From contig BQIV01000002.1 in assembly GCA_021604005.1 (NCBI GenBank), positions 186,001-250,000 on the forward strand: a stretch of 64,000 nt of DNA. Reading direction: 5' to 3'. Under the pieces are notes generated by a model. That model did not search any database. It saw only the letters and a list, made by a program, of their open reading frames with translations, and was not told the origin of the DNA. This DNA comes from Nitrospirales bacterium. GTDB lineage: Bacteria; Nitrospirota; Nitrospiria; Nitrospirales; UBA8639. Made by a program: the position numbers and the translations under genes. Of this stretch, positions 1 through 64,000 are shown piece by piece (position 1 is the stretch's first letter; every line of letters begins with the position of its first letter).

Positions 1-2954
1 TCCCCAAATGCGTGGGGATGAACCGCTCAATAATCATGGCTAATTGAAACGTACCGCGTGTTCCCCACATGCGTGGGGATGAACCGGCGCTTAACCATCA
101 TAATGTTATTCAGATACTGTGTTCCCCACATGCGTGGGGATGAACCGGAATTCTTGCGAGGCTTTTGCTTCATGAGACAGTGTTCCCCACATGCGTGGGG
201 ATGAACCGTTTACCGATACCACTGGTCACCCCTTTGAAGAGTGTTCCCCACATGCGTGGGGATGAACCGTTTATTTACTTGTAACTGTGCCTTCTGTTCA
301 TGTGTTCCCCACATGCGTGGGGATGAACCGTTCCTAATGTCTATAGAACTGGGGGTTGTCGAGTGTTCCCCACATGCGTGGGGATGAACCGTCTTTGTTA
401 GACAATGCACCACTACCTGCACTGTGTTCCCCACATGCGTGGGGATGAACCGACTATAGTGGTAGTGTCTACACCAAACTGGTTGTGTTCCCCACATGCG
501 TGGGGATGAACCGCTATTCAAAACGTTTCCTGGTGGATTTTTGCGGTGTTCCCCACATGCGTGGGGATGAACCGCTTCCTAGAAATGAAAAAAAAATTCA
601 ACTAGCGTGTTCCCCACATGCGTGGGGATGAACCGGTGAAGATTCATCATGGCTGGTGATTGATATCGTGTTCCCCACATGCGTGGGGATGAACCGTGGC
701 CGAGGAGCAGTTTGGCGAATGGTTTGAGGTGTTCCCCACATGCGTGGGGATGAACCGGCGAACTAACCCGTAGCAATCGCACCCCAACCGTGTTCCCCAC
801 ATGCGTGGGGATGAACCGCATCATATGACCGAACTCTTCGAATCTGCACAGTGTTCCCCACATGCGTGGGGATGAACCGTTCTTCGTCCTTCTTAAATGG
901 GGCATAGGGATGTGTTCCCCACATGCGTGGGGATGAACCGCAGACCAGCGAATGCGCCTTGATCGGTCATAGGTGTTCCCCACATGCGTGGGGATGAACC
1001 GAGGCGGCGATCAATAATATTACGGCACGACTCGTGTTCCCCACATGCGTGGGGATGAACCGAAAACTATCATGTTTGGCGGCGGGAATGGACCGTGTTC
1101 CCCACATGCGTGGGGATGAACCGCTAGTGCCATGGTTGTTAATTCACCGGCGTAAGTGTTCCCCACATGCGTGGGGATGAACCCCTATTCTTGCTAGCAA
1201 CATCTTTAGCTGAGACGTGTTCCCCACATGCGTGGGGATGAACCGTCATGTTGCCTGGACGGAAGATGGTGTAAATTTGTGTTCCCCACATGCGTGGGGA
1301 TGAACCGCAAACGAAAGGACTGGACGCGAACGTTTCGCAGTGTTCCCCACATGCGTGGGGATGAACCGGTGATTGAGGCGAAAGAGCAGCGGTTGGAGAG
1401 GTGTTCCCCACATGCGTGGGGATGAACCGCCAGAGAGGCACTTCATGAGACCTGCATTGGGGTGTTCCCCACATGCGTGGGGATGAACCGGTTTTTGTAG
1501 TTGGGGAGAGTGTGGAGTGTCCGTGTTCCCCACATGCGTGGGGATGAACCGTCTGCCTTCAGATCGATGACCCCATTTCCGACGTGTTCCCCACATGCGT
1601 GGGGATGAACCAAGTTTACACTGCTAGACCCAACCAGCATCCCCGTGTTCCCCACATGCGTGGGGATGAACCGACTGGTTTCAAGCGCCCTCGTCTTGTC
1701 AGGCTGTGTTCCCCACATGCGTGGGGATGAACCGGGCGTGCTTGTACAGCCACACCGTGTCATGTGGTGTTCCCCACATGCGTGGGGATGAACCGAATTT
1801 ACATCTTCTACTGTTGCCTCGTATTGCGTGTTCCCCACATGCGTGGGGATGAACCGCAAGTAAAAGTTGTGATGCCGCGCCACACGATGTGTTCCCCACA
1901 TGCGTGGGGATGAACCGGGTTACCCGTGTTGTCTGCCTTCCCATACAGCGTGTTCCCCACATGCGTGGGGATGAACCGCATAGACTTGCTCTTGTGTCAG
2001 ATCATAGCCCGTGTTCCCCACATGCGTGGGGATGAACCGGCATGAATTCACCCAGCGGTGTTGGTCTGCAGGTGTTCCCCACATGCGTGGGGATGAACCG
2101 CACCACCTCCGGCACATGCATCGATTTCGTCAGTGTTCCCCACATGCGTGGGGATGAACCGCGGTTTTTTGAGGTTGCGTTTTTTTGCTAGTTGTGTTCC
2201 CCACATGCGTGGGGATGAACCGGACCAGGTGCACCTGAAAGATAATCGCTGGGAGTGTTCCCCACATGCGTGGGGATGAACCGAGAAAATAAGCGGCATT
2301 CAATCGGATCGCGTGGTGTTCCCCACATGCGTGGGGATGAACCTTTTTTAATACAGGACATCACCCTCAAATACGGGTGTTCCCCACATGCGTGGGGATG
2401 AACCGGCCAGGCCTCCATGGATACCCGGGTCAATGCCGTGTTCCCCACATGCGTGGGGATGAACCGCCCGTCATACTTCTCGTTTCCCTCTACACAGTGT
2501 GTTCCCCACATGCGTGGGGATGAACCGACGTGGACCTATTTTGATTGTGGTACGTTGGTGTGTTCCCCACATGCGTGGGGATGAACCGTTTTTGCATAAT
2601 ACAGGGTGTCTCCTGGAAATGTGTTCCCCACATGCGTGGGGATGAACCGAATCAGGCTATTCTCTCCGCAGCACGCACTCAGTGTTCCCCACATGCGTGG
2701 GGATGAACCGCACAACAACAAAGCATCCGCGTCTCGGATGTCGTGTTCCCCACATGCGTGGGGATGAACCGCAGACGCTAGCACGTTGCAAGCGTTACTC
2801 TATGTGTTCCCCACATGCGTGGGGATGAACCGACCCTTGGTATCTTATCGAAAAATCTACTCGTGTGTTCCCCACATGCGTGGGGATGAACCGGATTCCA
2901 CACTTCGATTTTTCTGCGGATTGATGTGTTCCCCACATGCGTGGGGATGAACCG
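1..2954 (+). CRISPR. Type I-E CRISPR array, 49 repeats (first one cut by the window edge), 48 spacers
   Basis: A 29-bp repeat (starts GTGTTCCCCACATGC, ends GGGGATGAACCG, with a CCCCACAT/ATGCGTGGGG hairpin) recurs every 61 bp with 32-bp spacers; one spacer (1246-1278) is 33 bp. Full repeats start at 58 and then every 61 bp to 2926. The piece at 1-25 lacks its first four bases and carries one internal change (CCCCAAAT). Repeat length, spacer length and sequence match the E. coli/CASCADE type I-E repeat class, so the crRNA strand is plus and the leader and cas genes should lie left of position 1. The last base of three repeats is not G (C at 1184, A at 1612, T at 2344). All spacers differ. The array end at 2954 is the old, leader-distal end; no cas gene follows. 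Confidence 0.98.
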
Positions 2955-3415
2955 TGTACAGATAATGGGGTCACGTCTAGTTTTATAAGGTATTAGCAAG
3001 TTAATTGATTGCCAGAAGAATCAGAACTCGACACGATTGATTCGACCCAACATTCTTTATGGCGGCTTCTACTTCACAGCAGACGGCGATTACAGCACTG
3101 AAATCCTATGGCTTCAATCCTGTGACGATGTGGACCGATGATCAAACACCAGGCTCCCGTCCCGATGATGCAACGGTCGAGCGCGCGCCTTCCCCAGAAT
3201 GTGTTGAATCCGCTTCGCTTCCAGTACAACGCCCATCGTCGGAAACCAACCTCTGAGGTCTACCTCAACCATGCTCCTGACATTTGGGAAACGGCTTGTC
3301 CTTAGCACGTCCAAAGCGAATAAATATAGTAAACAGTGCAAGAAGGAGAATCGAGAAATTTCAATCGACGGTCATAAGACTCCGAGAGCGTAACTCTCGT
3401 TCACATCCTCTGTGC
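2955..3415. other. Non-coding stretch after the CRISPR array
   Basis: No convincing gene. Two short opposing reading frames (3059-3256 plus, 3114-3341 minus) lack ribosome binding sites and recognisable domains. A small perfect hairpin, CGAGAG/CTCTCG, lies near 3384-3399. Confidence 0.5.
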
Positions 3416-3444
3416 TTGACTCTAGCCAGACGTACGACAATAAT
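3416..3444 (+). promoter_or_regulatory. Sigma70-like promoter of vapBC
   Basis: TTGACT at 3416-3421, a 17-bp spacer, and AATAAT at 3439-3444. Transcription would begin about 40 bp before the antitoxin start, which has a strong AAGGAGG site at about 3475-3481. Confidence 0.5.
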
Positions 3445-3488
3445 ATGATCGATAGCTATTTAGTAAAAAATAATAAGGAGGTCCTACT

Positions 3489-3698
3489 ATGCCCTCAACA
3501 ACGATTTCACCGAAGTTTCAAATTGTGATTCCCAAGGATGTACGAGAGAAACTTCACTTGTCACCTCAGCAACGATTACAAGTCTTGGAAAAAGGTGGAG
3601 TCATTACCCTGATTCCGGTCATACCACTCAAAAATCTCAAGGGATCGCTCAAAGGCATGTCGAAGACGAATATTCGGGAGAAGAAGGACCGGTTGTGA
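3489..3698 (+). CDS. vapB: AbrB/MazE-fold antitoxin of a vapBC module
   Basis: 69 residues. Residues 7-22 (SPKFQIVIPKDVREKL) are the signature strand-loop-helix of the SpoVT/AbrB swapped-hairpin DNA-binding fold, and the tail is lysine-rich, as expected for the toxin-binding part. An AAGGAGG site just upstream fixes the ATG. The stop overlaps the toxin start (GTGA at 3695-3698), so the two are translationally coupled. By family knowledge it neutralises VapC and represses its own promoter. Confidence 0.9.
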   Translation: MPSTTISPKFQIVIPKDVREKLHLSPQQRLQVLEKGGVITLIPVIPLKNLKGSLKGMSKTNIREKKDRL

Positions 3699-4084
3699 AA
3701 ATCTTGATGGATTCCAGCGGATGGATTGAATTCTTTATGGGGGGACCACTCGCCGAACAGTATGCGGCTTATTTGGCACCTCGGCATGACCACATCACGT
3801 CGACTATTATCGTGTATGAAGTATACAAGAAGATTAAAAGGGAAAAGGGGGAAGAGACGGCCTTATTGTATTCGGGACAACTCAGTGCAAGCCCTGTTAT
3901 TCAACTCACGGAATCCATTGCCTATCTGGCAGCCGATGTAAGCCTGCAGCACGGATTAGCCATGGCCGATGCCATCGTGTATGCGACGGCCAGAGACCAA
4001 GAGGCACGAGTCGTCACGGGAGATGCCGACCTGAAAAACCTGCCAGATGTCATCTACATCAAATCAGGCAAAAATAATTCTTGA
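3695..4084 (+). CDS. vapC: PIN-domain ribonuclease toxin VapC
   Basis: 129 residues with a GTG start overlapping the vapB stop. The PIN-domain acidic residues are all visible: D6 (MDSSGWIEF), E42 (VYEVYK), D92 (MADAIVYA) and D110/D112 (VTGDADL). These coordinate Mg2+/Mn2+ for RNA cleavage, so the toxin looks intact, unlike most other toxins in this window. VapC proteins typically cut tRNA or rRNA; the target here cannot be told from sequence. Confidence 0.92.
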   Translation: MKILMDSSGWIEFFMGGPLAEQYAAYLAPRHDHITSTIIVYEVYKKIKREKGEETALLYSGQLSASPVIQLTESIAYLAADVSLQHGLAMADAIVYATARDQEARVVTGDADLKNLPDVIYIKSGKNNS

Positions 4085-4106
4085 CACGTTGTTTCATGCT
4101 CGATCA

Positions 4107-5129
4107 CTACCGTACGTTTTCGGGTTTCCACCGCAAACCAAGATTCAAGATGCGCTGTAACAATTGCTCGTACGACATCCCTGCATGCTCGGCCGATTCG
4201 GCAAGATCTTCGCCAAAGGCGATTTGAGCATTGGGATTGGCTTCTAGGAAATACAATTTCCCGTCATGATCCAAGCGAAAGTCTAAGCGCGCATATCCAT
4301 TTAATCCCAAAATATGATAGGCCTTCTTGGCTAACCGCTGAATTTTTCCGGTCATGGCTTTACTCAGTCCCTTTGCTTCTTGAGAAGTAATGCCGTACTT
4401 TTTTTGATATTTCACACTCCATTTTACGCGCTGCGTCGCGACGCGATGTACATCATCCGGCAGATTTTTGAGAATCAGCTCCCATACCGGAAAGACCTGC
4501 AAGCGTGTATTCCCCAGCACACCGACATACAATTCCCGTCCTTCGATAAATTGCTCGACGATCGCACTGCTCCCGATACTGTCATGAATGAACTTTACCC
4601 GTTCTTCGAGTTTCTCGGCATCGTCCACGATAGAGGCTTGAGAAATGCCCAGAGACGCTTCTTCGGAAATTGATTTTACAATGACGGGAAAGGGAATCTC
4701 GTCCGTCCACTTGACGGCACGGCCGAGGGAAAAAACCACAAATTTCGGACAGAGGATTCCGTGATAAGTCAGAATTTTTTTAGACCAGCCTTTATCCCGC
4801 GTCAATACCATGCCACGTGGATTACACCCGGTATAGGGCACACCAACCAACTCCAGATACGACACGACGTTTTGGTCAAATCCGCCAAACCCATTGAATT
4901 CTTCGAGCAAGTTAAACGCAATGTGCGGTTTAAAATCCGCGACTGCTTCTTGCAGAACATCCAGGTCGTCCCGCACCCCAACCACTCTCACGTCATGTCC
5001 CATATCCCGCAGGGTCGTAATGACGTCAAACTCGGTTTTCCATTCCACGGTCGCCAAATCCACACCTTCCAGATTTTCTGGAGGAACCAGGCTTTCGTGC
5101 ATGAGGGTAAGAACGCGAAGTTTTCTCAT
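4107..5129 (-). CDS. ATP-grasp enzyme of the D-Ala-D-Ala ligase family
   Basis: 340 residues. An N-terminal Rossmann-like part (residues 1-100, including the VGVPYTGCNPRG stretch typical of Ddl enzymes) precedes an ATP-grasp domain. K and E residues sit in PFPVIVKSIS and VEQFIEGREL, and the metal-binding C-terminal motif is FLEANPNAQ (about 294-302; E296, N298). It should make an amide bond from an acyl-phosphate, but the Ddl D-Ala pocket cannot be confirmed, so the substrate is open. Its start overlaps the upstream metallopeptidase stop (ATGA at 5126-5129), indicating one operon and a shared job. A housekeeping cell-wall Ddl would normally sit in a mur/fts cluster, so this is probably a specialised ligase. 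Confidence 0.85.
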   Translation of the reverse strand: MRKLRVLTLMHESLVPPENLEGVDLATVEWKTEFDVITTLRDMGHDVRVVGVRDDLDVLQEAVADFKPHIAFNLLEEFNGFGGFDQNVVSYLELVGVPYTGCNPRGMVLTRDKGWSKKILTYHGILCPKFVVFSLGRAVKWTDEIPFPVIVKSISEEASLGISQASIVDDAEKLEERVKFIHDSIGSSAIVEQFIEGRELYVGVLGNTRLQVFPVWELILKNLPDDVHRVATQRVKWSVKYQKKYGITSQEAKGLSKAMTGKIQRLAKKAYHILGLNGYARLDFRLDHDGKLYFLEANPNAQIAFGEDLAESAEHAGMSYEQLLQRILNLGLRWKPENVR

Positions 5130-6154
5130 AGCACGACTCGATGCTGTCCGCTATGGAGGTAATTCATGGTTTGCACCGTGACCAGAATCGTGAAATCTAG
5201 TTTGGCGTGTTCCTCAGGAACAGTCAGTCGCAATTGCCGCTCCCGGCAATGCTCGATGATATCTTTCAAAACTTGATCGATCGTGTATTGATACTCTCCG
5301 GTCCAATCGGCCACCTTTCGACGTATTTCTTTTCGAAACCGCCGAATAAAGCTCGCGGCCGTCGGATAGTGCTGATACTCCTTGGCATTGGAAAACAATC
5401 GCTGCACATCGCGGTCATAAAAATTGGGATAGTCCAGTCCATACCGTTCTCGTTTCTGCCGGTAGTGCTCTCCAAGTGTCTTCCGCAAGGCGGGAAGCGG
5501 ATCAAGCCGTTGCTTGATGGCCACGGGCGGAACAACGCCGGCCAGTTCGGTCATGAGCCCATCCATGTATTGCAATTTCCGCAATGCCGGCCATCCGGCA
5601 TACCGTTCCCGCCAATCGGAATTCGGAGTCAACCAGACGGCAAATGTTTCGGCAAAGTCTTCATCCGGGTGGCTCTGGGCATACCAGGTATCGAGATGTA
5701 ACACAAAACTTTTGCTGTAGGGTTTCGGAAGATAGCAATCTGGATAGGGCTTAGAGGTATTGCCAAACAGCCGTTGCCGTTGATGACGACGGCGCAACCG
5801 GTAGGCATTTTCAATCGCATGCCCGGCCTCATGGCGAAGAATCCGCATGCCCCACTCGGGCGTCCCGCCTTCAACCTCCAACATTTGGCTCTGCTCCAGC
5901 TTGGCCAACCGTGGATGACTCATATAAAACGGGATGGCAATGCCGGGAATACCATCAGGACAATACCAGTCATCCGACAACCAACAATGCGGACGAAACA
6001 GCAACTGCTTGGCTGCCAGTTCCTGATGAAGTTGCTTGATCAATGTGGCGAGAGGCGTCCCCTTAATTTGAACATGGAGGTCGCACAGACGCAACGTGAG
6101 GAGTTGCTCATCAGACCAATTGAGCCATTCCGGTTCATGATTGCCCTTGCTCAT
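5126..6154 (-). CDS. Zincin-type metallopeptidase-like protein (HExxH)
   Basis: 342 residues, no signal peptide. H108-E109-A-G-H112 (RHEAGHAIE) is the zinc and catalytic motif, and the downstream HPDEDFAETFAVWL segment (about 162-175) can supply the third acidic ligand. This fits the family annotated as putative zinc-binding metallopeptidase. The remainder is rich in Arg/His and unrecognised. It overlaps the ATP-grasp gene by 4 bp and is the first gene of the pair, suggesting that an amide made by one enzyme is trimmed or processed by the other. The pairing is seen; the biochemical link is inferred. Confidence 0.82.
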   Translation of the reverse strand: MSKGNHEPEWLNWSDEQLLTLRLCDLHVQIKGTPLATLIKQLHQELAAKQLLFRPHCWLSDDWYCPDGIPGIAIPFYMSHPRLAKLEQSQMLEVEGGTPEWGMRILRHEAGHAIENAYRLRRRHQRQRLFGNTSKPYPDCYLPKPYSKSFVLHLDTWYAQSHPDEDFAETFAVWLTPNSDWRERYAGWPALRKLQYMDGLMTELAGVVPPVAIKQRLDPLPALRKTLGEHYRQKRERYGLDYPNFYDRDVQRLFSNAKEYQHYPTAASFIRRFRKEIRRKVADWTGEYQYTIDQVLKDIIEHCRERQLRLTVPEEHAKLDFTILVTVQTMNYLHSGQHRVVL

Positions 6155-6506
6155 CAGGACAGCCCAACTCGTCGTACTTCGTTACATTTTCCCATCATTA
6201 CACTTATGTTATGTCAGAAATGGCTTCAAGACAAATATAATTTCCGTGCGTTTTCAGTATGTTGACTAACAAATAGCCAACAATGACCTCCAGCACCAGG
6301 CAATTTTCCATCGGACCATATTGAAGCCGTCAAAGCTATCACAACCTTGTGCTAGCGTAAGTGCGCCTGACTGTGGTAGCTTTGGCCTTCTTTCAGCTGA
6401 AGACGCGCGACGTGAAGACCACACGGTCCTCATTGTTCGTAACGTTAACTACCGTATTCTTTATTCATTTATTTCTTTTAGTGTTTCTATGGAAAGGGAG
6501 ATGTCA

Positions 6507-6656
6507 ATGCGAAGTTGTGAGAAATGTGAAGGCACGATGATTTTAGATCGTGAAGTCGACATGGAAGCCGGCATGGCCTTGATGGTATTCGTCTGCATCA
6601 ACTGTGGCCGGCGAAAACAGGCGGAGCAAGCCCCAAATCCTCTTGTTCGGACGTAG
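6507..6656 (+). CDS. Small zinc-ribbon protein
   Basis: 49 residues. Two CxxC knuckles (CEKC near residue 4 and CINC near residue 34) imply one structural zinc. The reading frame stays open further upstream, but the purine-rich GGAAAGGGAG at about 6491-6500 is placed correctly for the ATG at 6507 (another ATG lies at 6501), so the long upstream extension is probably not translated. Function unknown; similar short ribbon proteins are common in Deltaproteobacteria and Nitrospirota. Confidence 0.6.
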   Translation: MRSCEKCEGTMILDREVDMEAGMALMVFVCINCGRRKQAEQAPNPLVRT

Positions 6657-6762
6657 GACACGAGAGAAAATAGGCTGACAAGTTCGCAGCAGCCAACAAC
6701 TATGTCTGAATCGACTCCGTCCACTCTCTGTCTTCACCGCCACTCATTTTCTATGGCTTTTT

Positions 6763-6818
6763 CTGGGTCTTATCACTTAGCATCCGCAAGATGTTGATCT
6801 CAGAAGGATAAGACCCAG
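6763..6818. repeat. 12-bp perfect inverted repeat with 32-bp loop
   Basis: CTGGGTCTTATC at 6763-6774 is mirrored by GATAAGACCCAG at 6807-6818. There is no T-tract, so it is not a standard terminator; it could be a bidirectional terminator, a processing site or the remnant of a small element. Confidence 0.7.
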
Positions 6819-6911
6819 TTACCCGCCCACCTCTTCTCTCCTTTTCATCTTGAATGCTCACCTTCCCTGCACCTCATTATGAGATGTCCAACTGCATGTC
6901 CTTGATTGACC

Positions 6912-6994
6912 GCTCGTGACTCGTATCTCGTAGTTCATTTCCCCTCTTGCGCTTCACACTTCACGAATAACGCTTCACGTTCTTTCTCAGACGA
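6912..6994 (+). repeat. 83-bp dispersed repeat, copy A
   Basis: Aligns without gaps to 36961-37043 at roughly 80% identity. The best conserved core is CTTCACACTTCACGAATAAC followed by GCTTCAC. Both copies lie between genes. The core is built of TTCACG-like units that also occur at 34477-34502 and 50330-50362. Confidence 0.75.
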
Positions 6995-7144
6995 TCGGTT
7001 CGCATCTTCAATCGTTAAACTGCAGGGGAGGAAGAAATAAACCACTTTCCGCTAGAAATACAAGACCGAGTATACAAGACGAATTGGAGAACAGGACATG
7101 ACCGACGATGGAAGAAGAGAACAGACTTGAAGGGGAAACAGAGC

Positions 7145-7681
7145 TCAGCTTTCAGCATCTAACTCCATGTTCCAATAGAGATAGTCTCGCCAACTTTCAG
7201 GTGCATTGCGAATACCGATCATAAGGGTGAGGCGAGGTGTCCATCGTGGCTTGACTGGCTTTTTCAACAGTTTCATGTTGGCTTCGTGCGGTAACCGTCC
7301 GCTCTTACGATTATTACAGCGCCAACAGGCTGTGACGATATTTTCCCACGTTTTCTTCCCACCCTTCGCAATCGGCATCACGTGATCAAAGGTGAGTTCT
7401 TCTGTTCGAAAGTGTTTGTAGCAATACTGGCAGGTATATTGATCGCGGGTGAAGATATTGATGCGTGAAAATTTAACGGCGTGATAGTTCCCGCGCAACT
7501 TCACCATCTTCAACAGACGCATCACAGAGGGAAGCTTAAAGCTGATGGACACACCTCGTACATCACGTTCGTGAAACTCGAGGACTTCCACCTTGCCTTG
7601 CCACAACAAGGTAATCGCTTTTTGCCAGCCTACGACCCGAAGCGGCTCGTAGGTCGCATTGAGAAGTAAGGTCATTTCCAT
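7145..7681 (-). CDS. HNH endonuclease
   Basis: 178 residues. The HNH site is complete: C84-x2-C87 (YTCQYC), D99-H100 (TFDHVMP), N114 (WENIV) and C119-x2-C122 (ACWRC). The two CxxC pairs bind structural zinc, and H100 with N114 form the beta-beta-alpha metal nuclease centre. The first 75 residues (LLLNATYEPLRVV...) are typical of the standalone HNH family widespread in bacteria, whose role is unclear. It lies alone, 265 bp from the divergent Rieske gene. Confidence 0.88.
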   Translation of the reverse strand: MEMTLLLNATYEPLRVVGWQKAITLLWQGKVEVLEFHERDVRGVSISFKLPSVMRLLKMVKLRGNYHAVKFSRINIFTRDQYTCQYCYKHFRTEELTFDHVMPIAKGGKKTWENIVTACWRCNNRKSGRLPHEANMKLLKKPVKPRWTPRLTLMIGIRNAPESWRDYLYWNMELDAES

Positions 7682-7843
7682 TGGGATAAAAAATGAAAGT
7701 GCAGAACGATCACTTACCCAATACTGAACCTACTATTCCTATAGCATCGTCAAGTGCAAGGAATCAATATGATGCCTTTTCGCACTTGAAGCAACATTTC
7801 TAGCTTGCTAGACTATTTGCCTCCGTGTAATTTCTTGAATATA

Positions 7844-7937
7844 GTGAATCACAATACGTTCCATGTAGGAACATATAACGAACTTCGCGCGGTATAACGC
7901 TTGGCTCAACGAAAGACACTAAAACGGCTATAAACCA
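7844..7937 (+). repeat. 94-bp dispersed element, copy 1
   Basis: Begins GTGAATCACAATACGTTCC and ends GGCTATAAACCA. The same element, same length, is at 11016-11109 in the opposite orientation, where it interrupts a gene; a partial copy is at 12529-12576. It contains the short hairpin GTTCC-ATGTA-GGAAC and AACGAACTTCGCGCG. Copy 1 ends 9 bp before the Rieske start, so it may carry that gene's promoter or leader. Confidence 0.75.
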
Positions 7938-7946
7938 ACGCTGAAC

Positions 7947-8297
7947 GTGGAACAACACTTTATCACTGTTGCGCAAAAAAACGAGCTTGATCCCGGGACG
8001 TGCCGTTCCATTGAACTCAAGGAGCTGAGCCTTGCACTGTTTAATGTCGATGGAAAAATCTATGCATTGGACAACACCTGTCCACATGCTGGTGGCCCCT
8101 TAGGGGAAGGGACGGTCGAAGGCAACCACGTTGCATGTCCGTGGCACGGATGGAAGTTCGATATTCCAACTGGAACCTGCATGAAAAATCCCGTTGAATC
8201 GTGGAAAGTCCCAAGCTATGACGTGCGCGAAGTCAATGGGCAGATCCAGGTTTTGGTGCCAATCTCCGCTCAAGACGCCACTTCAGGGCATCTCTAA
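7947..8297 (+). CDS. Rieske [2Fe-2S] ferredoxin
   Basis: 116 residues, GTG start. The cluster ligands C45-x-H47 (NTCPHAGG) and C64-x2-H67 (CPWHGW) define a soluble Rieske ferredoxin of the NirD/bphF-like type. It would shuttle one electron for an oxygenase or reductase; no partner enzyme is adjacent. Its last codons (G-H-L-stop) are supplied by the end of an inserted inverted-repeat element at 8286, so the original C-terminus was probably longer by a few residues. The iron-sulfur domain is complete and should be functional. Confidence 0.92.
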   Translation: MEQHFITVAQKNELDPGTCRSIELKELSLALFNVDGKIYALDNTCPHAGGPLGEGTVEGNHVACPWHGWKFDIPTGTCMKNPVESWKVPSYDVREVNGQIQVLVPISAQDATSGHL

Positions 8298-8426
8298 AAA
8301 CCAGGATTTTTTCGTGAGGGCAAGGAAGCGGCGCGCGCAAAACCGCAGTGTATAGAGACATACATGAGGATTTGAGCACGCGGCTGACGCCGCCATCACG
8401 GAAAGGGACGGTGTTTAGAGGTGCCC
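8286..8426. mobile_element. 141-bp MITE-like element with 16-bp terminal inverted repeats
   Basis: Left end GGGCATCTCTAAAAAC and right end GTGTTTAGAGGTGCCC are imperfect inverted repeats. TCA flanks both sides (8283-8285 and 8427-8429), a possible 3-bp target duplication. About 47 bp of the left and 63 bp of the right closely match the 323-bp copy at 55025-55347. No transposase is encoded. It supplies the stop codon of the Rieske gene, and its right flank is the stop codon of the minus-strand gene at 8427. Confidence 0.8.
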
Positions 8427-8867
8427 TCAGGAAATCTCATCGGAATGTGGGAGAGGGGCCAACTCATGAAGCGGCATGATGCTGCCTGCAGCTAACGTCA
8501 CGACTTTTATCCATTTCTCTTTTAAATTCACCCGCCAAGCAAAGTCTCGCTCAATCCATCCCGTTTCGCCTTTTTCGCGAATCAACCGGCTCACGACATA
8601 GGTCTCTTTTTCCTTTTCCCCGGCCATAGCCACACGCCATTCACCCACTCGAATCGGATGCCCGTGATGCTCGATGTCTTGAATCACTTTGTTCAAGGCC
8701 TCTTGAATGGTTGGCGAATCGCGTGCCCCATGGGTTTTGACTCTCTCCAATGCCTCAAGTGCCTTGGGATCATCAGGAAGTGGAGTCCCTGGAGGTGGCT
8801 GGGTGGAATAGACCCAGAGTGCTCCCATTGCGAGCAGTGCAAGAAAAAAAAGGAGTGGTTTGGCCAT
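8427..8867 (-). CDS. Membrane-anchored or exported protein of unknown function
   Basis: 146 residues. Residues 3-20 (LLFFLALLAMGALWVY) form one hydrophobic segment, an uncleaved anchor or signal peptide, followed by a proline-rich linker (QPPPGTPLP). The rest is a small alpha/beta-like domain with a conserved-looking WIERDFAWRVNLKEKWIKVV segment. No known family recognised. The stop codon abuts the MITE-like element at 8286-8426, implying the insertion occurred between two convergent gene ends. Confidence 0.7.
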   Translation of the reverse strand: MAKPLLFFLALLAMGALWVYSTQPPPGTPLPDDPKALEALERVKTHGARDSPTIQEALNKVIQDIEHHGHPIRVGEWRVAMAGEKEKETYVVSRLIREKGETGWIERDFAWRVNLKEKWIKVVTLAAGSIMPLHELAPLPHSDEIS

Positions 8868-9033
8868 ACGTACCTTCTCTATATCAGGGGCCTACCATGC
8901 CCGTAAAGATCCTAGGCATAATAATTTCGTATTCATCAGAACGCGAAGCCGTTATACCACTGAATGCACCCTGAATCGTGCAGCACAGTAGGTTCCTACG
9001 CATAGCAGAATACTTTCACGATCCCGCATTGCC

Positions 9034-9726
9034 CTACTGCGCTTCGTTTCGTATCCATAACATTTCATTCCCGCCTCGTTGCAGTTCATAGTCAACCTGT
9101 TGAATGCCAACGGCATACCCATCACGTTGAAGTCGACGCATTATGGGTTCGACGTATTCCGACCGCTTGCCTCGTAACGTCAAGAGCGGAAACACTCTCA
9201 CCTCGGCTGCGACACGCAACATATTCAGTAATGCGGCTTCATGAAACTGCGCATCAAACTGCGCTGAATATAAAAAGAGCAAATGCGAACATAGGGCCAG
9301 GTCAAAATCTGAAGCAACACTAGGAGACAATTCTGGCAAGGCCCCAATCAGATAACGCCCCTGCCCCTTCCCCCGATCATAATCGGCAAGAAATGTTTGA
9401 AGCGCCGTCACTCGATTGTGCCGAAGATCATGCGGAGAGTGATGATACGTCCACACCCAATCGTCCGGGGTTCCCTGCACTTGCTCCATGATGCCGTCAA
9501 CCACCTCATAAAACCGCCGTTCAATCTCTTGCCCCGTGAATGCATAGAGCGGATCGACAGATAGAACGGCATGGCCCAACTCCGTCATCTCGGCATTAAA
9601 GCTAGCCGGACCATCACCGACTCCGAGAATTCTTTTCGACAAGTCATTGGGCGAAAGATCAAACATCGCCTGGTATTCTTCAAGAGAACGGCCAAACGGC
9701 ACCACTTGTTCAAGCTTCATGGCCAT
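9034..9726 (-). CDS. SAM-dependent methyltransferase-like protein
   Basis: 230 residues from the ATG at 9726, which has GAGAG five bases upstream; a TTG 12 bp further out is also possible. A glycine loop RILGVGDGPASFNAE (about 32-46) and an acidic end of strand 2 (LSVDPLYAF) match a class I methyltransferase fold, and a later segment SDFDLALCSHLLFLYS resembles motif IV. No substrate can be assigned. It stands alone. Confidence 0.7.
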   Translation of the reverse strand: MAMKLEQVVPFGRSLEEYQAMFDLSPNDLSKRILGVGDGPASFNAEMTELGHAVLSVDPLYAFTGQEIERRFYEVVDGIMEQVQGTPDDWVWTYHHSPHDLRHNRVTALQTFLADYDRGKGQGRYLIGALPELSPSVASDFDLALCSHLLFLYSAQFDAQFHEAALLNMLRVAAEVRVFPLLTLRGKRSEYVEPIMRRLQRDGYAVGIQQVDYELQRGGNEMLWIRNEAQ

Positions 9727-9991
9727 GGAAACTCTCAATGTAAAATCGGAAAAAGACGTGCTTCAAGCCGAAATGAAAAGATACGAAACCTGGCAATTAA
9801 ACCATCGAATGGTGGGACATGAACATAGTCTGCCCTGTATGCAATACTGACACATCAGGCAATGCTCACACCACCATATTCAGGCTATCGTATATCGTGA
9901 ATCGAACAGGCTGGAGGGTCAAGATTCAAACATTCATTACCAGGGCTATCCTGCCGGATGCTCTCAGCAAAACATTTCTTTCTCGCTGTAC

Positions 9992-10336
9992 TTAAGAAGT
10001 GATGCTCGCATGAAAGATATCCACAACGACTTTGATAATTTCTTGCATCGAATCGATTTTCAAAATTCCAACTTGGGTAACAAGCAATGTGTGATGAGCC
10101 GTGAATAACTTTCCAGGTCGCACGTAGTTTGTTATTCTAAGTGAACCGGATGCGAAGCTGGAATTTCCGAGAACAATCGCTCACTCATCCCCGAAGGGGT
10201 TACTGGTTATTTGACTCAAAATCCAATCACCCCGGCTTGCATCAGCAAGCACAACAGCAGGCCGCAACTTTGCGTTTGACAGGTCGGAAAAAGGAAATGG
10301 AACAAGAACTACTGCGCCGACTGTAGATGGGACCAT
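9992..10336 (-). pseudogene. PemK/MazF-family toxin interrupted by an in-frame TGA
   Basis: The N-terminal part (TVGAVVLVPFPFSDLS, KLRPAVVLADA, WILSQITSNPFGDE) is a clear PemK-like start, but TGA at 10181-10183 stops it. Reading on in the same frame for 62 codons to TAA at 9992-9994 restores the rest of the family: AIVLGNSSFASGSLRITNY, then VRPGKLFTAHHTLLV. Only one base seems wrong (a CGA-to-TGA change is the simplest reading). The toxin is therefore probably dead, unless the stop is read through. It overlaps the end of its antitoxin gene. Confidence 0.85.
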
Positions 10337-10530
10337 GCCGTGTCTTCCTCTGAACGATTCCAATCTTCTGCCAGCGCTTGTTCACTGAGCACTGCCGTCT
10401 CAGACAGACTCTGAATTGGCCCCTCATCAAGGATCGTCACTAGCGCAGCCCGTTCTTCAGGGAGCCGCACAGATTCTTGTAAATGTACGTTACCGAGAGG
10501 ATCAATAACCGCCTTAATCGTTCTCAACAT
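10309..10530 (-). CDS. Antitoxin paired with the broken PemK-like toxin
   Basis: 73 residues. The N-terminus (MLRTIKAVIDPLGNVHLQESV) followed by a basic/acidic helix and ALVTILDEGP matches short antitoxins that precede PemK-like toxins in many genomes. The C-terminal acidic region (SEQALAEDWNRSEEDTAW) is typical of a toxin-binding tail. It overlaps the toxin start by 28 bp. It remains intact while the toxin carries a stop, the expected order of decay. Confidence 0.8.
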   Translation of the reverse strand: MLRTIKAVIDPLGNVHLQESVRLPEERAALVTILDEGPIQSLSETAVLSEQALAEDWNRSEEDTAWSHLQSAQ

Positions 10531-10959
10531 TGGTCACCTTTCTCTATTCACACTCTCTCCCTACGTTCACGACATCGAACAACAGTTGATTCACCGTCAT
10601 TCTTTCTTTCAATCATACCACGAACGCATCACATTTACGAAAACACAGCCCTGTCGTACAAGAAAGATAGGGTAAGAGAAAAAACGCTTTGAAATGAGAC
10701 ACAACAACCTAGGAATGTGGCTTCGGATGCTCGATGGCATGCTTCACGACCGGCTTTACATCTGAAAACGGTAGACTGTCACGATCCTTAAACCTAGAAA
10801 CGGCAGTTGAGCGCGAAAAAGCTATGCAAACTATTTGTGTGCAGAGGAAATGCTCAAAGCCATGTAAGAGGGCAGCCTTGGTTGAACGTCTTGTTGCGGC
10901 CCAATATGTGGATTGCAGGTTGCAAGGTGTACAGACTTTCGTGCTCCAACTGCTGTTTT
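10531..10959. other. Gene-free stretch
   Basis: No gene supported. The open frame at 10734-10967 has no ribosome binding site and no family resemblance, and its end overlaps the decayed tail of the DUF1801 gene on the other strand. Confidence 0.5.
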
Positions 10960-11342
10960 TAGGTTAAACCTGATGCACCCCTTTCCGGTATTGATGTTGG
11001 GATACTTCTTGTAAGTGGTTCTATAGCCGATTCAATTAACTTCCATTAGTTGGAAGTTTTACTGCGTGGAGTTCGTGGTATTTTCCTGTTTGGAACGTAT
11101 TGGATTCGCTCTAGATGGTGAGACCCGCACGTATACAATGCCACATAGTTTTTCTGATTCGCGATGGCAACCCACCCCTCCCCCACACGATACGTCGGCA
11201 TCTTGTATGTCATGTCGACGGTCGCATCGGGGTACAGCTCAAGAATCATGTCATGTAACGTTTGCAGACGCTGCTGTCTTTTGGGAGGAACAGCATGAAG
11301 ATATGTCATCACCTCATGCATTTTCATGACGTAGTCACCCAA
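10960..11342 (-). pseudogene. DUF1801 (YdhG-like) gene split by a 94-bp element
   Basis: The first 70 residues (VMTYLHAVPPKRQQRLQTLH..., WVAIANQKNYVALYTCGSHHLE) are a normal DUF1801 start. The frame then enters the 94-bp dispersed element and stops at 11046. Immediately beyond the element, in another frame, the missing family tail reappears: YKKYPNINTGKGCIRFNL (about 10960-11013). The gene is thus interrupted exactly where the element inserted (11016-11109), with no apparent loss of flanking codons. The tail after FNL is itself decayed. Its start overlaps the end of the DUF4143 ATPase gene. Confidence 0.85.
11016..11109 (-). repeat. 94-bp dispersed element, copy inserted in DUF1801
   Basis: In minus orientation starts GCGAATCCAATACGTTCC and ends GGCTATAGAACCA, matching 7844-7937 over its whole length. 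Inside it lies a perfect hairpin AACTTCCA-TTAG-TTGGAAGTT-like stem (about 11039-11059). It divides the DUF1801 coding sequence and so shows that the element moves. Confidence 0.8.
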
Positions 11343-12520
11343 TGCTCCACGGGTTTGCTTAGGAATTCCTCGATCGGAATACCATCTCCACCAACAAGAA
11401 GACTACGCGCTTTTGGGAAGGTCGCGGCAAAGGCTTCTATCCCGGGCAAGCTATCTCGTCGCCGGCTGCTCTTCACTTCAAGAACAGTGACAGTTCGGCC
11501 TGCGCGAACCACAAAATCGACTTCACGGTTTCGATCACGCCAATAAAAGAGAGCTATCGCCCCAGCGGCACTCGCATTTGCGAGGTGTGCTCCAACGGCC
11601 GACTCTACAATACGTCCCCAAAAGGGTAAATCCTTACGCGCCATCGTAAGGGTCAGGCCACATTGAGCACTCATCAGCGCCGTATTCAGCACTTGGAGTT
11701 TGGGACTCGAGGCCCGCTGTCGTACGGCCCCTCCCGTGAACTTCTGCAAGCCGGTGACCATCCCCGCTCCCGTCAACAAATCTAAATAATGGGCTAAAGT
11801 CGTCGTGTTCCCGGCATCCTGTAATTGACCCAGCATTTTTTGATACGACAAGATTTGGCTAGAGTGAACACACCCCAACTCGAACACACGTCGTAACAGG
11901 GCAGGTTTATCTACACGAGTGAGCAACAGGACATCGCGGGAGATAGTCGTTTCGATCAAAGCGTCTTTAACATATCGGGCCCATCTGTTCGGATCTTTCA
12001 CCAAAGGTGCCGCACCCGGGTAACTCCCGTAAAACATAAATTGATCGAGCGTCCAACCGAAGGCCTGTTGCATCTCAAGATAAGACCAATGAGGAAGGTG
12101 TAGAATTTCAAATCGTCCCGCCAAACTTTCTGTCAGCCCTCGCTGGATGAGCAAAGGAGCCGACCCTAAGAGAATGATTTTGAGCGGCATTCCACTCGAA
12201 GAATCGGCATCCCACAGATGTTTGACTGTCTCGGACCAATGGGGAATCTTTTGAATTTCATCAAGAACTAACAACGACCCACGTCGCCCAACATCCTTGG
12301 CCTCTAACCGTGCAGCCTCCCATTGCTGCGTAATCCATTGTGAACTTTGCAATGTCGGCTCATCGGCACTCGCATATCGAGATTTGAGCGTGGATTGATC
12401 GAGCACCTGACGAATCAGTGTGGTTTTCCCAACCTGCCGGGCGCCCGTTATCACCTGAATAAAGCGACGAGGCTCTTTCAGGCGTCGCATGAGGATTGTA
12501 CTCTGGGGACGAATATACAT
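11324..12520 (-). CDS. AAA ATPase with C-terminal DUF4143 domain
   Basis: 398 residues. Walker A GARQVGKTT (26-34) and Walker B SLLVLDEIQ (82-90) begin an ATPase of the archaeal-ATPase/ATPase_AAA_14 type. The C-terminal third is DUF4143 with a PDDEXK-like core: E333-x-D335 (EVDFVV) and E348-x-K350 (VLEVKSS). These proteins are common, often laterally transferred, and of uncertain function; DNA or nucleotide processing is suspected. Its own promoter region carries a partial 94-bp element and a set of palindromes (12686-12760). Confidence 0.9.
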   Translation of the reverse strand: MYIRPQSTILMRRLKEPRRFIQVITGARQVGKTTLIRQVLDQSTLKSRYASADEPTLQSSQWITQQWEAARLEAKDVGRRGSLLVLDEIQKIPHWSETVKHLWDADSSSGMPLKIILLGSAPLLIQRGLTESLAGRFEILHLPHWSYLEMQQAFGWTLDQFMFYGSYPGAAPLVKDPNRWARYVKDALIETTISRDVLLLTRVDKPALLRRVFELGCVHSSQILSYQKMLGQLQDAGNTTTLAHYLDLLTGAGMVTGLQKFTGGAVRQRASSPKLQVLNTALMSAQCGLTLTMARKDLPFWGRIVESAVGAHLANASAAGAIALFYWRDRNREVDFVVRAGRTVTVLEVKSSRRRDSLPGIEAFAATFPKARSLLVGGDGIPIEEFLSKPVEHWVTTS

Positions 12521-12528
12521 GGATTATT

Positions 12529-12576
12529 GCGAATCCAAATACGTTCCATGCAAGAACAGATAACGAACTTCGCGCG
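12529..12576 (+). repeat. 94-bp dispersed element, partial copy
   Basis: GCGAATCCAAATACGTTCC through AACGAACTTCGCGCG matches the first half of the copies at 7844 and 11016. The second half has diverged or is absent. It sits directly upstream of the DUF4143 ATPase gene, in divergent orientation. Confidence 0.65.
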
Positions 12577-12685
12577 AGACAAGGTTTGAATCAGCGGAAG
12601 GTTATACCCGCTTGACTGTACGAACAATGCTTGACGTGTTCTCTCACGTATTGGATATGAACATTATACAAGATGGTGCTTTTTC

Positions 12686-12760
12686 GTTTCAGTATAACTG
12701 AAACGGACATAACAAATTACTCAATACAATGAGTAATTTTACTCAATGTAGTGAATAAAT
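12686..12760. promoter_or_regulatory. Cluster of palindromes, possible operators
   Basis: GTTTCAGT-ATA-ACTGAAAC (12686-12704, perfect) is followed by ATTACTCA-ATACAA-TGAGTAAT (12716-12737, perfect) and by a degenerate repeat of the same unit, TTTACTCAATGTAGTGAATAA (read in two parts, about 12737-12757). Tandem palindromes of this kind normally bind a dimeric repressor. They lie between the cyclase stop and the ATPase start, so the ATPase gene is the likely target. No dedicated regulator is adjacent. Confidence 0.55.
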
Positions 12761-12979
12761 ACAACATCAAGTCTAACCGACATCTAAACCAGGCATGCGT
12801 CAAGCACAATCACAAACCGGCCTCCGTGGATGGTACTCAATCAACATGCTTGAGCATGATTATGAAGCGAGGAAGAAGCGAGGTACGAGAGACGCTCTCG
12901 CTTGCGCGCTGAAGCACAACAACTCAGCCCGAGTAATATGTTCAGAAAATACTGCTGGCGGCTCTGTTTAACAAACTTA

Positions 12980-15529
12980 TCAGCGGGCGCCTAAGCCACG
13001 TCGCCAAGTGCCGAGCGCAAGCAGTGGAAAGTAATGGGAGTATAAATGGTATTTCAAATAGAAAACATTGGGAAATCCGGTGCCGGTCATGAGTTCTTCA
13101 TCCCATCCACCTTCTTGATTTTGTCGATTGAGTAACCACTCGATGCCGCGGAGCGCAGATGTTGACGTCCGATCCCCCGCAGCTTCGAGGGCAAGTAGCG
13201 CCCACGCTGTTTGAGAAGGCGTGCTGGCCTCGGCCACATATGTATGTTCTTCATAACTGGCACAGCTTTCGCCCCATCCTCCATCTTGATTTTGGATAGC
13301 GCGCACCCAAGTTGCCGCACGCTGGATGGCTGCCGTCGCAGTCGGGGAACCACTCGCACGAAGACCTCTCACAGCAAGGAACGTCCCATACGTATAGTTG
13401 ACTCCCCAACGTCCATACCAACTTCCATCGGCCTGCTGATGCCCCAACAGATATTTGACCGCTCGCGCAATGGCCTGATGTTGATGATCGTATCCACGCC
13501 GGCAAAGCGCCTCCAACACACGCCCCGTAATGTCCGGACAGCTAGGATCTAGCATGGCATTGTGGTCGGCAAACGGCACTTTATTGAGAACTTCCCAATC
13601 ATTGTCGACATCAAATGCGGCCCATCCTCCATCGGAAGATTGCATGCCAAGCAACCAATTGACAGCACGATTTTCGACACGCGCCTGCCGTTCCGGATCC
13701 GAAGCCTTTGCATGTTCGAGCGCCAGCAAGACCATGGCGGTATCATCGATATCCGGATACAGTTCGTTGGCAAATTGAAATGGCCAGCCGCCAGGTTGCA
13801 GGCTCGGCCGCTTGACCGACCAATCGCCCTTTCGCCGCACTTCCTTACTCAGCAACCAATCCGCTGCGTGCCGCATGGCGTCTGAATCACCGGCCCCAAG
13901 TTCTCCTAACGCAAATATCGAAATAGCCGTATCCCAGACCGGAGAGAGGCTGGGCTGAAACTGCAAGCTCTCCTCACGCTCGATAATGAGTCCTTCCAGT
14001 TGACTCAGGGTTTCGATAAAGTCCGGATGGTCACGCTCATAACCCAACGCATCCATGGCCATCAACGCGTACATCATCCCCGGAAAGATGGCGCCCAACC
14101 CGTCCGTAAACCGCATATGGTCCAGCATCCATTTCTCGGCTTCGCGAATGGCCTTAGCGCGAATATCTTTAAACCCACGCTTTTCCCACAGCTTTAACAT
14201 CTTGTCCGCCTGATGAAACATGATCGAGAAGGGATCTTTTTTGGGAAGCATCAGTTTTCGCTTCGGCACCATCAATTCATCAACCGTCCAATTTCCTGGC
14301 ACATGGCGTCGCACCCCAGAAGCTTGGATGATGGAAAGCGGCACGACAATCGCGCGGCTCCAGGACGAAATTTCATACAACACATTTCCCGGGATCAAGA
14401 CGAGTTCCGGCGGCACACTCGGCGTAAACTTTCGTGGGAACAACCCAAACATGCTGAGATTGTTTTTCGTATAGCTGTTCGTCGCCTGAAGGCCGCCAAG
14501 CGCAAGGATCCGTTCTCGCGCACGAAGCATGATGGGATGATCGGGCTCATATCCACATACTCGCAAGGCCACATAGGCGCGAGTCGTTGCGTTCACTTCA
14601 GCCGGTCCCTCCGAATAGATATTCCATCCACCATCCGGAAGCTGCCGGTCGAGGATCGTGCGCATCGATTTATCGATTTTGGCTTGAATGGCGTCATCCC
14701 ATTTTCCCGCTACGGGCGGATAAAGCCACAGCAAGAGCAGCACATAATCAGACTCCAGCGTCGTGTCCGCCGTTAAATCACCGTGCCAAAACCCTTCTGT
14801 ATTTTGTTTGCCCAACAATGTCTGCGCCGACATCTGTGTTGATTCGATCGTGCGCTGCTTGAGTTCCTCAACACTCGCGCTGACGGCAGACAACGCCTCT
14901 ACGATGTCTGCCGGTTGAGCCGGTTCGATGATGCTTGAGACTTCTCTCATGGAATCTCCTTGTTGTGCGAGCTCGTGAATCTCTTGACTCAGCGTCATGC
15001 GTTGGTCGCGAGTGGGCGGAGCCAACCCCAAGGCCTCGCTGAACCATAGTCCTTCTAACGCCAACCGTGCAACGAATGTACGAGTCGAATCGGTTCCATC
15101 GGCAAGCACCACGCGTTGCCACTGTTGGTATCGTTCACGGACCGGCTCAAGAAGCTGCGGATTAATCGCCTGCGCTCCCATAAGAATGGACGCAATCTCA
15201 TGCCCGCGAAGCGACCGAGGTTCAACTGACTGAGTATCGTTCGACTCTATCGCCACATTTACCGGAAGAAGCGTGGGGGGTTTTGGTTGAGAAGAAGCAT
15301 TGATCGCAGATTGGTCAACGCGTTCACGATCCAAGTCTTGGACGAGTAAATCAATCAATGCCTCGAGTAGTTGCTCTTTCCCTTCATAATGATAGAGCAA
15401 CCCACCTTTGCTGAGACCGGCGTCTTGCGCCACACGTTCTAACGTCAAGGCTCCGACGCCATCACTGACTAACACATCAATCGCGGTTTCAAGGATCGAA
15501 TGGCGAGTAGATGTTTGCATGGGCAACAC
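12980..15529 (-). CDS. shc: TetR-type regulator fused in frame to squalene-hopene cyclase
   Basis: 849 residues in one uninterrupted frame. Residues 1-193 are a complete TetR regulator: helix-turn-helix at 29-48 (LTLERVAQDAGLSKGGLLYH) and a normal C-terminal ligand domain ending ALEGLWFSEALGLAPP. Residues 194-849 are a full squalene-hopene cyclase: the catalytic D-I-D-D at 593-596 and at least five QW motifs (LPDGGWN, QSSDGGW, QADGSWYGRWG, QNQDGGW, QNQEGGW). The cyclase turns squalene into hopene/hopanol, a membrane hopanoid. A perfect AAGGAG plus ATG at 14950 marks an internal start that would release the 656-residue cyclase alone, the usual family length. The GTG at 15529 or ATG at 15520 starts the long form; a palindromic operator overlaps this start. 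Confidence 0.93.
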   Translation of the reverse strand: MLPMQTSTRHSILETAIDVLVSDGVGALTLERVAQDAGLSKGGLLYHYEGKEQLLEALIDLLVQDLDRERVDQSAINASSQPKPPTLLPVNVAIESNDTQSVEPRSLRGHEIASILMGAQAINPQLLEPVRERYQQWQRVVLADGTDSTRTFVARLALEGLWFSEALGLAPPTRDQRMTLSQEIHELAQQGDSMREVSSIIEPAQPADIVEALSAVSASVEELKQRTIESTQMSAQTLLGKQNTEGFWHGDLTADTTLESDYVLLLLWLYPPVAGKWDDAIQAKIDKSMRTILDRQLPDGGWNIYSEGPAEVNATTRAYVALRVCGYEPDHPIMLRARERILALGGLQATNSYTKNNLSMFGLFPRKFTPSVPPELVLIPGNVLYEISSWSRAIVVPLSIIQASGVRRHVPGNWTVDELMVPKRKLMLPKKDPFSIMFHQADKMLKLWEKRGFKDIRAKAIREAEKWMLDHMRFTDGLGAIFPGMMYALMAMDALGYERDHPDFIETLSQLEGLIIEREESLQFQPSLSPVWDTAISIFALGELGAGDSDAMRHAADWLLSKEVRRKGDWSVKRPSLQPGGWPFQFANELYPDIDDTAMVLLALEHAKASDPERQARVENRAVNWLLGMQSSDGGWAAFDVDNDWEVLNKVPFADHNAMLDPSCPDITGRVLEALCRRGYDHQHQAIARAVKYLLGHQQADGSWYGRWGVNYTYGTFLAVRGLRASGSPTATAAIQRAATWVRAIQNQDGGWGESCASYEEHTYVAEASTPSQTAWALLALEAAGDRTSTSALRGIEWLLNRQNQEGGWDEELMTGTGFPNVFYLKYHLYSHYFPLLALGTWRRGLGAR
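14956..14961 (-). promoter_or_regulatory. Internal ribosome binding site for the cyclase half
   Basis: AAGGAG on the minus strand lies 5 bases before an in-frame ATG (14948-14950) exactly at the TetR/cyclase junction, codon 194. It is a stronger site than anything before the annotated start of the fusion, so separate translation of the cyclase is likely. Confidence 0.7.
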
Positions 15530-15551
15530 TATACCGTCCAGAAGGTATAGT
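15528..15551. promoter_or_regulatory. Probable TetR operator
   Basis: ACTATACC at 15528-15535 and GGTATAGT at 15544-15551 form a perfect 8-bp inverted repeat with an 8-bp centre, the usual geometry for a TetR-family dimer. It overlaps the GTG start and lies just upstream of the ATG at 15520, consistent with autorepression. A TTGACA on the minus strand at about 15612-15617 may be the -35 box. Confidence 0.65.
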
Positions 15552-16142
15552 TATCAATATGAATTTCGTATGAATGCAATATCCATGATAAGTTGAAATA
15601 TTCATTATATATGTCAAATATTTGCGAATATATAATTTTTTAAACTTTTCATGAAGACGTATAGCCGTGCCATGCCCTTTCGTCTGCACGAAGTGTGTCC
15701 TCGCGCTGTGTGAGTGGGGGTGGTTTGGCTGGAAGCTATGTGATTCCGCGATAGCCTTTGGGGAGGCGATTGCGTCAGAGGACATGTTGCTCGAGCCCAC
15801 TGCTCACTCCACCGTTCATTGCCTATGCTCTTTGTCGTCTCAGTTTTGACTCCCTGCCGGGCTTCGTCCCGGCGGCCGAGGCCCTTTTGTTTCGGCAAAG
15901 GACCCAAAACCATTGACGCCCAGGCCAGGTTCATCGGATGAGCTGAACCCCGCTTGGCGGGGCGGGCTAACTCGCTGCGCTCAAACAAGCCCTCCCAGCA
16001 TGAGAGGCGTTCACTCAACGGACTGGCCTGAAGGCGTCAGATCATAGGTACTGAGAAAAAGTTAAAAACTATAGTACTAAGTCAGTAATTCTTAGCATTA
16101 GACTGGATCTCTCGAAATTTTCCACATGTGGATGTGCATGGA
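15552..16142. other. Long gene-free region with a GC-rich block
   Basis: 15552-15650 is very AT-rich and probably the promoter region of the fusion gene. 15840-16020 is GC-rich, with inverted stretches (CCCTGCCGGGCTTCGTCCCGG; GCTTGGCGGGGCGGGC), and gives a spurious 134-codon minus frame of low-complexity composition. It resembles the non-coding repeats dispersed in many proteobacterial genomes. No gene supported. Confidence 0.5.
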
Positions 16143-17132
16143 CTAGCGATTTACCGCCTGCATGCCTGACTCTGGATAACGTTCTCCCATTGCCGCATTC
16201 GGAAACCAAAGATCCTGAAGGATCTGCAATTCCTGTTGACTCAAGGTGACCTCCACCGCCTTTAGATTCTCTTCAAGGTACCGCCGTCTCTTGGTCCCTA
16301 CCAATGGAAGAATATCCTGCTCTTGCGCATACAGCCACGCCAACGCGACCTGCGCAGGCGTGATCCCTCGTGCCATGGCAAACTCCTTCAGTTGATCGAC
16401 GAGCACAACATTCCGCGTCAGATTCTCTCCTTGAAAACGGGGCAACTGACGACGTCGATCATCGGACGCTAGCATCTCTACCTGAGAAATATTTCCGGTT
16501 AACATGCCACGCCCCAGAGGGCTATAGGCCACAAACGTGATACCGAGCTCTCGACATGCTGAGAGAATGTGGTCTTCGGGTTCCCGGCTCCATAACGAAT
16601 ACTCGGTTTGCAAAGCGGCAATCGGATGCACGGCATGTGCTCGGCGAATCGTGGCAACGCTGACCTCTGACAGACCAAGATAGCGCACCTTCCCCTGCTC
16701 CACTAACTGCGCCATCGCGCCAACCGTTTCTTCGATTGGAATGAGTGGGTCGACTCGATGTTGATAATAGAGATCAATCACCGACACTCCGAGCCGCTTG
16801 AGACTTGCGTCACATGCCTGATGGACATATTCTGGCCGCCCGTTTTCCCCGATAAACGCACCGTCCCGGCCGCGGATAATCCCAAACTTGGTCGCAAGAA
16901 ACGCATGCTCTCGCCTCCCCTTCAGGGCTTGCCCGACCAAGGTTTCATTGCGCCCCATCCCATAAATGTCAGCTGTATCCAAAAAGTTGAGGCCGACATC
17001 TAAGGCGTAGTGAATCGTCGCAATCGCCTCCTCTTGATCCGCCGGTCCATAAAATTCAGACATCCCCATACACCCCAAGCCCAAGGAGGAAACTACTTGT
17101 CCAGTGCGTCCTAAATGTCGCCTACGCATCAT
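16143..17132 (-). CDS. Aldo/keto reductase
   Basis: 329 residues, complete AKR fold. The catalytic tetrad is visible: D52 and Y57 (FLDTADIYG), K82-region (FLATKFG) and H in LYYQHRVD. The N-terminal [19 protein letters not shown] and the C-terminal NADPH site ([14 protein letters not shown]) fit the AKR13/YajO-like group that reduces aldehydes with NADPH. It follows the DJ-1/PfpI gene by 57 bp on the same strand, probably one transcript that handles reactive carbonyls. Confidence 0.92.
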
Positions 17133-17189
17133 CCTTCTTTCTCTCTCATAATTTTGGTCGATAACATCTCTTGAGGTTTATCATATGGA

Positions 17190-17816
17190 TTACATGTTTT
17201 GGAGATATGCGGGGGCTTGCGCTTGCTTCTCAAAGCCACCGTATTTGGTGGACGATGGATAATATTCAGCACCAAACTGAACTTTGCCTGCGGTCTCCTC
17301 GCCAGCTTCACTAGCAATAAACGCCAGCATGAGATCGATACCGGCAGACACTCCCGCCGAGGTCCAGACGTTGCCGTCTTGGACATACCGATCCTCAACT
17401 ACCGTCACATCACCAAGTGCGCGTAGACGTTCTAACGATCCCCAATGAGTCGTAGCTTTCTTGCCTGACAGCAAGCCAGCGGCATGCAAAAGAAATGAAC
17501 CGGTACAAACAGAGAGCACGGCCTTACAGTTTTGCGCTTGCGTAGCAACAAACGCAACGAGATTCGGGTTGTTCACTTCTTGCCGCGTGCCTTGCCCGCC
17601 CGGTATAAGCAAATAGTCGAGTGTGGGAGAATTGGGAAATGACACGTGAGGATTTATGGAAAGTCCGTTTGCGCAGATAATGGGGGCAAGTGTCTGGGCC
17701 ACGATGAGGCAGCTCTCTGGACCCTCGGGAAGTTTACTCCATCTGGTCAACATTTCCCACGGACCCACGAAGTCAAGCTCTTCAACCTGATTGAATACCA
17801 GCACACCAAAGTTCAT
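17190..17816 (-). CDS. DJ-1/PfpI superfamily protein
   Basis: 208 residues. The nucleophilic elbow LSVCTGSFLLHAAGLL has C104, and residues QVEELDFVGPWEML at the N-terminus and GGQGTR match the isonitrile-hydratase/AraC-regulator-like branch of the DJ-1/PfpI family. Possible roles are isonitrile hydration, glyoxalase III or protein deglycase activity; the sequence alone cannot choose. It lies between a VOC protein and an aldo/keto reductase on the same strand. Confidence 0.88.
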   Translation of the reverse strand: MNFGVLVFNQVEELDFVGPWEMLTRWSKLPEGPESCLIVAQTLAPIICANGLSINPHVSFPNSPTLDYLLIPGGQGTRQEVNNPNLVAFVATQAQNCKAVLSVCTGSFLLHAAGLLSGKKATTHWGSLERLRALGDVTVVEDRYVQDGNVWTSAGVSAGIDLMLAFIASEAGEETAGKVQFGAEYYPSSTKYGGFEKQAQAPAYLQNM

Positions 17817-17851
17817 TTCAGACCCGTGAGACTCCTGAGTGAAATATCAAG

Positions 17852-18193
17852 TCAGATCCGACGCTGTGCAAATGCCAACGTGTACTCATTACAATCTTTG
17901 ATTCCAAATTCTCTTGCTCCATATGGCATGTCTTCCAATGGCCATCGCACAATCGCCTTGTCTTTAATCTCTTCATAATAACTATCGACATCTGCCAGAA
18001 AAAAATAGATCATTCCCGTACATTTTGGATAGCCACTCCAAAGGTTTTCTTCGGTGAAGATAATGATTCCGTCCTCCCTCTCAACTGTACATGTGTCTTC
18101 AGGACTCTCTGAGACATTGAATTCTAATATTTCAGAATAAAACGCTTTGGTCTCTTCAATATTATGACATTTCAGAAGAAGATATAGAGGCAT
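17852..18193 (-). CDS. VOC-family (glyoxalase/bleomycin resistance-like) protein
   Basis: 113 residues. LYLLLKCHNIEETKAFYSE and the C-terminal WPLEDMPYGAREFGIKDCNEYTLAFAQ are the two beta-alpha-beta-beta-beta modules of the vicinal oxygen chelate fold. Metal ligands cannot be assigned with confidence. Its C-terminal half has a decayed paralogue at 25863-26062. Confidence 0.88.
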   Translation of the reverse strand: MPLYLLLKCHNIEETKAFYSEILEFNVSESPEDTCTVEREDGIIIFTEENLWSGYPKCTGMIYFFLADVDSYYEEIKDKAIVRWPLEDMPYGAREFGIKDCNEYTLAFAQRRI

Positions 18194-18353
18194 GGTTCTT
18201 TCCTTGAAGATCTAGCAGTCATATGTATATCACATAGATGTTTAGTATAGCTGATACATCTGGCTCTCTGTTATCCGACACATTCGACTGTTGCCTTGTT
18301 GCGAGAGTCCAGCTCTCGGCAGTATGCTGATTAATATCAAAAAGGAGGTAGGC

Positions 18354-18530
18354 ATGAATACCGCAAAGCATGCCGTGCAATTCCTATTGGAAAAACTTCC
18401 TGATGACTGTACCCTCGAAGACATTCAATATCATCTTTACGTCGTGGGAAAGGTCCAACGAGGGCTTGATCGAGCAGAACGGGAAGGAGATTTCCCTCAG
18501 GAGAATGTCGAGCAACGGCTCAGTAAATAG
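18354..18530 (+). CDS. Small antitoxin of a ParE-type module
   Basis: 58 residues from the ATG at 18354, which has AAGGAGG at about 18342-18348; the frame is open further upstream but that extension lacks a site. The sequence (LEKLPDDCTLEDIQYHLYVVGKVQRGLDRAE) is the short helical antitoxin typically found before ParE/RelE toxins. A strong terminator-free junction places the toxin frame immediately after. Confidence 0.8.
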   Translation: MNTAKHAVQFLLEKLPDDCTLEDIQYHLYVVGKVQRGLDRAEREGDFPQENVEQRLSK

Positions 18531-18835
18531 ACGACCGAATAACCTGGTCACCTGAAGCGATTGAAGATCTGGAGTCAATCGCCGAATACATCGCAAGAGA
18601 TTCCTCCTATTATGCGCGATCCGTCGTCTCCAAGATCTTAGCAGTGGCGCGAGAGATCACGGAATTTCCGTTGATTGGAAGGATAGTACCGGAAGTCGGT
18701 GATGAGAATCTTCGTGAACGGTTTGTCTACAGCTACCGTCTTGTCTACCAGTTAAAACAAAGTAGCATTCTAGTCGTGGCAATCATTCACGGCAAGCGTC
18801 TCCTTGATCAAGCTGGCAAACGCTTTGAACAGTAA
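18527..18835 (+). pseudogene. ParE/RelE-type toxin lacking a normal start codon
   Basis: The frame from 18527 encodes a full toxin: RITWSPEAIEDLESIAEYIA, then a central IGRIVPEVGDENLRERFVYS, YRLVYQL and AIIHGKRLL. The codon where an ATG should overlap the antitoxin stop is ATA (18527-18529), giving ATAG rather than the usual ATGA; upstream in frame is TAA. No ATG, GTG or TTG occurs before the GTG at 18644, which would drop the first third. Either translation begins at AUA, or the toxin has been silenced by one base change. Confidence 0.8.
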
Positions 18836-18913
18836 AGAACCCCGCCCTTCCAGGCGAGGCATTCAAAGGCGATTTCTCGTAAAAAGAGCCCCTCGAATCT
18901 CACCAACGTCTTA

Positions 18914-19054
18914 TTAACCAACAGAACTAAAATAAAAAGAAGGATGGTACGGATGTGATTTCCAACGTGTATATTTCTCTCTAGCGAGACTTTGGATATC
19001 TTGCGGCAGGTTTTCGAAAAGTTTTCGGAAATTGGGTGACCGAATACTCTTCAT
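18914..19054 (-). pseudogene. Truncated RelE-like toxin relic
   Basis: 46 codons starting ATG at 19054: MKSIRSPNFRKLFENLPQDI then QSLAREKYTRWKSHPYHPSF and a stop. This is the N-terminal half of a YafQ/RelE-like toxin ending where the family normally continues with ...FK(R/S)VHP. The ATG overlaps the antitoxin relic stop (ATGA), preserving the original operon geometry. Confidence 0.7.
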
Positions 19055-19253
19055 GGAAATTCATCACAATTGCCAGCACGAAATTTAGTTAGCGACTGTT
19101 CGGCCAAAGACTCAAGCTTACCGGTCCCCTTGCGTCTGAATCCATCTGAAGATCCCATTCATCATACGTTAGATGTCACCACGCTTCCAGTTCTCTTCGC
19201 TGTTCATCTGTGAGTGCCTGAATGGCTCATTTTATTTCTTCAACAGTGTCCAT
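19051..19253 (-). pseudogene. Decayed RelB-like antitoxin
   Basis: From ATG at 19253: TVEEI, stop, AIQALTDEQRRELEAW, stop, then DEWDLQMDSDARG and, after a frameshift, KLESLAEQSLTKFRAGNCDE followed by TGA. Two stops and one frameshift show a dead gene. Together with the downstream toxin relic it is a former relBE module. Confidence 0.7.
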
Positions 19254-19425
19254 ACAAATTATAATAAGTTTATCATTGCTTTATGCAAGGCTCAATGGCT
19301 GTGGAACAAGACCCTCTAGCACTAATGAGTGCGTAATGAATTAAGCATGTAAATTCAAGGGCATGGCTTAACGTCATACTTTCCTCGAATCTTTCAATTG
19401 CTTGTTATAAAGTCATGCTTAGAGC

Positions 19426-21228
19426 TTACTGTATTTTTCTGAAACGATAGCCTGAAAATTCGAGCATCTTGGAACCGTTTTCGGATCGAACGAATCGTAG
19501 GGTTTCACCCATGCCAGCCAGACTCGTCAGCATGACGGCTTCTGACGCAGAAATAGGCTGGATGGCAAACCGGAAAGGGCGATCCATTCCAACCGTGAGT
19601 TTAATTTCTGCAAACAGAAGCCCATTTTCGTAGCCGGCTTGTACTGTGTGAAACAACGGATAGTCATGATCGCGATTCAGTAATTGATACTCTCCCATCC
19701 GCTTTATCCAGGCCTCGGACGGAGTAACAGGGGTAAACTTTTCTCCCACGAGCCGCTCTTGCGTTCCCGCCTTGACGATCAACAGATCGCGACCGACAAT
19801 TGACTCGAGCGAGAACCCCAACGAGGCCAAGGGCTCAATAGTAATGGGAATGAGTCCAAACAATCGATATTTGACTCCCAACCGTCCATCCGTACGAGAA
19901 TACAGTTTCGCTGATTCTCCCATCGCTTCAGCAATCAGACTGTCACCATCTCTTTTGATCGTGAAGAATCCGGCTAACGTGGTATAGGAACCAACGTATC
20001 GCTGCATTTGCTCTGGCGTGAAAGACGTCTCACCAGCAACCACGTCCATCACCGGAGGTTGTTGAATGCCGGTCTTTACCTCTAACGCTAACTTCAATGT
20101 CTCAGTGGCAATGGTATTCACGACTTTCCTAGCCGTATCAGAATTGGTTAGCACCACGACCCCCAGTTTCTGTTCAGGCAATATCATGAGTTTTGAACGA
20201 AAGAGAATCGGCCCGCCACTATGATGGGCAACAGGCCCCGCGCGCTCGATCGTGTTGGCATTCAGCGTACTGAGCATCCATCCAAGACCAACATGAAACT
20301 TGCGATCGAGAGGGTTTTCAGCATGTTGTGGACGCAACATTTCCTCAAGCGTTTCCGGTTGGAGAATTGGTCTATCCCCTGCCGTTCCTCCGGCAAACAC
20401 CATTGAGAGAAACCGGCTCATGTCTAAGACACTCGAGTTTAAACCTGCGGCGGGAACCCAACGAAATGAAGGAGCAGTCTCTTCTTCACCCTTCCGATAC
20501 CATTTGGTTGGAGGAGGCGTGATGGTTGAGAAAGTCGACCGAGTCATGCCCAATGGTTGAAGGAGCATACGATCCATGTACGTGGCATAAGGAATGCCGC
20601 TAACAGCTTCCAGGACGCTGCCGGACAACACAAACCCCAGATAGGAATAGGAGAACAACAGATTCGGTGGATACATCATGTATTCGTCTTTCAAGTTTTG
20701 AATCAGACCGCGAAAGGGCCTGAGATTGGCACCCATCATTCCTTTCCGATAATTTTGTGGCAGCCCTGAGTGATGAGACAGCATATTACGTAACGTGACT
20801 GATGCAGTGTCAGCAAAGCGCGTCTTGACACGAAACTCCGGCAGATAGGTCGAAAGCGGTTTGTCGATATCGAGCTTTCCCTGTTCGGCTAACTGCATTA
20901 CGGCGGTAGCGGTAAACAGTTTGGAAAGAGAGCCCACACGATAAAGCGTATCCGAAGTGGCTTTGATGTTGTTAGATTTATCTGCATAGCCAAACCCTTC
21001 TGACCACACAACCCGTTGATCATCCACCAACGCAACACTCATCCCAACCACATCATGATCGGCCATTTCTTTCTTCGCCAATGCACGGATATAGTCCATG
21101 ACGGCAGCATACTCGCCACGCGTCAGATTTATAGGCTTCTCTGGGACATGGATGCAGCTCGCCAACAACACGACTATACTGCTCACAAATAAAACCGCAT
21201 GTCTTTGAGGAAAGAGGTATCTGCCCAT
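19426..21228 (-). CDS. Lipoprotein serine hydrolase of the beta-lactamase/penicillin-binding fold
   Basis: 600 residues from ATG 21228; the frame is open for 45 more codons upstream, but only this start puts the lipobox VLLASC (C25) at the right place. The SxxK motif is S100-L-S-K103 (YRVGSLSKLFTAT); a tyrosine motif (YSYLG) and HHSGGP complete the class C/AmpC-like active site. A C-terminal domain of about 200 residues is of the DUF3471 type. Family members are esterases, D-amino acid peptidases or peptidoglycan-modifying enzymes rather than true beta-lactamases. Outer-membrane or periplasmic anchoring is expected. Confidence 0.9.
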   Translation of the reverse strand: MGRYLFPQRHAVLFVSSIVVLLASCIHVPEKPINLTRGEYAAVMDYIRALAKKEMADHDVVGMSVALVDDQRVVWSEGFGYADKSNNIKATSDTLYRVGSLSKLFTATAVMQLAEQGKLDIDKPLSTYLPEFRVKTRFADTASVTLRNMLSHHSGLPQNYRKGMMGANLRPFRGLIQNLKDEYMMYPPNLLFSYSYLGFVLSGSVLEAVSGIPYATYMDRMLLQPLGMTRSTFSTITPPPTKWYRKGEEETAPSFRWVPAAGLNSSVLDMSRFLSMVFAGGTAGDRPILQPETLEEMLRPQHAENPLDRKFHVGLGWMLSTLNANTIERAGPVAHHSGGPILFRSKLMILPEQKLGVVVLTNSDTARKVVNTIATETLKLALEVKTGIQQPPVMDVVAGETSFTPEQMQRYVGSYTTLAGFFTIKRDGDSLIAEAMGESAKLYSRTDGRLGVKYRLFGLIPITIEPLASLGFSLESIVGRDLLIVKAGTQERLVGEKFTPVTPSEAWIKRMGEYQLLNRDHDYPLFHTVQAGYENGLLFAEIKLTVGMDRPFRFAIQPISASEAVMLTSLAGMGETLRFVRSENGSKMLEFSGYRFRKIQ

Positions 21229-22001
21229 CTGATTCTCACGCGATTGCTTGACTCCCTTAACGTGTCTCTTCCTAAGGCAATTCCTGTGAGTGATCAGAAG
21301 CCGAAGACATTTGTGACTACAACCATCCATGGCCATTCCCCTTTCTCTTCTCGATTTTCCCAATTACTCACTCACTTTCCACAAACGCATAGATTGAAAA
21401 AATTTTTCGATTGCATTCTCACTCAGAATGGAACCATTGGGTGAGCAGGGGAAGAAGAATATAGAACACACCCAACACGAAGGTGATCATGATCAAGACG
21501 ATGCCTACGGTGATACCACTTTATCAACCATCGTCCTGTTCATGGCAATCAGTTTTTAGCTGAGCCTCGCCCCTTCATTTCGCTTTCACGGATGGTATTA
21601 TGGTAAGCATCAAAAAGTCTGACTTCTCAACACAACTCGTCCCGACCCCCATGAAACGGATGGAATTGGTGCAAACTCGATTCACCTACCGTACTAAAGA
21701 GTGTGGATACTTCAAATAAAATACGAAAAGACTTCAAAGGCTGGCGTGACCTAAAACCTTAACGACTCTCATCCTTTTCCAATGTAGGGAAACAGCTACA
21801 TAATGCATCTCATTCGATAACAGTTTTCGTACTTATCCTTCCTTCTAACTTTTATGTCGCCTTTCAAAAAACTGGTAAACTTATTGAGGTTGTGTGACAC
21901 TCCATACATTATCATGAAGGCAGTCAACGAGGAACTAAACTTGCATTACTTTAATAAGGTAATTCTGGGGCCCTACATTTTGTCACTGATGGAAGACCGA
22001 T
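21229..22001. other. Gene-poor stretch
   Basis: Mostly AT-rich. On the minus strand about 21423-21520 there is one hydrophobic run (VGIVLIMITFVLGVFYILLP) ending with a stop but preceded by stops, with no start codon; it may be the end of a lost small membrane protein. Otherwise nothing seen. Confidence 0.4.
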
Positions 22002-22403
22002 ATGGAGAATCAGTGGCCTCCTGAGACTTGGAAGCTAATCTTGAATGAACTTTTCCCCTCTCCGTGGGAACAGTTTGGTCCACATAAATGTTTTCGTTGG
22101 AATGAGGCACTCATCTATGTGGATGCTTACTACACCGTTCCATGTCTTCACTTTACCAAGGTACGACCATTAATTGGGTTGGCAATTCGCGACATACTTC
22201 CAAAAGAGGGTGCCAAGCTTCTCACACGAGCCGCGCATAATACCTTATTAAACCAGCAACCATCTCAATTCATACTTGAATGGCCTCCAGAGCACTCTCT
22301 TCAATATCAAACTATAATTAAGATTTTCCCCTACGAGAACGAACTCATCGGGTTTGCACACGATCTAGGGCCAAAGACAACCTTGGCAAACAGACACCTT
22401 TGA
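22002..22403 (+). CDS. Conserved-looking hypothetical protein
   Basis: 133 residues, ATG with GGAAG 6 bases upstream. Soluble, aromatic-rich, with no domain I recognise. Codon use and composition look like a real gene, and a terminator-like hairpin follows at 22455-22479. No functional claim is made. Confidence 0.6.
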   Translation: MENQWPPETWKLILNELFPSPWEQFGPHKCFRWNEALIYVDAYYTVPCLHFTKVRPLIGLAIRDILPKEGAKLLTRAAHNTLLNQQPSQFILEWPPEHSLQYQTIIKIFPYENELIGFAHDLGPKTTLANRHL

Positions 22404-23100
22404 ACAAACAACATGAGGACAAGAAGAACAGGACAAATATCTGAGCAGGTGAAGGATGAAGGCCCATCAGGCCTTCATCATCACAGCCATCCTGTGCTTA
22501 CGAAGATAGATATTCTCCTTGTTCACTAGCATTTCAGATGAGAGTAGAGCAATTTTGCTCCAGTTTGTTTACTGATGGATACTCTCGGCTAATTGAATCA
22601 ATTCGCCTACCTCTTTCTTGGATTTTAGTGAACGATTCACGGTTAATTTATAGACTTTTTGCTCGTCCCACCACATGAGTGTGGTGAGCCCTCTTCTACT
22701 CGGACTCTGCTCAACTTGGAAAAATTTTATGATTTAAATGTTTTTTGTGTTGAAGTAGCCTACCTTTTTGAGAATTTCCAGCTTCGATTTCCTGTTATGG
22801 ACGATGAGTTTTTAGATTTTTGTATGATTTCCCATACAGATTTTACTAGCCTAGTCCTTTTCATTACCGATAGTTACATGTTTCCATGTGTACTCTAGCG
22901 CGTCTAGTCCCATTCTCATAATATTCATTTTTGTAGGTTTTCTTCTACTCTTGGCAAATTTTTTTCTCGGTGTATGATTCCATTTATCGTTGATGAGCGA
23001 GTGCATGACCGAGAAATACAACACGCGACAAGTTTTTTTCGTAAGGCCTGTCAATAATCTTCCTATTTAACCATGATCCATTCGCAGAAGGAGGCAAGTC
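22404..23100. other. Gene-free stretch of about 700 bp
   Basis: Very AT-rich, with hairpin 22455-22479. A plus frame at 22659-22898 has no ribosome binding site and no family. The last part is the promoter region of the exported protein at 23101 (AGAAGGAGG at about 23084). Confidence 0.45.
22455..22479 (+). terminator. Perfect 10-bp hairpin after the 22002 gene
   Basis: GATGAAGGCC (22455-22464), loop CATCA, GGCCTTCATC (22470-22479). There is no long U-tract, so efficiency is uncertain. Confidence 0.5.
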
Positions 23101-23526
23101 ATGAAACGACTCTTGATGATGGGTTTGTTAACGGGTGTGCTACCGCTTTTCAGTTTTTGGATGATCCCTGATGTCGCAGATGCGAGAATGTATATAGTGA
23201 GTCGAGCCAATTGTATTAACAATGAATCCATCACATGGGATCCTGATGTCCTTCTTTTTGGGAAATCCGGTCTTCCACGAGATTTAGCCGTCAATTCCTA
23301 TCATTACGATATCACTACCTTACTTTGGCATTGTCAGAATAACTTAAGTAATGAGTGTACAACAGCGGGCTATGACATAGGGGTATACAGATCAGCAGCC
23401 ATACATGTAGGAGAAGGACTAAGAGGTGGTTATATGGTCTATGGTATTCATTGGGCTACTTATGTAATCGGCGGAGTTCTTGGGACAACCATCACCCAAG
23501 ATTGTGGACCTCCACTTGGCTTTTAA
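23101..23526 (+). CDS. Exported protein of unknown function
   Basis: 141 residues. A classical Sec signal peptide (MKRLLMMGLLTGVLPLFSFW, cleavage about A27) precedes a small domain with four cysteines (ANCINN, WHCQNN, NECTTA, QDCGPP), suggesting two disulfides in the periplasm. GGAGG upstream fixes the start. No family recognised. It heads a run of exported proteins (23101, 23594, 27286, 28221). Confidence 0.75.
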   Translation: MKRLLMMGLLTGVLPLFSFWMIPDVADARMYIVSRANCINNESITWDPDVLLFGKSGLPRDLAVNSYHYDITTLLWHCQNNLSNECTTAGYDIGVYRSAAIHVGEGLRGGYMVYGIHWATYVIGGVLGTTITQDCGPPLGF

Positions 23527-23593
23527 CGAATTTCTTCCTTACTCTATGGCCAAAATACTTATCCCATACGTATTCTTTATGGAGGTCCTTACA

Positions 23594-24391
23594 ATGAAAA
23601 TGTATCTTCATCGACAAATCCTCAAGGGGTTAGCTGCTGTGAACCTTATTTTGGTTATAACCGTCCTCCAAATGGGCTCTATCATGGCCCAATCGCAGCC
23701 CCCAACGATTCCCCTTCCTTTTGATCCAGCAACGATTGATCCTTCTACTCTCCCAGGAGCGAAACTGCCCCTCTATAAGGGACGCCAATTCATGTCGTTG
23801 GATGAACAGAAATTACCAGAGAATGTAAAGCAGAGCATGAGAAGGGATGTAGAGCAAATGCGTCAACAAGGCTTCCTTCATGCTGAAGACGCAGAAGTGT
23901 TAAAACTAGATCGGCGGCATATGAACAGAAAAAAATCGCAAGCTACCAAGGAAGACCTAGATGCCATTGGTATGGCCCCAACTAAAATAAAGGAAGCCCT
24001 AGATACCATTGGTATTGTCCCAACAGATATAACCGAGACTCCCCTCGCAACAGCTAAGTTAATAGATGTCAGTCCAAATGGCTCATGGTTTATTGATAAA
24101 TGGACAGGGCTAAGCCGATTATTTGTCGTTAAAGGGTTTGGCCTGGTATCACTTGATGAATTTGACTTTACCATAGGGAATGGCGGGGTCGCCGTGGCCG
24201 AAGAATTATGCAATGAATTCGTGAATGCTGAACCAGCCGCCTTGCGTGTGAAGGAAAGTCCAGCAAAGCGAGGCATTACAGAACTAGTATGGGTCACAGA
24301 AAAACGCTTATTTACCCTTACGGTCAATCGCCCTTTAAAATCAAGAGGAAAAGTTGATCAATTTATTGAATTAGCAGAAAGTCTCCATTAG
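23594..24391 (+). CDS. Exported protein of unknown function
   Basis: 265 residues from ATG 23594, preceded by GGAGG at about 23581. Signal peptide MYLHRQILKGLAAVNLILVI-type, ending near AQSQPP. An acidic/basic linker with imperfect repeat segments (LDAIGMAPTKIKEALDTIG / VPTDITE) leads to a C-terminal domain (FTIGNGGVAVAEELCNEFV, GITELVWVTEKRLFTLTVNR). Unrecognised. A 15-bp perfect hairpin (24441-24478) follows. Confidence 0.75.
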   Translation: MKMYLHRQILKGLAAVNLILVITVLQMGSIMAQSQPPTIPLPFDPATIDPSTLPGAKLPLYKGRQFMSLDEQKLPENVKQSMRRDVEQMRQQGFLHAEDAEVLKLDRRHMNRKKSQATKEDLDAIGMAPTKIKEALDTIGIVPTDITETPLATAKLIDVSPNGSWFIDKWTGLSRLFVVKGFGLVSLDEFDFTIGNGGVAVAEELCNEFVNAEPAALRVKESPAKRGITELVWVTEKRLFTLTVNRPLKSRGKVDQFIELAESLH

Positions 24392-24440
24392 ACAATCATG
24401 TAAGAGTCATGACCTTCTAATAGGAATCCCTTTCATGCTA

Positions 24441-24478
24441 GGAAGAATTCCCAGCTGATAATGGCTGGGAATTCTTCC
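24441..24478 (+). terminator. Perfect 15-bp stem-loop after the 23594 gene
   Basis: GGAAGAATTCCCAGC and GCTGGGAATTCTTCC flank an 8-base loop. The stem is very stable, but no T-run follows, so it could equally act as a processing or stability element. Confidence 0.65.
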
Positions 24479-24656
24479 AACTGAGTTGCTGCCAGCCGCA
24501 ACCATGACTGCCATAAGTACGCGTTACATGACATCGTGCCTTCTGTCTCACTTTGCGCAACCGTCCTCACTCTTCATGCGTGGTCGCTGGTTTCCTGCGG
24601 ATATTCCATAGCCACTCGACTTCCCCATCGTGTCGTTTTTCTGTCAAACTGCTTGC

Positions 24657-25031
24657 ATGATGCGGAGTGTTATAGGATGGACAGCGGTACTCTTGGCTCT
24701 CTTGGCCTTGGCACCAAGTATCGTTCCAGGCGCCATGTCTATCTTTGGGTTGCTACTCTCGCTAGCAGCACTCATCCTTTCCGTCGGGTCCGTCCGGCAT
24801 CATTCCCTCGTATATGTACATGCCACCCTTATTTTGGTGGTGGTGGGGATCATGGTCATCAATAGTGGGCTGCGGATTGGAGACCCTTTGCCCATGCCCC
24901 TTCATCTGAAATTGGCGCTCTATGGATTGGCAGGGGTAGTGTTGGCCGGGTCACTGTACGCGGCCAAAACCATTGATGCGTCCAATCGTCGAGATAAATC
25001 TAAGACATCTTCTACCTCTCCGCCTTCTTGA
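24657..25031 (+). CDS. Small membrane protein, about four transmembrane segments
   Basis: 124 residues from ATG 24657 (or 24660). Hydrophobic runs include TAVLLALLALAPSIV, GLLLSLAALILSVGSV, VHATLILVVVGIMVI and LALYGLAGVVLAGSLYA, ending in a basic/serine-rich cytosolic tail. No recognised family. Plausible but unproven gene; it has no clear Shine-Dalgarno site. Confidence 0.55.
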   Translation: MMRSVIGWTAVLLALLALAPSIVPGAMSIFGLLLSLAALILSVGSVRHHSLVYVHATLILVVVGIMVINSGLRIGDPLPMPLHLKLALYGLAGVVLAGSLYAAKTIDASNRRDKSKTSSTSPPS

Positions 25032-25375
25032 TCCGCTAAGATAGCCCAACTCTTGCTGCGCCATGGCCTGTCCACACGACTGGTCATGATTCCGTTAGCT
25101 CTATCCTCTATCATGTCTCATCCTTCAGGAATACCAGAACTCGGGAAATCCGAGACACAACACGATCAATGGCCCCACACCAACCTCGACATGGTGAAAA
25201 CACAATCCATGGACGCGAACTTCTCGACCAATAAAATCAGTCACGTAGCTTTAGCTTGAATCAGTGAAGGAAAAAAAGGCATTTTCGCTAACTTGACGAA
25301 AGCGTCTAATGCCATAAAACTCATTAGCACGGATGGGAGAAGTAAACAGCATGACACTTCTTCATCGTCAATTTC
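25032..25375. other. Gene-free stretch between convergent genes
   Basis: A short plus frame here (25053-25259) has no support. GGCATT...AATGCC around 25278-25310 could form a terminator serving both converging genes. Confidence 0.45.
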
Positions 25376-25819
25376 TCAAGAAGCATCAGGAATTGGCAGG
25401 CGCCCTTCATCCATATCAATAAGATCAAAAAGACTCATAGCAGTCAGATCAACATGAGAAGGTATCTCTGGGTATTGCTTTCGAAATCGCCGAGCCAGCA
25501 TCTGACTCAGACGATAGGTTTGAAACGCTTTCATCCATTGCGCATGCTCCATTTCTGTTTTCTTTGCACTCTTTGATTCAACCCACGCCAAAACTCCATC
25601 ATCGCACTCTGAGTTCAGTATGGTCTCGCGAAGCTGACTTCCATCTAACCCTGTCCAAGTCAAGAACTGTCCATCGAGTGTGAAACCACCCTTCAATAAA
25701 TTGTTATGATACGCAGTAGGAAGCAACCCTTGGGTATGTAAACGGACCTTATCAATGATTCGAGGAAGAAGGATGTATCTCCCTAATTTTTCATATGGGG
25801 ATCGTAACTTGGGACTCAT
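25376..25819 (-). CDS. DUF5069-family protein
   Basis: 147 residues from ATG 25819 (the open frame begins 13 codons earlier). The start MSPKLRSPYEKLGRYILLPR, LDKxRLH-like IIDKVRLHTQGLLP and the later LTWTGLDGSQLRETIL are characteristic of the DUF5069 family. Cytosolic; function unknown. Stand-alone gene next to decayed DNA. Confidence 0.85.
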   Translation of the reverse strand: MSPKLRSPYEKLGRYILLPRIIDKVRLHTQGLLPTAYHNNLLKGGFTLDGQFLTWTGLDGSQLRETILNSECDDGVLAWVESKSAKKTEMEHAQWMKAFQTYRLSQMLARRFRKQYPEIPSHVDLTAMSLFDLIDMDEGRLPIPDAS

Positions 25820-25862
25820 GGATTCGGTCAACTTGCCATTCCTCCCATTAAAAAGCAATCAA

Positions 25863-26062
25863 TCATTCTTCCACATTTTTCTTGTCTAGTGCCTTTAGGC
25901 GTGAAATTCGTTTTGCGGCAAATGCCAGCATGTATTCATTACAGTCTTTGATTTCGAATTCCCTTGTTCTATACGTCATATATCAAGTGGTCAACACACT
26001 ATAGCTCATTCTTTAATCTCCTCATAATAACGATCAACATCAGCCAGGATGAAATAGTTGAT
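25863..26062 (-). pseudogene. Decayed VOC-family fragment
   Basis: The minus strand encodes NYFILADVDRYYEEIKE, two stops, then (after a frameshift) TREFEIKDCNEYMLAFA. This is the C-terminal half of the VOC protein encoded intact at 17852-18193 (YFFLADVDSYYEEIKDK, AREFGIKDCNEYTLAFA). A partial, decayed duplicate. Confidence 0.8.
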
Positions 26063-26497
26063 GTTTGGCTTGATTATCAAATCCTCCTTGATAAATGGAA
26101 CACTCATGTTACCCAGTTAAGCCTTCAACCTCAGGCCTTGCTGGAGTCCCCTTTGCAGACAACAGATGACACGACTCTTCTGGAACGATTGCTTACTCCT
26201 TATTCTCAAAACAATCTTACCTGTTATCGCCAGTTTAACCGGCAACAATGCTCGACCTGATGGATCCCATTGTATTGATCTCCTTGAGCAATAGATAAAC
26301 ATTGGGCAGAGTTGAGCCGGCTAAACATCCAGCAGTACACACGTGCACAAAAATACATTAAACCTTTTCTGCAGTTGTGCAGACTTACTGATACGAATGG
26401 ACGAACACATTGACTCAGTTGGCACAACCAACATGTTCGCCAACAATCTCAAGAGTTCAATAAATATTTTATGTGACTAAATGAGGAGGGAAACATC
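26063..26497. other. Unassigned stretch
   Basis: No gene I can support; short frames on both strands without homology cues. The end contains AGGAGG for the gene at 26498. Confidence 0.4.
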
Positions 26498-27190
26498 ATG
26501 GCACGAACTATTGATGGGGTAGTCGAAATCAAACATGACGCTGATCAAACCAACCATTGCATAGGCACAGACACCGGTCGAGCGCAATTCGGTGCGACGG
26601 AACAAAATGATCTTCTATGCATAACTAATCGGAATGGACGATCAACCCTTTGCCCACATGACAATACTGGCCATGTCAATTTGGCCGGTAACCGTCAGGA
26701 TGGTGATTTACTGATAGAAAATAGCAAAGGTAAAACGACAGTCAGAAACATTGGAAAAAAGTTTTTCACTAAAACAGTCGTCAAGCACGTGAATCACACA
26801 CCAAACATATGGGCTGCGGCAGTATTAGCGGTAGCTACGCTGATACCGCTTCCAAGCCTGGCGGATACTCCACGCACCGTGCAGGCGTGGGGCGGTAACG
26901 GCTCCGGTGATCTCGGCATCGGGGTCGCGAGCTTTGGCGAAGCATTGCCGCGCGAAGTCGTGAACTTGAACGACGTCAAAGCCATTGCCGGCGGCAACTT
27001 GCACAGCCTGGCGTTATGAACCGATGGCACGGTGCGCGCTTGGGGTTTCAATCAACAGGGTCAGCTCGGCGATGGCTCGTTCAGCGATAGCGCGATTCCG
27101 GTCATTGTGCTCAACGAGACCGGCGGCCAAGCGCTGACCGGTGTTACGGCGCTCAGCGCCAGTTCGCGCGCCAGCTTCGCGCTGCGATAG
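26498..27190 (+). pseudogene. RCC1-repeat protein with in-frame TGA, truncated
   Basis: AGGAGG precedes ATG 26498. The first 100 residues are hydrophilic and unrecognised, then a hydrophobic segment (IWAAAVLAVATLIPLPSLA) is followed by one RCC1-like repeat (VQAWGGNGSGDLGIG...AIAGGNLHSLAL). TGA stops the frame at 27017-27019; read on, the repeats continue (TDGTVRAWGFNQQGQLGDGS, ...LSASSRASFAL) to a TAG at 27188. Real RCC1 proteins have about seven blades, so this is a short remnant. Base composition rises sharply at about 26865, marking the RCC1 part as a separate, GC-richer import. Confidence 0.75.
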
Positions 27191-27285
27191 CAGCTTTGGC
27201 AGTTATCAGGACGGACTACGACTCAATAATTACTGCATAGGAACGAACCATTGCCCCAATTAATTCACAACACGGAGGTGTAATC

Positions 27286-28059
27286 ATGAAACGCCATATT
27301 TTTTTAATAGCAATTTTGTTAACCCTTAGTCTCGGCGCACTGGTGCTGCCGGCAATGGCAACCAGCGGAGAATTCTGTGAAACCTTACCACCAGGCGGTA
27401 CGGATAACTGTGAAGAGGGACCTGGCCCTGGACCAAATCCCATACAGTGCCCAGATGGAACAATGGCAAATAGTCTAGAAGACTGCCCACCAGTTCTGTG
27501 TTCGGACGGCAACACGGTGCCTAACGGCCAAACCTGTCCGCCGATTCAATGCAATCACTCAGGTCCTGTACCTGACGGCGAAGAGTGTCCATCACACCAG
27601 TGTCCCGATGGCACGACTTTGCCAGATAACGTGCCCTGCCCACCAGTCCTCTGCCCGGACGGAACCAAACTACCTAACGGACAAAACTGCCCGGAACCAG
27701 ACTTGATTGGCAAATTGACTGTTAGACAGATGAGCAATCAGGTGGCTAGCGTCACCGTCAGGGTAACCAATACGGGAACGGCACCCGCATTGAGTGCCGC
27801 AGACAGCGGTTACGTCGTCGATGTTGGTCTATTTCGTTCATCGTCGAGTAAGATACCGATTGCGGGAACTAAAAAGGTGCGGCTCAAAACCACGAACACA
27901 CTTACCCCCGGTTCCAGCGAGACCGTCCAGGTCGATATTCCACTGACCAGCAACCTTCTGCGGCCTCAGGGTAAAGTGATTGTGTGTGCGGATATTGATC
28001 CCGAAAAGTCAGTGAAGGAAACGAACGAAGACAACAATCGTACGTGTCAGGCAATTTGA
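27286..28059 (+). CDS. Exported protein with Cys-rich CPDG repeats and a CARDB-like domain
   Basis: 257 residues. Signal peptide residues 1-25 (ending ALVLPAMA). Residues about 30-135 hold five or six imperfect repeats of the form C-P/S-D-G-T-x-x-P-N/D-x-x-x-C-P-P, each with two cysteines. Residues 140-257 resemble a CARDB/Ig-like cell-adhesion domain (VTVRVTNTGTAPA ... VKETNEDNN). Probably a surface or periplasmic binding/adhesion protein. A strong GGAGG precedes the ATG and a perfect hairpin terminator follows. Confidence 0.85.
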   Translation: MKRHIFLIAILLTLSLGALVLPAMATSGEFCETLPPGGTDNCEEGPGPGPNPIQCPDGTMANSLEDCPPVLCSDGNTVPNGQTCPPIQCNHSGPVPDGEECPSHQCPDGTTLPDNVPCPPVLCPDGTKLPNGQNCPEPDLIGKLTVRQMSNQVASVTVRVTNTGTAPALSAADSGYVVDVGLFRSSSSKIPIAGTKKVRLKTTNTLTPGSSETVQVDIPLTSNLLRPQGKVIVCADIDPEKSVKETNEDNNRTCQAI

Positions 28060-28079
28060 CTTGTGCGGTCAACTCAAGA

Positions 28080-28115
28080 GCTAGATGAGGTTCATCACGT
28101 TGAGCCTCATCTAGC
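28080..28115 (+). terminator. Hairpin terminator after the 27286 gene
   Basis: GCTAGATGAGG (28080-28090) and CCTCATCTAGC (28105-28115) form a perfect 11-bp stem. Confidence 0.6.
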
Positions 28116-28220
28116 AAACTTAATCAAAACATCATCCTATCGTCCTCTAATCGATGTTGACACCATTGTGAATAGAGAAAACTTTAATAATTTGTAATAC
28201 TGCGTGCAGATTGCAGAAAT

Positions 28221-28658
28221 TTATTTTTCCACCGGAGTTAACTCGGCTACCTGCCGAAGACCTGCTTTCGTCGCACCCTGAGCTTTCAACATGCGCTTGC
28301 CGTTATCTTCATAGAGTATGAACGTCGCACTTCCCGTACCTGGGTTTGGTTCTGTCACAAGCTTCCCATTTTCTAGGTTAAGAGTACCACCTCCCAGCCA
28401 TGCTCCTATCACACGATAACTTGCAAATTCGTACTGACCCTCTTCTGAAATTCGTACCTTCACCCAATCTTCCTGGCGGACAGTTTTTGGCTCTGTCCAG
28501 GTTGTGCCTTCCCATTTTCCAGCAACATCCTTGACATCCATAATTGGAACTTCTTTCCATGACGGACTCTCAGGAAGGTGAACTCCAGTACAAGAAGAGA
28601 GCATTGACAGAACAAAAAGCAGTTGCACGCACAATACAAATCGAAGAAATTTACTCAT
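28221..28658 (-). CDS. Predicted lipoprotein of unknown function
   Basis: 145 residues from ATG 28658, chosen because AAGGAGATGATA precedes it; two more codons lie upstream. Lipobox LSMLSSC. The mature part ends in a beta-rich domain (KWEGTTWTEP, GQYEFASYRVIG, GTGSATFILYEDNGKRML) that looks like a small sandwich fold. No family name assigned. Confidence 0.78.
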   Translation of the reverse strand: MSKFLRFVLCVQLLFVLSMLSSCTGVHLPESPSWKEVPIMDVKDVAGKWEGTTWTEPKTVRQEDWVKVRISEEGQYEFASYRVIGAWLGGGTLNLENGKLVTEPNPGTGSATFILYEDNGKRMLKAQGATKAGLRQVAELTPVEK

Positions 28659-28954
28659 TATCATCTCCTTTTTTCCTGTTCATGACCATCATTAGTACCC
28701 AGCATCGAAGGGGACCTTTTTATTTGATCTGATTCAGAAAAGCTCAGCAGTATCGACCCAAGACTTTCAAATACTACATATCATTAATAAGTGCTTTCAA
28801 ATGTCGGCATCTCACTCACAAGAAAACTTGAAAAAGTGTTTCCTCTAACACGTACACCAAACCCGTATGATTACATAGAGCAAAATTTAATAAGGTATCT
28901 GACATAAAGACAGAGGGGAAACAGTTTCTTTATGCAAGCAAGAGTATAGCTTTT

Positions 28955-29668
28955 CTAGGAATTTCTCCAAGCTCTGTCTTTTTCCAGCCCCTCTTTGACA
29001 CCTTGGCTCACAATTCGTCCAATGAGTTCTCCCATTTTGGTATGCGTGCCGCTATACCGGCAGTACTGGCCTCGACCCGAAACGACGGCAACCACATCTG
29101 TCCCTGTCCCAGTCGCATTGAGCGTTCCTGACGCGTTGAGTATACTCTCTTCCAATAACGTCGCGGTTTTACTTTCAGTCGCCACGCCGACGGCACAAAC
29201 CATCGCCGCCGAACTCAGTCGTGCATTCGTGAGTAAAATGATATTTATTGTCCCAACTTTGGATTGAGTCTTTTGTCTTGAATAAACGACCGTTGACTCG
29301 CCGGCATGAACGGCGTTGCTCACGCCCACGGTAAAGAATCCTTCGACCCACAGCCCATCAGCTTCAACACGATGAAGGACCAGACAGCGCATATCGACTG
29401 CGGTCATCAACCCGACACATCGACCGTGAACTCCCCGTTGCTTGGCTAATTCACCAAGAAACCGACTGGGATCTTGCTCACTATCTTCATGATATGAGGT
29501 AGAATTTTGATCGAGAACTTGATGATTGATGATTCCATTGGCACGCACGATTCCTCCACCATGAACAGCAGACGAAATCACACGACGAGATGAAGCAAAG
29601 GGAATAACAAGCGTACGATCAGCAATCCGATATGCGGTCGTCCAAAAACCTGGGCTCGTCAACTCCAT
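28955..29668 (-). CDS. cbiZ: Adenosylcobinamide amidohydrolase
   Basis: 237 residues of the CbiZ family (central SAVHGGGIVRANGIINHQV and VGVSNAVHAGEST; LLTNARLSSAAMVCAV). CbiZ hydrolyses the amide that attaches the aminopropanol/nucleotide loop of adenosylcobinamide or pseudocobalamin, returning adenosylcobyric acid. It is the last gene of the nucleotide-loop operon and overlaps cobD by 10 bp, so the pathway can strip and rebuild the lower loop, that is, remodel foreign corrinoids. Confidence 0.9.
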   Translation of the reverse strand: MELTSPGFWTTAYRIADRTLVIPFASSRRVISSAVHGGGIVRANGIINHQVLDQNSTSYHEDSEQDPSRFLGELAKQRGVHGRCVGLMTAVDMRCLVLHRVEADGLWVEGFFTVGVSNAVHAGESTVVYSRQKTQSKVGTINIILLTNARLSSAAMVCAVGVATESKTATLLEESILNASGTLNATGTGTDVVAVVSGRGQYCRYSGTHTKMGELIGRIVSQGVKEGLEKDRAWRNS

Positions 29669-30792
29669 TTTTTTAACTCACGCTTTACGGCCTTCACTAA
29701 TCGATCATTCTCCTTTGGACGTCGTACCGCAAGGCGTATAGTTGGCACATCGACTCCTGCGAAGTTCTGACAATTTCGAATGACAATGCCTTGAGTACAC
29801 AACTCCTGAGTTAATAGGGAAACCTGATCCTGCGCCTTCAATTGCACAAGGAGAAAATTGGCTGATGACGGATGCACACGCAGACCAGGAATCTGACGTA
29901 ACGCTTGAGTAAAGCGCGTTCGTTCCTGCTTCATAAATTGCACAGATCGTCGCCGATAGGTGGTGTCGCAAAGCGCCGCCTCCGCGGCGGCCGATGCCAG
30001 GGCATTCACCGACCAAGGCGGAAGCATCGACCGAATTTGACTCACGACTTTCGCCGGCCCGGCTGCATATCCAAGACGAAGACCGGGAATGGCGAAAAAC
30101 TTTGTAAAGCTGCGAAGGACCAACAGCGTTTCACTCTTCCTCACATGTCGCAGCACAGAACGAGTCGCACAATAATCAACAAATGCTTCATCTACGATGA
30201 GACGTGCACCAGCCTGTTGCACCGAATCCAACAATTGATGAAACGATGCACGCGAAATGACTTGCCCCGTCGGGCTATTCGGATGACAGAGAAAAATGGT
30301 ATCGATCGGGTGAATCCCACGACGAGACGGTTTTTCCCTCATACCCGACTGCTTATGTAAGAGGGCGCATACATCGTCAATGGGAGGAGCATACCGAGTC
30401 ATTGACGTGGCATGCACATAGGTACAGCGCGCACCTGCTAATATCAACGCACGCTCAAATTCCATAAACGTCGGACCAATTACAAGACCATGACGGCTGC
30501 CAAGCGCTCGAGGTATGACGGAGATCAGTTCGGCTGACCCATTTCCTACGATCAAACATTCTTCAGGAATGCGATGAAACTTCGCGAGCTGCGCTCGCAA
30601 GGACTGTGCGTCAATCTCAGGATAATGAATCGTGAGAGAAATCGCCCGATGAATGGCACGGCGGACAGAAGGAGAGAGCCCCAGGGGATTGATGCTGGCG
30701 CTAAAATCAAGCACGTGCTGAATAGATCGGCCTTGTGATCGAGCCACCGCATGGACATTGCCTCCATGTAAGGGAAACGGTATCACCACCAC
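29659..30792 (-). CDS. cobD: L-threonine-O-3-phosphate decarboxylase
   Basis: 377 residues, fold-type I PLP enzyme. K231 in SFTKFFAIPGLRLGY binds PLP, D201 (IVDEAFVDY) hydrogen-bonds the pyridine, and the N-terminal HGGN plus FSASINPLG are typical of CobD rather than histidinol-phosphate aminotransferase. It makes (R)-1-amino-2-propanol O-2-phosphate, the linker CbiB attaches. Overlaps cbiB by 10 bp. Name follows Salmonella usage. Confidence 0.92.
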   Translation of the reverse strand: MVVIPFPLHGGNVHAVARSQGRSIQHVLDFSASINPLGLSPSVRRAIHRAISLTIHYPEIDAQSLRAQLAKFHRIPEECLIVGNGSAELISVIPRALGSRHGLVIGPTFMEFERALILAGARCTYVHATSMTRYAPPIDDVCALLHKQSGMREKPSRRGIHPIDTIFLCHPNSPTGQVISRASFHQLLDSVQQAGARLIVDEAFVDYCATRSVLRHVRKSETLLVLRSFTKFFAIPGLRLGYAAGPAKVVSQIRSMLPPWSVNALASAAAEAALCDTTYRRRSVQFMKQERTRFTQALRQIPGLRVHPSSANFLLVQLKAQDQVSLLTQELCTQGIVIRNCQNFAGVDVPTIRLAVRRPKENDRLVKAVKRELKKWS

Positions 30793-31730
30793 ACCAGACC
30801 AATCAGGAACCCGGCGACAAGAAGGGAAGCCACAATCATCACGTGAATCGCCTGAACAATATGATTCGGTACTAGAGGTTGAATTGGATCACCAATCAAT
30901 TGCCGCTTCACAAGAATTCCCTGGTAGTAATTGCTTCCGCCAAGTTGCACTGTTAATGCTCCCGCCATCGCCGCTTCAGGACGTCCACTATTGAGGCTGG
31001 CATGTTTCCCCCCATCACGCAGCAGTATCTTCCATGCATAAACTCCAGTTCCATTAAGAAGTCCCGCTGCCAGGACAAGACACAGTCCACTCAAGCGAGC
31101 CGGCACCCAGTTCAACACATCGTCACAGCGTGCGGCAGCCCAGCCGAAGTACTGATACGATTCGGTTCGGTGACCAATCATAGAGTCCAAAGTATTGACC
31201 GCCTTATAGGCAAAGGCAAGCGATGGACCGCCAAGCGCGAGATAACATAATGGAGCCACGACTCCGTCAGACGTACTTTCGGCGACGGTCTCGATGGTCG
31301 CTCGAATGACTTCCGGCTCAGACAATTCTTCCGTATCCCGACCAACAATCAATGAGAGCGCAGCACGGGCCTGCTCGAGCGATCCATTCTGCAACGCACG
31401 ATACACCTGATTCGCGTGATCGGCTAAATCCCTTGCAGCCAGCGCTGTATAGCCCAACAAAATCCACAGGATATGACTAATCCACTCATTGAATTGTGAG
31501 GTCATGAAAAGGATCCATTCGACACTGACATAGCACAACACGGGAAGTCCCACCGCCAACACCATCCCTGCGACATATTGACTGCTCGTACTTCGAGCCC
31601 AAACCAACACGTGCTGTTCATACCAGTGAGCGATCAACCCCATGAGCCGAACCGGGTGCGGAAACCATCGTGGATCACCAAGAGCCGCATCTAAGCCACA
31701 GGCGGCCAACACTTTTAAGGCAACAATCAT
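30783..31730 (-). CDS. cbiB: Adenosylcobinamide-phosphate synthase
   Basis: 315 residues, polytopic membrane protein. LDAALGDPRWFPHPVRLMG and the central ESTSDGVVAPLCYLALGG/VNTLDSMIGHR motifs are diagnostic of CbiB. It joins cobyric acid to aminopropanol phosphate. The overlap with the upstream CWC gene (31727-31730) and with cobD downstream shows one translational unit. Confidence 0.96.
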   Translation of the reverse strand: MIVALKVLAACGLDAALGDPRWFPHPVRLMGLIAHWYEQHVLVWARSTSSQYVAGMVLAVGLPVLCYVSVEWILFMTSQFNEWISHILWILLGYTALAARDLADHANQVYRALQNGSLEQARAALSLIVGRDTEELSEPEVIRATIETVAESTSDGVVAPLCYLALGGPSLAFAYKAVNTLDSMIGHRTESYQYFGWAAARCDDVLNWVPARLSGLCLVLAAGLLNGTGVYAWKILLRDGGKHASLNSGRPEAAMAGALTVQLGGSNYYQGILVKRQLIGDPIQPLVPNHIVQAIHVMIVASLLVAGFLIGLVWW

Positions 31731-31948
31731 GGGTCAGTATGAGGTGCACTCAACTTTAGAACATCAGGCGGGAGAGTTGCTCCGGTCAACTCAGCTAGAC
31801 ATGCGGGACAGAGGCATTCATGAAACTGTTCGACAATCGATGTATATTGTTCATCGGTCACCGGCATCGCACCGCACCAACAACCAAAGAGTCCACAAAT
31901 AAACGCTTGCTGGCATCGTTCACATGTCTTGGGAATTCGACGTTTCAT
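31727..31948 (-). CDS. Cysteine-rich CWC family protein
   Basis: 73 residues with eight or nine cysteines: CERC, CWC in FGCWCGAMP, and CLCPACL. This is the cysteine-rich CWC family (function unknown; the cysteines probably bind metal). It overlaps cbiB by 4 bp and follows cobS by 13 bp, so it is a true member of the cobalamin operon. A second paralogue sits at 36679-36900, upstream of bluB. Confidence 0.85.
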   Translation of the reverse strand: MKRRIPKTCERCQQAFICGLFGCWCGAMPVTDEQYTSIVEQFHECLCPACLAELTGATLPPDVLKLSAPHTDP

Positions 31949-31961
31949 ATTCTGACTTCCC

Positions 31962-32729
31962 TTACAGATTGCCTACGAACCACGGAGCTGACACCAAGAA
32001 TATTAATTCAATAACTTCATTGATCGTTCCGAGAATATCGCCAGTCACTCCGCCAAAGGCACGCGAGGCCCACCACACAATCAACCGGGTCATGAGCATA
32101 ATTCCGAATAAGAGCACGATGGCCTTCAATGGATGAATCGCCCACATGAGACCAATCAGCATGATCATCGTGGCCATGAAGACATCACGAACAGAAATGA
32201 ACTGAATAAACGCCGCTGCGACACCACCGTCAGGACGAGGATACGTGACGTTCCAAGAAGCCATCACCATCGACCATCGGCCAAGTGCCGGCATACAAAG
32301 TAACAACGATTCTCGAGATTCGGAAGGAAGGTTGACAAGTCCGGCATACCGCAATCCAATAGCCAGGATAAGACCCGTCGCCCCGATAGCTCCGATGTGG
32401 CTATCCCGCATTATCGCTAATCGATGATGAGGATCTTTTCCTCCAGCCATAGCATCAATAGTGTCGGCCAATCCATCCTGATGTAGCGCGCCAGTTACCA
32501 TTACCAGAATGGACAGCAACAGCATGTTCGCCACGGGTTCCGACAGCACCATCATCAAAAGCCGGTCACTGAGCACGAGTATCGTGCCGAGCAAAAACCC
32601 GACAAACGGATACCACCCAAATGATGCCGCTATCGTCTGTGGTTGCACATGGGATTGAGAACTGAAGGGTAAGGGAAGAATGGTCAGGAAATTCCAAGCC
32701 AATGAAAACGACTGCCAGAGTCCCTTCAT
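31962..32729 (-). CDS. cobS: Adenosylcobinamide-GDP ribazoletransferase
   Basis: 255 residues, membrane protein. GALHQDGLADTIDAMAGG and the HRLAIMRDSHIGAIGATG block contain the conserved aspartates of the CobS phosphotransferase family. It joins adenosylcobinamide-GDP and alpha-ribazole (phosphate). Overlaps cobT by 4 bp. Confidence 0.96.
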   Translation of the reverse strand: MKGLWQSFSLAWNFLTILPLPFSSQSHVQPQTIAASFGWYPFVGFLLGTILVLSDRLLMMVLSEPVANMLLLSILVMVTGALHQDGLADTIDAMAGGKDPHHRLAIMRDSHIGAIGATGLILAIGLRYAGLVNLPSESRESLLLCMPALGRWSMVMASWNVTYPRPDGGVAAAFIQFISVRDVFMATMIMLIGLMWAIHPLKAIVLLFGIMLMTRLIVWWASRAFGGVTGDILGTINEVIELIFLVSAPWFVGNL

Positions 32730-33799
32730 ACATTCTCCGGTTCAGTCGTCTGACGTTCGTCCACTCCTGCATCATCAAATGTCGCCATCTGCGTCATGAG
32801 GAGAAGACTGGACTGCAATAATCCAATGGCTAAACACGCTCCGGTGCCTTCGCCAAGACGAAGCTCAAGATCGAGTAACGGCCGCAGGCGTAACTGTTCT
32901 AGCACAATTCCATGACCGTCTTCCGCCGATTGGTGAGACGCAATCAGATACTCCCGGCATGTTGGGGCAAGCGTCACGGCAAGGAGCGCCGCGGCCCCAG
33001 CGATAAATCCATCCAAAACAACCGGAATGCGACAGGCCGCCCCGCCAAGAATGATGCCCACTAACCCGCCGATTTCAAAACCACCGACTTTGCTCAGCAC
33101 ATCAAATGCATCACCGGCTTGAGGATCATTGATCCGAAGAGCCTGTTCGATCACTCGTCGCTTTCGATTCAATCCCTCATCATCCACACCGGTACCTCGA
33201 CCCGTGATGCGGGAAATAGGCTGCCCCGTCATGACGGCGGTAATCGCCGCGCTTGAAGTCGTATTGCCAATGCCCATTTCCCCGGTCGCCACCACGCCCA
33301 TGCCATCAGCAACCGCTTGATCAACTAATTCAATGCCTATTTCTACCGAACGGATAGCCTCGTCACGAGACATGGCCGGTCCCATAACCATATTCTTGGT
33401 GCCATGTCCAATTTTTCTCGATACCAATCCAACAAGATGATCGAGATTGCCGGCTACGCCCATATCCACAACCTGCACGTCCGCCCCGACTTGACGGGCC
33501 AGCACATTGATCGCCGCACCACCATTGAGGAAATTGGCCACCATCTGCGCCGTGACCGAACTGGGATAGGCACTGACGCCTTCGGCGACCACGCCATGGT
33601 CTGCTGCAAGCGTCAACACTCTGGCCTTGGGACACGACGGATTTTCATCCCGTGAAATTGCCACATACTGCGCAGCCAGTTCTTCAAGGCGCCCCAAACT
33701 GCCACGCGGTTTGGTCAACCGATCGAGTTTGGCTTGCGCGTGGACAAGAAGACGTGGATCTAAAGGAAGAATCGTTTTCATCGTTGGTTCAATCATCAT
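32726..33799 (-). CDS. cobT: Nicotinate-nucleotide:dimethylbenzimidazole phosphoribosyltransferase
   Basis: 357 residues, CobT family throughout. SxSxPxGSLG-like KPRGSLGRLEELA, DHGVVAEGVSAYP, GEMGIGNTTSSAA and the C-terminal LRLGEGTGACLA (catalytic Glu) are all present. It makes alpha-ribazole phosphate from the DMB produced by BluB. Its ATG overlaps the cobU stop (ATGA). Confidence 0.97.
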   Translation of the reverse strand: MMIEPTMKTILPLDPRLLVHAQAKLDRLTKPRGSLGRLEELAAQYVAISRDENPSCPKARVLTLAADHGVVAEGVSAYPSSVTAQMVANFLNGGAAINVLARQVGADVQVVDMGVAGNLDHLVGLVSRKIGHGTKNMVMGPAMSRDEAIRSVEIGIELVDQAVADGMGVVATGEMGIGNTTSSAAITAVMTGQPISRITGRGTGVDDEGLNRKRRVIEQALRINDPQAGDAFDVLSKVGGFEIGGLVGIILGGAACRIPVVLDGFIAGAAALLAVTLAPTCREYLIASHQSAEDGHGIVLEQLRLRPLLDLELRLGEGTGACLAIGLLQSSLLLMTQMATFDDAGVDERQTTEPENV

Positions 33800-34386
33800 T
33801 TCAGTTGAAGTGGAATGCCACTCGCCACAAAATAGACTTTATCAGCGGCAGCGGCAACCTGTTGATTCATACGGCCCGCACGATCTCGAAATTCCCGAGT
33901 CAAGGGATCACCGGGAACAATACCAAGCCCAACTTCATTGCTAATCACAATGACTCGACCAGGCACCCGACGAACAGACGTCAAAAACTCTTTAAGCAAA
34001 GAGGGAAATTTCTTACGTTGAACTGTATCTCCGAGAATATTGCTGAGCCAAAGAGTCAGGCAATCAACCACGACACTCTGATACGCCTTTCCCTTTGCGT
34101 GAAACCATTGACTCATATGGACGGGAATTTCTACCGTATCCCACGTTCCACGACGGCTTCGTTGATGCTTCCGTATCCGCAGAGCCATTTCGTGATCTAA
34201 TGGTTCTGCTGTCGCAAGAAACGCCCGTGGCTTCATCGTTCGAGTAAAGGTTAGGGCAAAGTCACTTTTCCCTGATCGCGCGCCTCCCAAGATTAAAATC
34301 AGTTCGTTCTTTGTTTTCGCTTGAGAAGATCGTTTTTTTGCAGGAGAAGATGTTTTCGTCATATTTCTTTTTGATACACGTGCCAT
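33796..34386 (-). CDS. cobU: Adenosylcobinamide kinase/adenosylcobinamide-phosphate guanylyltransferase
   Basis: 196 residues. P-loop GGARSGKS (34-41), H74 (RKHQRSRRG, the guanylylated histidine) and DCLTLWLSN are the CobU signature. It phosphorylates and guanylylates adenosylcobinamide. A long lysine/serine-rich N-terminal tail precedes the P-loop; an alternative ATG at 34362 would shorten it by 8 codons. Overlaps cobT. Confidence 0.95.
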   Translation of the reverse strand: MARVSKRNMTKTSSPAKKRSSQAKTKNELILILGGARSGKSDFALTFTRTMKPRAFLATAEPLDHEMALRIRKHQRSRRGTWDTVEIPVHMSQWFHAKGKAYQSVVVDCLTLWLSNILGDTVQRKKFPSLLKEFLTSVRRVPGRVIVISNEVGLGIVPGDPLTREFRDRAGRMNQQVAAAADKVYFVASGIPLQLK

Positions 34387-34476
34387 TCGTATGAATAAGA
34401 TTTACTTGTTAGCAATGAATTTTTCCTGCATACTTGATGAAAACGATCACACGAACGCCTCTATGGTTCACCTCTC

Positions 34477-34502
34477 GCGTTACGTTTCACGTTTCACGTT
34501 TT
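34477..34502 (+). repeat. Heptad-type TTTCACG run
   Basis: GCGTTACGTTTCACG followed by TTTCACGTTTT overlaps the last codons of pduO. Related runs occur at 6945-6980, 36995-37028 and 50326-50362. Confidence 0.6.
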
Positions 34503-35091
34503 CCGCCTTCTGTAATTCTCGTTGCCATAGATACTCAGGCTCCTCTTGCGTTTTCGCCACCCATCGTGCCAGGACAAAGAGCGCATCACTTAGTCGATTC
34601 AGAAACTTGACCATGTGTGCATCAACCGGTTCATCTCGTGCTAGCGTGACACATAACCGTTCGGCACGCCGGCATGTCGTGCGGGCTTGGTGCAGAAATC
34701 CCGAGACTTTTCCGCCACCCGGCAAAATAAACTCCTTCAGCGGCTCAAGATCCCCTTGGCATTCGTCAATAATATTTTCTAATTGCTTCACGTGATCTGC
34801 GGTGACAGTCGGCATATTCGGAAACGTCTCTCCAGGAGCTGTCGCTAAGATGCCTCCAAGGTCAAACAATTTATTTTGAATCCACTGCAGTGTCTGCTCA
34901 AGACGTTCAGCTTCCTCACATTTCGGCTTCTCTTCACTATTGAACACGCGAGCCAACCCAATGACCGCATTCAATTCATCAACCGTTCCATACGTCTCAA
35001 CACGCAGGGAGTCTTTCCAGACTTCTTGGCCTCCGGCTAAACGCGTCTTTCCGGCATCGCCAGTTCTCGTATAGACTTTAGAAATTCGCAT
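34480..35091 (-). CDS. pduO: PduO-type ATP:cob(I)alamin adenosyltransferase
   Basis: 203 residues. N-terminal TRTGDAGKTRLAGG (9-22) binds ATP; RVETYGTVDELNA, FILPGG and CRRAERL complete the PduO fold. It adds the upper adenosyl ligand. The final residues (AENVKRET) come from a TTTCACG repeat that has grown into the gene end. First gene of the loop-assembly operon. A second, unrelated adenosyltransferase (CobO) is at 37059. Confidence 0.95.
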   Translation of the reverse strand: MRISKVYTRTGDAGKTRLAGGQEVWKDSLRVETYGTVDELNAVIGLARVFNSEEKPKCEEAERLEQTLQWIQNKLFDLGGILATAPGETFPNMPTVTADHVKQLENIIDECQGDLEPLKEFILPGGGKVSGFLHQARTTCRRAERLCVTLARDEPVDAHMVKFLNRLSDALFVLARWVAKTQEEPEYLWQRELQKAENVKRET

Positions 35092-35256
35092 GAATATTCC
35101 TCACACCAGTGACGAAAAAATGAAACTCTCGAAATGCCCACATGTGCACACCATTATGAGTTGACTAACTGAGACCATTTTGATTATTGAACACATACCC
35201 TTTATGAAGAATCTGAGACCTCACGAATCGTTTTCCAGACATGACAGGAGTCAATC

Positions 35257-35970
35257 ATGAACCGTAAGTATTTGGCATTTGATATTGAGACCGCCAAAAT
35301 TCTTCCAGAAGACTTTGGCGAGTTGCTGGCGCACCGACCACTCGGCATCTGCTGTGCCGCAACATGGGCCAGCCAGGAAGACGCCCCGCAACTGTTCTAT
35401 TCGCAACAACCCGATGGAACGCCAGCCGCGCAAATGAACCAACAGGACCTCTCGGCATTCGTCGACTTTCTTCTGGATCAAGCACAGAATGGATACAGTA
35501 TCCTCACATTGAACGGCTTGGGATTCGATTTCGATGTGCTTGCCGAAGAATCTACTCGTTGGGATGATTGTCGATACTTGGCACGTACGCACGTTGACAT
35601 CTTGTTTCATATTTTCTGTGAAAAAGGCTTTGGCGTCGGGCTCAACGCCGCCGCCAAAGCCATGGGGCTCAGTAAACCCGAAAACGTTGACGGATCAGTC
35701 GCTCCTCAGTTATGGAAAGATGGCGATTATCAACGTGTCCTCGATTATGTCGCTCAAGACTGTCGGCTGACGTTAGACATTGCTGAAACAAGTGAAAAGA
35801 ACAAAGCCTTTCAATGGATTACCCGAAAAGGGACAACGGGCTATGTTGACATTCCTTCGGGCTGGCAGTCGGTAGAAGAAGCCATGACCAAACCTCTCCC
35901 CGACACCTCATGGATGGATAAGCCATGGCCCCGGTCGAAATTTACGGCTTGGCTCGACTCCTCCTTGTGA
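35257..35970 (+). CDS. DEDD-type 3'-5' exonuclease-like protein
   Basis: 237 residues on the plus strand, against the cobalamin genes. FDIETAKIL (motif I, D-x-E), LTLNGLGFDFDVL (motif II) and DYVAQDCRLTLDIA (motif III, D) fit a predicted RNase H-like/DnaQ-like 3'-5' exonuclease family. Cytosolic; substrate unknown. It splits two cobalamin operons and may be unrelated to them. Confidence 0.82.
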   Translation: MNRKYLAFDIETAKILPEDFGELLAHRPLGICCAATWASQEDAPQLFYSQQPDGTPAAQMNQQDLSAFVDFLLDQAQNGYSILTLNGLGFDFDVLAEESTRWDDCRYLARTHVDILFHIFCEKGFGVGLNAAAKAMGLSKPENVDGSVAPQLWKDGDYQRVLDYVAQDCRLTLDIAETSEKNKAFQWITRKGTTGYVDIPSGWQSVEEAMTKPLPDTSWMDKPWPRSKFTAWLDSSL

Positions 35971-35993
35971 ACGACTCTCATCGTTACGACCAA

Positions 35994-36686
35994 TTACCGC
36001 TTCGCGGTTCTCTTCACATTGCCATTTCCATGTTTTCGTCCCCATGTCTCATAATGAACCAACTGTTCGAGCGGCAATCGTTTTCGCCAACCAGCTTTCT
36101 CTAAATCGGGACTCAACGAAAACTCTTTGACATAGCCCATACATAAATAGGCGACTACTTTCACGGACCGTGGAATGCCTACAAGGTTCTTTAACGCATC
36201 ATAATCGAGAATACTCACCCAGCCGATTCCAATACCCTCGGCACGAGCTGCCAGCCAAAGGTTTTGAATCGCACAACATGTGCTATAGACATCCGTCTCA
36301 CGAATGGTTGAGCGACCAAGGACATCTGGCCCTCCACGTTGCCTGGTGCAGGTGACACACAGATTGATCGGCGCCTCCTCAATACCCTCAAGCTTCAGAC
36401 TCCGATACAATTTAGCCTTAGACCCGCGATACCGCTGAGATGCTTCGTCATTCGCCTTCGTGAATAAGTGTTTCACCGACTGCTTGGTCTTCTTATCACG
36501 AATGACGACAAAATCCCACGGCTGCATGAACCCGACAGAGCCGGCATGATGAGATGCTTTGAGAATTCGCTCCAACGTCGCTTGAGGAATTCGCTTCGCC
36601 AAAAAATTTCGACGTACATCACGCCGCTCAAAAATCGCGCGATATACGGCGTCACGTTCTATTGTTGGGAACGCATGCTTACTCAT
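35994..36686 (-). CDS. bluB: 5,6-dimethylbenzimidazole synthase
   Basis: 230 residues from ATG 36686 (an upstream in-frame start at 36719 is within the preceding gene). YRAIFERRDVRRNF, GFMQPWDFVVIRD and AIQNLWLAARAEGIGIGWVSI are the BluB flavin signatures. BluB uses O2 to cut reduced FMN into DMB, the lower ligand used by CobT. It shows the host meets oxygen. Overlaps the upstream CWC gene. Confidence 0.96.
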   Translation of the reverse strand: MSKHAFPTIERDAVYRAIFERRDVRRNFLAKRIPQATLERILKASHHAGSVGFMQPWDFVVIRDKKTKQSVKHLFTKANDEASQRYRGSKAKLYRSLKLEGIEEAPINLCVTCTRQRGGPDVLGRSTIRETDVYSTCCAIQNLWLAARAEGIGIGWVSILDYDALKNLVGIPRSVKVVAYLCMGYVKEFSLSPDLEKAGWRKRLPLEQLVHYETWGRKHGNGNVKRTAKR

Positions 36687-36900
36687 TTGGAGACACCATC
36701 GTCTTTCCGTCAACACCACCGGTCTGCTCCTGCCCCACGGCCTTCAAACACGCTGGGCAGAGACAATTATCATAGTGGGCTTCGATCCATTCAAGTTGCT
36801 CCCGTGTCAGCGACACATCCTGACACCAACAGCCATGGCCGGACGTACATCCGAACGAGACTCCACATCGGCTGCAGGATTTAAGCTTTTGATATTCCAT
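36679..36900 (-). CDS. Second cysteine-rich CWC family protein
   Basis: 73 residues. CSRC, HGCWCQD and CLCPACL repeat the cysteine pattern of the protein at 31727 although sequence identity is low. Its end overlaps bluB by 8 bp. Two CWC proteins, each fused translationally to a cobalamin gene, suggest a metal- or thiol-related task in corrinoid metabolism; this is inference. Confidence 0.85.
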   Translation of the reverse strand: MEYQKLKSCSRCGVSFGCTSGHGCWCQDVSLTREQLEWIEAHYDNCLCPACLKAVGQEQTGGVDGKTMVSPNE

Positions 36901-36960
36901 ACTTCATGTTGCCATATACGCTAGCGTAATAATCAATGAGGTGCTTTTGATAGGCTTGTT

Positions 36961-37043
36961 GCTCGTGAATCATATCTTGTATTCCGTGTGTAGTCTTGCG
37001 TTTCACACTTCACGAATAACGCTTCACATTCTTCCCAAGACGA
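36961..37043 (+). repeat. 83-bp dispersed repeat, copy B
   Basis: Ungapped match to 6912-6994 (about 80%), in the gap between the CWC gene and cobO. Same orientation relative to the window. Confidence 0.75.
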
Positions 37044-37058
37044 ACGACGATTCACGAA

Positions 37059-37655
37059 TTAAAACTCAACGCCTTTCTGCGCCTTTACCCCTTTCCGAAA
37101 TGGGTGTTTCACCATTTTCATTTCCGACACCAAATCGGCGGCTTCAATTAACTCATCCTTGGCTCCACGACCCGTGATGACGACATGCATCATCGGCGGA
37201 CGTTCATTAAGTCCATCCAAGACCTGCTGAAGGGTGACATACTCATGATGAATCGCAATATTCAACTCATCGAGAATCACCATGCCGTACAGCTCATCAC
37301 GCAAGATGGTCAATACCCTAATCCAAGCCTCTTGTGCGAATCGCTTGTCTCGCTCCCGGTCCTGCGTTTCCCACGTATAACCTTCCCCCATTCGAAGAAA
37401 GGTGACCTGTTCCCCAAATCCTTTCAAGATCCGTTCTTCTGCCGTATCAATCGCTCCTTTGATAAATTGCACGACCGCAATTTTCATCCCATGACCGACA
37501 CTGCGCATCGCCATACCCAGAGCAGCCGTCGTCTTGCCTTTTCCCGCACCCGTGTATACGATCAGCAGCCCTTTTTCTTCTTGGGCGGCTTCAATGCGTC
37601 GATCAACCGACGCTTTCAGTCGCTGCATTCGTGCCTGATGATCTTGATCTGTCAT
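37059..37655 (-). CDS. cobO: CobO/BtuR-type corrinoid adenosyltransferase
   Basis: 198 residues. P-loop TGAGKGKTTAALG (35-47), VQFIKG, and ILDELNIA match CobA/CobO. It adenosylates cob(I)yrinic acid a,c-diamide and salvaged corrinoids. Overlaps the GNAT gene by 4 bp. Together with PduO this gives the window two unrelated enzymes for the same step. Confidence 0.96.
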   Translation of the reverse strand: MTDQDHQARMQRLKASVDRRIEAAQEEKGLLIVYTGAGKGKTTAALGMAMRSVGHGMKIAVVQFIKGAIDTAEERILKGFGEQVTFLRMGEGYTWETQDRERDKRFAQEAWIRVLTILRDELYGMVILDELNIAIHHEYVTLQQVLDGLNERPPMMHVVITGRGAKDELIEAADLVSEMKMVKHPFRKGVKAQKGVEF

Positions 37656-38170
37656 AGCAAAACCTTTAACTTTCTCCCACCTGATACGTCAAAGCCAACC
37701 TTCTGATAAAAACTGAAGGTTCGCCGAAACGTTGGAAGCGGTGGAGTCGTCACTTCAAGTCTTTTCCAACTTTTTTGTTTTCCATATTCTTTGACAGCCA
37801 CCATGAGCATGCCACCAATACCCTGAGAACGAAAATCTTGGCGAACATAGCACTCTGGAATGACCCCAAACTTTCCTCCCGCATAGAGGGCACAACATTC
37901 ACACACCGACAACAGGCCAAGAGGTTCTTCCCGGTCCGGGAGAGCGGCAAAAAAGACCACGTATTGCTCGGCTTCAATATACTGCCTAGCTTGCGCCTTC
38001 ATCAGGTCTACATTCACATCGAAAGAAGGCACATTTGTTTCTCGCATGACTTCTTGAAGCAGATCATTAACCATAGCTGAAATAGAACCTGCATCGTTTG
38101 CTGTGGCTTTCCGAATATTAACGTTTAACACAATACTTCTATACCCTAGGTCCTTTCCAGAAAGTATCAC
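37652..38170 (-). CDS. GNAT N-acetyltransferase
   Basis: 172 residues. The acetyl-CoA loop VRQDFRSQGIGGMLMVAVKE and beta-strand C4 around YQKVGFDVSGG are clear. First gene of the cobO transcript, with a 4-bp overlap. Substrate unknown; link to cobalamin is positional only. Confidence 0.85.
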   Translation of the reverse strand: MILSGKDLGYRSIVLNVNIRKATANDAGSISAMVNDLLQEVMRETNVPSFDVNVDLMKAQARQYIEAEQYVVFFAALPDREEPLGLLSVCECCALYAGGKFGVIPECYVRQDFRSQGIGGMLMVAVKEYGKQKSWKRLEVTTPPLPTFRRTFSFYQKVGFDVSGGRKLKVLL

Positions 38171-38470
38171 CTGAGCAGATTATGTAGGTTCTATGGCGCA
38201 ACATACGAGCACCGTATTACGAGATATTCTCACAAAACACCTTCAATTGAGGTTCCGACATTTATAACAGAATATTCAAAATCGGCGATGGCACCCCCTC
38301 TTCGTGATCCAATCCAACTTTGAGCCTTTTTTCGCATACACTCAAATAATCATGCCTGTATTCGAATAAACTATACAACCTAGTCTTCCGTATGACTGAT
38401 TTCCTAAAAAACAAAGAAAAAACTTATGCTCTACACGAAACATAAGACTGAAAACAGTCATTACAAAAAT

Positions 38471-40642
38471 CTAAAAGTCAATTTGCATATTCAATTCATA
38501 TGATCGAGGCGATCCCAGCAGAACTTGATCCGGGTAAAACGTATCTCCCCAATACGCATACACCGTATCAAAGATATTGGTAATCCTCGCTAGAATCCGT
38601 ACAGGTCCGTTGTCATAAGCAACATGAACATCAACACGTTCATAATTTTTTAATGTTACCGTATTCGCATTATTGTTAAATCGATCGCTGACATAACGGA
38701 ATCGACCCCCAACTTCAAAAGGAAGGCCAGGAACATTACGATACCGTGTCCATGCATTCACGACCCAATTGGGAACATTCGGAGGCCTATTGCCAGAATT
38801 GGCTCCAAAAGATTCAAATTCAGCCACTGTAAAGGCCGCATTCGCACCCAAGCTCCACTGAGAAGTTGCTCGCATTGCGCTTTCTAATTCAAAGCCACTG
38901 GATCGTTGCCGCCCAACATTATCAACAAGCCCACCACCTCCGATAGGTACAAGAATATTTTTACGTTCAATGTAGTATCCAGCCAACAGCACCTCCAGAC
39001 GTCCATTCAAAAATTGAGACTTCATTCCGATTTCCCATTGATCTGCATTGGTCAAGTCAAAGTCCTGATTACCATTAACCAGAAAAATATTTGATCCGAC
39101 AGGATCGGCTCCTGAGGTCCATTGGCCGTAGGTCACAATTGAGTGAGTGAAATCATATACGACTCCAAGTCGCCAACTCAGGGGTCGAAACGTTCGTTCA
39201 AATGCATTGTCGGAGTTAACATTACCATCCAAATTAAAGCTGTCACGATTGAGTCGAATAAAATCCTGACGAAGTGCCGTGACCAATCGCAAATGAGAAG
39301 TCACCTCCAGAGAGTCTTCGAAGTACACCGCAATCGTTGTGATTTTTGTGGGATTCAGAAATGATTGTCCAGGATCTACAAACAACCCAGGTCTAGGATT
39401 GAAAGGATCAACACTATCCACATTCCCAAAGAACCGACTTCTCCGTGTAAAATCAACATAACTGAAATCCATCCCTAGTAATACCCTGTTGGGCAAGGTA
39501 GCAAGCGGAGACTTCACGGTCGCATTGATTCGATTACCGACAGTATGTTGGTCATGAGAGACAAAAAACCTATCACGATCAATAAGACCTGTCGTGGCAT
39601 TGAAGGTATACGTTTCAGCATTGCGCCACTCACGATCAGCCACAAAGTAATACACCGTATTGCGTAGCGAAAATGAAGGATTCAATTTCCATATCACGTC
39701 GAGATGCGTGAAGTATTGATGTGAATTCGCCTTCTCATTCGAAACATTGTAATTCAAGAACCGCATCCGTTTGTCGAGAGTTCGCCCATCTGTCGTTTCG
39801 ACCACACCCTTGAGAGGCTTGCTGCCAAAGGCCCCAGAAACCAGCGGAGTCCCCCAATAGTTTGGCAAAGAGTCTTCCATGTAATCGTAACCAAGAATGA
39901 TCTCTAATTCGTCCACAGGCTTCCAGAGAAGGGAGCCTGTGCCATTCAACGATCGTGAGTCAGCAGTCTCAACGTAGCCATCCGTCGACGTATGACTAAG
40001 GTCTATACGATAGGACAGTGTTTCACCTAAAGAACCACCGGCTCCGCCGCCTAATTTTATCGTGTCGTAACGACCATAAGACATTAAGGCTTCCCAGGAA
40101 TTTTGATCATTCGTTAGGGGGCGCTTCGTGACCATGTTCAATGTTCCTGCAATGGCACCTTGTCCATGCAAGACTGAGGCAGGACCTTTCAATAACTCAA
40201 TCCGATCCAAATTAAATCCATTTTGCGGACGACCGGCCATCGAGGCCGGGCCAAGCCAAATTCCATCGCGTAACACCGTGATTTGATTAACGGTAAATCC
40301 CCGCATTGAAAAACTAAAAGGTTGCCCAGGAGGGTCTCCCCACAGCACCCCAGGAACCATCTCAACAGACTGTGCGACAGATTGATATCCATTCTTTTTT
40401 AATTGCACATTATCAATACTATGAATAGATGCAGGCGTCTGTAATGGTGTCAACTCGAGGCGACTACTCGTTGACGGAGAATCTTTGAAGCGAAGATCTT
40501 GTCCCATGACAACCACTTCATCTAATCGAATGGGTTCATCCGACTGTTCTGTTTTTTCGCTCAAGCGTTGCTCGCCCCACACGTCTGAAAGCGTCCCGGC
40601 CATGATCATGACAGCCAGACACATCTCGATTGCTCGTTTCAT
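38471..40642 (-). CDS. TonB-dependent receptor under a cobalamin riboswitch
   Basis: 723 residues. Signal peptide 1-23, a TonB-box-like IRLDEVVVMG, plug domain (MRGFTVNQITVLRDG, LLKGPASVLHG) and a 22-strand barrel ending NMQIDF with terminal Phe. By sequence it is closer to ferrisiderophore/haem receptors (FhuE/FpvA-like) than to BtuB. A cobalamin riboswitch lies just upstream (40677-40815), so its ligand is more likely a corrinoid, a cobalt complex or another tetrapyrrole than an iron siderophore. It is transcribed after the CobN-like/ExbB/DUF2149 group. Confidence 0.92.
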   Translation of the reverse strand: MKRAIEMCLAVMIMAGTLSDVWGEQRLSEKTEQSDEPIRLDEVVVMGQDLRFKDSPSTSSRLELTPLQTPASIHSIDNVQLKKNGYQSVAQSVEMVPGVLWGDPPGQPFSFSMRGFTVNQITVLRDGIWLGPASMAGRPQNGFNLDRIELLKGPASVLHGQGAIAGTLNMVTKRPLTNDQNSWEALMSYGRYDTIKLGGGAGGSLGETLSYRIDLSHTSTDGYVETADSRSLNGTGSLLWKPVDELEIILGYDYMEDSLPNYWGTPLVSGAFGSKPLKGVVETTDGRTLDKRMRFLNYNVSNEKANSHQYFTHLDVIWKLNPSFSLRNTVYYFVADREWRNAETYTFNATTGLIDRDRFFVSHDQHTVGNRINATVKSPLATLPNRVLLGMDFSYVDFTRRSRFFGNVDSVDPFNPRPGLFVDPGQSFLNPTKITTIAVYFEDSLEVTSHLRLVTALRQDFIRLNRDSFNLDGNVNSDNAFERTFRPLSWRLGVVYDFTHSIVTYGQWTSGADPVGSNIFLVNGNQDFDLTNADQWEIGMKSQFLNGRLEVLLAGYYIERKNILVPIGGGGLVDNVGRQRSSGFELESAMRATSQWSLGANAAFTVAEFESFGANSGNRPPNVPNWVVNAWTRYRNVPGLPFEVGGRFRYVSDRFNNNANTVTLKNYERVDVHVAYDNGPVRILARITNIFDTVYAYWGDTFYPDQVLLGSPRSYELNMQIDF

Positions 40643-40676
40643 CCTTATCCCTTTCCACGAGGATTTCCTTCTTTAA

Positions 40677-40815
40677 TCTGGCCAGGTTTTCTGACTCAGG
40701 GCCTCCTACTCACCACACCTTCCCGTCAAACTTGACAGTGGTATTTTGTAGCTTTCGTTCCCTTCACAGCTGCGGGACAGTGTTGGACTTCCACCAATCT
40801 TCCCTCAACCAGATG
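40677..40815 (-). promoter_or_regulatory. Cobalamin riboswitch upstream of the 38471 receptor
   Basis: Read on the minus strand: GGGAAGATTGGTGGAAGTCC, TCCCGCAGCTGTGAAGGG, ACCACTG, GGGAAGG, and a B12 box GAGTCAGAAAACCTGGCC near 40681-40697. All blocks of the classical cobalamin riboswitch occur in order, with a short (9-base) variable loop between CCACTG and GGGAAGG. It should repress the receptor when B12 is plentiful. Confidence 0.93.
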
Positions 40816-40848
40816 GAGAATGTTTATGCGAGCGTTAGTTAGTCATCA

Positions 40849-41160
40849 TTATTTTTTCGAACTCCTTTCGATCAGATAGAGTTTCCCTGTTTTGGGATCC
40901 CGAAAAACCTGGCCCATGGACTCATAGCCATCCCCCATACTTTGAATTCCTGCTGGAATCTGCGGGAGCTCTTGGCCCTTTTCGACAACTTGAGGTTGAG
41001 TCAATCGTTCAATCAATTCCGGGCTTAAGGCCGCAAGCGCTGCAATGAGACCACACGCAAAGACAAGCATGATATCCACCAAATTCGCGAGTGGCCCCAA
41101 CGGCTCATCTTCCTGTATATCAAAGCGACTTGATCGCCAGGTAGATCGCTTCACAAGCAT
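40849..41160 (-). CDS. DUF2149 protein, ExbD-like single-pass membrane protein
   Basis: 103 residues. One transmembrane helix (about 25-46) contains LVDIMLVF with D29, closely resembling the LVDVMLVL proton-conducting segment of ExbD/TolR; the C-terminal half would be periplasmic. DUF2149 genes are known next to CobN-like and MotA/TolQ/ExbB genes in methanogens and, as HmuV, in Bacteroidota haem operons. Lies 7 bp after the ExbB-like gene. Confidence 0.85.
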   Translation of the reverse strand: MLVKRSTWRSSRFDIQEDEPLGPLANLVDIMLVFACGLIAALAALSPELIERLTQPQVVEKGQELPQIPAGIQSMGDGYESMGQVFRDPKTGKLYLIERSSKK

Positions 41161-41167
41161 ATCTTCT

Positions 41168-41605
41168 TCATTCCTCCATCACGCTCAATACCTCTTCATA
41201 CCAACGCCGACGAACTCGTCCAAGCACAAAACCAATGATACCCGTTAATAGACCCAACACTGTGGTATCGAATGCTACGGTGACTGCGGTTGTCAGAATA
41301 GACAGATCTCCCTGACCTAATCCCGATAGACCTGGCCCTAAGGGAATCAAGGTTCCCATCAACCCCAACATTGGAGACACGCGGGTTAAGATATCAGTCC
41401 GTTCGGTTCGCCATCGTGCAACTTTTTCGAAATGCATGCGATCACTGGCTGTTAAAATTTCCTTCAATCCCCAAAACCGTTCACCGATCGCGATACCGAT
41501 TTCCCACACCGCCAACACCAACATGAGTCCCAAACCCAGAATAATGGGATATAAAAGAATTAACACAAAGTCATGCATGATCGTAATTATGACGCCATTA
41601 AACAT
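41168..41605 (-). CDS. MotA/TolQ/ExbB-family proton channel
   Basis: 145 residues from ATG 41605, which overlaps the CobN-like stop as TGATG; GGGAG upstream supports it. Three membrane segments; the family signature SPMLGLMGTLIPLGPGL and TTAVTVAFDTTVLGLLTGIIG is clear. The conserved position, size and partner are those of HmuU-type ExbB proteins. It would form a stator with DUF2149 and harness proton flow. Confidence 0.9.
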   Translation of the reverse strand: MFNGVIITIMHDFVLILLYPIILGLGLMLVLAVWEIGIAIGERFWGLKEILTASDRMHFEKVARWRTERTDILTRVSPMLGLMGTLIPLGPGLSGLGQGDLSILTTAVTVAFDTTVLGLLTGIIGFVLGRVRRRWYEEVLSVMEE

Positions 41606-44600
41606 CAGGTCTTCTCCCAAGGTTTACCGCGGCCGGTACGAATACCGAGATAAAGGAGTAGGAACGCAAGGCTAAGAAGGAGCCAAGCATGTGACACCGC
41701 CGTTTCGATCATACTACTGTCCGAATCAGATTGAGAAACAGCAGTGTTCGTCGTAACCTCATCCGTCTCAATCTCGGCAATCGCTGTCGTGCTCTCCTCT
41801 TGAGCAACATCCGGCATCTGCTCTCGGGCTAACACCTCATGCAACCCCTTCAATTGATCGGGGGCAAGACGATTCGCCATCCAATCGAATACTGGATGAT
41901 CGGGTCGTGTATGACCACTCCCCGGCAATCCATGCTGAATAAGTAATTGCGCGAGTTGCCCACTCAGCTCATTCAATGTGCGGTCGTCAGCTTCCCAAAA
42001 CCCCTTTTGTACGGCCACGAGCATCACCGTCAGCATATTCGTTTTGACATGAACGTTATGCCCTTGTTCAAGAAATGCGTCGAGACCAAGATCATAATGA
42101 TCATCCAGGTACACTGATTTCACCTCATCCCACATCGCACTTGAGATGATTTCGGGGTTCGTCACTTGCCAGCCCCACAAATACTCAAGAAACTCACTCC
42201 CCATCGTGCGTGCACCAGCATAATCATGCTTCATCAATGCGCCTAACCAGATAGGATTGAGGAATTGCCCACGAAGCTCCATCATCAGCGCTTCATCTAA
42301 ATTGACCAACTTGGCCTGCTTGGGGTCCGCATGCCGCACAATACGCGCCTTCGGCGGTATCCCTGTGAGACTTTCAACGGCAAGACTTAATCCTCCGAGG
42401 TAATCAAAGGCATCATTATTATCCAACAGTCCGTACAGATTACTGGCTCGGCCTAAGTACGTATGGGCTACCTGTTGTAAGTTGGATTGAAATCGCGCTT
42501 GCATACGTTCTCCACGATAATCCACCCCGTATGCATGTCCCATGCGGTTCAGATAGGCCTGAGCAATTTCTTTTCTGTCTTCCCATGCACCAGAACGTTC
42601 GACTAAGGTGTTGACGCCAGCCCCATACGACCCCGGGGCTGTTCCAAAGATTCTCAGACTGGCTTCTCGTCCAGCAACTTGCGCCAGCACACCCGTTGCA
42701 AGTAAAGCCGTCGCTTCCTTTACCCATTGGGCAGCCACTCGGTTTTGCCGAAGAGATTCTTCTCCAGCATTGGCCAATGGTCCTAACAGTTCCAACGCAG
42801 CCTCGAGTGCCGAGCGAAGCGATGGATACTGACGTCGAATTGTCTGGCTCGCCCCATCGAGCGCTAACAACACAGCTTTGTCCAACCACTCCAACTGCGC
42901 CCCATATAAATCTCGAAACAAACCAGATGTTATAAAGACAACATCACGGCGTTCACTCTTGTCCGTCAACAATTCGCGGCGAATCGATGTTAAGATGCCT
43001 CGGCTGTTCCATACCGGCTCAATGCCCAACATGTTCAACCCAAACGCCATCATCGCTCCTTCGTCACGCACCGCATCGGATGCCCAGAGAATCACGGCCT
43101 CTTTGCCATCTTTTGATGCCGGGGTCTCCACTCGTGCTTTGGTCGCCAGTTCCTTTCCCAAGGCAAACCCTAAGCGTGTGGGCAGCAGACTGCCATCAAG
43201 CGCATGAAAGTTTCGCCCTGTTGGCAAGACTTCGGGAGTGCGGATCGGATCATTGCCTTTTCCCGGCTGAACAAAGCCACCAGCTAGAGCATTAAACAGC
43301 GATCGCAGCTCTTCCTTCGGCGAGTTTGCGAGATCCTGTCGTCGTGACCCAGCTTCTGATGTTTTTTCACTCTTTCCTCCCATGGAGGTTATCATGGTAT
43401 CCAGAGCCTGCGGGGTCCAATCTTTACCAAAAACATGGAGGCCCAGTGGCATATAGTTTTCCTGTAGCTTCGTGAGATAATGTCCGGTTTCATGCACGAG
43501 AAGGTCATCATCAACATCTTCAAAACGTATACCACGAATGCTCAATTCATCGGCCATGCTGACGGCAAGCTCATCTCGTAAATTCAGTCCGTCAATCCGC
43601 TCGCGAATGGCCGCCACGGAACGAATGCGTGCAGGTGAAGCAGGGTCAGGATCTGCGGCCTCAAATGTTTCGACCAATTGTCGAAGACCCAAAAGATCAT
43701 CGTACAATTCTGTCGTACTCAACGGTGGGGTTAGATGGCTAATCATCACCGCAAGACCACGGCGTTTGGCCTGAATCCCCTCCCCCACACCATCAACAAT
43801 GTAGGGGTAGATGCCAGGCGTGTCTCCTGCGATATGCCAAGAGTAGTCCAACAGACCAACACCAGCACTATGACGTGGAAGAAACTCGTAGGTTGAATGC
43901 CGCCCTAAATGAATGATGGCATCGGCCTGAAACTCTTCGCGAAGCCAAGAATAAAATGCCAGGTATTGATGCGTGGGAGGAAACGTCGTATTGGCATGCA
44001 ACAGTTCTTCGTTCAATTCCCACCCTCGTGGTGGCTGAGGACCAATGAACACATTTCCAAAACGTATACCGGGAATGAGCAGTTGCTGGTCTTGCACCAT
44101 TACACGCCCAGGGCTCGGCCCCCATCCACTCAAGCCTTCTATTTCAGTGTCACGAATCGCTTGACTCAACGTTTGAGCCTGACTCCAGTCTGTCCCACCG
44201 TTTATCAGCCTACGATATTCCTCTTCCAGTTGCGCTAAAAGGTCGTGGGCACGGTCTCGACTGGCATGCGCTGCCCCATCAAGAACAAATCGTACGTTCT
44301 CCAGGACTGACTCCAATAATTTCACCGCAAGCGTTCCCTCAGTAGCCTCAACTGCACTGTGCACATTTTCGTGAAGATACCCTAACGGACCGTACTCCAT
44401 TTCCGCTTGCAAGGGAGCCGGGAGTTGAGTGAACCAGCTTCGATAGTTATTCGGAGACACCGTGGCAATCAGCTTGGACATGCGACGTAGAGAATCTGCC
44501 TGTTCCGGCAAGTTCACGCCGCGCTCCTGAATAAGGTCCAATAATGCTTGGGGATCAGGTGGCAGCTTTCCCGTCTCATACCCCTGCGCCTTCATCTCCG

Positions 44601-45960
44601 TAAGCAAATGCCAAAGACTTGCAGGGACATCGAGATTGTCAGCCCCAACGTTGTGTCGACCTGGTGGATGATTGTAATACACAATGGCCACTCGCTTTTC
44701 CGCATTTGAGATCTTAACTAACCGATACCACCGACTCACCCGCTTGACGATCCGGTTCGTTTGTTCTGGAAGAGGTTGGGTGATACTGAGACGCAGACCG
44801 GTCAATTGATGGATCCAAGATTTCGTGACGGTTGCTAGTACGAGAGGCTGACTGACACCCTGAACTTCAGGCATCGCAATACGATAATGGACAGAATTCC
44901 AAGGAAGTCCGTCACCTGATAGTTCCCACTGATAATGTGTACGATCAGTCAGACGAAGTCCTTTGAGGACCGGCACGTTGAGACGCGACAAAATCTGGGT
45001 GGCTATTTCACGCCCCTCCCCGCCACCAATCACGAAATCCTGCAATGAAATAATGCCGGCCAGTGGAGCCTTTGTTTGCAATCTTTCGATCAGCGTCAAT
45101 GCTTGCGTACTACTTTCCCCCCATATCGCAAAGACGGCAAGACAATCCAATGCTTCGTTTCGGGCTGATGCACATATTTGATTAATCAGATCAATATTGC
45201 CCTTACTATCTCCTCGATCGTGATCGATGATGGCAATCCATGGCGTTTCGGGTTTTAACGCAATTTCATCCAATGGCTTCATGGCATGCTGGTGATAGAT
45301 GCGAACATTATCTCGAGAACGGACAACATCGATTCCCATGTCGACCCCTGCCGTCTTGAATATCAGAGCAATCATGTTCGCAAGATTTTCTTGACCACGA
45401 GCATGCCAATAGGCTTTGACTTCTATCCAACTCTTTTGACGGGGAAACTTCGTGGAACGTTCCTTGATCCACTCTAAAGCGCTCTGATTCTTTCGTGGAG
45501 CTTCGCCAATTGCCGTAATCGCATCGGCGCTCATGCCACGAAAGACCAGCCCCATATGATCTCGCGACTGCGTAACCAGTGACGGGGACGAACTGACAGC
45601 GAATACGGGCTTTGAACCGTAATTTTTTAGTAAACGTTGAAGTCGTGCTGCGTGATCGCCAAATATCGCGACGGCCAAGAACACATCACTCTGGTTGAGG
45701 AGTGTTTGAACTTCCGCATCACTCATCGTAGAAATTTGGGAAGTCGTTCGAAACACAAATTGATGAGATTGATGCCGTTCATGAAAGAAATCCGCCCCAG
45801 CCGCAAGATCGGCAGCCGAACGATCCGAGACAATAGCCAGAAGCGTTTTTCCAAAACTCACATTCGTCGTCAGAATGAGCATGAACAGCATGCCACACAA
45901 CACACGAAAGAACCTTGCGGTGCAAGAAACAACCATCATTCGATGCCCGACACGTGTCAT
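41605..45960 (-). CDS. CobN-like (magnesium/cobalt chelatase large subunit) protein with signal peptide and membrane anchor
   Basis: 1451 residues from ATG 45960. The CobN/BchH core is present throughout (IIHLGRHSTYEFLPRH, HTRPDHPVFDWMA, GSYGAGVNTLVER). Unlike cytosolic CobN, it begins with a hydrophobic export signal (residues about 20-38, VLCGMLFMLILTTNVSFG) and ends with one transmembrane helix (about 1424-1442, LLLSLAFLLLYLGI) plus a short basic tail. This predicts a periplasmic enzyme tethered to the inner membrane, as for HmuS of Bacteroidota haem operons, which removes iron from haem. Followed by ExbB and DUF2149 genes; preceded by cbiA with 4-16 bp overlap. No AAA chelatase subunits are present. 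Confidence 0.88.
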   Translation of the reverse strand: MTRVGHRMMVVSCTARFFRVLCGMLFMLILTTNVSFGKTLLAIVSDRSAADLAAGADFFHERHQSHQFVFRTTSQISTMSDAEVQTLLNQSDVFLAVAIFGDHAARLQRLLKNYGSKPVFAVSSSPSLVTQSRDHMGLVFRGMSADAITAIGEAPRKNQSALEWIKERSTKFPRQKSWIEVKAYWHARGQENLANMIALIFKTAGVDMGIDVVRSRDNVRIYHQHAMKPLDEIALKPETPWIAIIDHDRGDSKGNIDLINQICASARNEALDCLAVFAIWGESSTQALTLIERLQTKAPLAGIISLQDFVIGGGEGREIATQILSRLNVPVLKGLRLTDRTHYQWELSGDGLPWNSVHYRIAMPEVQGVSQPLVLATVTKSWIHQLTGLRLSITQPLPEQTNRIVKRVSRWYRLVKISNAEKRVAIVYYNHPPGRHNVGADNLDVPASLWHLLTEMKAQGYETGKLPPDPQALLDLIQERGVNLPEQADSLRRMSKLIATVSPNNYRSWFTQLPAPLQAEMEYGPLGYLHENVHSAVEATEGTLAVKLLESVLENVRFVLDGAAHASRDRAHDLLAQLEEEYRRLINGGTDWSQAQTLSQAIRDTEIEGLSGWGPSPGRVMVQDQQLLIPGIRFGNVFIGPQPPRGWELNEELLHANTTFPPTHQYLAFYSWLREEFQADAIIHLGRHSTYEFLPRHSAGVGLLDYSWHIAGDTPGIYPYIVDGVGEGIQAKRRGLAVMISHLTPPLSTTELYDDLLGLRQLVETFEAADPDPASPARIRSVAAIRERIDGLNLRDELAVSMADELSIRGIRFEDVDDDLLVHETGHYLTKLQENYMPLGLHVFGKDWTPQALDTMITSMGGKSEKTSEAGSRRQDLANSPKEELRSLFNALAGGFVQPGKGNDPIRTPEVLPTGRNFHALDGSLLPTRLGFALGKELATKARVETPASKDGKEAVILWASDAVRDEGAMMAFGLNMLGIEPVWNSRGILTSIRRELLTDKSERRDVVFITSGLFRDLYGAQLEWLDKAVLLALDGASQTIRRQYPSLRSALEAALELLGPLANAGEESLRQNRVAAQWVKEATALLATGVLAQVAGREASLRIFGTAPGSYGAGVNTLVERSGAWEDRKEIAQAYLNRMGHAYGVDYRGERMQARFQSNLQQVAHTYLGRASNLYGLLDNNDAFDYLGGLSLAVESLTGIPPKARIVRHADPKQAKLVNLDEALMMELRGQFLNPIWLGALMKHDYAGARTMGSEFLEYLWGWQVTNPEIISSAMWDEVKSVYLDDHYDLGLDAFLEQGHNVHVKTNMLTVMLVAVQKGFWEADDRTLNELSGQLAQLLIQHGLPGSGHTRPDHPVFDWMANRLAPDQLKGLHEVLAREQMPDVAQEESTTAIAEIETDEVTTNTAVSQSDSDSSMIETAVSHAWLLLSLAFLLLYLGIRTGRGKPWEKT

Positions 45961-47345
45961 CTTGATTGGCAATCCCTTGCAGTCTGAAGCAGAGCAGATA
46001 CCAGGTGAGGATTACTGGAAAAATGTAAATGCGTATACAAAGCCATCACGTTTTTGACCGTAATCCCATCACTGCCTCGATCTCGTCCCTGTGAATCGGC
46101 AAGGCTTCCGCCATACTCCAGATCACCTTTGGCTTGAAGGCATGAATAGTGAAACTCATGACCACGCACTTTTATGCCCTGCGCCCCTAGCATTCCAGAA
46201 CACGTTAAGGTCAATTCGCGATACCCAAGGACCATCTTCGTTCGACTCATAGCTGCTTCCCCAGGAATCACCCCAACCATTTCGTATGAACGCCCATGAA
46301 AATCTATAAGAGTAGAAGTCAGATACATCAAACCGCCGCATTCCGCATAGATCGACCTTCCTAGAGCGGCAAAGTCCTGAATCGCCTTTCGCATCGACAC
46401 ATTCTTTTCCAATTGCGCGGCATGGACTTCTGGATAGCCACCACCAATATAGAGCAAATCGACGGGAGGTAGTTCACGATCATGGAGCGGAGAAAATTTC
46501 ACAAGCTCTGCACCTTCCGCCTCGAGCATTTCAAGATTGTCTTGATAGTAAAAACAAAAAGCGGGATCGTAGGCCACACCCACTTTGATCGTGGGGGGCA
46601 TCTTTCGACTCGAAACATCTAGAGGTTTACTCTCTTCCGTACTCGTCAGTTCAGGCGCTGACTGCGCAAGCTGTTCGATCAAATCCAGATCGACGGTTTC
46701 TGAAATTGACTGTCCTAAACTTTCATAAAAACTCCCATTCTTTCCTTCGATTGCTGTTTGAAGACCCAAATGCCGATCGGGTATCGTGAGTCCAGGATCA
46801 GGCCGGACGTAGCCAACAACCTTCACTTTCGTTTCATTTTCAACCGCATCCTTTAAGAGTCGAAAATGGCCGTCACTTTTAATTCGATTAAAGAGGACAC
46901 CATTGATATGAAGGGCCGGATCAAACATCGCATAGCCATGCACCATGGCTGCGGCCGAACGAGCCATGGCGCTAGCATCGACGACCAAGAGGATAGGAAG
47001 CCCTAGTTGTTTGGCCTGTTCAACGGCACTGCCTCGTTCACTGACCGGAGAACTCCCGTCAAAAAGGCCCATCATGCCTTCTACAATGGAAAGATCCGCA
47101 TCGCGAGCCGCCGTGAGAAATGTTGTTCGATTAGTCTCATGGTCGAGCATCCACCCATCAAGATTTCGAGAGTCGCGGCCACTAGCCATGTGATGATGTC
47201 CCGGATCGATAAAGTCCGGACCAACCTTAAACGGTTGTACCCGACGACCCTTGGCTCGAAACGCAGACAACAGCGCCAATGTCACGGTTGTCTTGCCCAC
47301 ACCACTATGCGTACCAGCAATTAATAATCGAGGATAGGTCATCAT
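45957..47345 (-). CDS. cbiA: Cobyrinate a,c-diamide synthase
   Basis: 462 residues. ATPase P-loop GTHSGVGKTT (11-20), DPxHHH region (FIDPGHHHMA) and a class I glutaminase with C336 (YAECGGLMYL) and the YTHLHF His. Amidates the a and c side chains of cobyrinate. The CobB/CbiA split cannot be made from sequence alone. The CobN-like gene follows with overlap, so both share a transcript. Confidence 0.95.
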   Translation of the reverse strand: MMTYPRLLIAGTHSGVGKTTVTLALLSAFRAKGRRVQPFKVGPDFIDPGHHHMASGRDSRNLDGWMLDHETNRTTFLTAARDADLSIVEGMMGLFDGSSPVSERGSAVEQAKQLGLPILLVVDASAMARSAAAMVHGYAMFDPALHINGVLFNRIKSDGHFRLLKDAVENETKVKVVGYVRPDPGLTIPDRHLGLQTAIEGKNGSFYESLGQSISETVDLDLIEQLAQSAPELTSTEESKPLDVSSRKMPPTIKVGVAYDPAFCFYYQDNLEMLEAEGAELVKFSPLHDRELPPVDLLYIGGGYPEVHAAQLEKNVSMRKAIQDFAALGRSIYAECGGLMYLTSTLIDFHGRSYEMVGVIPGEAAMSRTKMVLGYRELTLTCSGMLGAQGIKVRGHEFHYSCLQAKGDLEYGGSLADSQGRDRGSDGITVKNVMALYTHLHFSSNPHLVSALLQTARDCQSR

Positions 47346-47497
47346 TTACCCACTAGACGATGAATCAATGGTTAAAGGAGTGCAATATTGGCATGGACAC
47401 CACCACTGCATATAGAACATCTTTCTTTTGCTTGAGCTATTATCGTTATTAGGCTATACTTTGTATATCCTTCTATTTCAATTATCAGGAGCCACTC

Positions 47498-47746
47498 ATG
47501 ATCACGAAAGTTCAAAAATGGGGGAATAGCCAAGGCCTTCGCGTTCCCAAACGCCTTCTTGAAGATGCGGAGGTCAAGATGGGCGATGAGGTTCAAGTCT
47601 CTGTTCATGGTCGAAAAATTGTCATCGAACCCCTGACGAAAATCCGAGGTAAATATCAGTTAAAAAAGTTAGTCTCCATGATCCCCAAGCACACGAAAGT
47701 CAAGGAAATGGAGTGGGGAGAACCAAAGGGAAAAGAAATCTGGTAA
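47498..47746 (+). CDS. mazE: MazE-type antitoxin
   Basis: 82 residues. The N-terminus (VQKWGNSQGLRVPKRLLEDA) is the MazE/AbrB swapped-hairpin fold. Divergent from cbiA, about 150 bp apart. Coupled to mazF directly (no gap). Confidence 0.9.
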   Translation: MITKVQKWGNSQGLRVPKRLLEDAEVKMGDEVQVSVHGRKIVIEPLTKIRGKYQLKKLVSMIPKHTKVKEMEWGEPKGKEIW

Positions 47747-48094
47747 ATGCCTTCATATATCCCCCACCAAGGAGATTTGGTCATTGTCAACTTTGACCCT
47801 CAATCCAGACATGAACAAAAAGGCCGGCGCCCAGCCATGGTTGTCAGTCTTCGATTATTCAATCAACACACTGGCTTGACCATGGTGTGTCCTATCACGA
47901 ACACCAATCGCCATCATCCCTTCCATATCAGACTCCCAGATCACTCATCAGTCAATGGGTTCATCATGGTAGAACAGATTAAATCCATCGATTTCACGAG
48001 CCGGAAAATTAAGTTTGTCGAAAAAGCGCCTCAGGCAATTCTCCATGAAGTCCTGGCTATCTTAGATGCATGCTTGTATGAGGACTCTGAATAA
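47747..48094 (+). CDS. mazF: MazF endoribonuclease toxin
   Basis: 115 residues. GDLVIVNFDPQSRHEQKGRRPAMVVS and the later ITNTNRHHPFHIRL/GFIMVEQIKSIDF are the MazF core. Full length, no damage seen. Cuts mRNA at short single-stranded sites in the family; specificity unknown here. Confidence 0.92.
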   Translation: MPSYIPHQGDLVIVNFDPQSRHEQKGRRPAMVVSLRLFNQHTGLTMVCPITNTNRHHPFHIRLPDHSSVNGFIMVEQIKSIDFTSRKIKFVEKAPQAILHEVLAILDACLYEDSE

Positions 48095-48166
48095 GCTCCA
48101 CGTCACCATCGTTATGCTAATTCTGCCCCACGTATCTGCGATCAATCATCCAGTACAGGTCATCAT

Positions 48167-50179
48167 TTACTCGTCTGTTGAAGATTCAGAGAAAACAGGA
48201 AGTTCAAAATTTACACGCACACCAGCCCAAACTGAACGGCCAGGAGTTCCAAAGAATAACACCTCTTCATATTTTCGATCCGCAAGATTTTCAACTCGTG
48301 CATAAACCTGAAGACTCTTCGTGACATCATAGGTTCCGGCAACATTAAAGAGATAGAAGTCTGGAAGCGGCCGTTGATTCCCCGTTGTACTAAACCGCGA
48401 CCCGACATACCGAAAGATTCCGGTCAGGCTAAAAGAATCAATGGGTTGATAGGTAAGAGACGCGCTCCCTTGATGAACAGGCCACCGCGCTAAGCGTGTA
48501 CCAGTCAGCAAGTCTCTTGTGGACGTATACGTATACTGTCCATCCACACTCATGCGCTTCATACCTGGCAAGTCTTCCGCCACAACCACATTCAAACTCG
48601 TCTCCACGCCTTTGACTCGTGCGCTGCCAATATTCTGTGCACAAAAGCCAAAAATCGTAAAGGGAGCGCAACCAACAGGATCAAACGCCGTAACAATCAA
48701 TTGCCGATACCGGCTCCAAAAATATCCCACACTCATCTTGAGACGTTGTTGAAAGAGCGTCTGATCAATCGCCACATCCCAGTGTTGACTGGTCTCCGGA
48801 ACTAATGTTGGGTTTCCGAAATTCGGAAAAAAGAGTTCGTTGATATCCGGTGTCCGAAATCCGGTCGCATAACTTGCTCGTACTTTTGTACCTGTTTCTT
48901 TCAGAAGATATCCGCCGGTTACTCGATACGTAGTCTTATCCCCCGCCGTGTTATGCGCATCTTGGCGGACTCCGGCCGTGGCAAAGAATCGATCAAACAG
49001 ATTCAGTTGAGCCTGTGCGAACCCCGCATGACTTGAAATAACTTTTTCAGCAAAACTGCCTTTGTTTTTTCCAAGTTGTTCTCGAAATTGATACCCTACA
49101 GTCACAATGACAGGCTTACCAATGTAAACATTACTTTGCCATTCAAGCCGATTACTTTTCGTTCGAATATCTGAATTCCCAAATTCTGGGGGGACACTCA
49201 AGAGTCCTGTCGCGAGACTCAGCTGATTCGTCCCGGCTTGCGTGATGCCCGTTTCCCGAGCATGTGATACGGTAATCTTTTGGTCCCACCAATCGGTGAT
49301 TGGCTGATGATACGTCCCGCTATAGATATACTGCCGACTCGTTGACTTCGCCTTCAAGACATCAAACGGCCCACCAAAGGTACTCGGATTATCAATATCA
49401 ACGTCATTATTAATCCACCGAAACGCAAGCTCTAACCGTCCATCCCATGGCGTATTCACACCGATCAACGACGACCCTTGCCAGTTTCGCGTCGCGTCAC
49501 GCTCTCCGGCCCCTCGACGAAAATTAATCGAAGAAAACTTACTCATATCGAAACGAGACAACGCCACCGAAAAATCCACAGATCCAACCTGTCCAGCCAA
49601 ACTTCCACCTTCTCGAATCGAATTGAAGGAACCATACTCCGCGAACATTCTTGCGACAGGCGTACCTTTTCCACGCTTCGTTCGAATATCCACAACCCCA
49701 CCCATCGCATCCGAACCCCATAACATACTCTGGGCACCTCGTAGGACCGTAATTGACTCGATATTGTCCGTCGTCAATGTTCCTAAATTCGCGTCTCCTA
49801 ACGTCGCACTATTAATAATGGCGCCATCGATGAGTACCAATGTCTGCCCGGATTGTCCACCGCGAATGCGAAGAGATGCAGTCGTCCCTGGTCCACCAGT
49901 CGAAAAAATCGCTGTGCCCTGGCTAAGCCCCAATGTTTCAACAACGGTTCTATCGTTTCGGCGCTGAAAATCTTCTGCTGTAATAACTTCAACTGCACTC
50001 GTGATATGGCTGAGCGGCACAGGGGTTTTGGTGGCACTGACGATGACAGGCTCTAACTGCTGAACGTCTTCTGACGTCGCCTTCTCTTGAGCCAACAAAA
50101 TCGAGGGAACAACAACGGCGAGACTCCAAAACAGAAACACGAAAACACGAATAATCGATCGATGATAACTAAAAAACAT
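48167..50179 (-). CDS. btuB: BtuB-like TonB-dependent vitamin B12 receptor
   Basis: 670 residues from ATG 50179, chosen because GGGAGGTGGG precedes it; a GTG 21 bp earlier is possible. Signal peptide, TonB-box-like VIVSATKTP, plug (LRIRGGQSGQTLVLIDGA, VLRGAQSMLWGSDAMGG) and a 22-strand barrel ending VNFELPVF. A cobalamin riboswitch lies immediately upstream, and btuF-btuC-btuD precede it. Confidence 0.92.
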   Translation of the reverse strand: MFFSYHRSIIRVFVFLFWSLAVVVPSILLAQEKATSEDVQQLEPVIVSATKTPVPLSHITSAVEVITAEDFQRRNDRTVVETLGLSQGTAIFSTGGPGTTASLRIRGGQSGQTLVLIDGAIINSATLGDANLGTLTTDNIESITVLRGAQSMLWGSDAMGGVVDIRTKRGKGTPVARMFAEYGSFNSIREGGSLAGQVGSVDFSVALSRFDMSKFSSINFRRGAGERDATRNWQGSSLIGVNTPWDGRLELAFRWINNDVDIDNPSTFGGPFDVLKAKSTSRQYIYSGTYHQPITDWWDQKITVSHARETGITQAGTNQLSLATGLLSVPPEFGNSDIRTKSNRLEWQSNVYIGKPVIVTVGYQFREQLGKNKGSFAEKVISSHAGFAQAQLNLFDRFFATAGVRQDAHNTAGDKTTYRVTGGYLLKETGTKVRASYATGFRTPDINELFFPNFGNPTLVPETSQHWDVAIDQTLFQQRLKMSVGYFWSRYRQLIVTAFDPVGCAPFTIFGFCAQNIGSARVKGVETSLNVVVAEDLPGMKRMSVDGQYTYTSTRDLLTGTRLARWPVHQGSASLTYQPIDSFSLTGIFRYVGSRFSTTGNQRPLPDFYLFNVAGTYDVTKSLQVYARVENLADRKYEEVLFFGTPGRSVWAGVRVNFELPVFSESSTDE

Positions 50180-50225
50180 GAACCCACCTCCCTTTCGCAC
50201 GAAGGGTGTTATGGAAAAAATTGGA

Positions 50226-50450
50226 CAGTTGGGTCTCCTGACTTGCGGATCGTCGCGCCTCTACGCCTTCCCATCCCATACGTGCGACGAGAAACGATAG
50301 ACGGAAGACGAGAGGAAATAAGAAACCGTAACGTCTTTCGTTTCACGTTTTCCGTTTCACGCGAAAAAACAGTGGCCTGTTTGTAGAGTTGCTTCCCGCT
50401 TACAGTGGCGGCACCGTGCTGGATTTCCACCAGCTTCCCCTTCACTGCCA
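50226..50450 (-). promoter_or_regulatory. Cobalamin riboswitch upstream of btuB, with an enlarged variable arm
   Basis: Blocks on the minus strand: GGGGAAGCTGGTGGAAATCC, GCCACTGTAAGCGGG, GCCACTG, GGGAAGG, and B12 box AGTCAGGAGACC. Between GCCACTG and GGGAAGG lies about 90 extra bases, largely TTTCACG-type repeat (about 50326-50362), against 9 bases in the riboswitch at 40677. The core looks intact. Confidence 0.93.
50326..50362 (+). repeat. TTTCACG-type repeat inside a riboswitch
   Basis: CGTAACGTCTTTCG followed by TTTCACGTTTTCCG and TTTCACGCG. Same heptad motif as at 34477-34502. Confidence 0.65.
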
Positions 50451-50586
50451 ACGCGATTGTTTAAATGCCTCTTCTCCTTTTGTTACGTAATTGATAAAGC
50501 GTCCAAAGTCTAACGTTCCAGGTGTAAAATGAAGAATAAAATTTTCTTGTTACTTTAAACTTTCAACATTAGACCTTAAACTTTTT

Positions 50587-51417
50587 CTATACTGGCAACG
50601 AAACTCTCGGCATCCCCGACTGCGGGTGCCGATCAACTAACACCGCGCATCCATAGACCTGTTCTAAAACATCAGGCCTGATCACCTCTTCAGGTGTCCC
50701 TGTGTGTACAATGTGACCATGATCCAAGAGCAGCAACCGGTCGCAATATTGACTCGCTAAATTCAGATCATGCGAAACCAGAATGACTGTGAGTCCACGT
50801 TCTTGATTCAACCGCCTGAGAATTCTGGCAATATCCAACTGATGATGCAAATCCAGAAATGCCGTAGGTTCATCTAACAGTAATACTTTAGGATCTTGAG
50901 CGAGCGCCCTCGCAATGATCGCACGTTGTCGTTCACCTCCCGAGACATCTGTAATGAGTCGATCAGCCAGATGAGCGACATCGAGATCTTGCATCGCACG
51001 TTCCGCAATCACAAGATCCTCGAAATCTTCCCAGTGCCAGCCCCCCAAACCGGTATGATGTGGGTAACGACCCATCAAGACCATTTCGCCAATGGTAAAC
51101 GGAAAAATTTGCTGCGTTTCTTGTGGAACGAATGCCACGGCTTTGGCAATGGCTGCTTGCGAGAGCCGCTGCATATCTTGCCCGTAGAACTCAAGACGTC
51201 CTTCTTGAATGGAGAATACTCCCGCCAAGAGTTTGAGCAAGGTACTTTTCCCGGATCCATTGGGTCCAAGTATCCCGAGAATTGATCCCGCATCAATCGA
51301 ACAGTTTACATCCGTTAAGACCGCCTCGGAGTTTTTCGCAAAGCGGGACCGATAACGGTAGGTCATCCCTCGCACAGACAATGCAGGGGGCGTACGGGAA
51401 TTTTCCAGTTTCATCAC
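50587..51417 (-). CDS. btuD: Vitamin B12 ABC transporter ATPase
   Basis: 276 residues. Walker A GPNGSGKST (51-59), signature DVSGGERQR, Walker B VLLLDEPTAFLD and the HDL switch are all intact. Overlaps btuC by 4 bp. Iron-siderophore ATPases look alike; the riboswitch and btuF make B12 the better call. Confidence 0.92.
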   Translation of the reverse strand: MMKLENSRTPPALSVRGMTYRYRSRFAKNSEAVLTDVNCSIDAGSILGILGPNGSGKSTLLKLLAGVFSIQEGRLEFYGQDMQRLSQAAIAKAVAFVPQETQQIFPFTIGEMVLMGRYPHHTGLGGWHWEDFEDLVIAERAMQDLDVAHLADRLITDVSGGERQRAIIARALAQDPKVLLLDEPTAFLDLHHQLDIARILRRLNQERGLTVILVSHDLNLASQYCDRLLLLDHGHIVHTGTPEEVIRPDVLEQVYGCAVLVDRHPQSGMPRVSLPV

Positions 51418-52565
51418 GTCACCACCTGAGCTCGGCGATTCATTAAGAGGTAAAGAAAAACTGGCCCCCCGACGATTGCCGTTACGACTCCGACAGGTAT
51501 CTCAGCCGGACTGAAGAGCGTTCTTGCCACCGTATCGGCCACCATCAAAAAGATGCCGCCGGTTAACCCAGCAATCGGCAATAAAAGACGATGATCCGCT
51601 CCCAATGCCAAACGAACCGCATGCGGAACGATGAGCCCCACAAACCCGATCAAACCGCTAAACGCCACAACGGCTCCCGTCACCAAGGCTGTGGCAAAGA
51701 ACACCAATTTTTTGACTCGCTCCACTTCCACGCCAAGAGATCGCGCCGCCTCTTCGCCTAACGTCAACACATTGAGCGACTGCGCCTGAGAGCCCAAGAT
51801 CAACAGCCCAATGCCAAGATACACTGCCAAAATTCCCAACGTCGGGTAATCGGGTCCAGTCAGTGATCCCATCAACCAGGCAAGCATGCCAAACACTCTA
51901 TTAGGGTCAGCGACACTAGTTAGAAACGTAATGAGCGCCATGAGCACCGCGCTCAACACCACCCCGGCCAAAAGCAGGGTATAGATGGAAAATCCGTATT
52001 GCGTTGCGGCGATCCGGTAAATAATCAATAATGAAATAATAGCTCCAAGAAACGCACACATTGGCAACGCCGATAAACTCCACATCGACACACCGACTCC
52101 AAATAAAAGTGCGATAGCAGCCCCAAGCGCAGCGCCACTGGAAATCCCGAGGACGAATGGGTCTGCCAAAGGATTACGCAACAGTGCCTGAAGCGATACG
52201 CCAACCGCAGCCAAACTGGCACCAACCAAGAACGCCAAGAGAAGACGTGGCAACCGGACTTGGAGAAGGATCACATGTGTTGGGTCCTCCCCCGAACCAC
52301 CTTGAGATACCGCCGTCATGGCCTGCACGAGAATATTGAATATGCGTGGGAGTTCGATGACTTGCGTTCCATACCGCAGACAGACCATCAAAGCCAACAT
52401 GGCGAACACAAGAAAGGCACTAACCCAGACACACCAACGATGGAGTGTGAGTGAACGAAAATTCGAGACAACCGGCTTTCTGTGAACCTCCGGACGAACA
52501 GGCGCAGCGACATCGACTGAAGACTGCGAGGACGGTAAGGGTGGAATCTCTAATGTGGGCTTCAC
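51414..52565 (-). CDS. btuC: FecCD-family permease for vitamin B12
   Basis: 383 residues, about ten transmembrane helices, with RNPLADPFVLGISSGAALGA and GLIGFVGLIVPHAVRL motifs of the family. An unusual 45-residue proline/serine-rich N-terminal extension precedes the first helix. Lies between btuF and btuD. Confidence 0.92.
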   Translation of the reverse strand: MKPTLEIPPLPSSQSSVDVAAPVRPEVHRKPVVSNFRSLTLHRWCVWVSAFLVFAMLALMVCLRYGTQVIELPRIFNILVQAMTAVSQGGSGEDPTHVILLQVRLPRLLLAFLVGASLAAVGVSLQALLRNPLADPFVLGISSGAALGAAIALLFGVGVSMWSLSALPMCAFLGAIISLLIIYRIAATQYGFSIYTLLLAGVVLSAVLMALITFLTSVADPNRVFGMLAWLMGSLTGPDYPTLGILAVYLGIGLLILGSQAQSLNVLTLGEEAARSLGVEVERVKKLVFFATALVTGAVVAFSGLIGFVGLIVPHAVRLALGADHRLLLPIAGLTGGIFLMVADTVARTLFSPAEIPVGVVTAIVGGPVFLYLLMNRRAQVVT

Positions 52566-52595
52566 AATATCATCATGAGAAAGGTTTTTACGTTT

Positions 52596-52631
52596 AAGGT
52601 CTAAAGGGCACCTCTAAAAAACTTAGACCTT
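52596..52631. repeat. Inverted repeat enclosing a solo terminal repeat
   Basis: AAGGTCTAA (52596-52604) and TTAGACCTT (52623-52631) flank GGGCACCTCTAAAAAA, one end of the MITE-like family. It lies in the btuF-btuC gap and could act as a processing hairpin. Confidence 0.6.
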
Positions 52632-52634
52632 AGA

Positions 52635-53639
52635 CTAATCATCACGTTGGTTCATAGTCTCATTCTGCAGCACTTCGGGGTGAAGGAATCGAACAAGTTG
52701 CTTGAGCCCCTCAATAATCCGAGGCCCTGGGCGATTGAGCAAATCGCTTTGCACTTGGAATAGGTAATTCTTTTTCACAGCCGTGAGCGTCTCCCAGCGT
52801 TTCCAGCGGTCTTGTTCGGCTTGCGGGATCCCTTCAAACCGGCCAACGGGAAACAGTAAAATATCGGGGTTTTGCCGCAAGACTTCTTCCATGGTCAGGC
52901 GCGGATAGGGCGTCGTCGCTGCTTCAGCCGCATTCCGTCCACCAGCTAGCTCAATCAAATGATGAATAAAACTTCCTGGTCCGACCGTGATGAGTGGTTC
53001 GGAATTTAAGATATACAACAAACTCGGACGCGCACGACCTTTCAGTTGGTCCGACAGCTGGGCAATTTGCTTTCGCAGTGAAGTCGTTTGCTCATTCGCT
53101 GCGTCGGAGCGTCCCACCATCCGTCCAAGTAATTTGATGTGCGCCATAATTTCTTCAACGGTGTGGGGCTCTAAGATAAATGTGGGAATTTTCAACTGCT
53201 CGAGTTTTCTGAGCAGATCGGCCCGCATAAACGATTTCGGGGCTAAGACGAGATCGGGTTTCAGCGCGACAATGGACTCGATATTGGGTTGCGCATACCC
53301 AACGACCGTCTTATCTTTGGCTTGAGGAGGATAATCACAAAATTCCGTCACACCCACAATTTCCTCGTTGAGACCAATCGCAAAGAGAATCTCGGTAATA
53401 CTCGGAGCCAGTGAAATAATCCGTGTGGGATGCTTGGCCAGAAATAATTTCCGCCCCATATCATCAATAAAGGTCCGGGGTGCTAAGTTCGCCATGAACG
53501 GCATCCCAGTTAATATGCCTTGTTGACGTCTTTTCATCAATGAGTCATCCGCAGCCAGAGCCGACGACACGCTCGCTCCCCACACCATGACACAACACAA
53601 CAGCCCTGCGAGAATATGCCGAATTTCATAGCGAATCAC
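52635..53639 (-). CDS. btuF: Vitamin B12 periplasmic binding protein
   Basis: 334 residues from GTG 53639, which lies just beyond the riboswitch terminator; no ideal ribosome site is visible, so the start is uncertain. Signal peptide (LAGLLCCVMVWGASVSSALA), then the class III binding-protein fold with RIISLAPSITEILFAIG, YPPQAKD and LLFPVG segments. Delivers corrinoids to BtuCD. First gene of btuFCD. Confidence 0.85.
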   Translation of the reverse strand: MIRYEIRHILAGLLCCVMVWGASVSSALAADDSLMKRRQQGILTGMPFMANLAPRTFIDDMGRKLFLAKHPTRIISLAPSITEILFAIGLNEEIVGVTEFCDYPPQAKDKTVVGYAQPNIESIVALKPDLVLAPKSFMRADLLRKLEQLKIPTFILEPHTVEEIMAHIKLLGRMVGRSDAANEQTTSLRKQIAQLSDQLKGRARPSLLYILNSEPLITVGPGSFIHHLIELAGGRNAAEAATTPYPRLTMEEVLRQNPDILLFPVGRFEGIPQAEQDRWKRWETLTAVKKNYLFQVQSDLLNRPGPRIIEGLKQLVRFLHPEVLQNETMNQRDD

Positions 53640-53640
53640 G

Positions 53641-53679
53641 AAAATAAAAAATCCCCAAGGCCTGAAAGACCCTGAGGAT
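53641..53679 (-). terminator. Rho-independent terminator of the btuF riboswitch
   Basis: On the minus strand ATCCTCAGGG and (G)CCTTGGGGAT form a 10-pair stem (two wobbles) followed by TTTTTTATTTT. Its position between the aptamer and GTG 53639 indicates transcriptional attenuation by cobalamin. Confidence 0.75.
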
Positions 53680-53719
53680 TGCACCCGTTTCATCATCCTC
53701 ACCCATTCCCCAGCCCACG

Positions 53720-53826
53720 AGGGAAAGAAGGTCTTGAATGGAGAAGTATTCTGGCTTCTGGATTTGCATCCAGTTACAGCGGCGGGACCACGTGGGACTT
53801 TCACCCACTTCCCTTCATCCATTCTG
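53720..53826 (-). promoter_or_regulatory. Cobalamin riboswitch of btuF-btuC-btuD, compact form
   Basis: Minus strand: GGGAAGTGGGTGAAAGTCC, GTCCCGCCGCTGTAACTGG, ATGCAAATCCAG, then AAGCCAGAATACTTC as a B12-box equivalent. The peripheral arm is short, so it looks like the smaller AdoCbl class rather than the full-size form used by btuB. Confidence 0.82.
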
Positions 53827-53861
53827 CATATGTTGCCATCGACTGTAGGCGAGTCGTTCAA

Positions 53862-54236
53862 GGGTTGTCAACTTACCATCGCTTAACAACTCCAGACCCT
53901 CTTTTTCCATGGCTTCATTCATTGGACCATCATCTATCCCTTCCATTCTTGATGACATTTGAACGCCAGCGAAATTCTTGAAACGTTCTCAGTAAACACA
54001 CGATTGCAAGGGGGGAAAAATCAGGGGCAATCTCATCAAGGGCACCTCGCGTCTTCGCTTGCCCTCCGCACACATCTGATTTCACTAGTGACTTCACAGG
54101 CCGATACGTCACTTTACAAGGAAATTTTCAGACCCTTTTCTCCACATCGCGCCCTTAAGTCTCGCATGACAATAACCGATTTCATAATGGTACGGAATAA
54201 ACATCTTCCCTCTCATCATCAATCCTGAGGAGCGCT
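53862..54236. other. Gene-free divergent promoter region
   Basis: No gene. It must contain the promoter and leader of btuF on the minus strand and of the STAS gene on the plus strand; a start-adjacent GAGGAGCG lies at about 54226. No striking repeat seen. Confidence 0.5.
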
Positions 54237-54605
54237 ATGCAACTGCAAGAGAAAACAGTTGAGCAGGTTCGTATTGTGACAATTGAAGAAACCAGAATAG
54301 ACGCAGTCATCGCGGATGAATTGAAGAAGCAAGTCTTCGAACTCCTCAAAACCGCCCCCCCGCATTTACTGTTGAATATGAAAGAAGTCAGTATAATCGA
54401 CAGTAGTGCACTCGGGGTATTCGCCCTCGTGTACAAAGCTTGCAAAAAACAAGGCGAGTTTGCCCTATGCGAAGTCAGAAAGAATGTTCAGACTCTCCTA
54501 AGAATGACACGGCTCGATCAGGTCTTTCCCTGTTATCCGACGGAAGAGGAAGCGATCGCGGCACTCGCGAAGAATGTCCCCGTCGCGCAGAACACAGGAA
54601 AATAG
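54237..54605 (+). CDS. STAS-domain anti-sigma factor antagonist
   Basis: 122 residues. A single STAS domain with IDSSALG (D55-S56-S57), the phosphorylated serine region of SpoIIAA/RsbV-type antagonists. Partner kinase and phosphatase are not in the window. Confidence 0.88.
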   Translation: MQLQEKTVEQVRIVTIEETRIDAVIADELKKQVFELLKTAPPHLLLNMKEVSIIDSSALGVFALVYKACKKQGEFALCEVRKNVQTLLRMTRLDQVFPCYPTEEEAIAALAKNVPVAQNTGK

Positions 54606-54656
54606 GATTGACAATCAGATCACTGTCATCGACGAACTCTCGTGTGGTAGGTCAAC

Positions 54657-55004
54657 TTATTCCTCTGGGGGCCTGCCCTCTTGAAGGTACATGCCTTTCA
54701 CCCATCCCGTCTGCTTTTCATATCTCACCCGGCACCATCGTAACGAAACCGCCAAGTCGCGCTCCCGTTCGATGAAACGTGACCATTCCTCCATCGTGAA
54801 CTCCGGACTACAGCCCAGGTTTTCTAAATGCGCATAGCCTGCAGGAATCCGAGTCAAGACGGGAAACTGAGTCGTCGGCCCTTTTCGTAGATTGAGCACA
54901 GCCCCGTGCGACAGACCATGCACGGCCCAATAATCCGGACCGTCGGCCTCGGCAGCAGCCACAGCACACCACATCACAAGCAGACACACAGACAACAAAC
55001 ACAA
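54657..55004 (-). CDS. Exported SH3-like domain protein
   Basis: 115 residues if it starts at TTG 55004. A hydrophobic signal (LLSVCLLVMWCAVAAAEA) precedes a bacterial SH3-like domain (GAVLNLRKGPTTQFPVLTRIPAG, WCRVRYEKQTGWVKGMYL). The MITE-like element at 55025-55347 lies directly upstream and may have displaced the original start codon; the open frame runs through the element but that part is not protein-like. Likely cell-wall associated. Confidence 0.65.
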   Translation of the reverse strand: MCLLSVCLLVMWCAVAAAEADGPDYWAVHGLSHGAVLNLRKGPTTQFPVLTRIPAGYAHLENLGCSPEFTMEEWSRFIERERDLAVSLRWCRVRYEKQTGWVKGMYLQEGRPPEE

Positions 55005-55024
55005 AGTACATGAAACAGATTGAA

Positions 55025-55347
55025 GGGCATCTCTAAAAACCAGGATTTTTGTGTGAGGGCAAGGAAGGCGCGCGCGGAACTTGGGCACCTGATATCGTTC
55101 TCGCGGAAAGGAGAATCCATCCCAACACAGGAAAGATGGCAGGACCGTCTGCCCTCTGGCCCATCGTGCCCAAGGCCACTGCCCTGAGCCTTGGCTACGA
55201 TAGGGAACGACCCTCAACACTAATGAACCCTCCATTGTGTGAGGGGAGCGAACTCTTGCTATTTTGATCGTAGGTAGCCAAAACATGATGATTTGAGCAC
55301 GCGACTGACGCCGCCATCGCGAAAAAAGACGGTTTTTAGAGGTGCCC
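55025..55347. mobile_element. 323-bp MITE-like element with terminal inverted repeats
   Basis: Left GGGCATCTCTAAAAAC and right GTTTTTAGAGGTGCCC. Its first 47 and last 63 bp match the 141-bp copy at 8286-8426; the middle is different and longer. It lies between two minus-strand genes, abutting the amidase stop codon (TAA at 55348-55350). Confidence 0.8.
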
Positions 55348-55980
55348 TTAATAGTCATTCGGGTTAATAAATGCCAGTTGAGAGAGATGCGGAATTGCAC
55401 GTTTCCCCGGACATGCCGTGCTCTTAAAATCCCGATGAACATAGACTGCTCGATCGGCCGGACGCATGGAGCCTAGATGTTTCATGGCCCGAAACGTTCC
55501 ATAGCTCGGATGACTGGGATCATGCTTGAGCCAACCTAGAAAACCCGAAAGCAAATACATTCGTTTGGCCACGTCGATTCCTTCCACCGTCTCGTCGTCA
55601 AAATTTCCCGCAAACGCGATCCCAATTCCCTCCGTATTATGCCCTTTCGTATGCGCGCCGGAACGATCTTCGCCACGACCTTCACACACAACAATTCCAT
55701 CGTTCTTGGACATTAAATACACCACGAAATTATACGGCACGTCATTGCCCAAATCTGGACGAATCGTTTGTAACCTGCGCATATTGAGGTACACCTCCGA
55801 CAAGGTTTCCCACACAGACGGAGATGAATCGCTCGTATCGGACACGACGGTATGATGCATAATTACATGCGTGCGCTTGCTCCGTGGAACACGATGACCC
55901 TGACGCGGAAACGCAGTTTTGGCGCCCCAGCCTTGACGGTCAACGAAAGTCAGGCCTGAAAGAATCTCAAATTTAGCCAT
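55348..55980 (-). CDS. Peptidoglycan-recognition/N-acetylmuramoyl-L-alanine amidase domain protein
   Basis: 210 residues from ATG 55980, with AAGGA upstream; an earlier frame start is not supported. The amidase_2/PGRP zinc-site residues appear in IMHHTVV and YVHRDFKSTACPGK (His and Cys). Central GIGIAFAGNFDDETV is typical. It lacks a clear signal peptide, so its compartment is unclear. Probably cuts the amide between MurNAc and L-Ala. Confidence 0.88.
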   Translation of the reverse strand: MAKFEILSGLTFVDRQGWGAKTAFPRQGHRVPRSKRTHVIMHHTVVSDTSDSSPSVWETLSEVYLNMRRLQTIRPDLGNDVPYNFVVYLMSKNDGIVVCEGRGEDRSGAHTKGHNTEGIGIAFAGNFDDETVEGIDVAKRMYLLSGFLGWLKHDPSHPSYGTFRAMKHLGSMRPADRAVYVHRDFKSTACPGKRAIPHLSQLAFINPNDY

Positions 55981-56055
55981 TGCATTCCTTGTAGTGCGAA
56001 GACAGTCATTTTCTCTTAGTTCCTTGCGCAAACATCTGTCGAATCCCTAATCTCG

Positions 56056-57018
56056 TTAACTAGGCTGTTCTACGAGGTCAACAAGCGGTGAAACACATTG
56101 CCCCGGACTGGGCATATCCCCGAAATAGTCCAGAATCGTGTCACCAATCGGATGTCCGGTCGAAGCTTCATAGGGTAAAAAGGTCGGAACAGGATTCATT
56201 TCGAGACACCACCATTCATCCTGTACCGTCTTACGAAAATCAAAGCCGGCGAGAATCAGCCCTTCTGAAGCAGCCGTCTTTATGCAAAGCGACTGAATCA
56301 AAGGCGGCACCTCAATGCGAGAATACTCAACTCCTTCACTCTCGAATCGATAATCAATTCCGTGCGATCGAATTTGTGTGGCAAAGGTCGTCCTCCCGAT
56401 GACATGAATACGAACGTCGAACCCCGGGATGTACTGTTGGACTACTGCAGGAGAAGTCCCCTCTGCCATTAATGTAAACAGCGTCTCATCAACACGACGA
56501 ACTCGTGATCGTAATCCTGAACTGGCTTTATAAATAGCCCCATTTTGACATTCTGCAAGAAAATCAGCCATTACTTTTGGGTCATTGGTCACGCGCCAAC
56601 GCGGCACAGCAAACTCATGTCTTTCCAACAGCATCATTTGATAAGGCTTTGAGCTGTTCGATCGACCGGCACAGGGTCGATTGATGACGGGGAATGGCAC
56701 TTCATTTAAAAGCCAATGCAACCCATATCGACGCTCCATGACATAAATATGTTCGGCTTCCGGAGGTACGCCAAGCCTATCGTGGACGACTGGCTTAGGA
56801 TTTAATCTCACGAATGCGCCATGAATATCATGGACTGAGAAGACTCGATCATGCATCGTGATCGTGCTCTTCTCAGGATGACGAGGGACCTGAAAGCGCC
56901 AATTCAACCCGAGGTCATTCTCGGAAAGGACGATGACTTCCGCACCACGCCTCTTGGCTAACCAGATTAGATATGCGGCGGATAGATCTTCAGGATCACC
57001 AACGACACAAATGCGCAT
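56056..57018 (-). CDS. RimK-like ATP-grasp ligase
   Basis: 320 residues. The ATP-grasp core includes GAIYKASSGLRSRVR, VVQQYIPGFDVRIHVIG and the metal site LILAGFDFRK ... WWCLEMNPVPTF. N-terminal FVRLNPKPVVHDRLG is typical of peptide-modifying members. It overlaps the preceding gene by 23 bp. Could ligate an amino acid or close an ester/amide ring on a peptide substrate; no such assignment can be proved. Confidence 0.85.
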   Translation of the reverse strand: MRICVVGDPEDLSAAYLIWLAKRRGAEVIVLSENDLGLNWRFQVPRHPEKSTITMHDRVFSVHDIHGAFVRLNPKPVVHDRLGVPPEAEHIYVMERRYGLHWLLNEVPFPVINRPCAGRSNSSKPYQMMLLERHEFAVPRWRVTNDPKVMADFLAECQNGAIYKASSGLRSRVRRVDETLFTLMAEGTSPAVVQQYIPGFDVRIHVIGRTTFATQIRSHGIDYRFESEGVEYSRIEVPPLIQSLCIKTAASEGLILAGFDFRKTVQDEWWCLEMNPVPTFLPYEASTGHPIGDTILDYFGDMPSPGQCVSPLVDLVEQPS

Positions 57019-57763
57019 TGATCACCTCTGCAATCCTGGTGGCTATCTCGAGAGTGAGTGAGTCAGGAACCGTACAGGCTGTCGTACAGGACACCACTTC
57101 CTCTCGTTGATTCGTGAGAATACTCCCCAAATGTAGCCCATACGATGCCATTACCTTTCCTGCGACTGCGACATGCTTCCCGCTCGGACCACTAAAGACC
57201 TGGCCTTCGCACCACAGGCTTTGTTGAAATGCATTCCCTTCCGTAAGAGCGGGAGCAAAGGCACGCCGAACATGACAGCCTGGCACACCAAGTATGCCTC
57301 CACCCCAAGGCAACCAACTCCAAGTTGAAAAGACCTTGCTATCGCCGACAGCAACATTCGCCAGTGGCACACCTGCCTGTTGTAGACGCTTGCGCCACAC
57401 CGCCCATTCGGCACTCGTATACCACAACTCGGCATCGACTTGATTGATCGTCAGGACGGAAGGGATCTGCAGAATTGAAAGCCAGGTCGCACGAACTTCA
57501 TCACTCGCAAAGCCTTGATCTGGTTCTTCGAAGTCCGCCCCGTAATTGGCATGCGTATGACAATGAAAGAACACCGATCCTACCACTTGCCCATCACATA
57601 TAGCACGTGTAGGAGTCACTTCCAAACGACACAATGCCAATCGCTCGGCAAGAATGTACTGCGTGGGTCGTTTTCGCTCACGTAGCCACTCAGCGACTCC
57701 CTTGCCAACACCATCCACTCCTTGATCAACCACGATGGCGACAGGGGAAACAGACTTGTTCAT
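56996..57763 (-). CDS. Unrecognised protein, partner of the ATP-grasp enzyme
   Basis: 255 residues, cytosolic, no family recognised. It has HCHTHANYGADFE, several tryptophans and a C-terminal TACTVPDSLTLEIATRIAEV stretch. Overlaps both neighbours (ATGA at 57760-57763; 23 bp with the ligase), so it is co-translated. I make no functional claim. Confidence 0.7.
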   Translation of the reverse strand: MNKSVSPVAIVVDQGVDGVGKGVAEWLRERKRPTQYILAERLALCRLEVTPTRAICDGQVVGSVFFHCHTHANYGADFEEPDQGFASDEVRATWLSILQIPSVLTINQVDAELWYTSAEWAVWRKRLQQAGVPLANVAVGDSKVFSTWSWLPWGGGILGVPGCHVRRAFAPALTEGNAFQQSLWCEGQVFSGPSGKHVAVAGKVMASYGLHLGSILTNQREEVVSCTTACTVPDSLTLEIATRIAEVINAHLCRW

Positions 57764-58125
57764 TTTTTACCTAAACGCTCCTCGACTCGCCGCGCGACAT
57801 CCTCGACAAGTCGAGAGAATTGTACGTCAGACTCACGAATGAGCTCTCCTGGAAACACTCTGTGTCCTATGTCAATAAACGGCTCGAGTTCAACCTTCTT
57901 TTTTTCTCCACGAAGTTTTTCGATCAGCTCACCAACCGTAATATTGACGATTTCGGTTTCTTCAATCCACAGTTCATATTTTTTCTTGTCGGTGATAATC
58001 CAAGAATGCTTGCCTTTGACCTTTGGATGATTCAAGACTTCTACGAATTCCGCCGCGTTTAACTCTCGTAATGGACTGTCCATGACCTTATCGATATCAA
58101 TAGCTGCTTTTCGTTTGTTATTCAT
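57760..58125 (-). CDS. Small charged protein, first gene of the ATP-grasp operon
   Basis: 121 residues, rich in K, E and D, no Cys. Segment AEFVEVLNHPKVKGKHSWII and the tail VQFSRLVEDVARRVEERL. AGGAGG-type site about 8 bases upstream. It may be a substrate carrier, an adaptor or a precursor for the ligase; its size and composition would suit a scaffold, but this is speculative. Confidence 0.7.
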   Translation of the reverse strand: MNNKRKAAIDIDKVMDSPLRELNAAEFVEVLNHPKVKGKHSWIITDKKKYELWIEETEIVNITVGELIEKLRGEKKKVELEPFIDIGHRVFPGELIRESDVQFSRLVEDVARRVEERLGKK

Positions 58126-58284
58126 AGTGCTTTCCTCCTTCTGTTGGGTGTAATAGGTTTACGAACAACTAAGCTATCCCAAAGCAAGGAGCTCGCCACT
58201 CTCGAGTAAGTGAGTCATAACATTAAGATTTCAAGAAGTTATCTAATACCGAGAACGAGCTGAAGCATTGAGGTGTGTCGTAAC

Positions 58285-58301
58285 CGATACAATTGGTATC
58301 G
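58285..58301. promoter_or_regulatory. Palindrome between the ATP-grasp operon and cbiP
   Basis: CGATAC-AATTG-GTATCG, a perfect 6-bp inverted repeat. It lies downstream of cbiP and upstream of the 58125 gene, so could be an operator for the operon. Confidence 0.4.
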
Positions 58302-58362
58302 ATTCAGATACATGGATGAAAGGACGGATACGAATGTCAAAAAGTGAAGGGTATCAGTGTAG

Positions 58363-59919
58363 CTACGCTCCAGACTTATTGGTGTTTGAGTTGACCTCGA
58401 GCCCAAGAAGATGCAAGACAGGCATGAAATTCACATGCTTCTCTACGTGGTCGGCCCATCGATCGAGTGCATTCGACAATCGTTGAGAAACCGTCTTCGA
58501 CACCGATACGTCAACCGCCACAAGTCCTTTGCGTTCACGGATTCGGTTCAGCCACATACGGCGAAAAACCGGTTGATCGAAGACGCCATGGATGTAGGTT
58601 CCCCAAACGTTCCTGTCTTCACGACAGCCGCCATCGAAGGCAAGCTCCGAGCCTGACATGATTTGAAAGCATGGTTGCAAGTCCTTCCCTGTTGTCTCGC
58701 CCATATGAATCTCATAGCCTTGAACAACATGATCGAAGAACGAATCATACAGTAAAGGATGAGCTTTCACCTGCACAGTCTTCTTTTCGGCAGTCAATAT
58801 CGTGATCATCTCCAGCAGACCCAAGCCATCTATTTCCCCTCCCCCTTCGATCCGGTGCGGATCAGCAATGCGACGACCCAACATTTGAAACCCGCCACAA
58901 ATTCCGATAATTTCAACACCGTGCTCCAACTGCCGCGACAATGCCTGCTCAAACCCTTCGTCCCTCAAGTATTTCAAGTCCGCAATCGTAGTTTTGCTGC
59001 CAGGAATGATCACGGCATCGGCGCCATCTAATTCCTTGGGACTTCTCACATACCGCAGGGCAACATCGGATTCAGCTCCCAAGTGATTGAAATCCGTAAA
59101 GTTACTCATATGCGGCAACAGCAACACTGCCATGTTAATCGTCGTCGAAAGAAAAGAGGTTGTTCGAAATCGATCAACGTCGACACTATCTTCCTGGTCT
59201 AGCTCAAGATGAGGAAGATAGGGAAGCACGCCTAAGACCGGAACGCCAGTTCGTGCTTCAATCATCTTCACTCCATCTTCGAATAGCCTCGCATCACCCC
59301 GAAACTTATTAATGATGATCCCAAGCACCCGTTTCCGTTCATTGGAGGTAAGCAAATCCATGGTCCCGATGACTTGGGCAAACACGCCTCCTCTGTCAAT
59401 ATCCGCCACTAACACCACAGGGGCATCGGCCATTTCCGCGACCGGCCAGTTCACAATGTCCCGATCGCGTAGATTCATTTCCGCCGCACTCCCGGCTCCT
59501 TCAATCACGATTACCTCATATTGTTGAGCAAGACGATCATAACTGGCTTTCACGATTTCAAATAAGGTCGCCTTATGAGCAAAGTATTCTTTGGCTTCTT
59601 GCGTGTTCCATACGTTTCCCTGCACGATCACTTGTGATTGTTGATCCGTCTGAGGTTTGAGTAAAATTGGATTCATATCCACATGAGGTGACAGGCCACA
59701 GGCTTGGGCTTGAAGGACTTGCGCGCGTCCCATCTCCCCACCATCAAGCGTGACATAGGAATTGAGTGACATATTTTGCGCTTTAAACGGCGCAACCTTG
59801 AACCCACATCGGTATAGCAATCGACACAACCCAGCCGTGATGAGACTCTTTCCGACATCCGATCCCGTACCAAGCACGGCTATTGCCTTCGTGTGTACCC
59901 TAGGGCCATCATTACTCAT
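58363..59919 (-). CDS. cbiP: Cobyric acid synthase
   Basis: 518 residues from ATG 59919; the frame is open for 27 codons more but a better ribosome site favours this start. P-loop LGTGSDVGKS and NMSLNSYVTLDGGEMGRAQ in the ATPase part, then the glutaminase with GICGGFQMLG. Amidates side chains b, d, e and g to yield cobyric acid, the point at which CbiB and CbiZ meet. Confidence 0.96.
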   Translation of the reverse strand: MSNDGPRVHTKAIAVLGTGSDVGKSLITAGLCRLLYRCGFKVAPFKAQNMSLNSYVTLDGGEMGRAQVLQAQACGLSPHVDMNPILLKPQTDQQSQVIVQGNVWNTQEAKEYFAHKATLFEIVKASYDRLAQQYEVIVIEGAGSAAEMNLRDRDIVNWPVAEMADAPVVLVADIDRGGVFAQVIGTMDLLTSNERKRVLGIIINKFRGDARLFEDGVKMIEARTGVPVLGVLPYLPHLELDQEDSVDVDRFRTTSFLSTTINMAVLLLPHMSNFTDFNHLGAESDVALRYVRSPKELDGADAVIIPGSKTTIADLKYLRDEGFEQALSRQLEHGVEIIGICGGFQMLGRRIADPHRIEGGGEIDGLGLLEMITILTAEKKTVQVKAHPLLYDSFFDHVVQGYEIHMGETTGKDLQPCFQIMSGSELAFDGGCREDRNVWGTYIHGVFDQPVFRRMWLNRIRERKGLVAVDVSVSKTVSQRLSNALDRWADHVEKHVNFMPVLHLLGLEVNSNTNKSGA

Positions 59920-60061
59920 ACTTCTTGGGTTCCTTCCAATGCGTCCTGCCTCCTCCAAGTCGAATTTCGACTTTCGTGGAAGCTCTACTATTACCTTCAA
60001 AACGTTTATGGTACATTCAACTATCGTTCACTATTAATCATTTCACCATGACGGCGGAACT

Positions 60062-60916
60062 ATGAAGATTCACCAACAATCGGGACACGTATTAGGCACT
60101 TTCTTTTTAATCCTTATATTGATCAGTTCCATGAGTGCGGCAAGCATGGCCGAGGCCAATAATGCGCACCCTGAAAAGCTCAGTACCTTTAATACTATTC
60201 TCAAAAAAGGTCAATTAGACATCGGCGTTTCGCTGTTTACTCCTTGGACGTTAAAGAATGCGCAGGGAGAGCTTGTGGGCTTTGAGATAGATATCGCTAA
60301 GAAGTTGGCCAAAGATATGGGGGTTAAACCAAAATTCCACGTACTGGCCTGGCATGACATCCTCTCGGCACTACTCAATAAGGATATCGACATTATCATC
60401 GCAGGCATGGTGATTACTCCACAAAGAGCCTTGAAGGTGAATTTCAGTCATCCGTATGTTGAGTCTGGCATAGGGCTCGCTACCAATCACCAACGGACCA
60501 AATCCTTTACCAGCCTCAAGGATTTGAATCAACCTGACAGTACGATTGCCGTTGTCACGGACACCGTAGCGGAAAACCTAGCTCGTCGGGTATTCCCGAA
60601 TGCTTCGATTCAGACGTTTCTCACGAGCCAAAAAGCCATTCTTGCTATCACGGCCGGGAAAGTCCATGGCTATATTGAGCACAACCCGCTCCCCACGTTT
60701 CTCGCCCTTGATCATCCGGACAAGGTAGACACTCCATTATCAAAACCACTCCTGACAACAAAAGCGGGGTTCGCGATCAACAAAGGCGATGCTGATTTTG
60801 TTAATTTCTTGAATGCGTGGATCATCGCCCGGGAAGCCGACACATGGTTGGCATCGGCCCATAAATATTGGTTTAAGTCATTAGAGTGGAGAAAAGATGC
60901 TGGAGTGAAACAATGA
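60062..60916 (+). CDS. Periplasmic amino-acid-type solute-binding protein
   Basis: 284 residues. Signal peptide, then the SBP_bac_3 fold: GQLDIGVSLFTPW, ELVGFEIDIAKKLAKDMG, DIDIIIAGMVITPQRA and KVHGYIEHNPLP. No ABC permease or ATPase is adjacent, so it may be an orphan or a sensor partner. Overlaps the next gene by 4 bp. Confidence 0.9.
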   Translation: MKIHQQSGHVLGTFFLILILISSMSAASMAEANNAHPEKLSTFNTILKKGQLDIGVSLFTPWTLKNAQGELVGFEIDIAKKLAKDMGVKPKFHVLAWHDILSALLNKDIDIIIAGMVITPQRALKVNFSHPYVESGIGLATNHQRTKSFTSLKDLNQPDSTIAVVTDTVAENLARRVFPNASIQTFLTSQKAILAITAGKVHGYIEHNPLPTFLALDHPDKVDTPLSKPLLTTKAGFAINKGDADFVNFLNAWIIAREADTWLASAHKYWFKSLEWRKDAGVKQ

Positions 60917-61305
60917 CAGATCGCTTTGATGGCCATGCGCAATGGTCCTCACCATACCTCTGCGTCCTCATGTTCGTAATCCCTCTTCTCTTTGCAGCAG
61001 GTATCACTGAACAATCAGGCCAACATGTCATCCTTCCTGATGAGGACTCCTATCGTTCCAATTTCTCCGAGACGATTCTCGAGTCTTTGGAATGGCGAAA
61101 ACCGCCGCCGACAGAATTCCCTTGGAGAACTCCGCCTCGCCCTGAATTAGGCTGGCGCACGCCCCCATCCACCCAACCTTCGACCACATCCCCTCGTTCG
61201 AAGATTGAACTGTTCCCCAAATATCGACCTGGAGCTCCGACCGATTTTGATCACATTCAGCGAGAAGAAAAACCCCTGATCAAGGTGTTTGAGTTTGGTT
61301 CATAG
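60913..61305 (+). CDS. Exported proline-rich protein with WR-PP repeats
   Basis: 130 residues from ATG 60913, overlapping the preceding stop as ATGA. A hydrophobic segment (LCVLMFVIPLLFAAGIT) is followed by three tandem-like units (EWRKPPPTEF, PWRTPPRPEL, GWRTPPSTQ) and a charged tail. Such extended, proline-rich stretches often bind wall or partner proteins. Family unknown; the tight coupling suggests it works with the binding protein. Confidence 0.7.
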   Translation: MTDRFDGHAQWSSPYLCVLMFVIPLLFAAGITEQSGQHVILPDEDSYRSNFSETILESLEWRKPPPTEFPWRTPPRPELGWRTPPSTQPSTTSPRSKIELFPKYRPGAPTDFDHIQREEKPLIKVFEFGS

Positions 61306-61388
61306 CGAGCGCAGTATGCACAAGCCACAACTCGTCTCAGGCATGAAGGAACCAGACTTTATGAATAGGCGTACATGAGTAGACTGAA

Positions 61389-61404
61389 GGGCATCTCTAA
61401 AAAA
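61389..61404 (+). repeat. Solo terminal repeat of the MITE-like family
   Basis: GGGCATCTCTAAAAAA only; no matching right end is found nearby. Located in the gap before the minus-strand regulator gene. Confidence 0.6.
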
Positions 61405-61429
61405 AGATTGCCGAAAATACGGGGAAGAA

Positions 61430-62821
61430 TTACGACGAAACCAGTTGATTCAGCACGACTTTAAGAAGCCCAGACTCCGAAGGCACTAATTCACTTTTCA
61501 CGGCACGGTTTCGTCCATCTTGTTTAGCCTGAGCCATCGCGCGATCGGCGGCAGAAAATAAATCCTCAAAATCACAAGGAAAGTTGAAGGGAAGACTGAC
61601 AACCCCAAAACTGGCGGTCACTGGAATACCGCTTGGGGTTGCGGATTCCACAACACTGCGTAAGCGGTTGACTTTCTCCCGTGCATCACTCTCATTACAG
61701 TGAGGCAAAGCCAACGCAAATTCATCGTCATTGGTCCTCGCAACGATATCTTCATTCCGAGAAAAAGTCTTGAGTATTTTGGCGACTTCTTGCAAGACCA
61801 TATCTCCAATGCTTTGCCCGTATCGCTCATTAATCAGATGAAAATGATCAAGGCCAAACACGACAAGACTAAAGGCATAGCCATGCCGATAGGCTTCATT
61901 GGCTCGCTGACTTCCAGCGTTGAGAAGGTAAGGCTTGCTGTACAACGAGGTCAACGCATCCGTCATGACTAATTGACGAAGCTCTTGCTCCTGCGATTCG
62001 ATCTTATCCGCAAGGTTTTTAATGAGGAGAAGATTTTTCACACGGCATTGCAATTCCTCTTCAACGACAAGTTTTCCGACACAATCATTCGCCCCTTTTT
62101 TCAGCGCCTCCGGCACGGATGAAAGTTTTTTTGACCCGCCGATGACCAAAATCGGACGTTGAGCCTTTGCGCCTTGACTCGACCGAATCGCGTGAATCAA
62201 GTCAAAATCTCGTGATGGGCTTTTCTCCCCTATCGCCACAACGACAAGATCAAAGTCTTCTTGTTCAAAGGCCTCAAAGGCCATGCGCGGGGATACGTAT
62301 TGCACTACGGTCAGTCCCATACGTTGAAACGCATCGTTCATGGACTTCGCAGCAGACGTATGGCCATCAACATACAGAAGCCGTCCCTTCAAGAAACAAT
62401 TTTTTTGAATTAATCCGATGAGGCCCGTGGTGTACGTAAAAAATCCATTCAGATCTTGCTTCGAAAATACTTGAACTAATCCATCATGTACATCCGCGCT
62501 TTCAGCGTGAGATCGATGTGACGTAAAAACAAAGACCGGCGTTCGCTGATTACATTCAGACAGTTTCAAACCGCCGAAAAACCGTTTTTCCGTGCTCTGG
62601 TCTAAAGGAAAGCTCACGCAAATAAAATCAAATGCATGCTCTTGCACCAACTGAAGAGCTTCTGCACCCTGGCGACAGGAAACAACCGTCACACCATGAT
62701 CCCCAAAAAAATTTCCAAGTTTCATCTGGTCAGGCATACACGAATCGGCGATCAGCACGCGTAAGACTCCGTTGAAGGTATGCGTTGCACTTAGACTAAA
62801 TGCTGGTATGAATGATTTCAT
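61430..62821 (-). CDS. Receiver-receiver-GGDEF protein with degenerate active sites
   Basis: 463 residues. Two receiver-like domains (about 20-140 and 148-265) and a GGDEF domain (about 285-445). Where the first receiver should have its phosphorylated Asp it has FICVSFP, and the second has LVVVAIGE. The GGDEF signature reads N364-D-D-E-F368. The diguanylate cyclase is therefore probably inactive or strongly altered, and the receivers may sense without phosphorylation. A coiled-coil-like linker (KIESQEQELRQLV) joins the halves. Confidence 0.88.
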   Translation of the reverse strand: MKSFIPAFSLSATHTFNGVLRVLIADSCMPDQMKLGNFFGDHGVTVVSCRQGAEALQLVQEHAFDFICVSFPLDQSTEKRFFGGLKLSECNQRTPVFVFTSHRSHAESADVHDGLVQVFSKQDLNGFFTYTTGLIGLIQKNCFLKGRLLYVDGHTSAAKSMNDAFQRMGLTVVQYVSPRMAFEAFEQEDFDLVVVAIGEKSPSRDFDLIHAIRSSQGAKAQRPILVIGGSKKLSSVPEALKKGANDCVGKLVVEEELQCRVKNLLLIKNLADKIESQEQELRQLVMTDALTSLYSKPYLLNAGSQRANEAYRHGYAFSLVVFGLDHFHLINERYGQSIGDMVLQEVAKILKTFSRNEDIVARTNDDEFALALPHCNESDAREKVNRLRSVVESATPSGIPVTASFGVVSLPFNFPCDFEDLFSAADRAMAQAKQDGRNRAVKSELVPSESGLLKVVLNQLVSS

Positions 62822-63102
62822 AGCTCACAATGCCGTTGGGGGATGGCTTTACTCATCCAATGTCAAAAGACCGCGCATACACCTCTCAATCATCATCGGA
62901 ACGTTGAAGGTTCGGCTTAACCGTTACCCCTGGAAATAGCAAAGTGATTATGAATTGGCTCACAAATTATTTCGGAATATTGAACGTATGTCAGGCGTTA
63001 CCTATTTGCAGATCTACAAATTCCGACCGTACTTGACTCAAGCCCCACGCTACGGTCACCATACCAATAGAATGTCAGTTGCAGGAAAAAGGAGAAACAA
63101 CT

Positions 63103-63510
63103 ATGAACAATGACGTATGTCGTATAACCAGAAATATCGTGCTAAGCGTTGGACTGCTGTTGGGATCCGGCTGTACCTTAAAAGCCACCACCGAATCATT
63201 GACTGACACCACCACAAATATTCTCTCCTCGACGACTCCAGGAGCCTGGTTTACCGCCGATGGCCTTCTCAAACCAGAGGAAAAAGTCAATGCATTTATT
63301 GCAACGAATTATCACAATCTGCAACAAAACATGGCTCAGGGAGAAGGCGAATACCTGACGGCATTGGGTAGCTTACTCGAGATTCAAGAAGAGGCCATGC
63401 CACAGTTTCACGCGCGAGCACAAACACATTTCCAACGCTTCACCGTTACCTCAACCCAACATCCTCAGTCGATATCCACGATGCTCTCACTCTTGAAAGA
63501 ACCTCGGTAG
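63103..63510 (+). CDS. Lipoprotein of the DUF3015-like type
   Basis: 135 residues from ATG 63103, with AAGGAG upstream. Lipobox LLGSGC, then a Thr/Ser-rich stretch (TESLTDTTTNILSST) and a helical domain (FIATNYHNLQQNMAQGEGEYL) that resembles DUF3015 proteins. Function unknown. Confidence 0.75.
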   Translation: MNNDVCRITRNIVLSVGLLLGSGCTLKATTESLTDTTTNILSSTTPGAWFTADGLLKPEEKVNAFIATNYHNLQQNMAQGEGEYLTALGSLLEIQEEAMPQFHARAQTHFQRFTVTSTQHPQSISTMLSLLKEPR

Positions 63511-63755
63511 ACGGACTCAACAATCGGCTCATGTGTTTCATGACAGGCTTGAGACATTATTCGTTGTACCATTTTCTCATTCCCACTACTTGCGCGGGTC
63601 GTCACGGTATACTCTCGAAAACCTTGTTCGCTTATGAATCAACCATCTCCTCTTTTGTGCATTTTTTCATGGTCTCCTCAATACATCGTTGCATTCTCTC
63701 ATGTGTAGCCGTATCAGCTAGAACGCAAGGCGTCCAACGAACATGAAACCAACAT

Positions 63756-64000
63756 ATGCCTCACCTGCCAATTGATACGATCATTCCCACGTTGCAGCAC
63801 AGGTTTCTCACTCATCGAAATATCGTGTTGAGTGCATTGCCGGGCGCAGGGAAAACGACTCGCATCCCACTGGCCTTACTCAATGAACCCTGGATGCAGC
63901 AACAACGAATCCTCATGCTTGAACCACGTCGTGTCGCGGCCCGTTCTGCAGCACGGTATATGGCTACACAAATAGGCGAACTGGTTGGACAGACAATCGG
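63756..64000 (+). CDS. hrpB: ATP-dependent helicase HrpB (5' end, cut by the window)
   Basis: The first 81 codons are in the window. LPIDTIIPTLQHRFLTHRN, Walker A GAGKTT (in ALPGAGKTTRIP) and motif Ia LMLEPRRVAARSAARYMA are typical of HrpB, a DEAH-box helicase. The gene continues past 64000. Confidence 0.88.
   Translation, partial: MPHLPIDTIIPTLQHRFLTHRNIVLSALPGAGKTTRIPLALLNEPWMQQQRILMLEPRRVAARSAARYMATQIGELVGQTI

Follow-up and report, generated by a model that had tools for sequence, protein, structure and literature searches.

In a window of 64,000 nucleotides from a Nitrospirales bacterium, the whole stretch of DNA that was analysed, we found a cassette encoding an exported relative of CobN, an ExbB-type/DUF2149 pair and a TonB-dependent receptor, which we tentatively interpret as a proton-motive-force-driven, periplasmic class I chelatase with a corrin as substrate, operating more likely in the direction of metal insertion. 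Export, anchor, gene set, a corrin-type residue, control by B12 riboswitches and the lack of ring synthesis are read from the DNA; from these we infer the coupling to the motor, the corrin substrate, the direction of the reaction and the source of the metal. The initial annotation had seen here a proton-motive-force-driven, periplasmic module of the HmuS type re-tasked for a corrinoid or cobalt; export, anchor, HmuS-like gene set and corrinoid context have stood, whereas the identity with HmuS and the recovery of cobalt are not supported. All parts of the annotated block were found again, on the minus strand, together with their neighbours:

28955 to 37655, minus strand: late B12 genes cobA, bluB-like, pduO, cobU, cobT, cobS, cbiB, cobD and cbiZ
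37652 to 38170, minus strand: GNAT acetyltransferase, at the site of a PepSY_TM (FoxB/PiuB-like) reductase in sister cassettes
38471 to 40642, minus strand: TonB-dependent receptor of the cassette, siderophore (FoxA/FhuA)-like
40663 to 40828, minus strand: cobalamin riboswitch before this receptor (93.7 bits)
40849 to 41160, minus strand: DUF2149 protein (HmuV family) with one transmembrane helix and a short outer domain
41168 to 41605, minus strand: MotA/TolQ/ExbB-family proton channel subunit (PF01618), start ATG 41605
41605 to 45960, minus strand: CobN-like class I chelatase of the BtuS/HmuS branch, exported and with a C-terminal anchor; start ATG 45960, about 1451 amino acids
45957 to 47345, minus strand: cbiA (cobyrinic acid a,c-diamide synthase), overlapping the start of the cobN-like gene
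48167 to 50200, minus strand: TonB receptor resembling BtuB; a cobalamin riboswitch of its own at 50211-50483
50587 to 53861, minus strand: btuD, btuC and btuF (inner-membrane corrinoid import), from ORF translations and an order conserved in relatives; riboswitch at 53723-53838
58363 to 60000, minus strand: cbiP/cobQ (cobyric acid synthase)

The CobN-like protein matches PF02514 with 800 bits. The best start of its gene is ATG 45960, with AAGGGA upstream, in an ATGA overlap with the stop of cbiA. Hydropathy indicates a signal peptide at the N-terminus, relatives retain cleavage-like motifs (NVALA-K, PATA-K, SISHA-E, NLALA-K, PLMA-A), and the C-terminal helix has basic residues at its end. Export and anchor are conserved across the clade, close homologues included. 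The export signal and membrane helix noticed at first are confirmed at the level of the sequence. A structure prediction of the core (pLDDT 41, from five sequences only) was too poor for use.

The gene for the ExbB-type protein (PF01618, E 9.9e-9) starts in a TGATG overlap with the cobN-like stop, and the channel threonine of its product (GLMGT) is invariant in 18 of 18 relatives. The DUF2149 protein passes PF09919 narrowly (28.4 bits, cut-off 27.1). Its sole transmembrane helix carries LVDIMLVF with an ExbD-like aspartate, as had been pointed out; the Asp/Glu of this helix aligns with the Asp of ExbD, at an hhalign probability of only 14.6 over 21 columns. The model of the DUF2149 protein (pLDDT 55, likewise from five sequences only) could not be used. 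A DUF2149 gene is the neighbour of 22 of the 23 anchored CobN-family genes versus none of the 16 unanchored ones (Fisher p 4.5e-10, on related rows uncorrected for kinship), and ChlID or CobST lie near 10 of the 16 unanchored versus one of the 23 anchored genes. A Marinobacter relative lacks the anchor and also exbB and DUF2149. A tblastn search of plasmids with DUF2149 gave no match, which the protein's short length and divergence probably explain.

In a tree of 36 proteins, comprising exported CobN homologues with HmuS and cytosolic CobN/BchH, all exported homologues, HmuS included, split from all cytosolic CobN/BchH with a support of 100. From this split and the co-occurrence of anchor and DUF2149 it follows that the CobN-like protein, as judged by phylogeny and neighbours, belongs to the exported BtuS/HmuS branch and is not the CobN of cobalamin synthesis. 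It passes neither the NCBIfam CobN models (574 bits, cut-off 1619; 463 bits, cut-off 822) nor the BchH model (532 bits, cut-off 829), and as possible CobST/ChlID partners the genome yielded only weak partial MoxR/VWA matches (<40 bits, cut-off 779). The alternative considered at the outset, a place among cytosolic CobN with CobS/CobT encoded elsewhere in the genome, is thus not what was found. Cytosolic CobN, acting with CobS/CobT or ChlID, shares the fold family and the corrin-type Asp in the cleft motif, but it lacks export and anchor and has AAA+ ATPases as partners instead of a proton channel.

Exported relatives of this kind, namely BtuS, HmuS and a B12-linked cobN-exbB-exbD cluster of Geobacter, are already described. 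HmuS (BtuS1/2), encoded in the Bacteroidota operon hmuYRSTUV (PMC12583661, PMC6460266), is likewise an exported, anchored CobN homologue accompanied by an ExbB-type protein, a DUF2149 protein and a TonB receptor; since HmuU is MotA/TolQ/ExbB and HmuV is DUF2149 (PMC10434189), the likeness to haem operons drawn in the initial annotation holds for the gene set. BtuS of Rodionov et al. (2003), known here via PMC6460266 only, is in that account set apart from CobN and ChlH as a third type of CobN-related protein; metalloporphyrin salvage is its proposed role, and in Bacteroides it is described as lying in the periplasm with a membrane anchor. The window protein is also an exported CobN homologue that falls outside both the CobN and the ChlH branch, but its context points to corrins. 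The pSZ77 cluster cobN-exbB-exbD-tonB of Geobacter (Trichlorobacter) lovleyi (PMC3403914, L047) combines exported CobN, ExbB, DUF2149 and TonB receptors with cobalamin riboswitches, there in tandem just upstream. It belongs to another subclade and differs in having DUF2162, additional ExbB/ExbD/TonB, a cobalt ECF transporter and genes for corrin synthesis, among them a sirohydrochlorin cobaltochelatase.

With the haem dechelatase HmuS the CobN-like protein shares the side of the tree and the cleft His of the superfamily: catalytic His538 in HFG(T/A)HG aligns with the His of HLGRHST, where Arg and Ser replace T/A and G, and this His (GRHST) with its surrounding motif is invariant in the clade. 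The counterpart of LSLDHxxEFMGG is LLDNNDAFDYLGG, with Asp at the position of His1209 and Asp at that of Glu1212. This second cleft position is Asp also in corrin-acting CobN and His in HmuS, BchH and ChlH. In a weakly aligned region Met79 corresponds to a gap and His254 to Asp, and the Met-rich insert of domain IV is absent (94 residues between the flanking blocks versus 291 in HmuS). Because the second His is Asp, and Met79, His254, the Met-rich insert and an HmuT/DUF2162-type transporter are absent, the protein is by these features not HmuS. Also lacking are HmuT and HmuY themselves, and the surroundings are a corrinoid salvage operon with B12 riboswitches rather than a haem or iron context.

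The riboswitch directly in front of the cassette receptor, already suspected from the letters, stands at the same place in L004, L005, L007 and L096; btuB and btuF are each headed by another cobalamin riboswitch. Relatives among the Nitrospirales and Nitrospinae carry the block too, with 61-83% identity; because of this recurrence and the shared riboswitch position it is not a chance assembly. In every clade member with visible flanks the cassette is surrounded by the corrinoid salvage operon. Operon genes and riboswitches thus agree with the corrinoid rather than haem context proposed from the cbiA overlap. The cassette lies between cbiA and cobA, and the operon is otherwise the same in sister genomes without it; the cassette is therefore an accessory under B12 control, an addition to a complete corrinoid salvage operon.

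Only two TP_methylases were present in six of six checked genomes with this clade, none of which, therefore, has corrin-ring synthesis. Judged by its genes the source bacterium, of the nitrite-oxidiser type, cannot build the B12 ring, and its B12 genes serve salvage. CbiM was not found in the genome. The idea that cbiA occurs only together with exported CobN was dropped, since cbiA is present and CobN absent in 16 ring-less relatives; adjacency to cbiA is therefore no proof of a shared substrate.

Cobalt insertion fits better than cobalt recovery because no corrin is made, CbiM is lacking and corrins do not readily give up their cobalt unless the ring is destroyed (PMC6771967). The exported large subunit would be anchored by its C-terminal helix to the ExbB/DUF2149 proton channel, which would replace the AAA+ pair CobS/CobT and cyclically deform the chelatase or the bound ring. 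BtuB would take up corrinoids free of or depleted in cobalt, into which Co(II) would be inserted; the metal would come through the siderophore-type receptor of the cassette (plus the PepSY_TM reductase in sister genomes), and the metallated corrinoid would be imported via BtuFCD and finished by CbiA, CobA, CbiP, CbiB and CobUTS. Some purple sulfur bacteria make cobalt-free corrinoids (PMC6771967); that Nitrospirales encounter such compounds is a supposition within the insertion reading.

Several points count against insertion. The 88 sites separating CobN from HmuS are mixed when counted in the clade (131 CobN-like, 106 HmuS-like, 203 other), and the PepSY_TM gene is missing at its expected place in the window. 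To our knowledge no relative on the exported branch other than HmuS has been characterised, and HmuS removes metal. Known CobN acts on the a,c-diamide, which, CbiA being cytosolic, would form only after import. CobNST depends on CobW for its cobalt (PMC10206600), and we know of no periplasmic equivalent here.

A dechelatase like HmuS, which would strip imported corrinoids of cobalt or of a wrong metal, either to recover the cobalt or for re-metallation, is rather unlikely. Exported branch and ExbB/DUF2149 partners would suit it, as would the PepSY_TM reductase adjoining three sister cassettes, in that HmuS needs reducing conditions (PMC12583661). Against it stand the missing Met79, His254, His1209 and Met-rich insert, the absence of an HmuT/DUF2162-type transporter from the block, the lack of CbiM and the firm hold of corrins on their cobalt; as no corrin is made, freed cobalt would have no obvious use in B12 synthesis. 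Recovery of cobalt by a re-tasked HmuS is therefore not supported.

Besides the catalytic cleft, HmuS has a haem-binding site where head and neck meet, and head and neck resemble periplasmic binding proteins (PMC12583661). With BtuB and BtuFCD in the same operon, the protein could be an energised carrier whose head/neck binds corrinoid released by the receptor and from which ExbB/DUF2149 drive release to BtuF, with no metal chemistry. We consider this improbable: the catalytic-type His and its motif are invariant, BtuF is already there for the task, and sister genomes do without the cassette.

The substrate might also be another metal chelate or a porphyrin, the protein being a general metallophore/porphyrin demetallase and the B12 control reflecting a need for cobalt. 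The exported CobN-ExbB-DUF2149 set is found beside NiFe-hydrogenase maturation genes in Runella, in hmu haem operons and, in Nitrospirota and Geobacter, adjacent to CbiM/Q/O-like genes; the cassette receptor is siderophore-like. In P. aeruginosa, PA1922-PA1925, likened here by description only, comprise Zur-regulated TonB receptor, CobN-like and ExbD-like genes of unknown function (PMC4542158), in a zinc rather than a B12 regulon. The constant position in the salvage operon, the Asp in place of the porphyrin-type His and the lack of an HmuT/DUF2162-type transporter make this reading quite improbable. That ExbB and DUF2149, although adjoining TonB receptors, merely energise TonB, with the CobN-like protein as an unrelated passenger, is highly improbable, as the pair tracks exported CobN and not TonB receptors in general (all 9 of 198 Nitrospirota genomes with DUF2149 also have a CobN-family gene), and four ordinary ExbD genes elsewhere in the genome mean that it is not needed for TonB itself.

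The cassette suggests that scavenged B12-like rings gain or lose metal outside the cytoplasm, and the proton-channel pair probably powers the exported CobN relative. In the insertion reading, late cobalt insertion would have moved out of the cytoplasm, with the ATP-driven AAA+ motor exchanged for a proton-motive-force-driven ExbB/DUF2149 motor, and ring-less bacteria would turn scavenged cobalt-free corrinoids into B12; class I chelatases would generally have two interchangeable motors (cytosolic AAA+, periplasmic ExbB/DUF2149), two directions and Fe, Co, Ni and Zn as metals. We regard this proposal, both parts together, as possible though doubtful. Genome pairs with and without the cassette and the Asp/His site make direct tests possible. 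If driven by the proton motive force, the cassette would represent a second kind of motor for class I chelatases and offer a testable model for what HmuU/HmuV (ExbB/DUF2149) do in haem iron capture in the gut, so far unexplained. If cobalt is inserted, it would let cells subsist on metal-free corrinoids, which would be a new currency of B12 exchange in nitrifying communities.

The window comes from a 4.7-Mb genome, judging by its relatives that of a Nitrospirales bacterium, whose only two TP_methylases are CysG-like and RsmI-like, so the organism makes no corrin ring. The features are:

Minus strand, upstream half: cbiP, btuF, btuC, btuD, riboswitch, btuB-like receptor, cbiA
Minus strand, cassette half: cobN-like gene (best start ATG 45960, overlapping the stop of cbiA), exbB-like gene, DUF2149 gene, riboswitch, siderophore-type TonB receptor, GNAT gene
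Minus strand, downstream of the GNAT gene: cobA, bluB-like gene, pduO, cobU, cobT, cobS, cbiB, cobD, cbiZ
47747-48094, plus strand: PemK/MazF-like toxin gene (PF02452) between btuB and cbiA, antitoxin partner not identified; relatives such as locus L007 have no gap at this site
12980-15529, minus strand: single 849-aa frame joining an N-terminal TetR-type regulator to a complete squalene-hopene cyclase

Against PF02514 the CobN-like protein scores 800 bits, and hydropathy predicts a signal peptide, with clear cleavage-like motifs in close relatives, and a C-terminal helix. Its stop overlaps the exbB start (TGATG), and DUF2149 lies barely above the Pfam cut-off (28.4 versus 27.1 bits). The gene set, overlap, export signal, membrane helix, DUF2149, riboswitch and TonB receptor of the initial annotation were thus all found.

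The gene is the sole PF02514 gene of the genome, in which a search for CobS/CobT or ChlI/ChlD partners gave weak partial matches only. In a 36-protein CobN-family tree all 21 exported proteins, HmuS (the haem dechelatase of Bacteroidota) included, are set apart from the others by a branch with support 100, and the same split received 100/100 in a mixture-model tree from which the longest branches were left out. The nearest neighbours are three Nitrospirales proteins and one Nitrospinae protein; a Marinobacter plasmid protein is more distant. Cytosolic CobN identity was therefore rejected. Several genomes of one family, f24 (G052, G075, G079, G168 and G196), have cytosolic CobN as two open frames, of about 800 and 500 aa; in G139 (L054:7257-18490), with DUF2149 and ExbB nearby, a CobN-like gene appears as two open frames of 761 and 583 aa that are separated by about 3 kb.

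The initial annotation raised an HmuS-type module re-tasked for corrinoids or cobalt; the gene set is indeed shared, whereas the HmuS-defining residues are not. His538, the superfamily histidine, is kept. At the His1209 position, however, the window protein's clade has Asp, like corrin-acting CobN, where the porphyrin-acting ChlH, BchH and HmuS have His. Met79 and His254 have no match, in a weakly aligned region, and the methionine-rich insert is absent. At 88 sites that tell CobN and HmuS apart, the clade shows a mixed pattern; on these sequence characters it belongs with neither CobN nor HmuS but forms a third lineage. An exported Azospirillum CobN (L060:4605-9336) accompanied by ExbB and DUF2149 has His rather than Asp at the His1209 position; a cobalamin riboswitch lies directly downstream of that module, ahead of an ABC transporter.

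The channel Thr is invariant across 18 ExbB-type partners, and the transmembrane Asp is kept in 17 of 18 DUF2149 proteins (Glu in Runella), aligning with the ExbD Asp in a short, weak profile match. DUF2149 neighbours 22/23 anchored versus 0/16 unanchored CobN-family genes (n = 39), and CobST/ChlID lie near 10/16 unanchored versus 1/23 anchored genes, the rows being related in both counts. The single exception, a Cupriavidus plasmid (L074:5073-14137), has an anchored exported CobN lacking ExbB/DUF2149, followed about 1.1 kb downstream by a cytosolic CobN. The Marinobacter relative ends before the anchor, and exbB and DUF2149 are not beside its gene. DUF2149 occurs in 9/198 Nitrospirota genomes, all nine with a CobN-family gene; the window's genome encodes four ordinary ExbD proteins at other sites. 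We infer that ExbB/DUF2149 would power the anchored chelatase, in a role like that of the AAA+ pair for CobN.

CobN-family genes are rare in Nitrospirales (7 of 147 genomes). The cobN-exbB-DUF2149-riboswitch-receptor cassette occupies the exact site between cbiA and cobA in G218, OFTM51 and the window; in three CobN-less genomes of the same family (G191, G220, G225) the operon is unchanged, with cobA directly after cbiA. Corrin-ring synthesis is likewise absent from NPIRA04, UBA8639, OFTM51, a Nitrospinae MAG and G218, making six of six cassette genomes checked, with completeness given for only part of them. CbiA was rejected as cassette marker, 16 ring-less relatives having cbiA without CobN. 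The riboswitch ahead of the receptor is conserved among relatives, and the exported-CobN operons of Geobacter, G116, G014 and Marinobacter likewise have riboswitches upstream. A PepSY_TM protein, of the family to which FoxB-type periplasmic siderophore reductases belong (PMC10866019, PMC12424826), is also encoded in three sister cassettes (OFTM51, G218, NPIRA04). OFTM51 (G216; L099:5167-10215) and G243 (L100:6696-11804) harbour another exported CobN alongside ExbB and DUF2149, at L099 near di-haem peroxidase-like and PepSY genes; no riboswitch was found at either locus, and the substrate is probably different.

Other modules encode inner-membrane transporter candidates (HmuT with HmuS, DUF2162 in the Geobacter type, a NicO/DsbD-like protein in the Runella type), none of which occurs in the block of the window protein's clade. 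Since in addition no corrin is synthesized, the window's genome lacks CbiM, cobalt is said to be hard to take out of corrins without ring destruction, and some purple sulfur bacteria make cobalt-free corrinoids (PMC6771967), we tentatively favour that the exported chelatase would insert cobalt into scavenged corrinoids. Against this, the diamide preferred by known CobN is a product of CbiA in the cytosol, and CobNST depends on CobW to be supplied with cobalt (PMC10206600). Moreover, HmuS, the single characterised exported relative, takes metal out, which speaks for removal from scavenged corrinoids; removal is judged less likely, and the cobalt recovery first suggested is less favoured than insertion. 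A non-catalytic carrier role is improbable, and a substrate other than a corrinoid slightly more so.

BtuS, an exported CobN-like third family, was proposed in 2003 (as related in PMC6460266); a B12-linked cobN-exbB-exbD-tonB cluster of Geobacter lovleyi was noted in 2012, its role not assigned there (PMC3403914), and HmuS was shown in 2025, with a cryo-EM structure, to be a haem dechelatase (PMC12583661). On a Runella slithyformis plasmid (L071:1238-9272) a TonB receptor, NicO/DsbD-like membrane protein, ExbB, DUF2149 and exported CobN lie within a NiFe-hydrogenase hyp cluster, which suggests a nickel version of the module. New, as far as the literature examined goes, are the exported-CobN clade in ring-less salvagers, the genome pairs with and without the cassette, the Asp/His site marking the type of substrate, the strict association of anchor and DUF2149, and the range of contexts: haem, B12, nickel (Runella) and, from the literature, zinc. 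The cassette adds an optional step to a corrinoid salvage pathway that already works.
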